A stretch of DNA of 64,000 bases from Diprion similis (lineage: Eukaryota > Arthropoda > Insecta > Hymenoptera > Diprionidae), in NCBI RefSeq assembly GCF_021155765.1, contig NC_060111.1:3644981-3708980 (forward strand). Reading direction: 5' to 3'. This document shows, in pieces, positions 1 through 64,000 of the stretch. Under the pieces are notes generated by a model. It did not search any database, had not been told where the DNA came from, and saw only the letters and a program-made list of their open reading frames with translations. The first letter of the stretch is position 1; each line of letters starts with the position of its first letter. A program made the position numbers and the translations under genes.

Positions 1-3000
1 AAAGAATTGATTGCAGCACTTTTCAAAGTCGTCGAAATTTTCGCCAAAAATGCAAAGGGGTTAGCCTTGGATTTTTTTTGGCCGAAAAATCTTTTGTCTG
101 GGAATCGATCCGTATGACGCTTTTTAGACTAATTTGACGCCCAGGAACTCAGAAAACACATGAAAAATAGCCTAGGACCAGCAGCAGAGAAATGACGATG
201 AAAATCTGCAGTTTTTCAGCTGTAACTTTGCAGGTGTTGCTCGCAGCGTATCGGGACTGCGATTAATCGATTCCTCTCGCAAAATCACGTCGGAATAGTA
301 CCCTCAAGAAATAATTGCAGCCCTTTTCAAAGTCGTCGAAATTTTCGCCAAAAATGCAAAGGGGTTAGCCTTGGATTTTTTTTGGCCGGAAAATCTTTTG
401 TCTGGGAATCGATCCGTATGACGCTTTTTAGACTAATTTGACGCCCAGGAACTCAGAAAACACATGAAAAATAGCCTAGGACCAGCAGCAGAGAAATGAC
501 GATGAAAATCTGCAGTTTTTCAGCTGTAACTTTGCAGGTGTTGCTCGCAGCGTATCGGGACTGCGATTAATCGATTCCTCTCGCAAAATCACGTCGGAAT
601 AGTACCCTCAAGAAATAATTGCAGCCCTTTTCAAAGTCGTCGAAATTTTCGCCAAAAATGCAAAGGGGTTAGCCTTGGATTTTTTTTGGCCGGAAAATCT
701 TTTGTCTGGGAATCGATCCGTATGACGCTTTTTAGACTAATTTGACGCCCAGGAACTCAGAAAACACATGAAAAATAGCCTAGGACCAGCAGCAGAGAAA
801 TGACGATGAAAATCTGCAGTTTTTCAGCTGTAACTTTGCAGGTGTTGCTCGCAGCGTATCGGGACTGCGATTAATCGATTCCTCTCGCAAAATCACGTCG
901 GAATAGTACCCTCAAGAAATAATTGCAGCCCTTTTCAAAGTCGTCGAAATTTTCGCCAAAAATGCAAAGGGGTTAGCCTTGGATTTTTTTTGGCCGGAAA
1001 ATCTTTTGTCTGGGAATCGATCCGTATGACGCTTTTTAGACTAATTTGACGCCCAGGAACTCAGAAAACACATGAAAAATAGCCTAGGACCAGCAGCAGA
1101 GAAATGACGATGAAAATCTGCAGTTTTTCAGCTGTAACTTTGCAGGTGTTGCTCGCAGCGTATCGGGACTGCGATTAATCGATTCCTCTCGCAAAATCAC
1201 GTCGGAATAGTACCCTAAAGAATTGATTGCAGCACTTTTCAAAGTCGTCGAAATTTTCGCCAAAAATGCAAAGGGGTTAGCCTTGGATTTTTTTTGGCCG
1301 AAAAATCTTTTGTCTGGGAATCGATCCGTATGACGCTTTTTAGACTAATTTGACGCCCAGGAACTCAGAAAACACATGAAAAATAGCCTAGGACCAGCAG
1401 CAGAGAAATGACGATGAAAATCTGCAGTTTTTCAGCTGTAACTTTGCAGGTGTTGCTCGCAGCGTATCGGGACTGCGATTAATCGATTCCTCTCGCAAAA
1501 TCACGTCGGAATAGTACCCTCAAGAAATAATTGCAGCCCTTTTCAAAGTCGTCGAAATTTTCGCCAAAAATGCAAAGGGGTTAGCCTTGGATTTTTTTTG
1601 GCCGGAAAATCTTTTGTCTGGGAATCGATCCGTATGACGCTTTTTAGACTAATTTGACGCCCAGGAACTCAGAAAACACATGAAAAATAGCCTAGGACCA
1701 GCAGCAGAGAAATGACGATGAAAATCTGCAGTTTTTCAGCTGTAACTTTGCAGGTGTTGCTCGCAGCGTATCGGGACTGCGATTAATCGATTCCTCTCGC
1801 AAAATCACGTCGGAATAGTACCCTCAAGAAATAATTGCAGCCCTTTTCAAAGTCGTCGAAATTTTCGCCAAAAATGCAAAGGGGTTAGCCTTGGATTTTT
1901 TTTGGCCGGAAAATCTTTTGTCTGGGAATCGATCCGTATGACGCTTTTTAGACTAATTTGACGCCCAGGAACTCAGAAAACACATGAAAAATAGCCTAGG
2001 ACCAGCAGCAGAGAAATGACGATGAAAATCTGCAGTTTTTCAGCTGTAACTTTGCAGGTGTTGCTCGCAGCGTATCGGGACTGCGATTAATCGATTCCTC
2101 TCGCAAAATCACGTCGGAATAGTACCCTCAAGAAATAATTGCAGTCCTTTTCAAAGTCGTCGAAATTTTCGCCAAAAATGCAAAGGGGTTAGCCTTGGAT
2201 TTTTTTTGGCCGGAAAATCTTTTGTCTGGGAATCGATCCGTATGACGCTTTTTAGACTAATTTGACGCCCAGGAACTCAGAAAACACATGAAAAATAGCC
2301 TAGGACCAGCAGCAGAGAAATGACGATGAAAATCTGCAGTTTTTCAGCTGTAACTTTGCAGGTGTTGCTCGCAGCGTATCGGGACTGCGATTAATCGATT
2401 CCTCTCGCAAAATCACGTCGGAATAGTACCCTCAAGAAATAATTGCAGCCCTTTTCAAAGTCGTCGAAATTTTCGCCAAAAATGCAAAGGGGTTAGCCTT
2501 GGATTTTTTTTGGCCGGAAAATCTTTTGTCTGGGAATCGATCCGTATGACGCTTTTTAGACTAATTTGACGCCCAGGAACTCAGAAAACACATGAAAAAT
2601 AGCCTAGGACCAGCAGCAGAGAAATGACGATGAAAATCTGCAGTTTTTCAGCTGTAACTTTGCAGGTGTTGCTCGCAGCGTATCGGGACTGCGATTAATC
2701 GATTCCTCTCGCAAAATCACGTCGGAATAGTACCCTAAAGAATTGATTGCAGCACTTTTCAAAGTCGTCGAAATTTTCGCCAAAAATGCAAAGGGGTTAG
2801 CCTTGGATTTTTTTTGGCCGAAAAATCTTTTGTCTGGGAATCGATCCGTATGACGCTTTTTAGACTAATTTGACGCCCAGGAACTCAGAAAACACATGAA
2901 AAATAGCCTAGGACCAGCAGCAGAGAAATGACGATGAAAATCTGCAGTTTTTCAGCTGTAACTTTGCAGGTGTTGCTCGCAGCGTATCGGGACTGCGATT

Positions 3001-4505
3001 AATCGATTCCTCTCGCAAAATCACGTCGGAATAGTACCCTCAAGAAATAATTGCAGCCCTTTTCAAAGTCGTCGAAATTTTCGCCAAAAATGCAAAGGGG
3101 TTAGCCTTGGATTTTTTTTGGCCGGAAAATCTTTTGTCTGGGAATCGATCCGTATGACGCTTTTTAGACTAATTTGACGCCCAGGAACTCAGAAAACACA
3201 TGAAAAATAGCCTAGGACCAGCAGCAGAGAAATGACGATGAAAATCTGCAGTTTTTCAGCTGTAACTTTGCAGGTGTTGCTCGCAGCGTATCGGGACTGC
3301 GATTAATCGATTCCTCTCGCAAAATCACGTCGGAATAGTACCCTAAAGAATTGATTGCAGCACTTTTCAAAGTCGTCGAAATTTTCGCCAAAAATGCAAA
3401 GGGGTTAGCCTTGGATTTTTTTTGGCCGAAAAATCTTTTGTCTGGGAATCGATCCGTATGACGCTTTTTAGACTAATTTGACGCCCAGGAACTCAGAAAA
3501 CACATGAAAAATAGCCTAGGACCAGCAGCAGAGAAATGACGATGAAAATCTGCAGTTTTTCAGCTGTAACTTTGCAGGTGTTGCTCGCAGCGTATCGGGA
3601 CTGCGATTAATCGATTCCTCTCGCAAAATCACGTCGGAATAGTACCCTCAAGAAATAATTGCAGCCCTTTTCAAAGTCGTCGAAATTTTCGCCAAAAATG
3701 CAAAGGGGTTAGCCTTGGATTTTTTTTGGCCGGAAAATCTTTTGTCTGGGAATCGATCCGTATGACGCTTTTCAGACTAATTCGACGCCCAGGAACTCAG
3801 AAAACACATGAAAAATAGCCTAGGACCAGCAGCAGAGAAATGACGATGAAAATCTGCAGTTTTTCGGCTGTACCTTCGCAGGTGTTGCTCGCAGCGTATC
3901 GGGACTGCGATTAATCGATTCCTCTCGCAAAATCACGTCGGAATAGTACCCTGAAGAATTAATTGCAGCACTTCTCAAAGTCGTCGAAATTTTCGCCAAA
4001 AATGCAAAGGGGTTAGCCTTGAATTTTTTTTGTCCGAAAAATCTTTTGTCTGGGAATCGATCCGTATGACGCTTTTCAGACTAATTCGACGCCCAGGAAC
4101 TCAGAAAACACATGAAAAATAGCGTCGGCCCAACAGCAGAGAAATGACGATGAAAATCTGCAGTTTTCCGTCTGTAACTTTACAGGTGTTGCTCGCAGCG
4201 CATTGGGACTGCGATAAATCGATTTCCCCTGCAAAATCACGTCGGAATAGTGTTCCAAAGAATCAATCGCAGCACTTTTCAATGTCGTCGAAATTTTTCA
4301 CCAAAAACGCACAGACGTCAGCCTTAAGTTTTTCTCCGGCCAAAAAATCCTTTGTTCCGGAATTGAGTCGTATGAGTTTTTCAGAGTCATCGGATCCTCA
4401 GGAACTCAGAAAACACATTAAAAATTGCAATGGATCAACTGTAGAGAAATGACGATGGAAATCTTCATTTTTTCGCTGTATTTTCCCAGACGATGCTTGC
4501 AGCAG
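1..4505. repeat. 304-bp tandem satellite array, right-hand edge
   Basis: Monomers begin at 1, 305, 609, 913, 1217, 1521, 1825, 2129, 2433, 2737, 3041, 3345, 3649, 3953 and 4257, an exact 304-bp period. Two variants are distinguished by linked bases: type A (unit start AAAGAATTGATTGCAGCAC, later GGCCGAAAAATC) at units 1, 5, 10 and 12; type B (CAAGAAATAATTGCAGCCC, later GGCCGGAAAATC) at units 2-4, 6-9, 11 and 13. Unit 8 has one extra change at 2145. Unit 13 begins as type B but carries several edge-type bases in its middle. Unit 14 is moderately and unit 15 strongly diverged, and homology fades near 4505. The array continues beyond the left edge. Short open frames inside it are not coding. Confidence 0.97.
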
Positions 4506-4554
4506 GAAAAATCAGGAAAGGATTTTCAGCATAGCAAGTTCGAAGCAAATTATT

Positions 4555-4660
4555 ATGTATCTGGTTGTAACTTCTGACCTGCTGTTCGCAGCGAGATTAG
4601 ACCTTGCGCAATCGAATGCACTCATCAAACCACATCGGCGCACGTTCGCAATAAGCTTTC
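4555..4660. repeat. Decayed satellite relic
   Basis: The stretch from GGTTGTAACTTCTGACC to the ACATCGGC near 4640 aligns loosely with the last third of the satellite monomer (GCTGTAACTTTGCAGG through ACGTCGG), at roughly two-thirds identity by eye. It looks like the outermost degenerate monomer fragment. Confidence 0.55.
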
Positions 4661-5845
4661 TTCAACGTTATTTATATTTCACAAATAAATTCCCTCCAAA
4701 ATATAAATGGTCTTATTTTTTCACATCACTATATCCAGATCAATCAAACTCGAAGGACTGATAATGGTCCAGCTACACCTACCTGCTTGCTTACTATAAA
4801 CGCACACAATAATGCTTGACGTTGATCGATTTGAAAAATCCCCAATTCTTAGACAAAATCTGCTTATATTATCACCTAAACACCGCTGCGCAGGAGTTGG
4901 CGATTCTGACTCTCCGTGACTTCATCAGGGTTGGATACACTTTCAGCCTACCCGAATTCAAAATGAATAAGTTTTTCTGCAATCAGGTGATGCAACAACG
5001 CAGGAGCTCTTTTCGAAAGTGTGCTGGCCCGTTATTCTGCCCTCTACCTATAGATGCACATCAGGCTGCTTATAAATTGGAGCCTTTAATACTTGTCGAA
5101 GCTCAGTTATGAGGTGAATCATGATAATGACAAATGATCAGATCGGGGAAATTCTATTTGAATACAAATACTCGTGTGTGATATATTGACCTGGGTTTTC
5201 TCACTCACACTAACCTATATAGACATTCATGTAATATAGACTTGCAGAACAATCGTACGATCACCACATTCATGCGCCCATTCAATTACAGAAGTCGTAT
5301 TCACAAGCAAATCTCATGTCCAATCGTTTTATCACGAACAATCACGCCAACAAACCATGTGTAAAGATTCATTCAAATACTTCAAAAGTGTTTGATATTG
5401 TTGTGAAAATCGAATCCATGCAGTTCCGATATCTTTGAGGCTAGAAGATTTTTTTTCAGCATTGTTTTTCTGCTCTCTATATATACTGATTGTTACTTGA
5501 GGATAGGAAAAAGCACTATCAAATCAATATTTATCGTATGAAAAATTCTTTAACTTTTATTCATTGTCATCAAGAAAGCTCGAAAAACTCGGTTTCACAA
5601 ATTTGAACACTTCTCAACGCTATCATAAATGGAAATCACAATATTAGAAATCCACGTGAAATATTATGTTAGAAATATAATTGTAGACTAACAGTAATAA
5701 AAAGACAGATGAGACAATAACATTCTACACTAGTTGACATAAAAATATTACATAAATAGAGAACATCGCTCTGAGAAATTTCTTTCAAATTGTGAACTTT
5801 GGCAATGAAAAAGAAATGTAAATGAAAATTTAAAAAACATGTCAA
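4661..5845. other. Intergenic DNA and Lsd-2 3' flank
   Basis: No gene is recognised. The plus-strand frame 4816-5112 has no family resemblance I know. The part next to 5845 is the likely 3' UTR of the minus-strand perilipin gene, with a polyadenylation signal near 5556. Confidence 0.6.
5556..5561 (-). terminator. Candidate poly(A) signal of the Lsd-2-like gene
   Basis: AATAAA on the minus strand about 285 nt past the stop codon at 5846. Position and orientation fit, but other A/T-rich hexamers occur nearby. Confidence 0.4.
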
Positions 5846-7539
5846 TTATAAGGATTTCTGGGATGTAGTAGATATGCTCGCTTCCTCCTTCGGTCCCGTC
5901 ATCGCCTGGACTTTGTCATTAATGGCGTTGAGGTACTGGTTCAGATGCAGAATTGTGACAATGTGACTCACGTACTCTCTCAAATCATCGGTGCCTAGAG
6001 TTTTGAGGCGTTGGCTCACACTCGCGTAAACCCGACGAGCAGCCTTGTTGGATAGACGCCCGACAGTCTGCAGAGTATGCAGTAATTTGTCCTCTTCCAA
6101 CGAAACCGGAACTGAAATCATCCGCGGAAACACAAAAAAGACGATAAAAAAATGTAATTGTCAAACAACCAAAAAGTTATCACTGACAAGGAGAGTATCA
6201 GGCCTAGGAATTACGGATTCTGTTGAAACTTCTACAGAATTGTTTCTTTTATCCAAAATACGGAGATTCTGATTCGTAGTTTCAGTTTTTGAGCCGTTCT
6301 TCGCAACGATTAAAATCAATTATATCATCAGTTCAATGAGTGGAATACCCTGACTAACGAAACCAGTTGTGTATTTCTGCATGAAATAGCAATTTTCATC
6401 CTACACTTCTAAAGTTTCGATGGCAGGGTTTCAAAATCAGAATTACCAGGAATGCGAACGTAAAAAATGAAAATCCAAAACAAAGAAAGATCAAAATGGT
6501 GGAATTTCATCAAATGAGAAATTCAGAGAAGTGAAAATGGTCGATCATTCGGAATTTTGATGTTTTAGTTAGATTTTCAAACTTTTTTAATTTCACACTT
6601 TCGGCACTTGGACTTGTTGCAGTTTTGCCCTCTCGGCATTTTGTCCTCCCGGAATTTTTCCCTTTCGAAACTTTGAGCGTTGGGTTTTGAACCGTTCGAA
6701 ATATTGTGTATCGTCAAAGTTTGATTTCTTTACTTGAAATTTCACCTCGAAAAATCTCGAAATTTGACGCTTTCGGAACTTTTCAAATTCAGAACTTAAA
6801 CCCCGCCCCAAATTATGCTCCTGAGGTCTGATGCTCTACTTGAGAGTAACTATGCAGACATAAAAACTCACCTGTATCCTCCTCTACTCCAGAAGCCGGG
6901 AAATAATGGTCGATCAACTTGTCAGCAACCGCAGCGGTGCTATCGAATCCCTGAAGCGCCACTGTTCCAACCTGAGTCCCAAGGATGTCGTTCGCCTTGT
7001 TCCAGCTCAGGGTCTTCAGACTGGCCGCTTGAGTCAAGAAGAGGTCGTTGACGTATGAAATCCGCGATACTGCCGGCTGGACGGTCCTCATCGCGAGTCC
7101 AACGGCTGACTCGAGGATCTAGAATCGTCGAAAAGGGGGTGAATGTCTCGTTGAAATGACTCGTAAAAAAGAAAGGTAGACTCAAGTTTTCCGTAATTAC
7201 AATTTCAGGCTTCTCCTTGACCATTGGGACCTTCTCTTCGATCTTGTCAAGTCCTTTGCACAGCGTCTGGTCAACCAGATGAATCGAATTCTCAAGTCTC
7301 TTCGCGATCGGAGCTGCAATTGGAACCGCCTGGTTTGTCGCATTGCTCAGGGACGCCTCGGCACTCGAAAGTGCCCAATACACCAGCTGGTGAGAATCCT
7401 TAACTCGAGAGTACGTCGAAGCCGACTTGGTCAGCGCAAACTCGATCATCGGCAGCCCCAATACTCGGTTGAACAATTCTATTTGAGGTAGCTGAACCGT
7501 CTCGGACACCATCGTGAAAGTTCTAATCAGAGAATTCAT
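5846..7539 (-). CDS. Lsd-2: Lipid storage droplet surface-binding protein 2-like (perilipin family)
   Basis: This perilipin (PAT family) protein coats cytosolic lipid droplets and controls lipase access to stored triglyceride. Three coding exons on the minus strand fit in phase: 7201-7539 (phase 0 out), 6872-7118 (phase 1 out) and 5846-6111, giving 283 aa. Donors GTAATT and GTGAGT and acceptors CTAG and TTCAG are visible. The PAT region is clear: [20 protein letters not shown], then [33 protein letters not shown] and [17 protein letters not shown], at about residues 27-110. I chose the ATG at 7539 (MNSLIRTF); the frame upstream opens only with TTG. The protein is shorter than the Lsd-1-type neighbour, as expected of a compact perilipin. 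Its last intron holds a fold-back repeat. The Lsd-2 versus Lsd-1 label rests on similarity from memory; family membership is much surer. Confidence 0.88.
6420..6812. repeat. Intronic copy of the 61.6-kb fold-back repeat family
   Basis: Lies in the last intron of the Lsd-2-like gene. It shares stretches such as AAAACAAAGAAAGAT and GGAACTTTTCAAATTC, followed by AACCCCGCCCC-like ends, with the element near 61560-62110. The order of motifs is similar but divergence is high. Confidence 0.6.
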
Positions 7540-8208
7540 TTTATCTGTTAACCTGAGGCTTGCCAAGATGTCACATCACACATACAACTTGATCATGAGT
7601 GTTACAGTATCGGCTCGGTATCTGTACATACCCTCTGGCATGGCGCATATTATTTACGAAAATATTTACCTCATACTTCACGTATTTCAATACGTGTGCG
7701 CGCACGTGTGTGAGAGTGTGAGAAAGAGAGAGAGAGACGACCATAGAATTTGCGGTGAAAAACAAAGTGCGACTTTGAGATAATCCTCGTCTCGTATCGG
7801 TGACACTTCGTTTACGACTCTAACACGAATATATGATAAACGTATTTGTACTAATAAAGTTCGAGGTGTTCGTGGATCTGCTTCGAAGGATAATTATAAT
7901 TTGATGAGAAATTGAATTATTAATTTTTTCAATTTATTTATCACATTTCTTCGCAGTAAATAGATATAGCGAGAAATAAATTACCACAATAACGATATAC
8001 AGTATACCGGTAAAGTAATGCGACGAATAACTGATTTGAAACAGGAACGTTAATGAAAACGTGTTGAAAAAAGGATAAGAGTATTGAAGCTTGATAAAAA
8101 TTAATGATATCCCGTTATTAAAGAACGTAAATTGCATGCTCACGTTCATGCAATATCAGTGATTATGCTAATATATCAAGGTGGTATAAACCACGTAGCG
8201 GTACTTAC

Positions 8209-8296
8209 GTAATACGATACGCTTTAACGAGGAACACGTGAACAGTATCGCAACAGCACGGAGAATACGAGGGGCTCGGCACTCTGTACGCTTATA
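8209..8296 (-). promoter_or_regulatory. Putative Lsd-2 promoter and non-coding first exon
   Basis: On the minus strand a TATAAG box occupies 8291-8296. About 55-60 nt downstream of the likely start is a consensus donor, GTAAGT, at 8208-8203. A non-coding exon of about 60 nt (8209 to about 8266) would splice to an acceptor at 7545-7546 (or 7553-7554), just upstream of the ATG at 7539. Inferred only from motif order and orientation. Confidence 0.45.
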
Positions 8297-8299
8297 AGA

Positions 8300-10155
8300 T
8301 GGAACGAGCATGCGCGACAGCGGACAGAATTTGAATGAGCTAATCAGAGAACAGATTGGGGCGATCCTTTCCAGCGGTTGCGGTCTACTCGCAGACAATT
8401 TAGACCACGGGTACAAAGTTCGACTTGCCAAGGAAGCCTCGGGGACAATACATGCCCGATGTTATCGTCGTCCATCATATGACGACGCTGAAGGTGAGCG
8501 AGCCCAGCGACCACATTCTGTTGGAACGGATTTCATCGCTCTGTGTGTGACACTCCTATTTAGATGCGATAGCGGAGAACCTAGACTCGATTACTTCTCA
8601 TCCTGCGTCGGCGATATTTTCTGTCTGGGCTCTTAGTCTTACAAAATCAAAAAGTCTGGAGTCTCCGACTCCTCGCTGCGCTGTGGCGACAAGCTTTCCT
8701 ATCAGCCGTAATTTATGATAAACCGCGGACCTTTCAGCCTTTATCATTACATATATTAGACGACAACTCGGCCTCCTTAGATGGTTACTGAGGTCTGATG
8801 TAAGAAGCGAGATTATAAATGATCTTTCCAGAAATTGTCTTTTTTTTTAACAAGATAGGTTCCTGCGATTGGAGTTTGGATGGGATAATATGCAATTATA
8901 AATGACAAGTGATGTAGAATGATGCTAGAGAAGTTTATCTGTATACAAGGTGAACCGAAAGAATTCGATTTGTCGGTTTTCAGGAAAGTATTACGTGTAA
9001 ATGAACCACTTATTTATAAAATTGCAGAAATGGTTGTTAATTCGCTGCACAACCATGGTAAAAAGACTTTGTACCCACATCGAGTCTTACACTCGTCATC
9101 TTATTTCTCTGTCAGGATACTCCGGATGCGTTTGAATGTGCACGTACATCCGGCAAGCTGAAAGTGGTGTTGGTGTAACTGGATCTCACTATCTGGTGGA
9201 CAAAGTCTGAGGCCTCGATAAATACGTACGGGATTACAGGCATGACAATGTATTGCAACCGCCGTTTTAGATCGAGAATTTAAACCCAAGAATGAGTCGG
9301 GAAAATTTCTATCGCAACTACACAAGTGCAAAAGTTGATATACGTCAATTAGATAATGAATCGAAATAGAGGATTTTCAGATCTAGGTCACTTCGGCACT
9401 AATGAATTAATAATCGCCTCTTGTTCCAATTCGTCGAAAAACGAGTTGGAAAATAATAAAGAACAAATAAATATGGTGAAAGAATTTATTCTCAGTCCCT
9501 AACGATTTCAATATTCCCATCCCTTGTATCATGTGTACTAATTATCTCAGCACCTACGCAATATATTTAATTCACAATTTGCGATAGTAAATACAAGGAA
9601 GAAAGAAAAGTGAAAGCCAGAAGGCGTTGCAGTTTTAAAAACAACGTTTTGACGTCTTGCATTTATTGATTAGAATATACTCTCGGGACATTTTACTTCG
9701 GGTTCGTTATCTACTTTTCCCCCTCCTTATATTCATATCGACTACGTATCTACGAGCTATTCATACGCGTAGTTGATAAGCTTCAAGTGAGTGGAAGTTC
9801 GTGTAGCAGAACTTGCATCGCTTGAATTATCCACAGTCACTTTCATCAACAGATTATACAATCGTGAGTCAAAGGAGAAACCGATTATAGAAAAGGAGTG
9901 TGAAACTCCAGTGATCGACGGTTTTGTGAAAAATTTACTGTGAAACTAAATAAAAAAAAATCTGCAATATCACCCAAGACTTACTTTAGCACTATGAACA
10001 AATTAGCAGCAAGCAACGTAGAAAGACAAGATAATAACAGCCCTTCAGAATAGACCTGAGGATTTCAGAGAGGTCAAGTTTCTCTCCGAAATGCTCAATG
10101 TCAAATTTATGTATAAAAAAAAGCTTCCGAAAGGATGAATGTGTAAGCCACGATT
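8300..10155. other. Intergenic DNA between the two perilipin genes
   Basis: No gene recognised. Frames at 8310-8636 and 8919-9161 show no recognisable motif and no splice-supported extension. The part next to 10155 is probably the 3' UTR of the Lsd-1-like gene. Confidence 0.5.
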
Positions 10156-13100
10156 CTACTCGGCACCGTTGGCCAAAACGTCAGTGGTAACGATAACGTG
10201 ATTATTGTGATTTTGTTGGCGGTTTTGGACGTTCACGACCTTTTCAGAACTCGGACGTCCGGCCAGGAATGCAGCAAATTGTTCCTATGAAAAAAGAAAA
10301 GAAGTCACCAGAATGAAATAAGATTATAAACAACCGTTCGCGAATCACTGATTTTCAAATTATACAATCGAGAGTAAAATCATTCAGGCCACGAGTCATC
10401 CGCAGCAATCTTACTTACCAGTGCAATGTTAGTCGTAGAACCGTAGAATTCTAGAAGCCTGAAGATGGATGCACGGATGGCAGAAGCCTGAGGGAGAGCG
10501 TTGCTGCGGTTGTTGTTAATCGTTAACATCTGAATAAGAATAAATAAACGTTCACAATCAGATCGAAAACATACCAACAGCTTTATCGTACCTAAATATG
10601 CAGACATGATTGATAAGGTAGCTTCGAATTTACGACTCGGTATATATAAGTCAAGTCGATCACTGCAGGCTCAATGGCTGATTCTTATCAAGCCGATATA
10701 CTCCAGGAATTTTTCGGTTTTCTGTTCAAAAAAAAAAAGGAAGCTTCAATTTTTTTTTTGATCGCTTCATTTTGACGTTTTGAAAAATATGTTGAAAATC
10801 GAGAACGAGATCGCGTTGGCGTTAATAAATATTCAAGATCAGGGGTTAACAAATTCGGTTTTTTGCGAATATCTCACTTCCTCTGGCTCGGAGACCAATC
10901 AAGGTGGTTATTAAAACTGAAACTGAAAAAATTTTGCACCAAACACGTCTTATTCGTTTTTTAAGTACAATGGACGATTTGTTTATCCTTGACCTTGAAT
11001 ATTTATTAACGCCAACGCGATCTCGTTCTTGATTTTCAATATGTTTTTCAGAACATCAAAATGAAGCGATGAAAAAAAAAATGGAAGCTCCGATTTTTTT
11101 TTAACAGAAGCCGTATTTATGTCTAAAATTCCTGGGCTAATATCAGCCGTGTTTCTTTCACCTGCAATTAACTGAATGACTCAGTTCACACTCAGCATTC
11201 CAAGACAATGATGGAGTTCTGAGCCTTTCAGATAGTTTTTGATAAAACAAACACAACTTTTCAATCAGAGATGAACTTTTTAGCCAACTTCATTGAAACT
11301 CATACAGACAAATACGTACAATAATCCACTCCTCAAATTACACCGATAACTTTTTAATTCAAAGAGCTTTTAACGTAACCGTTTACTATCAACGAATGGT
11401 ACTTCTTTTTTCCTCTCGATTGTTATTTCCTTTTTTATTTTTATGTTTCTGTACTAGAGATTACTATCAAATTGTAGTATGGCCGGTTAAAATATCGAAT
11501 AATCTGAAAATATACCCAAATGATGCTTAGTTATGGTATTTCACCTTGAACGTGGTTTCAACAGCGTCTAGAAGCTGATGCGAAGTCCGGACTAAGATTC
11601 GAGCGATTCGTCGTGGCGCTCTTGACGCAACCGTCGCCGTTCCGTTAACGAGATGAACGACCCGGCGAGCTGATTCCCTGGTCAAAAGAACCAGAAGCTG
11701 TTCCAGAGTCGCAGGACGGGCCTGATTTTCGGGTTCAGGAAGACTGAGCGCCTTCCACAATTCCCGGGCCTTTTGTAGCGCCAGTATCGGGTCAGTTGCG
11801 ATCTGCAATTCCCGAGTCAACATGTCACATCCTCTTCCTCCTCGGACGCTACTGCCAACCAAAGTCCGTAGACAGACGAGCGCCACTTTTGTTCCAATTT
11901 GAGTACAGTGCGTAGATTTTTTTTTTTTTATTCCTACGGAAAATTCCTCACGCAAGGACCTTCTCTTGTCAGCTTGTCTGTCTACGGACCTTCGTACCAA
12001 CCTACAAAATCGTGGTCACTCACCAACTCTGCGACGTAGAGAAGGACGTGGATGCACTCCGTCCCTTGCTCCTTAAGGGCACGAGCTTCGGCGAGGGTGC
12101 GACGCGTCAGCCGACGCTGCAGTTTCCTTGAGAATCGAGCCCCATGGTGTATCGTCCTTGCCGTCTTGCTGACCCCCTCGGTGGGGATCTTGCGGTCCGA
12201 AGTGCCTTCAAGCAAGCGTAAAATGTCGTGTTGAACAGAATGTCCGAGGTCACGGAGCCCTATGACTGTGCTGCTGGTTGGATTCTTACCATCTGCGGTC
12301 TTGTCCGAGGGGTCGGCGGGCAAGTAGCGATCGACGTATTCCTCGGCGACGGTCAGGGCGCCGTCTAGTCTGTCCGCAGCAAGGTTAGCGGCGTCGCTGC
12401 CCATCTGCTTAACGCTTCCAGCCCGCATCAACATTGGTTTGACCAATCGCTTGCTCACGAATTGTTTTGTATTGTCGTACATCTGCTTGGAAGTTTAGAA
12501 TTTTATGTAAAAAAGAACATCTTTTACGTCCTACTATTAAAAAAGTTCTCCTTTTTGTACTCTGTTATGAGAAAAAAAAACCATTTAAAAACTAGACTTT
12601 TGTTACATTAACGTATTTGTCATCAAATATAAATTTAAAAAAATGAACCACCCTACTGAGCCACATTGTACAAAGGATAACGAATAATGATGTGGAATCG
12701 ATCGAGATCAATGTTATTTATTCATTTTGTTGAATCTTACGAGCTGTGGCGGAAGATTCAGCGCCGGCACTCTCTGCTCGACGATGTCTATCCCCTTGCA
12801 GAGAAGCTGATCAATCGTTGATATCGGTCCATTCAGCACAAGGAGAGCCGGTTTTGCCGAAGCTGTTGCCGCAGCTAGAGATTGCTCGGCAGTATCGAGA
12901 CTCCAGTTCACAAGAGAATTTGAACGCTTTGGAACGACAATTACATAGATAAACGTGTTTTGTAGAAGAGGAGGGTCTTGTTAATATATAGAGACACAAC
13001 AATTCCCGTTTCCTCTGACTTGACAAAATATCCCGCGATATGAACTTGTCGCAGTTGCAATGTCTACCGCGATGTGCATGTTGTGTTCGTACTGCCAGTT

Positions 13101-13442
13101 GGTAATACTAGTTCAATATATATTCAGAGAGGGATATTACGACTTGCGCAACTGGTCAAAGTTCAAAAATGCGTCATGGATTAAATATAGCTTGTAAGAA
13201 TAGTCTGACGGTAACTGCAACACCTTAAGACGAAAACGTAACAGGCGCAAATCGGACTCATAAATCGCAGAGGCATTAGAAGTAGAATAGAAAAATTAGG
13301 CAGGATCTTGTACCTTGATCTTGTAGTAAACGTTCCCAGCAATGTGTATCCCGCTTTCGACGATCGGTAAGCTCGATATTTTAACGACCGACTCCAACTG
13401 CGATATTTCGGAATGCCGCCTCCTCACGTTTGGCCGGGTCAT
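10156..13442 (-). CDS. Lsd-1: Lipid storage droplet surface-binding protein 1-like (perilipin 1)
   Basis: This is a perilipin 1 homologue, a droplet coat protein that gates hormone-stimulated lipolysis in insect fat body. Coding exons on the minus strand: 13314-13442, 12741-12926, 12024-12482, 11545-11802, 10419-10529 and 10156-10284. All junctions are phase 0, giving 423 aa, close to the roughly 430 aa I recall for fly Lsd-1. Residues 24-43 read SLPIVESGIHIAGNVYYKIK, followed by SNSLVNWSLDTAEQSLAAAT and LLCKGIDIVEQRVPALNLPP. Exon 3 has RAGSVKQM and LDGALTVAEEYVDRYLPADP, typical of Lsd-1. The last two exons give an amphipathic stretch (SAIRASIFRLLEFYG, EQFAAFLAGRP) and a His/Asn-rich tail. 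If the donor at 11544 is not used, exon 4 reads on to a stop at 11527, giving a 349-aa form. The first four exons are secure. Attaching the last two is likely but unproven, since they could form a separate small gene. Confidence 0.82.
10575..10648 (-). promoter_or_regulatory. Possible alternative promoter and first exon for the 3' exons of Lsd-1
   Basis: A minus-strand TATATATA (10641-10648) precedes an ATG at 10607. The frame MSAYLGTIKLL ends at a GTATGT donor (10574) in phase 0, exactly matching the acceptor of the 10419-10529 exon, so a 90-aa three-exon product is possible. The leader would be only about 8 nt, which argues against it. The same box read on the plus strand is TATATATAAG. Confidence 0.22.
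10690..11150. mobile_element. Fold-back (MITE-like) element of about 460 bp
   Basis: Two arms are inverted repeats. The left arm carries GAACGAGATCGCGTTGGCG then TTAATAAATATTCAAG (about 10800-10840); the right arm carries the complement, CTTGAATATTTATTAACGCC then AACGCGATCTCGTTC, at about 10993-11030. Outer homology extends to CCAGGAATTTT-type ends near 10702 and 11134. About 150 bp of spacer separates the arms. It sits in the intron between Lsd-1 exons 4 and 5. Confidence 0.85.
11434..11439 (-). terminator. Candidate poly(A) signal for the short Lsd-1 form
   Basis: AATAAA on the minus strand about 90 nt beyond the read-through stop at 11527. It supports a short 349-aa isoform ending here. 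Confidence 0.35.
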
Positions 13443-13860
13443 CCTGCAACATGATCGAAAATTTGTTTCCACAGTGATCGGTAGGTGAAAAATGAAGGAT
13501 CCTTACCTGCAGATCAGAATGCAACTTTGGAATCCAGAAGAAACTACCGAAGCTTCTCGAGGGGTTGATCGTGTTGCACGGACGAGATACTTGCGAGCAA
13601 CTGCAGACCGAGGCGACGTCGAGCACCAGATATCTCTTTGGTCTGACCTGTGACCGTTGCCGATTAAATGGTCCAGCGCGCTGGATGTACGCGTGACGAT
13701 GACGGCCGAACGGTGAACTTGGGAAGGCAACGTCTCCTCTTTGTTTCGATAACTCGTTCGTCGATTATGACCAGCAATCGACGAGGGGTTAAAAAATCTT
13801 GAAAATTGTTTTACTCTGCTATCTATTCTCTGACGAGCGCACACTGTGCGTATTACATCT
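13443..13860 (-). other. Putative 5' untranslated exon region of Lsd-1
   Basis: A CAG|GTAAGG donor at 13507/13506 on the minus strand and a TTGCAG acceptor ending at 13444, one base before the ATG at 13442, define a short intron. The upstream exon (about 13507 to perhaps 13860) would be non-coding. Open frames across it do not continue into the PAT frame. The transcription start is not resolved. Confidence 0.45.
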
Positions 13861-15431
13861 GCACGTCCGTTTGCGGTTCGTTTATCATCTCTGGCGATTG
13901 GGCTCTAGGTGGTTTTGTTAATCGGCTAAAGCGAGCGAGTAGATCATTTGACTGATGGAAAAAATAACGTATCTAGACTTGAAACACTCCGTCATTGTCG
14001 TTTATGGACTGGGCTGTTAAAATTATTTGTAAACATGGTCGTTAGGATGGTAATTCCGAACTGATTAACTGATAGCACCGTTTGTTTTGGGTTTTGTTGT
14101 CTAATTGCCGACTCTTGGAGTCATTCGGTGAATCGAAGAAGAATCACGAGCATGATCAATCCCGTTACAAGTGGATGGAAAAATGGATGCCCCATGACAG
14201 ACAGACTAACTGATCCGTTTGAAAAAAACGCGAAAGACGGAAGTTATCACTTCCAGACGTTTTAATGACAATTCAAAGTCCAGGAGGACGTATTTCTGTG
14301 AAGAATATTCTTCACGCACGAGCTTATAGATACGTTAATTAATATACTGTATAATATCATTACTATCATTGGTGAATAATATATACGCATAATATACGTA
14401 ATCGTACTAATTGGCTCGGAAGATTTTCCTCTAATGATCCACTTAATTTTTCCATTTCTTACCATATCAGAGATCACAGTTCATTCAGGGACTTCGTGTT
14501 GTTTCCGAGAATCTGGAAATACATCCTACCAATATAGCCGCCTCATGATTTCATGCATTTCTGAGACTAGTCGAATTTTTCGACACGGTCACTGAATCTG
14601 TAATTTTCTCTCGACGGAAATAAGATGTCCAAAATTTCTTACAGTTTGTTCTTCACGATATTCTCAAGACAATACGCGATAATCTCGCGAACCGCGACCG
14701 GAACCGCAAGATATTAGCGGCATTCCGACTTTGCGCGGTGCTATTCAGATACTATAGATAACGCCCGAAATGATATTCTCCCTCGCCTTGGGATGATATC
14801 ATCCACATCAATAATCAGTGAACCCATTATCGCTGCTTTGTTAAACGTATACGTTATCGTTGATCCCTGGTGAACATGAGCGATAATATTGCTAGTCATA
14901 TTTAAACTGCCAAAGTATTTGGTGTACGGGCTATTTCCTCTGCAAAATTTGGATACGTTGATCGAAGGTGAGGAGTTTCTAAGTGCATTTTACAAGTGCA
15001 CAGATAATGATCAACAGTGCTGTTTTAATAGAGTAAATAATAAAATATTACAACAAAACGGTGGCTTATGACGGAGGAAATATGCAATCAGTTAACCTAT
15101 TGTAACATGTTGTCAAATGCATAAAGCAGAATTGGATTTAGAGTTTCTTTTTCCCCTTGTTTCTCGTCGTATTCTCTGTTGTGTTTTTTCTTTTTTTCCA
15201 TAAATCATATAAGGAGATAAGGAATTATTAACAGATTACACCGCGAATGGGAGTGCACAGCGTGTACAGATAATATTTTGATAAGAAACTGAACTGTTCT
15301 CTAAACTTATAGGTATACGTAAAACTCGGTCAAAACTGAGTTTGCGAACTTCTATCACTTGGTTTTTTTCCAAGTGAGGTGACGACATATGCGCGATACA
15401 AGGTTCTTCAAAAGATCGGTACCAAAACACC
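13861..15431. other. Intergenic region between divergent Lsd-1 and cadherin genes
   Basis: The two genes are head to head, so this 1.6 kb should hold both promoters. I see no clear TATA box in a useful position. The sequence just before 15432 (AAAACACCATGG) is a good initiation context for the cadherin. Confidence 0.45.
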
Positions 15432-18400
15432 ATGGCGGCCGAAGTGTGTCTCGGTCTGTTCATAAGCCTTGTATTCTGCATCGGAAGAGCAGGTGAGTCT
15501 TCTTTCTCAATTGATTACAACGTCACGTTGAGTGATACAAAATTCGAAACCTGATCGGCGATCTTCACAATCTTCTTCTAGCCACATCTGACTGGAGCAT
15601 TCCACCTTTCGTAACTCCAGACCCCATCGACGATGCGGTTACCTTCTCAGGTTACAGTTCGACTCAGTCACAGACGAACATTCTGCTGGACGAAGAAGTC
15701 AGCTACAATGTAACCATCGCACAGCTCGCTTATACAGGTGATGACTGTTCTCTCAAGGATTCCAAACCTGTTTTGGCGATGTTACCGAGTCACGTGTTTG
15801 ACTTGACTTTGATGCTGTTTCACAGGAACGGACACACCGACTTTGGGAAGGTTCGAGAACAGCAAGAGTAACCTGCTCCTCGGAGCCGTCTTCGAACAGG
15901 ACTCCGAGGACGTTTGGCAGCTGGTAATCACCGAGGCCCAGGACTACGAAACAGAGGCGATGCAGAACTACAGGTTCTACGTTGTAGCTGGTGACGAAAG
16001 CTACAAAATCGCTCTCAACATTCAGAACATCGATGATAACGCTCCGGTTATACAAGCCGACGGCACGAGCTGCTCCGTCGAGGTACCGTCTCAGAATACA
16101 AACACTTGATGATGAGGTGATCGCCGATACAGATGCGTCGATATCACGGACGTCATTTACTGCCTAACACGTGATTCGAAATCATTTTCAACCGGTATTT
16201 TACAGGAGAACTGGAGCGGTACAACAAACTGCTCGTTTCTGGTAACGGATGCCGATGGGTGGATAGACGAGGTCACCTTTGCTGTAACCGCGACTGTGAG
16301 TTTTTATTCTTAATTTAGTCGCTCGGTTTCAAATCTCCATTGCAATCCTCGGTATTCATGTCTGTTCCAGCCAACGAGTGGTACCGGTATGTTCAGTATG
16401 GTAACCGAAGCAATCGCATCGACAACCATGCAGATAAATGCTTACTTGCAAGTTGACCAAGAACTTGACTACGAAACCATCACCATGTACTTGCTGGTCA
16501 TCGTGGCAGAGGTGACTATCCGTAATTCCTATTTTCATTAAATTAAATTTTCTTTCTGTAATTCTTTTCTTAGTTTATTCGCGTGTTTTTAGTTATCTAA
16601 AACTTGATCAGCTCTTATCAGTTACACTGATGAATCACGCTACGTTCTGTTATTGCTATTGATTTACTGATGCATCTAACAATGGACGTATGTTTGAAAC
16701 ATGAGCTCTAATTTTAATCGATGAATTGATCATAGTCTATTTTTACTTTTACACTTCGTTGCAGCAGTGTTATTTATTCACGTTTCAATTTTACTTCACT
16801 ATCATTATCGGCTGCGATCAATGATCGATGTGTTTAACAGGATGGGGCAGGAAACCAGGGCAGTGCTTCTTACATCGTACAAGTTATCGATATGCCGGAT
16901 GAAGTACCAACATGGACAAACATATTCTCTGCAGCAAATATTTATGAGAAATCTACGAATGTGAGTAAAACAGCGATGTCTGGATTATAATCAAACTCGC
17001 GGTATTTTAATAAGAACATCACTTTCCATAGTATTTTGAAGTGTCAGCCATCGACGGTGACATCGGAATCAATGCGGATATTAGCTACTCGATAACCACA
17101 GCCGACGGTAAGTTTGTTCCATAAAATTCCATGTTGTGAAATTATTTACCAGGTGGACGAAACGTTAGACACTCTTTATCTCAGGCCAAGAAGAGTACTT
17201 TGTGGTGAATTCGACGAGTGGAGAAATCACGATAAATCCAATTGACCGGGATGCCTTGGCGACTGAAGTATTCAGGTTCACCATAGTGGCCTACGAAACT
17301 CTGGACGAGTCCTCGTCAGTCAACTCCACGGTCATCATCATCGTCGAGGATATAAACGATCATACGCCTGAAATCGCACCCGACGAACTATCCATATCAA
17401 TACTAGAGGAAACTTATATGACCCTTTCATTCAACGAGTCCATCACAATTACAGACCCTGATCTCGTAAGTTTTGTTTCAAATAAACAGTTTCAATTCCA
17501 AATTCAATATGTCATTCCGTAATTTCAGACGACAGTCCTCGCAACCATCATATTATTATTAATAATTACTTTGTTCCTCACGAATTCCTTTTCTGCGACG
17601 CTTTTATTTACTATTGAGTGTTTGTACAGGCTGAAAACGCTCAGTTCACTGTAGCGCTAACAGATGAGTCAGAGGTTGGATGGAGTTCAGCATTCTTGAT
17701 CATACCAACGAGTGGGTACCAATCCGGTGTCTTCACCATATCCGTGTCGAATTCGTCCGCTTTAGATTACGAGGATGAAGACTGGAGGAGCATGACTCTT
17801 CAGGTAGGACGCAGCTGATTGTAGCCCGTTACCTGTTAACAAAGAAAATAGCCTAGAAAACGATAAATTTTAACAGATCGTCGCTACGGAAGTGGCAAAC
17901 ACCTCTCACATTGGTGTAAGAAACGTGACTATCGAGCTGATAAATTGGAACGACGAATCCCCGATATTTGAAGATTCCGAAATGTCTGTAGAAGTTGCCG
18001 AAGACGTCGAAATGGGTTACTACTTAGCCAGTATGCTCGCGACCGATCGCGATGTCGACGATAACGTTACGTTAGTATCCGAATGATGATGTGTTAACAA
18101 TTTTATTCGCCAAGTGGTTAAGCTTAGACTAATCTCTAACAAAATTTTGTAAACTCCACTATGAAACAGACATGCGATTGTATCCCAGCGGACTTTGTCC
18201 ATCGACGCGGTAACCGGCAACATCACAACAGCCCAGGACGCAGCTTTGGATTACGAAACTATCCCCGTCGTTATTGTCCAAGTCACAGCGACTGATCTGG
18301 GCAGTCACGTTGCTTATGCTACACTTACGATAAACGTAATTGACGTGAACGACGTTCCGCCAACGCTGACCATGGTACGTGGTCTGTGACGTTTGTCAGC

Positions 18401-21400
18401 AATGTCGAACCACCAATTTCGTAATAATTAATTCTTTCCACAATCAGCCAAGGACCAACCCGACAATATACGAGGAAGGGGAAACCGGGGAAGAGGTGAA
18501 CACAACGATCACCGCGACGGATGTCGACACCGACGCCTTTCTCGTCTTCAGTATTGACTGGGACAGCTCATACGCCTATAAGAGTGGCGTTATCGTCGAC
18601 GAAGACGTGTACACGGGGTGCGTTTTTAGTTCATTGCAAATAATAAAGTGATCATAGGGGAAAATTTTTACGGCATAAAATTGGCAGGACCTTGGAAATT
18701 GAGACTTCGTATCCAGAAAACAACACTCTGTATGCTGAGGCGACGTTGGTAGTGGCCGGGAGACTAGACTACGAACAGTTCGACGTCATGTACCTCACGA
18801 TTATCGTCACTGACGAGACGACGGTCCATAACGATAATTACACCACTGGTAAGCCAATCGTCTAGGAGTGTTGTTCCCACTCCTTGTAGTCGAATTCCTG
18901 ACTAACAAGATTGTAACCCTTGTAGCGTTGCTAACCCTGCGCATCCTCGATATAAACGATAACGCTCCGATATTTGACGATTATACCGCGATGAGTGTTA
19001 CTGAAAATCAGGTTGCTGACACGCTGATTGGTAACGTTTATGCAACGGATGCTGATGGCTCTGGATACAACACTGTTACATATTATATCGTGTAAGTCTT
19101 AACAATCCAATGAGCGGAGTCTTGAACAAAAGCTCTGAGTGTCTCGATGACGTTTCAATGTTTACGCGAATGTCGGAAGGAAATCGATTAACTGATTTCT
19201 TAACGTATCACAGGCCGGCAAACGATACTGCTGAAGATCTTGTCTGGATAAATTCCACTACTGGAGTGATAAGGGTAGATACCGATGGTGCCATTGATGC
19301 TGAGACCTACGAATATTTGTATTTCACTGTTTACGCCTCGGATAGCCTTTATAATACTTCTCTGGATGTGAGTTGGTGATGATTTCATCATTATGTACTC
19401 GACTATCGCGGTATTTAATTTCTCTAATGCTTTTGTAATATGGTTTCAGATCGAAATATATGTGACAGATTTGAACGATGAAACACCTTATTTGAACACT
19501 GAAGAGTACAATAGCACAGTATATTTGAGGGAAAAATCAGAGAGTGAAACTGAGATAATGACTGTTTTTGCCGGAGACGACGACAGAACATGTGAGTTTA
19601 AAATTCCCGTGCATTAAATGTCGAACGTTTCGAGCATGGACAATTGATAATCATTCTTCGTTCGGGAATTATTACAGCTCCATACAACAATGTGTCCTAC
19701 CTGATCAACAGTGATTACAGCTCCTTATTGCAGTACTTTAGTATGGGAAAATACACTGGTCTCCTAGAGGTGTCATTGTCTGATGGATATGAACTTGATC
19801 GTGACTTTGGAACATCGAATTTTACGGTCTATTTGATTCTCAGAGACAACTACTTGGACGAGGATGTAACATGTGCGTACAGAACAGCCATACGTGACTC
19901 CTAGTTGCCGGTTAATTGGTTATACTTTTTTAAAGTTTAATTAACTTTAATTTAGGGAATTCTAACTCAATAACGACGAGCGTCAACGTTATCCTTACGG
20001 ATATCAATGATCAAATCCCGGAACTTCCTGACTTATCTGATCCCGCGGCAACCGTTTCAGAAAGTACCGAGGCTGTGAGTTTATTTTTCATGTCATGATG
20101 TACCATAAAGTTCCGATTACCTCCACATAATTATGCTTTGACGCAGTATTATCAACACTTTTAGGGCACTCTCGTTCTGACCGTAGTAGCCGAGGATTAC
20201 GACGAACCAAACACGGATAACACGAGAGTATTTTATGAGATACTCAGTGTCACACCTGAAGATAATTCTACAACATTGGACGATGATTGCGCCGTACCGT
20301 TCATAGTTGAGACTCAGAATCAGACAACCGCATTGATATATGCAAACTGCAGTTTGAAAGGCTACTATGGTACCTGGGCTGTTGAATTATACGTAGGTTG
20401 AAATACGTTTTAATTTGAAAGATCGCTCGCAGTCAACAATAACTCGCTAAAATACGAATTGTCGATTACAGGCTGAGGATCTAGGAACTGATCCTTCCTC
20501 TCAAAACGATACCAGAACGTACAACATTTACGTCGAGGACTATAACTACAACGACCCAGTCATAACTTACCCGACTGCCAACAAAAGCATTCGACTAAGT
20601 CGGGTACGGATTCGACTGCTGTTGAAGCACTGCAGTTTCCTTTATCTCGATCGACAAATAAGTAACAACCTTTCCTTTTTACGTTTGCAGACTCAAACGG
20701 CGAATTCACAACTGTATTCATACGACCTCAGTTATCTGAGTGACTTCACGGCCACTGATGAAGATAGTGGTCTCAGTGGTACCGTCACCTTTGCTCTCAC
20801 CGGCTCGGGTAACGATTATTTTTTTCAATTATTATTGCGCTGTCGATAAACGTAGTATCACATGTATAAATTTTAAATCATGTTACAGACACTGCCATTG
20901 AATACTTCACTCTTGTATCAACTGGCACTTATACCGCTCAGCTTCAGCTTTTAACGGTTCCAACCGATCTGGAAGATAATTACACTTACGAGGTATGCCA
21001 AGATAAAATCATGCCTGCACCATCAAGATATGATGAGAAATTTTGTACATCGCGTCTTAACGATTTATAGATCGAGATTTCTGTCACGGATGGTGGAACT
21101 CCGAATCGCACAACGACGCAAACCAACACGGTAATCTTCATTTCAACCGAAGGCCCCGAGTTTACTGAAAACGATTGGACTGTTTGGTTCAAAGAGAATA
21201 CTACCGGGGTGGGAACTTCGGTAACTATACCGGAAGCCACCGATATGGTCAACATCGACGCTGACGAGGAAGACTTGGTCACCATCTACTACTACTTCAC
21301 TAGCCAAGGTGACGATTCATTGTCAATGCCGAAATGGGCCCGTAAATTTCATTCCAATTTACGACAATATTTCATTCCAATTTACAGACGGTGACATGTC

Positions 21401-23332
21401 GTACTTCAACTTGGATTCGGAAACAAGGAACATGACCTTAACTACAGCGTTGGATAGGGAAGAACAGGAAACTCTTTCACTGTTTGTCGTCGCTACAACA
21501 AGCAGCGAAGGAGTTCCCGAAAGTCCCAGGGATGCTGCCACGTTAAACATCACCGTGATAGTGAGTCTTTTCACAACTCCGAATTTTGAATTCATCCACG
21601 AAAATGTAATCCAATTTGTCTTTTCGGTTTTTTTTTTTTTTTTTTTTTGTTACTCCCTAGGTGCTCGATGTGAACGATAATCCTCCCACTTTTGAAAGCA
21701 GCGCGTATTACGGTGGTGTTTCACCTGAAGACGAGGTCGCCAAAGTGATTCTTACCGTCGTGGTAGGTAACGAGAAATTGCTTTTTACATTTGTCAGGAT
21801 TGATTCTCACCTCGCTTCTTCTTTCAGGCCACAGATCCCGATCTGAACGAAACGCTGACTTACTACATGGACGATGATTCAATGAGCTATTCAGATGACT
21901 CGATTTCCTCCATCACCGATCCCTTCATTCTAGACAGTGAAACCGGAGAACTGACGCTCCAGTTTGTCCCGTTGTCCACCATGGCTGGGTACTTCGACTT
22001 TACTGTCACTGTTTACGACGCAGGTATTCGACTTTCGTTGAACAAACATGGTACTGAAATGCGTCTTCCATCCCTGATCGATATTGTTATTGTTTTTCCA
22101 GTCAATAATACCGATACCGCAAATATAAAGGTCTACGTGATCGCGGAGAGCAACCGAGTCGAATTCACATTCCAAAACACGGTTACCGAATTGACCGACG
22201 AAACGGCCTTCGTAAGTTTCATCCCCATGCGTCTAGTTGGCAGTATTATTGTGATTCGTTGAAACGCCTCGTTTCAGGTGATATCATCGTTCACCAACGC
22301 GTTTGGGTACATCTGCAACATCGACTACGTGACGAAGGCTCTTGACGACGACGAGATCACTAGTCTGGACAACGAAACAGTTGTCACTACCCACTTCATA
22401 AACGAGGACACCAATCTACCAGTCACGACCGACGTTATCGTCCTGTGAGTATCCATGATCGATATATTATGCATACCGGAGTGAATAATTTCACAAATCC
22501 ATGATTCTTGCATTTTCAGAGCGTCGAATGACCTCCAGACCATCACCGACCTAAAAGTCACCCTGCTGACCAGATCGTTGATCCTGATCGACGTGCCTTC
22601 CAGTAGCTCCACCACCACTGACAGCGTCGAGTACATCATTCAATCTGTCCTCATAGTCCTCTGCGTTATTTTATTCGTATGCTGCATAGCTCTTCTCACA
22701 GCCTACATCATCAAGACGAAACAGTTAGTAGATTGACACCGAATAAGTGATAAGTAATTCCTCTATACGATGTCACAAATTTATTCCGATTACAGGCTGA
22801 CCGAACGGCTCGACAAACTGGCTGTTACTAACTTCGGCTCGCAGAGTTCGGGATTGAACAAGATCGGAGCTGTTCCGATGACGAATAAGTTCGCTTTAGA
22901 AGGTTCGAATCCCATGTGGAATACTCAGGAAAAAATGCCCGAGGACAGGATCAGGTGAGAGAAAATATTACCGGAATAATTTAGCGAACTAAAAACCGAG
23001 CGTGAAAATAATTTGTCATTCATTTTCTCATCACAGTCAGTACAGTAACGATTCGGACCTGATCGGAATTGAGAATCATCCGAACTTCTCCTACTCCAAC
23101 AACGGATTTTCAGGGGAAAATTTCTGGTCCGAGGGGCCTCGGGTAATTAGTAAATTAGTTCAGAGAACTTGGCGTGATGTTCGATGTATGTCTGACTTTA
23201 AAAATTTTCCGTCATTCTTCATTCCAGGAAAGTGTGAACCCGGTTATGTCGAATCAATTTGACGGGAGGTCGGATAATCGGATGCCGATGTTTCTGCAGC
23301 AGAACAAAAACGTCCCTACGACGGAGCTGTGA
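15432..23332 (+). CDS. Cadherin, cadherin-23/BtR-type midgut cadherin-like, 1667 aa
   Basis: A single-pass calcium-dependent adhesion protein. Exons: 15432-15492, 15582-15737, 15826-16082, 16206-16295, 16371-16511, 16841-16960, 17032-17107, 17185-17465, 17630-17803, 17877-18070, 18170-18374, 18448-18617, 18688-18848, 18926-19091, 19214-19367, 19450-19591, 19678-19872, 19956-20074, 20165-20392, 20472-20603, 20691-20808, 20889-20992, 21071-21308, 21388-21560, 21661-21762, 21828-22023, 22102-22211, 22278-22444, 22520-22723, 22796-22954, 23037-23142, 23228-23332. Phases agree throughout: 5004 nt, 1667 aa. Residues 1-20 form a signal peptide (MAAEVCLGLFISLVFCIGRA). About 11-12 cadherin repeats follow, with linkers NIDDNAP, VEDINDHTP, NWNDESP, VIDVNDVPP, ILDINDNAP, VTDLNDETP, LTDINDQIP and VLDVNDNPP. 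The membrane span is about 1515-1541. The roughly 125-residue tail has FALEGSNPMW, a motif shared with cadherin-23-like tails. Length and layout match insect midgut (Bt-receptor type) cadherins; the exact orthologue is not certain. Confidence 0.93.
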
Positions 23333-23338
23333 TAGTAT

Positions 23339-23468
23339 AAATAAAATCTGATGTACATACAATGAATTGATATAAACAATAACGTACATCTAAGAGGGGA
23401 AAGATTAAGGGATAATGATAATTTTACCTACGGACCTAATAATAGACCTTTATCATCCTGGTAATAAA
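23339..23468 (+). terminator. Candidate poly(A) signals of the cadherin gene
   Basis: AATAAA occurs at 23339-23344, only 7 nt past the stop, and at 23463-23468, about 130 nt past it. The second is the more plausible. Confidence 0.4.
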
Positions 23469-23469
23469 T

Positions 23470-24217
23470 TATAATTGGAACATTTGGATGAAGTATAATA
23501 CTCGCCGTAGCAGTTCAGTATTTACCCCCATAAAAGCCAAAACAACTCTTTTTGCAATCATCGTAATCGTATAGCAGTATGAAGTTGGTGAGCACTGGAT
23601 ATTCGTAAAGTGATATATGTGTGTGTATATATATATATATATAGTTACTTATAATACAAAGTAAAAGTAAACTCTTAAGTCATAATTTGTAAATATTGTT
23701 AATTTTGAAGCGATGTAAATATTATACACAATATTATTACTATATAACTGTTTTTTTTTCTTGAAAAAAAAATTATACATGTACATACATAGAATTAATT
23801 AGCGGTGGAAAGAAAAACTGATTGTTATGTAATTGAGGCGGGTTGAAAATAAGCAGGAACGCGTATTTTTTTTTCTTTTTCTTTAATTTTTTTTTTTTTT
23901 TTTTCGTTTTATGTATATAATTATTTATATCATCAATTATAATGAATATATAGTTATGTACAATATTGAATCTCATTCTTTAACAATAACATCAACAACA
24001 TGATTAAACAACGTTCCTCATTGGTACACAAATTGTAAATGTACAGATAAAAAAGCATTAGATGAGGTCAATGAGGCATTGAAGGTGGCAAGCGCGCCGC
24101 GTGCCTTTAATTATAATTCTTTTTTTTCGCATATTTTTTTTTTCTTCTTCGGTTTTTCTTTTTTTTCTTTTTTATACATTATTTAATACAGTGACCATAA
24201 TTATTTCTATCCAAATC

Positions 24218-24250
<33 letters not shown>

Positions 24251-27200
24251 CATTTTTGTTTGTTTGGTTTTAGATACATACGTCATACATACAGGCAAAA
24301 TGCACCACGAGCTCATAATACACGAGAATGTGAACAAGGATGCGATGAACTTGATTTGAATCGGTGCATGAATTGTAATTAGCATTAGTATGATATTATT
24401 TAATGTTATTATTATTATTATTATTATCGTTATCGTTATCGTTATCGGTATTATTATTAATCGTTATTCATTATTCTTATTATTCTTATTATTATTAATA
24501 TTATTAAGAAAGTGCGCGAATAAATTATGTACTTCACAACAAGCCAATAAAACTTCACTTTCTTTTTTTCTCGTGTGTCAATTAAATCGGATTATTAATA
24601 TCCTCCATTGAATAGTTCTCAAGAGATTTTATTGAAGCATATCTAGGTGAAATCCACAAGGATCTTTGCATTGGTGTGAATACGTGAAAGATTGTTTCTT
24701 TTTTTTTTTTTTTTTATTCTTTTTCTTTTTTGAATTGGAAATTATATCTCATATTTTCCATACCACGGGTAAATTGTCATGCAATTGGAAATAAAAGCAT
24801 GTAATTAACGTGAGAAGCGAATGTATAGGTAAGATCAATTTATAATGCCTGAAAATCAATCCCGTAGAAATTTCATGGTAGACGTGATCTGTCTTGGCTG
24901 GTTGTAAGATACAAAATTGTTCATTTGTAAAATACTATAACCACATGTCATTGTAAATTCAATGTCAACGATTTGTGTACGTAACACTATAATGCGTATG
25001 ATGTGATATAATTCGATTAAGATAGGGAAAAAGTAATACATACATATATCTATTTATCTATCCTATCTATCTATTTATCTATCGTCTACAAAATAGACAA
25101 ATTAGCTGCATGACGGTGTAAAGTTTAATCTTGTCTTTTACTTATTCACGACGTATCATCCACTTACGAAGAAACGTGGATAAACGACGTTTCCCGACCT
25201 TGCGTTTCTACGCAAGTGAAGAATTCTTGTATGATTCTAGAAAACGTAAGTAACCGTGATGCGTATAAAAGAGATAGAAAACGAAGAAGCAGAAAAAGAC
25301 AAAGTCAAAGACAAAGACAAGCGTTTCGCTTTTTCCATTGCTCGCACGCACGTTTCAAGTACTGTGTTAATCATATTATTCCATAATAATATACATATTT
25401 GACCAAAGTTCTGCATCGCTTATTTTTCCCTCGTCTTAATGAAACCATATCGATATAATACGTGAACTTGTACAACGTACATACATACATACATACACAA
25501 TGAGAATATGAACTGCAGTGGCAGTGAAGAGTGCACGTGAATATTAATTGCGGCGGCAGCAGCGATAGCATTCAGCAACGACAGCGGCAGCAGCAGCAGC
25601 AGCAGCAGCAGCAGCGCAGTTATACACGTTTAATACACGCTATACATAATAATAATAATAATATACGAACACGGCAGCATCTACCACAGCTAGTTCTCTT
25701 TAATCAAAAAATGGATTTTATTTAATTAATTGTTTAATTGATTGATTTGGTTTTCATTTTTTTTTTGTTTTTTTTTTTTTTTTTTTGCTTTTCTTTTTAT
25801 TGGTTTTTTTTTTTACTCTCTCTTTTCTCTTCCACCTTGTTCGTTCGTATTCAAATCTTTTTTTTTCTTTCCTCGCCTCTGTTTCATCATCGAGTTATTC
25901 CAATGTTTAGAACAGCGACACAACGGAGGGTATAAAGTGTTTCCTTATTCTCTTATCCTCTCTCTCTCTGGCACACGCACAAACACACACACACACACAC
26001 ACAATATTTTTCTCGTTAATTCTATCATTCATTCCGGGCGTTGTTTTTTGCATTAAACAAGCGAACTTTTTAAACTTCACAACGCACCTACACATTTTAC
26101 ATACATGTATTATAGGTTTGGCAGGATATACGTACGTATTCACTGTACATGTGTATACATTTAAATAAACTACATACATACATACATACATATATATATA
26201 TTAATATATAAATATATGTACGTATGTCATTTTTTTTATTTCCACGTTTCTTAAATATTAATGTGTATACGTATTATATGTGTACGTACGTATATCGAAC
26301 CATTATTCGTGAGATTGACGAGGAAAAAAAATATATACGCGTATAATATACAATATATTATATAAAAGAGAAGTGTGTCGTCGATGAGGTTTTGCTTTTT
26401 TCTGGTGTTTTTTTTTTTTTTTTGTTTTTTCTTCTTTCTTTTCTGCATGTGATTAGTTACAATATTACATATCGATTTATACTAAAAATTGTGTGGAAAA
26501 GGGTGAATTTTTTTTTTTTTTTGTTTTCTTCATATATATATATATACATATACAATATACATATATATAGATATATATGTGTAACAATATCGTATAATTT
26601 GTTTTTCATATCTCCTGTACAAAGTGCTTCAATGTTTGATAGTTTTTTTTATTTTTATTTAATTATTAATTTTTTTTATTTGTTTGTTTGTTTTCATTTG
26701 TTCATTAATTTTCATTTTATTCTATTTTCTCCATTTATTTAAATTTAGTCGTAAACAAGACACACGAGGTAAGATTGCATTTAGTCCCGCACTTGAGTTC
26801 ACTTTTATTAAACATGTGATATAATATAATGCATGTGTGTGTGTGTGTGTAATTATATATATATATATATTATATATAACTTCGCAATGTTTCTGGCACG
26901 TTGCACATAAAATAAATAAATATATATTTATTTATTTTATATTATATATTTATTTTATTCCTCTTAATTTTTCCCCATTCAAATTGTGGAAATTTTTTTT
27001 CTTCTCTCCAACTTTCAATTATTTACCCACGATTATTGCATACGCCGCTGCGAACTGTGTATGCGTGTGTAATACTGTGCATAGTGTTTTTCATTTCTCT
27101 GTTTTCGCTGCAGTAACCCATATTATCATAGTATAAACTCGTTTCGCTGCACGCAGCTATTTCATAATTATTTATTATGGCAATTCACTCGAGCTCCGAA

Positions 27201-28126
27201 ATCACGAGAGAAGCGATTAGCGATAAACGGCGATTAAGAACCAGAACCGAACGAAACGAAAGAGCAAAAAAAAAAAAAACCTGAGAGAGGGAAAAAAAAG
27301 AAACCCCGAAAAAACAACCGAACGAAAGGTGACTTGAGAAATTGGAAATAAAATATTTATATTAATTTTCAGTCTCGACAATTGTGCATGCGTATGTATT
27401 GCAAGTACTGTACTGTAAATATACATGCATACGTACGTATACATCATTACACATCGTTACATGGTTTGTCGAAATATAATAGTTGCAATGCATCAACATA
27501 TATGTATACCTGTATAATCTGTTGTAATAATTTTAGCACGATCTCAGATCTGCCCGTAAATTGCCGATATCTTTATATTTTATCTATACGTAGTAATTAA
27601 AGTATTAATAATCATACTATACACTATTTATTATCTAACTTTCAAATTGTTCTCTTTTTCTCTCCTTTTTCTTCAATTTTATTCACCTCTCTTTGCTTCT
27701 TCTTTTTCTTTCTCACTGTTGCGCACTTTTTCTTTTCTTTTTTGTTTTTTTCTTTGCTGCCACCGGGTATAATCAGTGCAGACACGCGGTTGCTGGTTGT
27801 AGCGTTCTCTTAAGAACCAATTCCTCATAGCATCACCACCTTCGTTAGGATAATTTAAATTAGATAATTTCGTTCTTTGTTCTTTTTTTTTTTTTTTTTA
27901 TCATCAACTCTTATTATCATTATTAACTTGTTTTTCTTCTCGTTACTCCCGTTTTTTTCGCTTCTCTATATATTTTGTTCTTATCGGGTTTTCTTTTTCT
28001 TTTTCTTTTTTGTTCTTTTTATACACTGTCCAGTCAACTCATTGTCACATTTTTTTATTACCCATTGTTATTATTACCATTATTATTATTATATTAATAT
28101 TAATAATATCATTATTATTATTGTTG

Positions 28127-28178
<52 letters not shown>

Positions 28179-28567
28179 TGTACAGCTGTCCTTAGAATCT
28201 CGATATTTTTGCGAGACACTTCGCAGCGTGTAGCAGCCCTCGGACCGGAAATACTTAGCCGATTATTCTTCCCCTTCATTTCCCGTAAGAATAATAATAA
28301 TAAATAGAAAATATAAAATGACAGGGAGAAAAAACGTGAGAACCGAGTGATGACGAGAAGAAAAAAAAAAAAAAAAAAAAACGTTCGACGTTAATTTCTG
28401 TCGAGGAGTGGGTGGAGGTGGGACAACGTTAAAATAAAAACACTTTTTTTTTGCTTGACAAAAGAAAATTTTGAAATTAGGTACATACGGTAATACATGT
28501 AGGTATTTTTGCGCGAGAAAACCAGCTCCGCTTCTACGTATAACGTTTGAAAGGAATGAAAACGAAA

Positions 28568-28598
<31 letters not shown>

Positions 28599-28923
28599 TA
28601 AAGAAAAGTAACTTTTGCGTCTGTGTCTTTTTCGTTTTTTTGTTTTTTTTTTTTTGCGACGTTTTTTTCTTTCCATTCTTTCTTACTTTGCCTCTACTTA
28701 GACGGTTTTTTTTTTTTTTTTTTTTTTTTTGTTCTTGATTAAGCTTTGCGTTTCATGATCGATGCATGAGAAACTAACACCCTCAAGTATGTGTTGAAAA
28801 CTTGACGTAAAAATCTAAATGTTTTACAGATGAAATAACGGGGAAGATATCGGACGCGATTTCAACCAGTTTCAATTAGATGTAGGAGTAAGGTCCGTCG
28901 GTGAGGGCGCTACACAGCAACAG
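23470..28923. other. Low-complexity 3' flanking DNA between convergent genes
   Basis: Extremely A/T-rich sequence packed with homopolymers (29 T at 24220-24248), (TA)n, (ATT)n near 28130-28177, (AC)n at 25983-26003 and tetranucleotide (CATA)n runs. The cadherin ends at its left and slowpoke at its right, tail to tail, so part of it should be their 3' UTRs; slowpoke may have a long one. Open frames here are translations of simple repeats. No gene recognised. Confidence 0.6.
25588..25614. repeat. (CAG)9 microsatellite
   Basis: Nine perfect CAG units within a slightly GC-richer island (about 25550-25620). There is no support for a coding poly-Gln in context. Confidence 0.9.
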
Positions 28924-31900
28924 TCAGGAGGCGTCATCTTTCCCTCGGGCTCCTCTGTTCGGCCTGTACTCCAGACCCGGGTCGAACTGCATTAGAACGA
29001 ATACCTGCGCGAAAAACGGATGCTGGATGTATTGCCTTTGAATTTTCGAGCGAAGATATCGTACAAAAAAATTTTTTCGGATCCGAATAAAAAGGTGGAA
29101 AATATGTTCAGAAAATGTAAGTTTTAAGGGTGGTGTGATTGAATTTTTCAAAAATAAAAAAAAAAAAAACGAATTTTTACCTGATCCGTTGGTAACAGAG
29201 TAAAGTCGTCAGGTGGATTGGTGATGACGTATCGTTTAGAAGATGCGTCGCAGGACGAACTCGTGTCGCGAAACCTAAACCCGTGGTGAAGAAACATAAA
29301 TAGAAAAGTGTTAAAAAGATTGATATTGAGTTAAGACAGTTTGCGTTACAACTCGACAAGCTAAATAATTCACAATACGGAAAACAATCGAAACAGTAGC
29401 AGCTAACTAAAGAAAAAAAAAAACTAAAACAAAAAAACACCACACATTGTGTTAAAAAAAAAAAAATCGAAAAATCAACTGTTTCGAATAAGAAAAAAAC
29501 AAAAAAAAAAAAAAAAAAACAATTAATACGATAAACTAAAGACTAAATAAATTGGTGATCAAAAATTCAAAAATGATATTTTTTGGATGAGCAAAACTTA
29601 CAAACATTGTTTGTTCGGTTTTTTCGTTTCGTTTCTGTTCTTTCATGGTATTATTTTTTTTCACAGACTTTTGCATTTTCTTACTTTTACGTAAAAACTC
29701 TTGCACACGCGTGTACGGTATCGGTGCTGCGTAGCGAGATGCAAAAAAAAACAAATGCAAAATACAAAATTTTGTGCGCATTATGCATATATAAATATAT
29801 ATAAATATATATATACACACATGTGTATATATATATGTATAAAAAAAGATGTTAGAAAAAAAATTGACAATACAATTACAGCATAATGAAGATAAGAATT
29901 GAAAATTGTCTGTATGTAGGTATATGCAACAGTATCTGTGACATACGTAACAGACGTAACGTATTAGGTTATATATATATATATATTGTGATAGATTTGT
30001 ATATAAGAAATAGAAAATCCAATAAATACCATCGAGATAAAAAAAGTCCGGTACCTGTACCTGTACAGACCAATGCACAGCATTCCATACGATTTTAATG
30101 CCGCGACAAAGAGGTCGCCGTACTTGCCACCTTCGCCATACTGGGCCAACGGCCCGTCGTACAACGATATTTGACCCACCCTGCATCGGTCCCGATTCGA
30201 AAGACTGTCCGCCGTGCTGAAGAAAACGGTCAAAGGGAGTATAAATTAGTATAAATTAGTATAAATAATGACATAAAACCATCTAAACCACTCTCCAAAG
30301 TAAGGCGTGGCAATCGGTGATTTGGCAGTTTCACCCAGAAGAACGTAATATTTTTGAACCAATCCAAAGGGAAAAGTTTTCTCATAACAAGAAATAAAAA
30401 ATGTAATCTTCACAATTTAAAAAAATAAAATAAAAATACTGCTAGATCATCCCTTGACACGCATTACTTTGAAAGGTAGTTTCATCCCCTTAAAGTATTT
30501 ATTGGCAGACAAAAAAAAAACGTGTCGCTTAGTTTTTAATCTACTGTAACATAATTAGAAAAGAAATCAAATCGGATAGATCAATCTGGGATACTTTCTT
30601 GTAAGTATCCAGAATATTATAACCTAAAATTAGGGAAATCACCGAAAATACTTGGAAAACAAGACGAGTAATACTGGCTTTGGAAAGAATAAAACTGCAC
30701 CTGTATCCTCCTCTGAGTCCAGCACCTTCGGCCAGAATCAGTTCCAGCTCGGGTGTCGCCCCTCCGGTGATGAGGGATCGAATCAACGTTAACGCGTTCT
30801 GATTGAAGTACGTCTGAAATGAGCGTAGATTTAAGCACGCGGGGTTCGTTTTTATCAGTTTGAGATAAAAATATCTCGAGACAAACAAACCGTCGACATG
30901 AGGGAATCCAAAACGCTGACTGCGAAGGCCGTGCCGCAGGCAAAAGGCTGCGTCAGGTAAAGTTCAGTGTCCGGATCGTCGTCGTCGTCCTGGTCGAGAA
31001 ACTGGACGTTGCTATCGTTCACCAATTCTGAAATTGTGATTGAGTGTCATGTGATGACGGTAGTCCTGAATGTGGTTTGGAAATTGATTTTAAACGCTTA
31101 CCGGTGATCATCGGCACGTTGGCACCGTAGACGGATCCTCTTCTTTGTAGAACTATCGGACTGCCAACTAGAACAATTGAATTGAAGAGCGTGATTGAGT
31201 TTGGAGCGCACTATGTGATAAAAACGATCATGTTTTTATCGGTTTCTTTTTTTCCAACATTCCCAAACTCTCGATTTACCGGTGTCTTAAGCATGGTGTC
31301 ACGTGACCGATTCAATACTATTCACGAGAATCGGGATTACTTTATCCGAACACCACGAATTTATTTGGAAATTGTCGTAAGATTATCGTACCATTGTCAG
31401 TAAATTTGGTCTGGTCAGCTACGGCTGGATCAAAAGTGTACTAATTTTTTATCAATTTATTTCGTTGCGAGATGGGCATCGTTTGAGGTTATATTTTTCA
31501 AATTATTCCATAACCGACTCATATAGTAACTGATCGATGTCAAATGACCGGAGCACACTTCCTAGAATTAAAATGATCAGATCGCATAAAAAATGTTAAA
31601 TCTACCCGATATTTTGGGGGGGGGGGGGGGGGGGGGCAAAAAGGGATGGGATCCTCGTAAAAATTCTCAAGACCGTCACGTGACAACGTGCTTAATACAC
31701 CTGGACTAGGACTCTGCTGATTGTCGAGGAAGCCGGACCAGAATTGCAGGACAAACCTTGGCTCAGTACGCCGATAGTGTCGTCGAAGGTCATGGCCTTG
31801 ATGTTGAGGGATGCAAGGATGGCCTCCTTGTCAGCAAGGGTGGGGTCATCGTTGCTAGGCACTTTAGCCGACAGAATACAGCACATGTCGCAAAGGTTGA

Positions 31901-33872
31901 CATTCACGGCCCTGAGGTCCGCTCTACTGAGCGGCGAACCCTGAAATAACAAGGAAGAACACGAGGTGAAAACGAGAGTAGAGGGAAGACCGAGGGGCTA
32001 ATTACTCATCGATTTTATGCACACCTGATTTCAAGATTACAAAGGATTTCAAATGATTACAAAAGATTTCAAGGCTTTCAAAAGATTTCAAATGGTTTCA
32101 TTAAATTTCAAGAGATTTCAAAGATCACAGAAAATTTCAAATATTTCAAGAGATTTCAAAGACGACAGAAAATTTCAAATATTTCAAGAGATTTCAAAGA
32201 TCACAGAAAATTTCAAAGTTTTAAAAGGATTTCACAAGATTTCCAGAAAAGTGTACATCATATTTCACGAGTGATTAACTGACGAGGATCGTTTAACTCA
32301 CGTTCAGGACCGATATCTTGGGTAGATTCTGCAGCATCTTCCACTCCCGCCGTATATAGTCAACGGCGCCGACTATAACTACATGTTTAAGCTCGTGGTA
32401 GTGAAAATTGGAAGCTCTCAGTGGCATTACTAGGTTTCTCAGTCCGATCAGGGGCGAGTCCGGATCGGCAAAGAGGCAGACGACGACGTGCCCGTTGAGG
32501 ACCGTCATGGCCGCCTGGTTCCGGTCCAGGATACAGTCTTCGAGGTTTCGCGCCGGGCTCCAGTGGAACATTCCGGTCGAGTCGTACTTCATCTCCGTCT
32601 TCTCGAAGTCGAAGTCCTTCGCCTGGTCGTCGGCTATCCCGACCTGGAGACCCCCGTTGTTGTTCACGTTGTTGCCGCCTGAGCCTCGACTCGTCGGCCT
32701 GAAACGAATGCGCCGAAAATGTTTTAGCGATCCGCCGATGTTCTCCTCCTAATATCGTTATATTCGACATTCGATCTAGCGGAAGAGAATCTCACCCGGC
32801 AAAAGTGTGTGAAAAAAAATCGTCCTCCGTGAGATACGGTCAAAATTTGAATCAAGTGTAGATAACCGGGCACGGCATAAAAAATTTTTTTAACGCATGC
32901 AGGACCTTTCTCATCCTTCGTTTTTTATACCATCTATTTTATGTCAATTTTTATTTTACCCGAAATTCAACTCTACAATACCTTATTCCCATATAGCACG
33001 CATGTGGCGTAAAGGCAGAGTTTTTTTTACAAGAGTTTGCAAAAGCGGCAAAAGCATGCAAGATATTGTTGTAATACACGCAGGTACGGATCAAGACACG
33101 CGAGCTGTTTAGCTACCTTATATTTTGCATAAAATATATAGTGTGCTAGCAGTACGTATGCAACGTATTAATCACGATTAAGGTAGACAAAAGTACCATC
33201 AACGTGTCACACAAACACAAGATATTTTTTTCCACATTCTCTCTCCACGTACAAAGTATAAAACGTATAATAAATAATAAAGAAAGAAAAAGGAGAAAAA
33301 AAATACAACAACAGTGTTAACAGCATAAGCGTACATGAGTTTTTTGACTTCGTAGGCGAGATGGTAACCAGAGTATGCAGACTCCTCTTGCGATCTGGAA
33401 TCAGAAGGTGTGATTTCACGTTGGTCCCTCCTAATATAGATAGGTATGTACATGATGTGTAGTTTAATTATGACAGCTCGATAATCTCTGCGTGACATAT
33501 CATCCGATTATTCAATTCATATATTCAAATATTATATACAGGAATTAATGGTGTGGATATAAATCCTGGTAATGGAGGAGGAGGTGGAGGAGGAGGAGGA
33601 GGAGGAGGAGGGAGGCGGTAGGTTAAACTAATTAATTTCTTTTTTTTTTTTTTCTTTTCTAATGTAAATTCTGCTATCGTAGCTGGTTTTGTGACAATAT
33701 TCATTGACAACTGGAATTGGTGGTGACTTTTTGTTTTTCTGTAAGAAAATCGCAGTAATTTGAAAAAATAAAATGAATATAAAGAAGCATATGAATTCTG
33801 GATCGCAACAAAGCTGAGGTATATCATTAGTGAGCTTGAAAATAATGAACGTATGTAAAATTATGACAACAG

Positions 33873-33913
<41 letters not shown>

Positions 33914-34419
33914 GTGAAAAATGTATTTGCAATTTCAGTATAATTGCATGCTTTTTTTTAACTTGGGTATACAGGGTTTATTATGTAAAAGTGCATTTCA
34001 CTCAGTTTGGCTGTTTTTTGTGCAAAAAGTTATTGATTAAGATTATTCATCGTATTACAGATGCACGCGTTGAAAATCGAGAAATTCATTACTATAAGCC
34101 TGCAGCGAGGAGGTGTTTCTATGCAATTACGTATGATGTAGTAGATGTAGATAATCACTCTGCGTACTGTATACACTGGGAAAAATTTCATTTCTAAGAG
34201 ATACTCGAGAATCTTGGTAAAACGTTTGCCGTTCCAATAAACGGTTCAGATATTTGTTAGAATTACGTAAAAATGTTGTAAATTTAAATTACAACTATTT
34301 ATTGTTAAAAATTAAAGTTATCGATACTATGTTTAAATCTCTTTATTCGAATAGTAAGACACGTAGAAAAAACCATTTTCAACCGGCAGTATTAATCAAA
34401 AAGTATAATAACACACGCT

Positions 34420-34460
<41 letters not shown>

Positions 34461-37400
34461 TACCCATAACTATACCTTTCGATTACGGTAAAGAATAAAA
34501 ATGGTTAAATAATATATGGACAGTAATAAAAACTTGAAATTTCTCTCGGTGTATAAAATCATTATACATTATATAGGTGTGCATGTATAATTGTAGCAGA
34601 GATGAGAGAGTGAGTGAAATTTTTTTTTCAACGTGCAATACATATATGCATATATGTAATAGTATATATATATGTAATAAGATATTGATACCAAGCAATA
34701 TATAGCAGTTAAAGAAATGTGTTTATTTAATATTTTCTTCTTTAAATATAATTGAATAGAATTTACTTGTATAATCTTAATCGATTTCACGTATCCATAT
34801 ACTGTAAAAATTTCAATCGATAATAATGACTTTCGTAGATTTATAAAATAAGTGAAGAATGATGATTATAAAAAGTATATTTATCTTATAAAAATCCATG
34901 AAAATACTATCGTGTGATTTTCAAACGTGGCGCACCATTCAATGTTAAACAATTGCCTGGTATTTAAATATTGTGAGGTGATATATCGACCGATGATGAA
35001 TGCCTTAATTACGTCTAATGCAGGATGAAAAAAATTTACCGCGCTGTATAATAATCGAGTGACGAGGGAGAAAAATGAAGAGCAAAATGAAAAAAAGAAA
35101 AAGAAAAATTTGACGGAAATTCGAAAATTTACTCACGGGATTCTCGTACTTACCTCTGATTGTTGTACGACTGATTCGGACTGGACAAGCTGTCGTTTGG
35201 CGTTCTGTTGACGTTCGGCTTCACCTTGTTGACTTGCTTCGTCGAGTTCATCAGCGTCATGCCGACCGAATTTCGATGATTTCTCATCGCTGGATAACAA
35301 AAAGGACCAAATTCATCCCCGACTTTTTTGCTTGTAATTTTGTTTAAATAATGGAAAGTCGTAACGCCTTTCAACTCACCGTTCAGATCGTCTCGTTCTC
35401 GGCTTATCTCACCTACAACGAAGAAAGCGAAAATTATATAGCGGCTGGATGTCGATGATCATTTTTTTTTTTTTTTTTTAGCTAATCATACAAGTGCAAG
35501 CCACAGTGCATTTTTAACCTTTTTTAATGCTTCAATATTTTTCCGGGATTACACTTCCTTCGAAAAACGGACGATCCAACCAATCGCCGTAATTGCATGT
35601 ATAGAAATTCTATGATTGTGAGTTTCAACGCGATCCCGGTGGTGCTGATTAAATCTTTTATATGTGCATACGATGTCTGATTGACAGCGTTTTAAGGGGT
35701 CTATCCCTTAGGTTTTATCAAGAATTTGAAAAAAAAGAAAAAAAAATTCTTGATAAAACCCTTTTTTTTTAGCTCATCAGTTGGGTAGACCCCTTAATAA
35801 GCCTCGAGTGCATTTTATAATTACAAGTATATAATATATACCTATACAAAGCTATTATCTTCGTTGAAATCGAGAAAAAAAACAACCGTGTGTCTGTCAA
35901 AAAGGATTTGCATACACCTCGCGATTAAGGACGCGTTGTCGTGAAGCAAAAAACTTCACTACAGCGAATTTGGCGGCGTATAAAAATGAAAAATGAGAAA
36001 TTAGAAATGAGAAAATCAAACAGCTTCGCACCCTGTCCCTGTCGAGGAGTGTAGGTATATGCAAACCCCTTTGACCTGGCCCCAAAACAATAATTCTTTT
36101 ACAGTTTACAATAGAACTACACTTTTACTGTATAATAATCTACTTGTGCAGCCATTCAATCTCGTAATTTAAATTCTATAATTTTTCAATTTTTTTTTTT
36201 TCCTTGCTTTTTCTTCATTAAACATTTCATTATTTACTTTCTCGCTTTGTCAAGTTAATCAAGCACTTTTGCATGCAAACGATCATTTATTATATACATA
36301 TATGTAAAACACAACACTACGTATTTAGGTAAAAACGTTATATTACACGACCACGGACATAGTCAAACATCATATTTTGTCGAATGATAATAACATGCGA
36401 TTAATAAAACGTATTTCAATGTAGCAAAAAATAACGATTACAATAACAGATTCAATTTTTACAACCTATGACATTATTTTCTTTTTTCCTTTTCATTTTA
36501 TTATTTTGTTACTTTTTTTTTTTTTTTTTTTTATAATTCGAACTCGATACCGACGATTTTTTTCTTTCGATATCAACTATCATGAATCTCAATTAATTGT
36601 CTTGTACGGAAGGATTGAACATAAAATTCGTCCAGCTTTAACCGGCATAAAATTCCGAAAAAAAGAAAAAAAAAAAAAAGTGAAAAATAAAAAGAGAAAA
36701 GTTGTGAAATTGGAGTGAAAGCTTGCTGCATGCACGCGATATGTGCAGGGATACACCTATATATATATATATTCTTATTGCTAAATGATTAACGGTGTGT
36801 GCAGATGTTCCATAATAATTATATAATAACAGCCTTGCGACTCAAACTGTAAAACATTAGTAAAATAAAATATTGAGGTGAATATACGGACCTTCCTCGT
36901 TTAGTGAATAAAAATTCACTTTATAATTATTATAATATATGATAAAAAGGAGGAGGGAGTGGAGGGGGGCAAAGTGGGCACCTTAAAATTTTCAATATCT
37001 CAAAAAATTTGGGGGCAAAGTGGACCCCCTGAAATTTTTTGTATAACAAGGAATAAAATTAACTAACTTGAACCTTGTATTAAATATGAATTATTCGGAA
37101 ATCATTTACTCGAGTAATTGCACAGCTCGTAAACGCGAAACGTTTCAACTTGTGCTTTACTCTCGACTCGTCAAAGTGAAATAATTTTCTGAACATGAAT
37201 TTATGATAACTTTTTCTCGATAAAGCTAGATAGTTAATTAAATATAATTGTTCGTATGAAAAGTAAAGATTTTATTCTGATTTCAGGCATTATTTTCTTA
37301 AGGGGCCCACTTTGCCCCACTCTCCCCTATACACTTATATGTATTTATACGCGGTATGAATGTTCGGAAAGCGGGTTACGGGTTGCGGGAGCTTAATTTT

Positions 37401-38908
37401 CAAGCTGCTGCGGCAGGTCTGAATGACAGAGGTGTGACTGTACCTCGCACGTGAACCATCTTGGGTAGTTCTGGCGGAGTGAATGTGGGGGGAGGATGGT
37501 GGTCGTCTGTAACAAACCACTACACATATTAGCTACCCTATCCTATTTATCCACTACTTATACGCTAGTTTACCAGAATTATAAATCACCCTCGAATATA
37601 GAAAAAATATATATAGAATTATTGATTTGAAGAAAAAAATTTCTCAAAATATTTTATATTTCATTATTTGACAAATTTTCTACACAAGCAGCATTTATAA
37701 AAGAATTCTAGATATTCTCCTACTTTCAAACACTTTTATAAACGAGTTTACTGAAATTTCAGAATTTTCCGACAAAACGGGAGAAAATGCAGAAAAATTA
37801 TTTTTGCAGATTTATTTATTTTTTTGCTTCTTTTTTATTCTTTCATCCTAATTTATATCATTTGAAAAAATTCCTTCGCAATTTCGTTATTTATTTATTT
37901 ATTTCTTTATCGATTCATTCGTTCGTTCGTTCGTTTGACGTTATAACCCGAACTGCTTGCGTACAAAAGAAAAAAAAAAAACAAAAAATAATCGTTCGCA
38001 AAACACGAATGCAAGTATGAAATTAGAATTTGATCGATATATCATATCCTGCACGATCATGAAATCGAGATTCAATCTCTCTATACTCGTGTTGTGCGAA
38101 GATTATTTTTCTGGCTGTTTTGAAATTTTCTTCCCCTTAAGTTTCTCAATATGTATTATAGAGATACATAATATTGTATATATATATATATATATATATA
38201 GATTAAAATGTATCGTGCAAACTCTTAACTACCATAAATATTAAAATATAATTATAGGTACATATATCTACAATATCATTATAGAAAAGCTTCGATTATG
38301 AAAAATAGAAAAGAAGAATTCAAATTTTTTACGTTTTACTTTCGTTTCTCGATATTACATAACAGAATACAGAAAATATTTCGAAACAATGTGAACTACA
38401 TTGATCATGCTATAGGTATGTATATAGAATTAAGAGTAACAACGCATTTTCAAACAAATTGCAGCTACATGTTAATTCAAAGGCATTATTCATGATATAA
38501 TATATATATATAGTGATACAAGATCGTGCGCATACCTACTATATTCATATATAATATGTGCGTATATCGTGTGATACTGAAAACAATGTCTACTGTGCGT
38601 TAGATTCGTGCGACGTAAGAAGTAAAAAAAAAAAAATATATATATATAAATAATTTGTGCGCAGGTATAATACACGTATTAATTATAATATAAAAAAAAA
38701 AAAAAAAAAATAACAATGTAAGCGGTGAAAATCGTATTTTTAAGTGCGTTATAGAAAATTAATTATCAGTGAATCAAACGTGTAATGCATCAGAGTATAT
38801 ATAATTTATATGTATATATACACATCAGGTAAAAGGTATATATAGCGAGGTAGACGCATTAGCAGGTATAATATAGGAAAATAGCGGTGACATTTTCGAG
38901 AAAAAGAC

Positions 38909-38943
<35 letters not shown>

Positions 38944-41900
38944 AAAAATGAGAAGAATAGATAGATAGATAAATAGATAGATAGATAGACAGAAATGGGG
39001 AAATAGAAAAAGAAAGTTAGGCAAAGTGTGAGAAAATTAGTGCAAGTATTAAATGTTATATAAGGTACATAAGCGATATGTACGTAATTACTCACTGCCA
39101 GGATGTTTTTTTTTTTTTTTTTTTTTATCGTGTGGGATTGTGGGAAAGGAATATAATTACACGGCATATTCTCGCTATATAATACACAGTTCTGCGCATT
39201 TACCGGGATACCGTAGTATAATGTATGGTTGTTTCTTTTCTTTTTTTTTTTTTCTTTTTGACATTTTTGCAACGTAAAAGATAATGATAAAAATAGAGAG
39301 AATTGGAAGAAAAAAAAAAAAAAAAAAAAAATGAGTACATCGTTCGTTAATTTGGCTGCAGATAACAAGTGCATTTTCTTCATCGGTATGTTTCGCGAAA
39401 GATTCACAAATCTGATGATAATTTTAACCCGGTAAATGTGCAAAGCTGTTTTTATTGTTGAGTTGTTTTTTATTTTTGTTCTATTTTCTCTGTTTTACGT
39501 TCTTTTTGTTTCTCTCGATTGGGGGCGGGGGATGATTTCTTTCTTTAACTATCACACACAGACAAGTTGGCCGATAGATAGGTACTAAACTCTACTAAAT
39601 CGGGGTTACGATAGCGTTGTACTGTAATTGATGATTGTTTATAACATAGAAAATCCTAGCCGCATATATATATATATATGAATATTAAAAGAACGATACA
39701 ACATGTGTTGAATAAAAATTTCCTCTCGCAGCATTTTTTTTTTTTTTTTTTTTCTTTTTTTTCTCTAATAACGCAGGTATATTATATTATACATCGCATT
39801 TGAATAACGTTACTCTTTGACTTATTTAACAATTAAGTATCAAGTGTAGAAAAAAAAAATATATATATATTCTTTGAGTATATATTGTTGTTTGAACGGA
39901 ATGGAAGAGAACAGAAAAAAAAAAAAAACAAAGAAAACCAAAAATTATACAAACAACAAATAAACGAATGAATGAAAAAAAAAAAAAAAAAAAAGAAACT
40001 TTATAACGAGTGACAGCGATTATTATGTATAAGATAAAGTGAAAGATAAAGAGGTTTTGGTTGCCTCTTCAAACTTACTTGCATACGAGAAGTCCTCACC
40101 TACGTAGTAGAGGACGGAAGGTAACAGGCAGATAGATAGACATACAGACAGTTAGTATATATGCGTATAATAAATAGAAACGAGTTGACGTTTATAAAGT
40201 ATACTATACATATATATTAGGATGGCCCTTATTTGGTGGTGATAAATTTTTTTTTTTTTATTGGTACACCCTCTAGATGTGTTTAAAATCGTTGAAGAAA
40301 AAAATCTGTGCAAAATTTCAAGCCTCTGCGTGAACTGGAAGACGTGCTTCTAAGTTTCGAAAGTCTTAAGTGTAAAGCAGTTATTTCGTTTTTTATGACT
40401 TTGGTATGAATTGAGAGACAGATTTGAAACTTGGCAGAGATGTTGCTTATGATGATAAGAACAAAGCGTGAAAATTTAAAAACCTTATAATTATTGTTCT
40501 CTTATACAATATAATCCTATAATAAAACGTGATGTTATTGAGCTTATATATATATAAAAAAAAGAAACATGTTATAAAATTAGAAGATTTTGAAATTTCC
40601 ACGGTTTCTTCCTATAATTATAAGCAAAAACTCTGCCGAGTTTCAAATCCATCCTTCAATTTATATAAAAATCATAAAAAACGAAATAACTCGTGGTTAT
40701 AAGAACGAAATATATTTTACATTTAAAGCTCTCGGAGTTTAAAGACACGCGTATTCCAGTTGACGTAAAAGCTTGAAACTTTACACAGATTTTTTTCTAA
40801 TTATATGAAACACATATGATGGGCGTCCCAATAAAAAATTTTCTGCCCACCAAATAAGAGCCACCCTAACATACATATACGTATTTTAATATCTATACGT
40901 ATATGTATATAGCTATGTATATATGAATACATGAATAAAAATATCCGATATGTCTAATAATAATAATAATAATAATGATTTTTTTTTTTAAATAATGGAG
41001 GGGAGGGGGTTACATGAAAGTAAATCAACGATGTATGTATGTACGAAGTGTCGCGTGTTTCCTTAGCAGTTGTGTTCTAATGAAATGATATAATTATGTA
41101 ATCTACAGAGCTATATTGTTATATATATATATATATTCATTATCGTATAATATATAATATGCGGTAGCGGAGAAAAACTTTCCGTCAATTGTAGTACACG
41201 CGGGTAATATGAAAATTTATGTTTAACTATTGAAGATAGACTTTTTTCATCATAATAGGCAAATTTTTAACTTTTAACTTTAAACTTTGAAATATATATA
41301 TATATATATATACAATTGATGGTGATGTTTTTCTCCACACACCGCATAAAAACGCAACTAACCACCTTTTCCGATTTCCACTATGATTTGAAGCTTCGAC
41401 TACTACAATTCCATCAAGCTTGACAACAATCATAATTTTGCCTGCCCTGAATAACACGTATATGTACGTATCGTGTATGAATTTTTTGAGAAAACATAAA
41501 AAAAAATTTAATACATATGTATGTATGTAATATATTATGCATATATAAGACATCGATGCATAAGAAAAATATACACGTATACGTATAATATTTATTTATT
41601 ATTGATGTACTAATAGAAAAGACTATATGACATTTACAAAGAAAGGAAATAAAAGAAGAAGGAAACACAAAAAAAAAACAAGAAATTAAAAAAAAAAAAA
41701 AAAAAAAAACAACAGGCTTCCGGAATTGATAAAAAGTAAATATTGAAATCGATTTCCTTGTAGGTAATTTTTGAAAATTACCTTTTTTCTTTTCTTTGTG
41801 AACCTTTACGTTTTAACGGTAATAACGAGATATAAAAAAAAAAAAAAAAAAACCATTTACGAAAATACACATACAAACCTTGACACAATAAACAATTCGT

Positions 41901-42890
41901 TAACTACATTCCAACAATTGTATGTAACAACGTGAACCAAATTAGTTGCAAAAGAGTTGTAACGTAACAACGACGAGAATAAGTGAAGTCAAGTAAAGTC
42001 TGATAGAAAAAGAATAAAAAAAATCAATAAGTTGAAAAAAAAAAAAAAAAAAAAAACAGGAAAAAGATATAAAAATGAAAAATCAAATGACAACGAGAAG
42101 ACGAAGAAAACGAACAGGTACATATCGTAAAATACGTGTCGTCAAACCTTAAAGATGAAAAAACAAGTTGACAAAAAAAAAGAAGAAAAAAAAAAACCAA
42201 AGGATAAAACACCACATCAATACGGCGCAAACACTATAGTATATTAAACATGTTATTACTACGCTGGGGCCAATTTTTCTTTTACTTTTATCCCTCCCTC
42301 CTTCATAATCCTTCTTTTCGTACCTAATCTATATTAAACTTCCCACGTACAACAGGCTAAACATTTATTGTTATTTTGGAAAGATTGTATTTCTCCATCC
42401 ATACCCTATATAATAATTGTATGTATATATATTATATGTATATGAATAAAATTTCGTGAGCAATCCTCCCTGCATTGATAAAGAAAAAAAAAAAAAAAAA
42501 AGAAACTAACCTACAGATAACGGTTGTTAACTTTGCAATCGCAAAAAATATTTCAATCGTATAACGATTTTTGGCTATATTATGCCATCGCAACACGATT
42601 ACATTTACGTTTCGTCTAATTCTTGTTTTTATGTATAACGGTTGATTATTTATTTATTTTTTTTTGCTAAATTATTTGTCCCGAGAACAAACGGTGTTAG
42701 AAAATAATATTGTTACAATTAATTTGCCGTTATTATATTGTACCGATATACCTACGAGTGTATTGTATATTATATAATAATAAAATATATAACAGATGAA
42801 GATGAGTGTGATTGTGAGACTTGATTAATCCAATTGATCCCAACGACAAAATATATACGTTAAATAAACGAAAAAAAAACAAATAATAAC

Positions 42891-42922
<32 letters not shown>

Positions 42923-43413
42923 GAATAAGGATGTAACGCGAACTGCGATCGGAACGCTGGAATTACTTGAGAAATAATTTAAGAATTTAAATTGGGCATA
43001 AATTTGTATACCAATTGACAAACGATTTACAAAGAAAAAAAGAAAAAAAAAAAAAAAATTCACAATTCAACGAATAAAATAATCTATTCTTAATCAGAAT
43101 CGTAAATGCAGCTGTGTGTACATATTTTTTCCGTTTACAAAAAAAAAGAAAATTAAAATAGAACAATATTATTTGTCAAAATTTTCTTAACATTATCGAC
43201 GTTTCAAGATTCTTATTTCGCGAATATTTTAACAATCTCCGATCTAACTAAACCACGAATATGGACTGTAAAATTTTTAAACAGATAAAAATCATCCGAT
43301 CCGCATCGACAGTCGACACCCACGAGACGACCGCGACTTTTTACGACGGACATAATATCTTACGAGTAGTGACAAAGATGACAATGACAATAACAATAAT
43401 GACATAAATGACA

Positions 43414-43471
<58 letters not shown>

Positions 43472-46400
43472 ACCGGGAACACACGAGACACAATTCTACT
43501 CTCAGTGATACGTACTTGCTCGTCCGACCATCTGAACAGCCCTCACGCCCTTCCGGAATGTGGCCACTGCCCGAATGGAGAAGAGAACCAGAGCTGTTAG
43601 TCTTCACATCAACAAATTAATTTCAGCGTAGATTCGGGGCGTACTTTTGGTATTTTTTTTTTTTTTTTTTTTTTCTAATTTGTTTCTCTTACTTCATTTT
43701 CCCATTTTCATTTTTTTTTTTTTTTTTTTTTTTGTTCTGTTTTTGGTATTTGTCTTTTCTATATCGATCTCTTTTCATCCTTTCTTATTTTTATTTATTA
43801 TTATATTTGTTTGTTTGTTTTTCTTTCCCAAGCTTGGTCTCGTTATTATTATTGTTGTTGTTGTAGTGTTTTTTTTTTTTTCTTTTCTGTTCTTTTCTTT
43901 TCTTTTCTTTTCTTTCCACCTCGATTCTTACATCGGCTTAAAATATTATTATATCAGGCCTTTTTCAAATGACACTGTATATATATTTATATATACGTAT
44001 ATATTGTACAATATGGGTCTCCGCAGGGTCTTTGGTCTTTGCTCTTATGCTCTTTGCTCTTATTAAACTGCAGCCTCAATTCGACAGGTTAAACGTATAT
44101 AATTTTTGTATCATTTAATACCGTGATCTGTTCTTACACGCTATTCTATCAATCGATCAATCAATCCAATCAATCACTCCGCTTTGCTCTTTTTCCTCTT
44201 TGCTCTTCCCTCTCCTGTATTATTTATAATTACAGATCCGCATATAAAACCGGCGCCCTCCATCAAACCTCACTCGACTGTATAACAATTCGGATACAGC
44301 CTGACATGACATCGCGATAACGTAACGTAACGAAACGAAACGTATTCTCATAAATTTTCCTACAAACTGTATCGCTGAATTACAGAGCAAATTTCTTACA
44401 TCCTAATTTAACAATACAAGTTTTCGATCTGCGTTCGGAAAAAAAATTGTGGACAATTGTGTGGTTCTGTTTCTGTTTGTGCGTGTGTAGTGGTGATAAT
44501 AATATTTATAACAATAATGGTAAAAAAATAAATAAATAATAATAATAATAATTGTTGTTGTTGGTTTTTTTATGAGAGACGCAGTGCGATGAGAGACGTT
44601 GTCAATTTTAAACCCTGGGCATCGAATCGATCATCATTTCATGTATCATAACAATTGATTTGAATAAAATATTTATAAAAAAGATTATCGTCAATTCTCG
44701 TACGAAATTGCGCAAAGCCTTGAAATTGTTGATATTCCTCTAGGATTATATGCAATGATGATGAGAAGAAAAAAAAGTAATAATATATAAACAAAACTCT
44801 TCACTGCGTATCACATTCATAGATATATCTAGATAAATATACTGCCCTTTCCACGTCATTAACAGCTCTGATGCATTTTATTTAGGGTCTCCCTAATTTA
44901 GGGTGTTGGCGAATTTTTGCCACCCCACCACCCAAATCAACTTCAAATAATTGGAATACAATTATCTAATTTTTTTAGATTCTTACCTCACTCTAAGACA
45001 GTCGCGTTTTTTGGTCGAAGTTTCTTATGGAAATAATATAGGAAATACTTTTTTTCTCAGTATATATTTTATTGTAAAAGTAATAATGTTGAAAAAATTT
45101 AGTAACCGTGAGGTTTTGGTCGGCATTAGTGCTACTGTCTGGGAAAAAATTCACATAATCATACAACGCAATCTCGAAGAATCGCGCACCCTCGAAATCT
45201 GACGTTTTTTTGCATTTAGAGGAAGTGCAATTCGTCTAGATTTACTGGTATAGTGATGTAAATTTTTTTACAGATAGTAGCACCAATGCCCACTAAAACC
45301 TCGCGGTTACAGATTTTTGAAAATATTATTACTCTTGCAACAAAATATATACCGAGAAAACAAGTTTTTCCCATGTTATTTCCATAAAAAACTTCGACCA
45401 CAAAGCGAACTATCCCCGAGTTGAGGTAGAAATCTGAAAAAAAATTAGGCAATTGTTTTTGAATTATTTGATGCTGATCTGGGGGATGGGGCGGTAAAAA
45501 TTCGTCAACACCCTAAATAAGAACCACCCTAATGTATATACCACGCATCGGTTCTTTAATAATAAACAATTACAGCTTGACGAATGAAATTATTATTTTT
45601 ATAATTTTTCATTTTTATTTTGTAACATGCGCGTCCCTAATTGACACGATTTATTGTTATACGTATTGGTTAAATAACGAAGCGCACACTTAAACAACAA
45701 TCAATTAATTACACAAGCTCCATTTATACACATTGTTCAGTTAATTAATTAAGCTCGGATAAATAATCTGATACAGTTTAGAGAAAAGCCGAATTATACA
45801 AGGGGTTACACAAATAGGTTATACGAGTAGACAAATTAAAAAGTGGATAAATTTTTGGAATTTACAAGTCCGCAAGCAATTGTTCAATTCGATTTCGATT
45901 TCGTTTTACTACACATATCCAAAGGATGAACGTATATGAAGCTTCGTTTGCACATTACTATTATTACAATTATTTATTTTTTTTCTTTCTTTCTTTCTTT
46001 CTTCATATAAAAATATATCATATTTAGTAAAAAAAAAAAAAAAAAAGGACTCAAGATCGAATTTTAGTGATATAACGTATTGATCGATGGATTGTATGCT
46101 GGGATATTGTTAGAGTGACAGGGTAAATATTCAGGTAATATGTAATCGCAAAAAAAAAAGGATGCGTGTGAAAAATATTCCAGTAATAAGTAAAAACACT
46201 AACGCCGCTTTGGCGGTAATCGTGTAAGACGTGTGTGTGTGGGGAGGAGGGGGGGGGGGGGGGGGGCACAGGAATCGGGTGATTACGGGGTGGAGGGTGC
46301 GTTTGGAAAAGGGGTGTTGAAAAGAAGCGTACCGTCAAGGTAACTGCGGTAGGCAGAGCCCCCCTTCACCATGCCAGTCTGCATCATCATCATCCCCACA

Positions 46401-47316
46401 TCTGGAAAAAGCCAGTTTGTTCAGTGTCAACCTGACGTAGGGTGGATGAAGTAAAAAGGATAACAAGTCCAGGGGTCGATAGTCTCAGATTTCATGTCTT
46501 TTCCGATATGTTAATAGACATAGACTGAAAATTAAGCGACAAGTATTTTTTTCTTAACTGCCATTAAACAGTTCAAAGGGGTGAAAGCACCCTTTAAAGT
46601 ATATAAAGCATGTCGAGGGATGATTTGAAATTTTTTTTTTTTCTGTTTTTCTAACCGAGAAAATAACATTTTTCAGTTGTCGTTACGAGGAAACTTTTCC
46701 AGTTGAATTGGGTAAAAAAAAATATTATAATATTCTTGTGGGAAGATAGAAGGAAAGAGAAAAATAAATTAAAGTACATACGTGTCGCTTAGTTTTTAGT
46801 CTAGTATAAGATATTAGAAAAGAAACGAAATCGGAGATATCGTCCTGGGATATAAATTCCTTGTTTCGTTCGATTTCCTAATGTACGATTATGCGATATT
46901 ACTATAGAGGTGTAACGTGTAATATAGAACAACATTCGGATGGTGTGGTGGAAAATTATTTTACAAAAAAAAAAAACTAGTTTCTCACAATTACTTCGGA
47001 ATAGGTAAGGGATGAGAATACGATACCCGGAATTGAGTGAAATTTATGAATCTCACATACGTATCAGTGACGTCACACTGTATTATATCAAGTGTAAAAT
47101 AAGGGTGTAGGTTGAACGCGTAAACACGGAATGTGTGAGTTGACAGAAACACAAACGCAGAGACACACTCTGAGATCATAGATACGTGGCGTAATGTTTA
47201 ATCAATCTATTAATCTATGAACCAGGTAATATTATATGTACATATGTATACCGTATCTGTATACACTGCAGTGTATATGGGGTATTCCGCGCCAACTCGA
47301 CCAGTGTTAAAGCCCG

Positions 47317-47353
<37 letters not shown>

Positions 47354-48944
47354 CAAAATTCCGAATTAGATGATACAAAAAAAAATTCACCCGAAAAAAT
47401 GGCCATTCGCAATTGATTTCAAATATTTATAAAAATGAAAATGTTTAATGAAAAAATTTGAAAAAAATTCAGGTCAGTTTTTTTTTTTTTACCGAGTAGA
47501 AAAAGTTAGAAAAAAACATGAAATGATTTTGATATGGTCGGGGCTTAACACTGGTCGAGTTGGCGTGGAATACCCTATATAGAGTATATGACGAAGTAGG
47601 TACATGTGTTCTATTCATCGCAACATTTGCCATTATTAGGTACATACATGTATTTTTATTATTAGATACAACATCAGCGGCAAAAACGGTCCAATGATAC
47701 TCTACACGTCTGTATTATTTTATAACATCTCTAATATTGTGATAGAAAATTATTAAATTGTTATTACGATTAGTGTTACAATAGTTGAAGAGGAATTTGA
47801 ACTGTGAACTTCACAGCTTTCAAACGTTTCCTTCGTTTGCCCAGGGTTTAGCTTGATATTAGTCTGCGATTAAAATAATTAGAACAGTATTTAGGTTACA
47901 TATATACTTAAAATCGTTGCCGGTGCAATTTGGTTAATTATAATTTACCGCGTTAGCAAAATTAGGTATATTTATAATTTGCGTGGATAACGAATTTGAG
48001 AACGAATTGCAATTTGAACTGAGCTTTGTAATCGACAAAAGAGGAATGATAAAAAAAAAATTTTTTTTTATAATATAATAATATAAATAATATATAATAT
48101 ATGTAAGTGCAAGTGTAAGTATATGGTTCGTGTATAATGAATGTGTATATATGTTACAAATTTTTCATAAACGTTCATTTTTTCCTTTCCATTTCTTTCC
48201 TTTCCCTTTCTCCTCGCCACCTTAGCTGCGACACTTATTGAATTATCCGTGAATTATTGTTACCCACACACTGATTCGGAATGTATCTTCTTCGTACTCC
48301 TTTATCCTAACGTGTAATACATACAGCAATAAATAACGTAAGCTTTGAATTGAAGGGATAAAAAGATGATGATAAAATAAAATTTCTTTTTGTTTTCTCT
48401 CTTTTTTTTTTTTCTTTTAAATAAATAAACAAGTTTAAAAAAAAAAAAAAAAAAGACAAAGAAAGAAAGTAACGACCGTGAACCTAATACGCTGGAACGT
48501 TATCGTAGCGAAAAATAATGTGGAAGTAAGTTTGTTTCGTCTTTTTTGTTTTTTTTTGTTTCATCAATGACAGCTGTCACGCTATATATATATATATATA
48601 CAATGTATAATAATAGCAGGCAAGAAAACATGGATTCCAGGTTATTTATGGGTGTACAGAGCCGTTAATTACACTACGGCATCGAACTGTTCTTTTGTTT
48701 TTTTGTTTTTTTTTTTTTAAACAAGTTCAAATATAACAATCACTTCCATTGTTAACTATATTATTATTTATGTTAACCCGAGAGCTATTTTCATGCAGGC
48801 AAGGCGGACGGAGGGCACATGACAAAGTGCAAGCTAGTATGTTATAATATTTATATATCTATGTATATATACACATACACACATATAAGTATATACATAT
48901 TGTTCGCTAGTCAGGCGGAAATTAATTGTCGCTGACTGAACGAT

Positions 48945-48975
<31 letters not shown>

Positions 48976-49150
48976 GTATTTTCGATATTATTATTATCAT
49001 TATTATTTTTTTATAACTGAATATTTTTTTTTATTGCTTTTCAAAAATTTGAAACAATCTTTTATGTTAATATAACACGATAACGATTAAATGGAATATT
49101 GCGCGACCAGCGTTGCAACATATTACATGTATATAAATAACAATATATGC

Positions 49151-49181
<31 letters not shown>

Positions 49182-50145
49182 AACGGATGGATCTATACAT
49201 ATATATATATGTATGTATATAAGGAAATTTTTTGTGTATATACGTATACATATATATATAAAGTATTGTTTTTAACGATAATGAAAAATAATACGAGATT
49301 TATCATGTGATTAATATCAGGGTATTGAAATGCAATAATAATTAATCAATAACTGATCGATTGCAATTAATCTTTACACTTCTCATCTCCGTTATTGCTT
49401 AATACTGTGTACCTAATAGTCGTATCTGCGATGTATTACACCTCAACGTATAATACGTAAACGTAATATAACGGAATGAAAAGAATGGACGAGAATATTT
49501 TTGTTTTTACTGAATTTGAAAAAACAAAATTTTTTTTTACCTCCTCTCTCTCTCTCTCACTCCGTTAGATTGACTGACCGTGAGAAGAGAGAGTGCGGTG
49601 TGAAAAAAAAAGAAAAGAAAGGAAAAGAAAATAACAATAAATTCAAAATTTTTTTTTTTTTTTTTTTGCAAAAACACAAACAACCGCGAATGATCGCATG
49701 ACTGATGAATACATCCGCGGTATTGACCAATATATATGTATAGAGGGGGGGTAATGGATAATAAAAGATTAAATGTATATAAGCAAGTGGAGAATAGTAT
49801 AGAAAGAGATAGAAGAGAATAGAGATAGAGAGACAGACAGAGAGAAGATAGATATTATTGTTATATATGTATATGTATACTTATCGTTGTTATATGTATA
49901 TTTTTATAGAATAAAATAGATTATTAGAAGAAGTAAGAAGTAATGAAAGAAAAAATAATAATATTAGGAATTATTATTATTATTATATAATATATAGTAT
50001 ATATACGTTATATATAGGTATAAGCGAGCGAGTAGAGACCAAGAGACGTTACCTAGGTCGCGGCCCCAGGAGCGCTGCTGTTGCCCCACTAGATCACAAT
50101 ATATCACAAGAGCATTGTATCAACCATGTCGTTTGTGATTTTCTG

Positions 50146-50176
<31 letters not shown>

Positions 50177-53100
50177 TTCATTTTTTTTTTTTTTTTGTTT
50201 GTTTGTTTCATGTTCTACTTCACAGCTTCATCATCATTTTGACATGATAATTATTTTTTTTCTCATTTTTTTCATATTCCGTTTCGTTTTCGATTTTTTT
50301 TTTTTGTAAGATATTTTCGTTAAAAATAAGTGACACTTTTTTCCATGTTCAATTATTGTGCAGAAATAGAAGAAGAAAAAAAAAAAAAGAAAAAAAATCC
50401 CTCTCAAACTGAGGATGTGTCGTTGGTTTTTTTTTTTTTTCTATTTTTACTTTTCTTTTTGCATTTGTTTCCTTTTCGATTTTTTTTTTTTTTTTTTTTT
50501 CCCCCCCCCCCCGCAATCCAAACACGTCACAGTCGTTTATACCGCACGGAATTAACGTTAACGTCGACTCTGAATTCTGTCGTTTAATTGACAAATTATT
50601 TTGTACCTATGTATGTATGCACAGGTTATATACATATATATTTTTTTATTATACATATATTCAGGTATATCACATCTGTGTATCGTAGATGAGGAATACT
50701 TGTATATATGTGTGTATACATATATGTATATATGTATGGGGTTAGCCACGCCCAACTTGTCAGTAAACGGTTGATCATGAAATTTTTTTTATTTCATTAG
50801 AGAATATTTTCCACGTCGGTACGAGGTTTGAAGGAACTGGAGAAAAAAAAATTTCAAATTTCTTTTAATCACTCGTTTTTTGATCTAAAAAACAACCGAA
50901 TTGGTTTATGCGAACCGAGAATAAAATAACAATAAGAAACAAACAAAATCTATTTCTTCATCTATTTTCACATCAGTTTGAATGTAGTATAAAAATTTTG
51001 AAAAAAATCGTCACGATCGCGTTTTAGAACGAAAGAGACGATTTCAAAACAGAAAAAAAAAAAAAAAAAGAAATCAGTGATCGAATCGGAGATCCGATGT
51101 GTATTGTATAATAACGATGTTAAAAAGAAAAGAAAATAGAAATAACGATTAACGAAAAATGGAATAGAAAAGTCCTTCGTTTAAAACAAAACGGAACACT
51201 ATTTTTCCTTGGTTTGGAAAAATCAATTTCGATACTTTTGAAATGTGTGTTAAAAAATTCTTGGGAGTGTTGACTTGGGAGTGATTAAAAAAGAAAATAA
51301 GAATTTGAAATTTCTTCCGCAAGTTTTTCAAAGGTCGTACTAACAGAAAATCCTTGATGATGATATTAAAAAATTTTATGATCAACCGCGTACTGGTCGT
51401 GATTCGGCGTGGAAAGCCCCGTGAAAAATTAACGAATAAAATGGATAAAGTTATTTCAGGCGTGTTAAGCCGACGCGTTTGAGTGTCGAATTTTTCCCTC
51501 CCTTATACTTTGCAGACACCGTACGTATAACATTTTATGAAACCAATTACAGTCAATTCGCGACATAACGGCACTTTAAGGAATCGTTTGTTTGTTATTA
51601 TGGACGTTAAGACGATACTATGAGAAAAAAAAACAAAAAACAAATAAACGGAACGTTAATATCGATAGGAAAAAAAATCAATCAAATTTATACGCGAATG
51701 AGTTTACGCAACATATTTATTTGCCCTGAATTAGTTTCATTGAATTTTTTTTTTTTTTGTCTGTTTCTACTTCTTTAGTTTCTTCGCCACGTGATTGAAA
51801 AAACTTTCTATTCGGAATCAAAGATCATCATCTCACCGGAGATTTTTCTACACAATAAAGAATGGGGTAAATCCCATGATGCGGTTTTATGTATCTATGA
51901 TATGTATACCATATCACGGAGAAGCGAATATAGGCAATATAGAGACTTATACTATAGGTATATATAAGAATGTTATATTGAACGATGGTAATGTTAATTG
52001 TGAATTGAATAGACTTACAGTTTTTGCATTTGCATTTCTTGATCAAAGTCTCATCTTTGATGTCGTCGTGGCAAGCTTTGCAGTAAAACCACGCTCTGAA
52101 AATATGAACGATTGTCACGTTCTTAATCAAGTATCGTCGGTATTCCCGCACCCCGTTTCACTGCACATATTAGGGTGGCCAAAAAAAAGTGACTATTTTT
52201 TTTTTTCGTTAGTCAACGTGAAAATATCGTTCAAGATGACGAAAATAACTATTTATGTGGCATGCCCGTAAACCGCCTGTTTTTTTGGCAAGGATAAAGA
52301 TTTTAGGACGAGCTGAAGGTGAGCCGGAAGCGAGTACTGAAATTATCCGAGCCAAAAAACGGTTTACGGGCATGCCACGTACAATATTTTTTACGGTATG
52401 GGCATTGAAAAGCAAAACGAAAAGTGAGGTTATGCCGCGATCTGTTCGACGAAGCTACTTTATTCGCCAGTTTGGGATGCGCACTTCGAACTGCGCATCA
52501 AAACTCCGGAATAAAGACTTTATTCCGCAACTTTTTTCACTACCGTATAAAGCGTCACTTTACGGAACGAAAACTGCCACAAAAAGTGGACTTTTCAATG
52601 CCCATGCCGTAAAAAAAAAAATTCTGTAAAAGTTTGAACTCTTAATAATGATATTAATAGCTGCCTATTTGCGATTTTTTTCTCTGGAATTTTTGATCAC
52701 ACTTTTTTTAGTCGTTTCAAAAAACAAAAACTCGATATTATCAAAATTTCACCAAAGCCCCCCCCCTTAATAGTAAGGGAAACGATACTTCGAGGAAACG
52801 AAACTTTGATCAATCTGTATACAGTATTGTGGAAAGCACATTTCACCTAAGTTTGCAACCCGATTATGTGTTACGAAACACACGCGAAAATCAGCTCGTC
52901 CGCACTTGCTCACTGCCGAAACTTATCTGCCGAAATTCGCGCGTTCGAAGTTATCAAACGGCACCCGGCTGCCCCCTGGTTTTCAGCGCAGAAACTATAT
53001 ATATTCTAACTATGAACCGCGTCTTTGACAACACAGATCGCATCGTGAAATTTGACGTTACCTAATTTTTAACCTCAAATAACTTTTGAACCAGTAGATT

Positions 53101-53831
53101 TACGAAAAAATCGCAAGAGATCTTTTTTGTTGATCGTCCAATTTCCTTCTAAAATATAAATTGTTCTTTACGATACGCCAATCCGTTGCTGAGTAATAAA
53201 ATTCCAAAATCAAAAAAGTAAATAAAAGGGAAAATGGAAAATCACAAATAGGAACCTCTTGATATTAATATTAAATTTTTTTCGTCGTCTTGAACAATAT
53301 TTTGACGGTGACTAACGAAAAAAAAAAAAAAAAAACCTTTTTTTTTCTTTTGGCCCACTCTAATACATATAATAATAATAATAATGATAGCAAAAATAAC
53401 AACAATAGTACCGTCAATAATGAAGCAACGTCTAAACTCACCGCTTCACCTCGTCGGCTGATTGAGCAATAAAAAATCCCTGAGTGTTCGCCGCGATCTT
53501 TGCTCCGCGTGGATTGATCGAAATCTTGCTATCGTTCCCGGCGTCCCCCTTGATCTCGATTGCCAGCAGCAATAGCTTCAATTTCGTGAAGCACAACCTG
53601 GGCGAAATATCGTTGAATAACATAGGATATGCTTGTGTAACATCTCGTTGGGTCAATATTCAGGAGCGCGTTATTTCTTTTATTTTATTTTATTTGTTCT
53701 TTTTTTTTTTTTCTTCAGTATCCAATACGATACTAGTTAGGAAATATTTTCCCTGCGCCAAACGTTTGCATTCTTCAAAACTCAAACGGGTGGCTTTCCT
53801 TTCTTTGATTAATTTTATTCACATTTGTGCC

Positions 53832-53867
<36 letters not shown>

Positions 53868-54006
53868 TGTTTTCATAAACAAATATATAACAACAAAAAT
53901 ATTTATCCTGAATATTGAACACCAAAGGTGTTGTTGGAATTTATTATTAGATTTATGTGTAAACGAATCGATGTTTTAAGGGATTGTTGTATTGCTAAAA
54001 AAATAT

Positions 54007-54041
<35 letters not shown>

Positions 54042-56405
54042 TATACATTTCACGCAAACAACAACAACAATGCAATTATTATATGGATAAGGGATGGGAG
54101 GAGTTTATCTTGATGAAAAAATACACGGCTCAAGCGATATTTATGCGAAAATTTTTTGTATAATAGAGAAAAAGCGGACTGAATAAAATTAAGCAATTTT
54201 ATTATGTCCATCTGATTTCTAGAAAAACGAGGAAACTGGAATGCAAGAATATTTTTTTATCAGGTTACGGTAAAGTCGAGTCAAGCTGAATTGAAAAATC
54301 AAAAAAAGTGGGAAAAAAAATGGGGGAAAAAATATAACTTTGATAAAAAAAAAAAAAAAAAATCACGGCAATACGTATAACTCGGATTAAGTTTTTCAAC
54401 GTGGAGGACTCCGCCTCAAAAATCTATAAATAAACAAACAAACGTTAAATAAAATGAGTTATACGAAGAATCGAAGAAGAACATTGACCAGTAAAAGGTT
54501 TGCAGGGTTTTGGATTTTGGATTTTGAAAAATCATTTCAAACCGGTATCAACTTTTTGACCGTTCCTCGTCGTGCAAATATACATATGGAGCATTCCACG
54601 TCAAATTGGTAGCCCACGTACCTCATCCTCTTAGATTTTGATCATTTTTTAGTATGACTTTCTTACCAACACAAAAGTGTCTCGGAAATTTTTTCAGATT
54701 TTCTTTAACCATTAGTTTAAAATTATACTGGTGGAACAGTTTTTTTTTTTTTTTTCTTATTCATAAGCCTCGATCTAAATGGATTGCAGAATCACAATAT
54801 TTTCTGTTTTCATCGAGGAATATGAAACACAATTAAAAAAAAAGTTCGATTTTGACATGGAAAACTAAAAACTTTCGAAAAAAATAAATAAAACAAAAAT
54901 AATTGTTATTAGATAGGAAAATAGCGTTTTCGGAATTATTCGGGTAAATGGGCTGCTAATTTGACGTGGAATGCCCCGTATAAAATAATACAGAACATCC
55001 CATTATTCGCGGATATAAATATATAAGTAAGTAAGATAGTTTCTTCATCGCACAGGCATTGAAAAAATTATAATACATATAATGCAACAAAGGTTGATTT
55101 ATAACTCAGCCATTTTGGTCTTAAATTTTTTCTTCAAACTTCCAATTGACTCTAGATTTTCAATTAAAAAATTTTTAAACTCGCTGTGATTATGTAAATT
55201 TGTAAGTAAAATTTCGGAATTCAAAATGACCGGTAAAACATAGACGATGAAAATCACAAGTAATTTAATTTTGGCGAAAGTTTAGGTTTAGTCATTGAAA
55301 ACAGTCTTTTTTTTTAAATCGCTGTTTTCAATTTTCCAATTCCGTTGTCAAAACACGTAATCGGCGTTCTCAAAAATCCATGAACTCAAAAACCAAGCTT
55401 CGTTCAAATCAAGTATCATTTTGAATCCCCAAATTTCGAGTTCGGATTCGTAATCAGTAATCTCGAAGCTACATTTGTTTTATTTTTTTTTTTTTGTTTG
55501 TTATTCTTTTTAAAGAAAATTTCTAGTCAAATTAATAGTCATGCCCAAACTTTGTTGCATAATTACGCAATAACATCTTATTATGGTTAGTAAATTTAAT
55601 GCTTGGAGGAAAAATTAACACTCGCACTTGACAATCCTTATTTTTTCATGTCCAACCCCGCTTCGAGTTTAATCTGTTATATAAATATATCCACGAATTA
55701 TTGCGTACATTACGTCACACACAAAAGGCGTGTAGGTAAAAAAAATTAGTCACAATTTTCAAATAGGGGCAAAAACATCGCAGAAACAATCATGCGCAGC
55801 AAAATACGGGAAATTACGAAAAGCGTGAAAATGCATAAAAAGTTAGATAGTACAATTATAAAACAGGTCGACCTCGTCAGCATCTATAGCATGAGCATAA
55901 CAATTAAAATTTATGTAAAGAGGTGAGATGAAAATAAAAAAAAAATGAACAAGATTGAAAAAAAAAAAAAAAAACGATTCATCTTACATTAATCGTAAAA
56001 TAAAAACGAAAATGCGAATGTCTATTATACAATATGAATCGTTAACGACAGTAATTTAATACGCATGGGCTGAAATCCGAGAGCAGTCGTTTGACACGTT
56101 GACCAACCGTCGCGAAAGTAACCTCAAAAAATTTTTAGGTTACGTCTAAATTTCTGACGGTTGGTCCCCCTGGCAAACAATTGCTCTCGAATTTTATCGC
56201 ATGCGCATTAAACTATAGCAGACGACGGACCATTCTGTCGTCAGAAATTCACATTATATATATATATATATAATATTATTATAATATACGTATATTTGGG
56301 TGTAACAAACGTGTTTCAAGCCAACGCCTAATACTATTTAATATTCTAACGGTACCTCATTCTCATCTACCAAAATTCTAACGATGTAATATAATAACAA
56401 TAGTA

Positions 56406-56441
<36 letters not shown>

Positions 56442-57310
56442 GCATTCAGCGCACACGGGTCGCGTAAAGGTTATTGTTGTTCGTTCTGTTGTTTTTTTTT
56501 TTTTTTTTTTGTTTTTTTTTAATGTATTATCTTTTAATTTTCGCTGCGTGCTGCGTTTCCTTTTTTTTTTTTCTTTTTTTTTATTTTTTCTCCTCGTCAA
56601 TTTCAATCAACTCCAGAGGGTTAAAATTCTATCTAGACATTACAGCGGGGTTCACTGATCTAATCATGAAAGGCACTCCCACACACGCAAACTGTTGTGT
56701 CGCATACGGTGATGTAAATTTCAAGTATAGAAGTAGAGAAGTAGAGAAGTAAAGAAGTTATTGAAAAAATAACTAAATAGATAAATAATTAAAGATAAAC
56801 AATCAATAAGTGAATGAAAATTTTACAAATCTAGAAAACGTGTTCGGCAAAAAACTGTGCTGCATATTCGCCAACTTATCGGGTGTTTGTTGGATAGATC
56901 GTATTTTATCGTATGTATGTATGTATGTACCTGCATACGGCTATTTTATGATTAAAATTAAATGTAGCTACTTTTATTTTTCAATTATTATTCCAAATAT
57001 ACTTCTGTATACTTATATCCTTTTATCTTATCTCATTCGAATCTTTGTTAGTTTAAATTTTCACCTCGAAATAATAATTATTATTATTATCCGTCACATA
57101 TATTATCTGCAAATATTATATTTTATTAGAAAACGCGAAAGCGCGTGCGACGAAACTTTTTTATCGGTTCATTTCATTTCAACTTTGTTTAATTGAAAAA
57201 TTTTTTATTTTTTCCTCAACGACACGTCTACTGTCGCCGCGGAGTTTTTCAGCTCTGATTATTATTATTATTATTATCGTTAGTGTCCCCCACTTGTTGT
57301 GATATCGCCT

Positions 57311-57349
<39 letters not shown>

Positions 57350-57545
57350 CACATTCATTCATTTATTTATTTATTTATCTATTTTGTTCAAATCGTTCAC
57401 GTCTACTACGTACGCGGTATAAAGTATTAAAAAATTATTAATCTACGTACGGTATATGTATTATAGATGACAACGTGTTATGTATATGTACATACACTTA
57501 AGAGCAGCGGGCATGCGAGTAAAAAATTTCAACGGATGGGTGTAT

Positions 57546-57590
<45 letters not shown>

Positions 57591-57886
57591 GATAGGTATA
57601 TGATTAATTATACAATGTATAGGATATTTCTACACGAGCACACACAGAGCCGTTATATATGCAAGTATATAAAGAGAAATGGGCATAAAAACGTGAAGCA
57701 CACGATATTTGTGATATGCGATCAAAAATATCGTGGCGAAAATTTAAGGAAATTATGACAAAATATTGACAATTATAACGGAATCGTATTTTTATATATG
57801 GGTTAAAAAATTCAAAATTTTTACTTCCGGGCTTAAGTGTACATTAAATATATAGATATGTGTATACATGTATCGTATTATATACA

Positions 57887-57928
<42 letters not shown>

Positions 57929-58787
57929 GTATAATGACCAAAAGGTTTTAAAATCGATGCTAAAACAGTAAAGTAACTATTTTATTGTGAAGAAAGTGTT
58001 GAGAAATATACATGTATTATAGTGTATACACACATATGTATATAATTAATATTTACGTTTGATTAATAAAAAAAAAAAAAATTTAAGGTTACAAAAATAC
58101 GTTATACAAGAAGAAAAAATTGGGTTTTCAAGATGGTAGAAAAAAAAAAAAAAAAAAAAAAAAAAGGGTGAAAAAGAAAAAAGTTTACCAATCGTCTAAC
58201 AACGTACGTAATAATAATAATTAATGCCCGAAAACCAAAAACAAAAAAAAAAAAAATTGAATTGAAAATATTGAAAAATTAAAAAATTAAAAAGAGAGAG
58301 AGAAAGAAGGTAAAAAAGTAAAAAAAGTAAAAAAGTAAAAAAGGTACCCCGTGTGATTTGTACCATACGTAACGTATGAAATTTAAGGTAAGAAAAAAAT
58401 ATTTAGAGTTTGCATGTGTGGCAGCCGTGGTGTCAGCGAGTCAACTTACTCGCTGGCTTGGGGAAAAGTCATCCCGGTAAAGGACGGGGAGAGGGTTTCC
58501 GTGTACATCTCGCAGCCCGTGCCTTGCAGGTAATCGTTCTGCCACGCTTGAGTATCCGGCGACTGAAACACCAACCAACCAACTCGACGTCAAGACCTCC
58601 ATTTTCAAAAATCCCGCCACGAGCAGCTTTTCTTTTTCATTTTCATTTTCATTTTCATTTTCACTTTCATTTTTCCTTTACCGTTATCATCCCTTTTCAC
58701 CTTTAATTCTCCTTTCAAAAATTATGGCACCCACATACCAGAGAGAAGAAAAAGAAAACACGAATATCGAAGGGAAATATGAGGAAA

Positions 58788-58826
<39 letters not shown>

Positions 58827-61800
58827 CCTAGCTCGGTCGTGTTATATTACTATTATTATTATCTCGTATGTATAAATATGCACACCTATCGTGAAATTTT
58901 ATACATACAAATTAATAATTGTTTTGACACACATTTCTTTTTCTTTTCCTCTTTTCCTCTTTTTACCCGCTCCTGTTGATTAATATCCATCTCGAATTAT
59001 CTGCATCGAAAGGTAATTAGTAATATGATTAAACATTATTATACGGTTAAGATTGCTGCATTCATTTAAATAAATAACCTGCATAGTATCGCTATATATA
59101 TATATGTATATACCTATAGTTAGAGATGTATGTATAATAATATATATATTATATATAGTTTTCACCTAACGAAAGGTTCGCAATGTTTATAAGATGAAAA
59201 AAAAAAAAGATATTAGTAAAAACTAACAACTGCTTAAATGATAACTGTATAAAGATGAACTGTTGCGCTGATTGAATTTTGTAAATTTTTTTTTTTTTTC
59301 CATATAATACCATATATACGTTATAATGCTGTGTGACGTATACCAATAAATAAATATGTGTGTATTTATAAATACACTGTAAAATAAAAGAGAGATAGTA
59401 GGTGGTGGTGGTGAGAATAAAAAAATTAATAAACAAATAAAGACAAATAAAAAAGAAATAACATAAAATTAACAAACAATTCACGGTTTTCATAAATCAC
59501 AATTGCGACTCGAATGCAAGGATTTTACATGATAATCAAAATTTCAACGCTTATTATGTAATACTTTCAACGGGAAATGAGGTGGTAGTAGCATAATCGT
59601 TAATCGATTGTTCCTCGTCTCGAAGTAACTGGCTAATAAACTACCAACGTCAATTCGATACCGCGATTTATTTGTTAATTTGTTTTTGTTGTTGTTTTTT
59701 TTTCAACTTTTTCTCGCTCTGCCAAACGGTCGATTTGTACTGATCAAAGCAAATAAGAGGTGATTTTCACATCGATTAGGGTGTAGCACATATACACAGT
59801 ACATAATATTTTCATTTTTTTTTTTTTTTTTTTTTTGTTTTTCTTTGCCGTTCTTGGCAGTTACTTTTTTTTCAAATATACGTCGAGAAACATTCATACA
59901 CATATATATATATATTAGGGTGTCCCTTATTTAGGGTGTTGATGAATTTTTCCCATTCCACCCCCCAAATAAACTTCAAATAATTCGGAAACAATTGCCT
60001 AATTTTTTCAGATTTCTACCTCAACTCTGGGATAGTTCGCTTTGTGGTCGAAGTTTCTTACGGAAATAACATGGGAAAAACTTGTTTCCTCGGTAGATAT
60101 TTTTTAGCAAGAGTAATAATATTTAAAAAAATCTGTAACTGCAAGGTTTTAGTGGGCATTAGTGCTACTATCTGTAGAAAAATTTACATCACTATACCAG
60201 CAAATCTAGACGAATCGCACTTCCTCCAAATGCAAAAAAGTCAGATTTCGAGGGTGTGCGATTCGTCGAGATTGCGTTGTATGATTATGTGAATTTTTTT
60301 CCAGACAGTAGCACTAATGCCGACCAAAACCTCACAGTAACAATTTTTTTTTAACATTATTACTCTTACAATAAAATATAAACTGAGGAAAAAAGTTTTT
60401 CCCATGTTATTTCCATAAGAAACTTCGACCACAAAGCAGATTATCTTAGAGTTGAGGTAAGAATCTAAAAAAAATTAAGTAATTATTTTTTAATTATTTG
60501 AAGTTGATTTCAGGGGCGGGGCGGCAAAAATTCGTCAACACTCTAAATAAGGGACACCCTAGTATACATATATACATTACATATATAAATATGTATATAG
60601 AAATTAGTGTGAATACACGTTATATACATATTTATATGTATTATATGTATATATATATGTATGTATACGTATATGTATATTTATATACACAGCAGAGTGG
60701 AGGCGTAGTGAGAGACATTAGGCGAGGCGAAGCTTCATCCCTTTGTTACACGTGTTATCATCACAACTTGTTTTCTTTCGTTTTTTTTTCCTTTTGTTTT
60801 TTAAATTGCATTCGAATTTTTTTTTTTTTTTTGGGTTTTTTTTTTTCATTCTTGATTCAAGAGACTGGTCACGTGAAATCTGCTAACGTATCGTTTTTTT
60901 TACCCCCTCCCCCTCAAAGTCAAGAGAATAGGGGGGAAAAAACGAAACTGTCTTTGTTTGTTTATTGAAAAATTGATCGGATATTTGATAGTACACACTG
61001 AGAAAAATTTCATTTTTCACAGTTACTCGAATATTCTAGTAAGATGGATATCGTTACATGTAATAGTTTAAATATCGTAGGAATTTTAGAAAAAAAAGTT
61101 AAACAATTAGTAATTAACGTTTGATGGAAAATTATATAATATACATATACTTGTCGATACTTACTACATTTTCTGATTATCGCATATATTAGTATAAATT
61201 TTTTCTTTCTTCAGTTTAATTGAATCACGACATCAATTCATTGTTTTGGACCACATGAAAATTCTTGCAATAGTTATAGGAAAACGTAGTGCGAGTGATT
61301 TTAATGAGATGTAATGGAAAAAAAAAAAACATCAGACATACAAAAAATTTTACGGTTACGCGGGAATAAAATTAATTTTCAAAAATATTTGATTAAATAA
61401 AATTAAAACAGTTACAAAGGACTTCATTCGTACCGACGAGTAACCACTGAAAATAGAAATTTTTATCGGTGTTTTTATACAGTTATAGTACAAATTGGAT
61501 AAATGCTGATGTTAGAAGGAAGCAAGCAAGCAATTGTCTCTTGCATCAGAGTTTAAGCCGTTAGGGGCGGGTTGAAGTTCCGAATTTGAAAAACTGCGAA
61601 AGTGCTTGGTTCTGAATTGTTTGGTGGCGAAACTTGAAGTAAGGAAATCTAACCTTTGCGGAACAGCAAAGTTTCGAATGATGGCAAAAACCCGACGGTT
61701 CAAGGTTCGGACATTCAAGATTCCGAAAATTCACGATACGATAGAGCAAAGTTCCGAAAAGTAAAATTTCGACGGAGTAAAATTTGAAAAAATAAATAAT

Positions 61801-62374
61801 TTCCTCATACGAGTGGGTGTAAAAAATCAGTAAAACCGAAAATCAGAATCACCAGAACTTCGAACGCAAAAGTCTAAAAAATCTAAAACAAAGAAAGATG
61901 AAAACGTCACCAATTCCAGAAATTCACTGAACTGAAAATCGTAATCTCGGTGTTTCAGAATTAAAAATTTTCTCATTTTCGGAACTTTGAATTTCGGATT
62001 TCGTTCGTTCCAAAACTTTGACGTATCCTCAAAGTTAGATTTCAAGTTTCACTTCAAGTTTCACCAGCGAAAAATTGTTCAAAAACTTTTCAAATCCCGA
62101 ATTTCAACCCCACCCAGCGGGGTTAATATCGTTCCGTCTTTCTTCAGATCTGTTTTTTGTCTCCCCCTGAGTTAGTCGTTTCGCTCTGATTTTCTGGTCA
62201 GTGATCATTACTTGGGCTCGACGGAGGTGTTTGGTGGTCGTTGAGACTGACTCTGACTTACTCAGTGGCCTTGGCAAATGGCATTCCAATGAAGGTTGGG
62301 CTCAGTGTCTCGGTGTACATCTCCATCCCCGTTCCACGGAGGTAGTCATTCTGCCATGCCTGCATATCAGGCGA
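28924..62374 (-). CDS. slo: Calcium-activated potassium channel slowpoke (BK), C-terminal half, 5' partial
   Basis: BK channels are voltage- and calcium-gated K+ channels of nerve and muscle membranes. Only the cytoplasmic part is in the window. Exons, 5' to 3' on the minus strand: 58450-58562 or 62262-62374 (alternatives), 53442-53597, 52019-52095, 43516-43566, 37444-37506, 35380-35412, 35154-35289, 32302-32698, 31757-31940, 31102-31167, 30891-31027, 30701-30813, 30061-30216, 29181-29274, 28924-29004. This path is 1857 nt, 618 aa, with consistent phases. Recognised pieces: [17 protein letters not shown] and INPRGAKI (RCK1), [20 protein letters not shown], the linker TFTPPELPK and [18 protein letters not shown] and [18 protein letters not shown] (RCK2), the calcium bowl [15 protein letters not shown] near 30963-31001, and the end [14 protein letters not shown]. 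Pore and membrane exons lie beyond 64000. The first exon in the window starts on a whole codon. Confidence 0.96.
31616..31636. repeat. Poly(G) run of 21
   Basis: Uninterrupted G tract in the slo intron between the 31757-31940 and 31102-31167 exons; a possible quadruplex former. A second run of 18 G lies at 46249-46266. Confidence 0.95.
32110..32225. repeat. 38-bp minisatellite, three copies
   Basis: Three head-to-tail copies begin AAGAGATTTCAAAGA at 38-bp spacing and carry GACAGAAAATTTCAAAT-like cores. The flanks (32040-32110 and 32225-32260) contain further ATTTCAA motifs. It lies in the slo intron between the 32302-32698 and 31757-31940 exons. Confidence 0.85.
33335..33430 (-). CDS. slo: Candidate 96-nt slo cassette exon, phase 2-2
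   Basis: A TATATTAG acceptor ends at 33431 and a GTACGC donor begins at 33334. Entered in phase 2 after the 35154-35289 exon it stays open ([20 protein letters not shown], then [13 protein letters not shown]) and exits in phase 2 to the 32302-32698 exon. The Ser/Glu-rich content suits a linker. The direct junction without it ([12 protein letters not shown]) matches the fly pattern I recall, so this would be an optional cassette. Confidence 0.45.
33573..33615. repeat. (GGA)n microsatellite
   Basis: Near-perfect GGA repeats with one GGT interruption, in the slo intron upstream of the 33335-33430 candidate exon. The minus-strand frame would give poly-Pro but has no splice support. Confidence 0.9.
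35692..35797. repeat. Short fold-back element
   Basis: AAGGGGTCTATCCC at the left pairs with GGGTAGACCCCTT at the right, and GGTTTTATCAAGAATTT pairs with AATTCTTGATAAAACCC. A hairpin of about 105 bp in a slo intron. Confidence 0.85.
36950..37328. mobile_element. Fold-back element with GCAAAGTGGGC ends
   Basis: The left end has GGGAGTGGAGGGGGGCAAAG then TGGGCACCTTAA. The right end is its complement, TTAAGGGGCCCACTTTGCCC then CACTCTCCCC. About 380 bp, in the slo intron between the 37444-37506 and 35380-35412 exons. The inner copy GGGGGCAAAGTGGACCCCC at about 37011 repeats the end motif. Confidence 0.75.
40079..40099 (-). CDS. slo: Candidate 21-nt slo microexon
   Basis: A long pyrimidine-rich tract on the minus strand ends in TACGTAG, followed by 21 nt and a consensus GTAAGT donor. 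In phase 1 it reads GEDFSYA and exits in phase 1. It lies between the 43516-43566 and 37444-37506 exons. Confidence 0.45.
40218..40868. mobile_element. Fold-back element, GGGTGTCCC family member 1
   Basis: The left end, TAGGATGGCCCTTATTTGG, is inverted at the right as CCAAATAAGAGCCACCCTA. The arms are imperfect inverted repeats of about 250 bp: ATTTCGTTTTTTATGA on the left against TCATAAAAAACGAAAT on the right. TA at both ends suggests a TA target duplication (Tc1/mariner-type MITE). Confidence 0.8.
43516..43566 (-). CDS. slo: slo linker exon (51 nt)
   Basis: Reads [17 protein letters not shown] when joined to the 52019-52095 exon (phase 1 in and out). I recognise this peptide from insect slowpoke linkers. 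The acceptor GGGCAG ends at 43567 and the donor GTACGT starts at 43515. A 51-nt phase 1-1 exon can be skipped in frame. Confidence 0.85.
44883..45531. mobile_element. Fold-back element, GGGTGTCCC family member 2
   Basis: Ends TAGGGTCTCCCTAATTTAGG and the inverse of CTAAATAAGAACCACCCTA. Both arms carry the same roughly 200-bp sequence in opposite orientation, so each strand can be read as a similar peptide ([18 protein letters not shown] on minus, [18 protein letters not shown] on plus). This is a consequence of the palindrome, not a gene. Confidence 0.88.
46333..46401 (-). CDS. slo: Candidate 69-nt slo linker cassette
   Basis: A TTTTTCCAG acceptor ends at 46402 and a GTACGC donor starts at 46332. 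Entered in phase 1 it reads [20 protein letters not shown] then LD, 23 codons, and leaves in phase 1. The sequence is GC-richer than the surrounding intron. It would insert a Met-rich segment in the RCK1-RCK2 linker. Confidence 0.55.
46402..50052. other. slo intron between the 36-nt and 69-nt candidate cassettes
   Basis: AT-rich intron with (TA)n, long poly(T) (for example around 48947-48975) and the fold-back element at 47277. Around 46570-46860 it shares sequence with 30440-30610 (ACGTGTCGCTTAGTTTTTA and a GGGATGATTT block), so a dispersed repeat has copies in two slo introns. No other exon found. Confidence 0.5.
47277..47578. mobile_element. Fold-back element with ATTCCRCGCCAACTCG ends
   Basis: The left end, GGTATTCCGCGCCAACTCGA then CCAGTGTTAAAGCCC, is inverted at the right as GGGCTTAACACTGG then TCGAGTTGGCGTGGAATACC. 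About 300 bp, with a T-rich centre. Confidence 0.88.
50053..50088 (-). CDS. slo: Candidate 36-nt slo linker cassette
   Basis: A GC-rich island in AT-rich intron. On the minus strand an ATCTAG acceptor is followed by 36 nt and a GTAACG donor. Entered in phase 1 after the 52019-52095 exon it reads [12 protein letters not shown] and exits in phase 1, keeping frame to the 43516-43566 exon. Predicted from splice sites, frame and base composition only. Confidence 0.5.
   Translation of the reverse strand, partial: WGNSSAPGAAT
50739..51422. mobile_element. Fold-back element with CCACGCC ends
   Basis: The left end GGGGTTAGCCACGCCC and inner CGGTTGATCATGAAATTTTT are inverted at the right as AAATTTTATGATCAACCG and GGCGTGGAAAGCCCC. 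About 680 bp. Confidence 0.8.
52252..52380. mobile_element. Nested palindrome 1
   Basis: GTGGCATGCCCGTAAACCG is inverted at the right as CGGTTTACGGGCATGCCAC. About 125 bp, inserted in the left arm of the 52171-53362 element. Confidence 0.88.
52385..52618. mobile_element. Nested palindrome 2
   Basis: TTTTTTACGGTATGGGCATT then GAAAAG is inverted at the right as CTTTTCAATGCCC then ATGCCGTAAAAAA. About 235 bp, directly next to palindrome 1. The shared ends (GGGCAT, ACGG) suggest related elements. Confidence 0.85.
54589..54978. mobile_element. Fold-back element with GCATTCCACGTCAAATT ends
   Basis: GGAGCATTCCACGTCAAATT then GGTAGCCCA at the left is inverted at the right as TGGGCTGCTAATTTGACGTG then GAATGCCCC. 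About 390 bp. The ends resemble the 47277 and 50739 elements. Confidence 0.85.
56061..56207. mobile_element. 147-bp palindrome
   Basis: ACGCATGGGCTGAAATCCGA then GAGCA at the left pairs with TGCTCTCGAATTTTATCGCA then TGCG at the right. GACCAACCGTC pairs with GACGGTTGGTC, and the centre is GTAACCT...AGGTTAC. Confidence 0.88.
57548..57599. repeat. Poly(T) run of 52
   Basis: Uninterrupted T tract inside a slo intron, the longest homopolymer in the window. Confidence 0.95.
58450..58562 (-). CDS. slo: slo alternative exon, downstream copy (113 nt)
   Basis: Encodes [20 protein letters not shown] followed by [18 protein letters not shown], matching the form I recall from fly slowpoke. The acceptor is TTTCAG, ending at 58563, and the donor is GTAAGT at 58449. 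Being the same size and phase as the 62262-62374 exon, only one copy is expected per transcript: 113 nt is not a multiple of 3, so including both would shift the frame. Confidence 0.93.
59916..60561. mobile_element. Fold-back element, GGGTGTCCC family member 3
   Basis: Best-preserved ends: TAGGGTGTCCCTTATTTAGG at the left and CTAAATAAGGGACACCCTA at the right, flanked by TA-rich sequence. Each arm carries the same sequence inverted (plus 60044-60292 and minus 60241-60432 both read [12 protein letters not shown]). Closely related to the 44883-45531 element. Confidence 0.9.
61560..62110. mobile_element. Fold-back element with GGGGCGGGTTGAA ends
   Basis: TTAGGGGCGGGTTGAAGTTC then CGAATTTGAAAAACT at the left; AACTTTTCAAATCCCGAATT then TCAACCCCACCC at the right. 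The interior is built of degenerate CGAAAxTTTGA-like blocks. A related copy sits at about 6420-6812 in the Lsd-2 intron. Confidence 0.75.
62262..62374 (-). CDS. slo: slo alternative exon, upstream copy (113 nt)
   Basis: Encodes [20 protein letters not shown] followed by [18 protein letters not shown]. The acceptor CCAG ends at 62375 and the donor GTAAGT starts at 62261. It has the same length and phase as the copy at 58450-58562 and is identical at 29 of 38 residues. Either copy joins the 53442-53597 exon. Changes include C to M after GTG and PQAS to AKAT, so it is probably a variant RCK1 segment. Confidence 0.9.
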
Positions 62375-63939
62375 CTGGTTCCAATCAACCAACCATTTCT
62401 AAATTACATTTGTACATTTTCATGTACACAATAAACAGGTTTACAGTGATGTATACCGTTCGAAAATTTTTACCCACGATAAAAAAATTTTACACGTCAT
62501 CATATTATAGAAAAAGTTACGAGTATAAAAAAAAAAGCAAATATCATTGTGTAAAATGTCGTTGATTTTTTTTCATTTTCTTTAATTTTATTTTATTTTA
62601 TTTTTTTTTTTCATCAGTCTGCGACGAATGTGAATACATGTGATCTTACCATGATCCGTGACTGCAAAGTGAAAACCATGATTTTCGTCGTGTTCCGTGA
62701 TTCTCTGTTCTTTTTTATTTATTTTTATTTCATGTTTTCTTCATCAATTGGTATGATTGATGATAAATGCGTGAGAGGAATAATGATTGGTTTGATAAAC
62801 ATTGATCGATAAAGGAACGCGGTTTTTCTTTCTCTTTTTTGCGAAGTTATAATATATATATAATATACAAGGGTGGTCCTTGTTCAGGGTGATGAAAAAT
62901 ATTTTCCTCACGGTCCCAAGAATCGACTCCGGATAATTCAAATACAATTTCTTAATTTCTGCCACATTTTTATCTCAGCTTTAACCCCGTCCTATAAGGG
63001 GTGGATATCCGGATTTAAAATACTCGTGTTTCGGCCACATTCTCAAAATACATTTTATTGTAAGAGTAAAAATGTTGAAAAACTCTGTAACTGTGAAAGA
63101 AATCTGAGAAAAAATTTACATCATCCAGCATACAAGCCAACCCAGACAAATTTCACACCTACTAAATCAAAACTAAAAACGAGATTTAGAGGGTGTGCAA
63201 TTCGTCTAAATCGCCTGATAAGATGATGTGTATTTTTTCACAGATATTAGCACTAATGCCCTGAACTAAAATCTTTCGGTTGCAGTTTTTTTTTTCTTTC
63301 TTTTCTTTTTTTTTTGTAAATTCTTACTCTTGCGATAAAATCTATACTGAGAATCTGACCGAAACACGTGTATTTTAAATGGAGAAATCCACCCTCCTAC
63401 AGAAAGATGTTAGAGTTGAGATAAGAGTCTGAAAAAAAAAATTATTTATGGAATTGTTTTTTAATTATTTGGAGTCGATTCGAGAGACGGCCGAGAAAAA
63501 ATTCGAGAACACCCTGAATAAGAACCACCCTAATATATATATATATATATATACATATATATCTTGTTCCATCACTGTAAACAGTTTGCGATATCCCCCA
63601 CAAATAAAAAAAAAAAAAAAAAAAACAATCATTTCATCAAAAACACACAAAAATCAATACAAACTAAGAAAACATAATAATGGCAATAATAGTAATAATG
63701 ATAAAACACCGTATATTGTAGAGTAGAGAATAAAAATTCGATAAACGGCGTAAATATTGACGAAAAAAATTTAAAGAAATATAAAAAAGAAACAAAACAA
63801 CAAAAAGTGAGCAAAAAATGTAATATTAAAACCCCGACAAAAGTAATTGTTATACAACGTGATGTATAATGTATACACATATATATATATATACATATAC
63901 ATATACATTACATATACATAAATGTATATATGTATATGC

Positions 63940-63972
<33 letters not shown>

Positions 63973-64000
63973 TGTATAATATGATCAACGATCAGACGCG
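62375..64000. other. slo intron upstream of the first visible exon
   Basis: No further slowpoke exon is seen before the window ends. It contains a fold-back element and (TA)n near 63880-63970. The membrane-domain exons and promoter must lie to the right. Confidence 0.55.
62869..63532. mobile_element. Fold-back element, GGGTGTCCC family member 4
   Basis: GGGTGGTCCTTGTTCAGGGT at the left and ACCCTGAATAAGAACCACCC then TA at the right. The arms share inverted blocks such as CATTTTATTGTAAGAGTAA against TTACTCTTGCGATAAAAT. It is the most diverged member, but length (about 660 bp) and end motif match the others. Confidence 0.8.

Follow-up and report, generated by a model that had tools for sequence, protein, structure and literature searches.

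Background

BK channels help to set firing patterns, and the splicing of the BK linker has long been known. In vertebrate KCNMA1, the alternative insert STREX lies in the disordered linker between RCK1 and RCK2, where it alters gating and kinase regulation and switches the regulation by PKA (PMC4122160). In C. elegans slo-1, several alternative sites exist within one BK gene, with three sites, twelve possible isoforms and choices that interact (PMC4039745). The linker of the fly channel, C631-E777, is disordered (PMC8660915). A different kind of precedent is provided by m1 and m2 of Ubx. These exons are short and in frame, and a 5' splice site is re-created by the bases with which they begin (PMC8605326).

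The insect slowpoke gene described here very probably carries an RCK1-RCK2 linker composed of short frame-neutral cassettes, set between a donor and an acceptor that are both in phase 1, from which few regulated linkers would be made; this reading is drawn from genomic sequence. It has the same gene and the same place as the Drosophila slowpoke linker, and differs from slo-1 in that its short symmetric exons follow one another in a row. A full-text literature search for six peptide strings returned no paper, and these exons are not described in the titles and abstract openings of the literature matches listed.

The slowpoke locus and its linker exons

The window, that is, the whole stretch of 64,000 nucleotides of Diprion similis DNA analysed, contains the slowpoke (BK alpha) gene on its minus strand. 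The best PDB match of the gene is fly Slo, 7pxe, with 335 bits (next distinct PDB sequence, 173 bits), and its RCK2 is slowpoke-like, matching Pfam Slo-like_RCK. When the fly sequence was used as query, residues 23 to 648 were matched on C7 with a small gap, and the match ran through residue 1150 in the window, so that the exon set from the voltage sensor to the C-terminus is found at a single locus; the search of the 269 Mb genome gave one slo locus. Near 91.1 kb there is also a real alternative exon for S6, part of which had fallen among the controls used below. No Rfam match was obtained in the window, and the RCK2 exon was not found in viral contigs. Its sole match among bacterial and archaeal contigs, L014 (a Zoogloeaceae MAG), was short and weak, with no convincing linker exon, and was discarded.

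The linker region has a GC content of 30%. Its exons and candidate exons, in the order of transcription, are the following:

53442..53597, minus strand: RCK1 exon preceding the linker (89% identity to fly Slo by tblastn)
52019..52095, minus strand: last RCK1 exon and start of the linker, 77 nt, containing CKACH, with its donor in phase 1 (96% identity to fly Slo; matched in PDB 7pxe)
50053..50088, minus strand: 36-nt candidate cassette, phase 1-1, probable (AG and GT flanks, open, GC 0.72 amid 30% GC)
46333..46401, minus strand: 69-nt cassette, phase 1-1, first residue Y or D, very likely real (best of 355 candidates)
43516..43566, minus strand: 51-nt cassette, phase 1-1, orthologous to a fly segment (rank 3 of 355; 0 of 2365 controls as high)
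40079..40099, minus strand: 21-nt candidate microexon or ratchet site, xEDFSYA, beginning AG/GTGAGG (own donor 9.8)
37444..37506, minus strand: 63-nt cassette, phase 1-1, putative orthologue of a fly segment (weak donor)
35380..35412, minus strand: 33-nt exon, phase 1-1, beginning AG/GTGAGA, a recursive-type start (strongest splice sites of 355)
35154..35289, minus strand: 136-nt linker exon, phase 1 to 2, containing KQVNKVKP as in fly (splice sites scored, joined in frame)
33335..33394, minus strand: possible 60-nt phase 2-2 cassette, weak (best of 65 candidates in its intron; total 14.3, codon score 0.7)
32302..32698, minus strand: end of the linker and start of RCK2, phase-2 exon (89% identity to fly Slo; Pfam Slo-like_RCK)

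A preliminary description of this DNA had proposed six linker units of 36, 69, 51, 21, 63 and 33 nt, and these were borne out: each has a unique place on the minus strand, AG and GT flanks and the expected length. Its claim that any subset can be combined in frame was confirmed as a formal freedom only, all 64 of the 64 combinations translating stop-free through the RCK2 exon. All six units are indeed of phase 1-1, but this is not independent evidence, because a cassette that lies between two phase-1 sites and keeps the frame can only be 1-1, and the property is thus implied by the flanking phases. The introns of 2-6 kb that had been described are obtained when the 36- and 21-nt units are skipped (5617 and 6009 nt); otherwise the individual introns measure 1930-3651 nt (in order 1930, 3651, 2766, 3416, 2572 and 2031 nt), plus a last one of 90 nt between the 33-nt and the 136-nt exons. 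The linker continues past the six units, with the 136-nt exon leading from phase 1 to phase 2 and then the phase-2 RCK2 exon.

The units are positioned between the CKACH exon and RCK2, as a STREX-like linker exon would be. STREX is one Cys-rich insert of 58-59 residues, whereas the insect units have 7-23 residues; no Cys-rich insert of the STREX kind was found, the six translated units containing 0 Cys, and Cys appears only where the upstream exon is joined to 21 or to 33.

Unequal standing of the six units

Splice matrices were trained on 21 acceptors and 19 of 20 donors (one excluded because its coordinate was wrong), all of the same gene, and the units were compared with 2365 cleaned control candidates taken from other introns and the opposite strand. 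The cleaning removed 8 intronic codons from one training piece, as well as the partial S6 exon from the controls; before it, the number of controls at or above each unit, out of 2378, was 0 for 69, 1 for 51, 1 for 33, 25 for 36, 33 for 63 and 38 for 21. The six units are not of equal standing: as judged by their sequence, 69, 51 and 33 are exceptional, since none of the 2365 controls reaches any of them, 63 stands by homology, 36 stands in part and 21 does not stand as a coding exon.

The 51 and 33 units correspond to adjoining segments of fly isoform J (7pxe), which passes straight from the counterpart of 51 to that of 33 and has none for 63. All 17 residues of 51 are identical there, the counterpart of 33 is DITRDREDTN, and the up-51 and 51-33 junction codons of the window give L and S, as in isoform J. 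The 69 and 21 units differ from the fly linker in having no counterpart in isoform J; the 69-nt peptide has no relative in PDB at E 10, and the unit is nevertheless very likely a real cassette. The orthology of 63, and in part that of 36, to fly segments is put forward as probable. The 63 unit, as high as which 27 of 2365 controls score, shares 17 of 20 residues with the fly linker (tblastn E 1e-14). We take the isoform with LTVQPRSKFDDLDEHHPAP.. to be a second Drosophila slowpoke linker variant; this isoform presumably has a 36/63-like segment in place of 51, and LTVQPRSKFDDL is assumed to be the fly linker segment at the place corresponding to 36. An exon like the fly TVQPRSKFDDL was also sought on the minus strand and rejected, its best ungapped match lying at 55457, upstream of the RCK1 exon and in the wrong order; in the same search on the minus strand of the window the other nine listed matches were weak.

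That 21 and 36 are chance open AG..GT intervals rather than exons is a reading which falls a little short of being probable. For 21, scored as a coding exon, 33 of 2365 controls are as high, which is no better than chance, and several such intervals are therefore expected among 355 candidates; its recursive-type start and strong donor nevertheless argue against chance. The 36 unit has weak sites and ranks 51 of 355 by splice score, rising to rank 8 once the codon score is added, with 19 of 2365 controls as high. Against an accidental origin, its codon score is equalled by 1 of 512 length-matched controls, it shares 6 of 12 residues, that is, half, with LTVQPRSKFDDL, it fits that segment best among 212 AG..GT-flanked open 36-mers, and the junction residues L and D are both reproduced; the identity has to be read with the caution that, of 109 control 12-mers compared with that set, 19 have a best match that is just as good.

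How the linkers may be chosen

The preferred reading remains that of short frame-neutral cassettes. Splice regulators would pick among few linkers, by alternative routes such as "51 then 33" and "36 plus 63 then 33", and the chosen peptide would alter the length, charge and modification sites of the disordered tether between the calcium sensors; the altered tether may then tune gating or the binding of partners, in the manner of vertebrate STREX. Most or all of the five or six tiny exons are probably optional. Alternative modules are suggested because isoform J has 51 and 33 and the second isoform has the 36/63-like segment instead of 51. The combinatorial module of the preliminary description thus stands in part: short symmetric cassettes do lie between RCK1 and RCK2, and fly isoform J has 51 and 33 without 63, but the use of all 64 combinations is not supported, and few regulated linkers, not 64 free ones, are to be expected.

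A stricter version, towards which we incline slightly, has a few fixed linkers, with 33 nearly constitutive, 51 mutually exclusive with 36 plus 63, 69 a rare insert and 64 a mere arithmetic upper bound. It agrees with the two fly isoforms, which are nevertheless a small sample, as well as with the strong sites of 33 and the 90-nt intron after it, and the choices in C. elegans slo-1 are not independent (PMC4039745). No feature enforcing exclusivity was found in the window, however, and the cassettes are not mutual duplicates: among 15 peptide pairs none stands out, the best case being matched by 26 of 200 shuffles, although in peptides this short an old duplication could escape. As for inverted repeats that might act as exon-choice loops, among the 25 longest of 1655 pairs each of the four best is confined to one intron, and those with wide spacing coincide with runs rich in A/T.

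Membership of the eMIC/SRRM234-dependent neural microexon programme is very improbable. The gene encodes a neuronal channel, the units are short and keep the frame, the acceptor is weak in 36 and 21 and the donor in 36 and 63, and TCTC or CTCT occurs at most 25 bases from the acceptor in three of the six. Fly eMIC exons, however, are described as flanked by very short introns and as carrying UGC in the vicinity of the acceptor (PMC8797185), whereas TGC is found within 25 bases of the acceptor in none of the six units and within 60 bases in two, and the introns before each unit measure 1.9-3.7 kb; the main text of PMC8797185 does not contain the words slo or slowpoke.

The start of 33 and 21, both with AG/GTGAG after a pyrimidine tract, appears to be new here. 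As in Ubx, the acceptor is directly followed by donor-like sequence (AG/GTGAGA and AG/GTGAGG), so that a 5' splice site would be re-created once either exon is joined to the one upstream, and a second step would then settle whether the exon is kept or removed. Recursive splicing of this type, by which the 51-nt microexons of Ubx operate (PMC8605326), is considered unlikely for 33 and 21, in spite of several points in its favour. At the ten possible junctions the regenerated site scores 5.9-10.8, the 19 real donors spanning 5.7-11.9, and at 16 other slo junctions, some of which have an exon in common, every regenerated GT site stays at or below 3.6. The individual values for 21 and 33, respectively, are 5.9 and 6.6 after the constitutive exon, 7.8 and 8.5 after 36, 8.2 and 8.9 after 51, and 10.1 and 10.8 after 69, with 10.1 for 63 to 33 and 8.9 for 21 to 33. 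Moreover, the minus strand of 114 kb contains 11 AG/GTRAG motifs, of which those of 33 and 21 alone have at least 10 pyrimidines in the 14 bases before AG; on the plus strand 0 of 18 pass this cut-off, and when the linker region was shuffled 300 times two or more such motifs arose once.

Against recursion, the motif and the cut-off were picked post hoc, after inspection. When the matrix rule is relaxed, 60.6 kb of the plus strand yields 3 passing sites and none of 458 control acceptors on the minus strand passes, from which about 0.5 would be expected in the linker; the matrix itself is rough, since one non-GT junction scores 6.7. Furthermore, the own donor of 33, at 12.1, exceeds every regenerated site, so that donor competition predicts inclusion, and the introns here are of 2-6 kb as against about 73 kb in Ubx. 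An extension of the same idea, a stepwise assembly with memory, is less likely still: with 33 and 21 recursive, the regenerated site would take its last three exon bases from the preceding cassette, the upstream choice would thereby bias the retention of the next microexon, and the choices made in each BK transcript would be coupled.

Significance

In flies as in vertebrates, it is in the RCK1-RCK2 linker that optional segments are found. The present locus gives exact coordinates for such a linker, ranks which exons are sound and makes the word "combinatorial" countable. If the exons starting with GTGAG were recursive, the sequence by itself could let one splicing choice determine the one after it.

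The slowpoke gene and its surroundings

The window (C7:3644981-3708980, C7 being its contig) lies in a genome of 269 Mb and 60 contigs, and its minus strand carries the slowpoke (BK alpha) gene, the sole close match found in that genome; three faint matches besides are located on other contigs. Among solved structures, fly Slo isoform J (PDB entry 7pxe) scores highest, with 335 bits to 173 for the next distinct sequence, which points to an insect gene. Two versions of one RCK1 exon (62374-62262 and 58562-58450, minus strand), by appearance a mutually exclusive pair, show 89% and 71% identity, respectively, to one fly segment. Outside the window, the same gene has another alternative RCK1 exon pair (C7:3717121-3717243 and C7:3719003-3719131) and three candidate versions of an S6/pore-to-RCK1 exon (C7:3741489-3741647, C7:3736012-3736125 and C7:3726858-3726956). 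The neighbours in the window are:

2-4480: satellite array made of 14.7 copies of a 304-bp unit, with 97% matches
6940-7575 and 11982-12494, minus strand: open pieces of a perilipin-like gene, matching Pfam Perilipin at E 1e-20, with the second under the curated cut-off
21225-21680, plus strand: Cadherin-domain stretch (Pfam Cadherin, E 4e-7)

Anatomy of the linker

The linker between RCK1 and RCK2 runs from the last, constitutive RCK1 exon (52095-52019), through six units and a 136-nt exon (35289-35154), to the RCK2 exon (32698-32302), all on the minus strand. The RCK1 exon includes a CKACH motif, discussed in human BK as a heme-binding site (PMC12346439).

Linker units (minus strand): rank among 355 candidates by splice score; rank by splice plus codon score; controls (n=2365) scoring equal or higher
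36 nt, 50088-50053: 51st; 8th; 19
69 nt, 46401-46333: 4th; 1st; 0
51 nt, 43566-43516: 2nd; 3rd; 0
21 nt, 40099-40079: 9th; 11th; 33
63 nt, 37506-37444: 7th; 10th; 27
33 nt, 35412-35380: 1st; 2nd; 0

The preliminary description had proposed six phase 1-1 units combinable in any subset. Each is present once at its place with AG/GT flanks, and all 64 of the 64 subsets are open from the RCK1 exon past the 136-nt exon through the RCK2 exon. The common phase was also borne out, yet it is dictated by the flanking phases and is hence no evidence in itself. Beyond the module, the 136-nt exon shifts the phase from 1 to 2, in which the RCK2 exon begins. The introns measure 1930, 3651, 2766, 3416, 2572, 2031, 90 and 2455 nt; the 33-nt exon thus stands 90 nt from the 136-nt exon, the preceding introns being kilobase-sized. 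The last one holds a further possible cassette:

33394-33335, minus strand: 60 nt, phase 2-2, fair splice sites, neutral codon score

Long imperfect foldback repeats (45005-45407, 44882-45532, 40379-40691 and 47274-47581), each within a single linker intron, are perhaps mobile-element remnants.

Soundness of the units

The slowpoke gene itself supplied the training data: 21 acceptors and 19 donors for the splice-site matrices, and its remaining exons for the codon score. Within the linker region, all open phase 1-1 AG..GT intervals with a length of 15-90 nt served as candidates (n=355); controls came from other minus-strand introns (842) and the plus strand (1523). The 69-nt unit is the strongest by sequence, and the 21-nt unit, as a coding exon, is indistinguishable from chance. 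The 63-nt unit has a fly counterpart yet scores poorly, so a low score cannot exclude an exon. The six peptides are mutually dissimilar, the best of 15 pairs being equalled in 26 of 200 shuffles.

The fly linker in 7pxe reads KCKCKN, an 18-residue segment and DITRDREDTN, which corresponds to the window's 51-nt unit immediately before its 33-nt unit, the 63-nt unit being missing; the window's junction codons yield L and S, as in 7pxe. The demonstrated set comprises the anatomy, the open frames and two units corresponding to a solved fly isoform. The 63-nt peptide shares 17 of 20 residues with a fly segment. The fly segment preceding this counterpart is LTVQPRSKFDDL, whose 36 nt are a coding length rather than a mapped fly exon. 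The 36-nt peptide has 6 of 12 residues in common with it, both junctions reproduce the fly residues, L and D, and among the open 36-mers with AG..GT flanks, 212 over the two strands of 114 kb, the unit matches best. Against it counts that, within this set, 19 of 109 control 12-mers find a best match scoring just as high. The 36-nt interval is probably a real linker unit. For the 69-nt peptide, a PDB search up to E 10 returned no relative.

Recursive-type starts

Both the 33-nt and the 21-nt unit begin with GTGAG, immediately past the acceptor. When either is joined to upstream exons, the regenerated 5' splice site scores 5.9-10.8 (ten junctions), against 5.7-11.9 for the 19 real donors on the same matrix; at a further 16 slo junctions, some of which have an exon in common, regenerated GT sites all stay at or below 3.6. 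One non-GT slo junction reaches 6.7, so the donor matrix is rough. The minus strand of 114 kb has 11 AG|GTRAG motifs, and those of these two units alone show at least 10 pyrimidines among the 14 bases that precede AG, a cut-off chosen post hoc. It is reached by 0 of the 18 plus-strand motifs, and when the linker region is dinucleotide-shuffled, at least two such motifs occur in 1 of 300 shuffles. Under a looser matrix rule, 0 of 458 minus-strand control acceptors pass and 3 plus-strand sites in 60.6 kb do, which puts the expectation for the linker at about 0.5.

In sequence, these starts resemble those of the 51-nt microexons of Drosophila Ubx, which are kept or excised via regenerated 5' splice sites, the outcome being partly set by donor competition (PMC8605326). 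By that rule, retention should prevail for the 33-nt unit, which has a donor of its own scoring 12.1. The donor of the 21-nt unit scores 9.8, and its regenerated site 5.9 after the constitutive exon and 10.1 after the 69-nt unit; by analogy, its inclusion would hypothetically depend on the previously joined exon.

Possible role of the linker

Alternative splicing of slo, linker included, was reportedly established by fly work of 1992-1994. Possibly new are the 69-nt cassette, both recursive-type starts and the exact set of units that this species has; among the papers listed in searches of an open-access library, a weak test, none treats them.

The three splice sites of C. elegans slo-1 allow twelve isoforms, with interdependent choices (PMC4039745), which argues against free combination in the window's linker; regulated skipping would probably yield a few linkers. 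In vertebrates, the STREX insert, located in the same linker as the insect units, shifts the sensitivity to both voltage and calcium and switches the regulation by PKA (PMC4122160). The cryo-EM structure shows the corresponding fly linker (C631-E777) to be disordered (PMC8660915), so what the cassettes alter is probably the tether, in its length, charge and sites of modification or binding, and not the folded gating ring.
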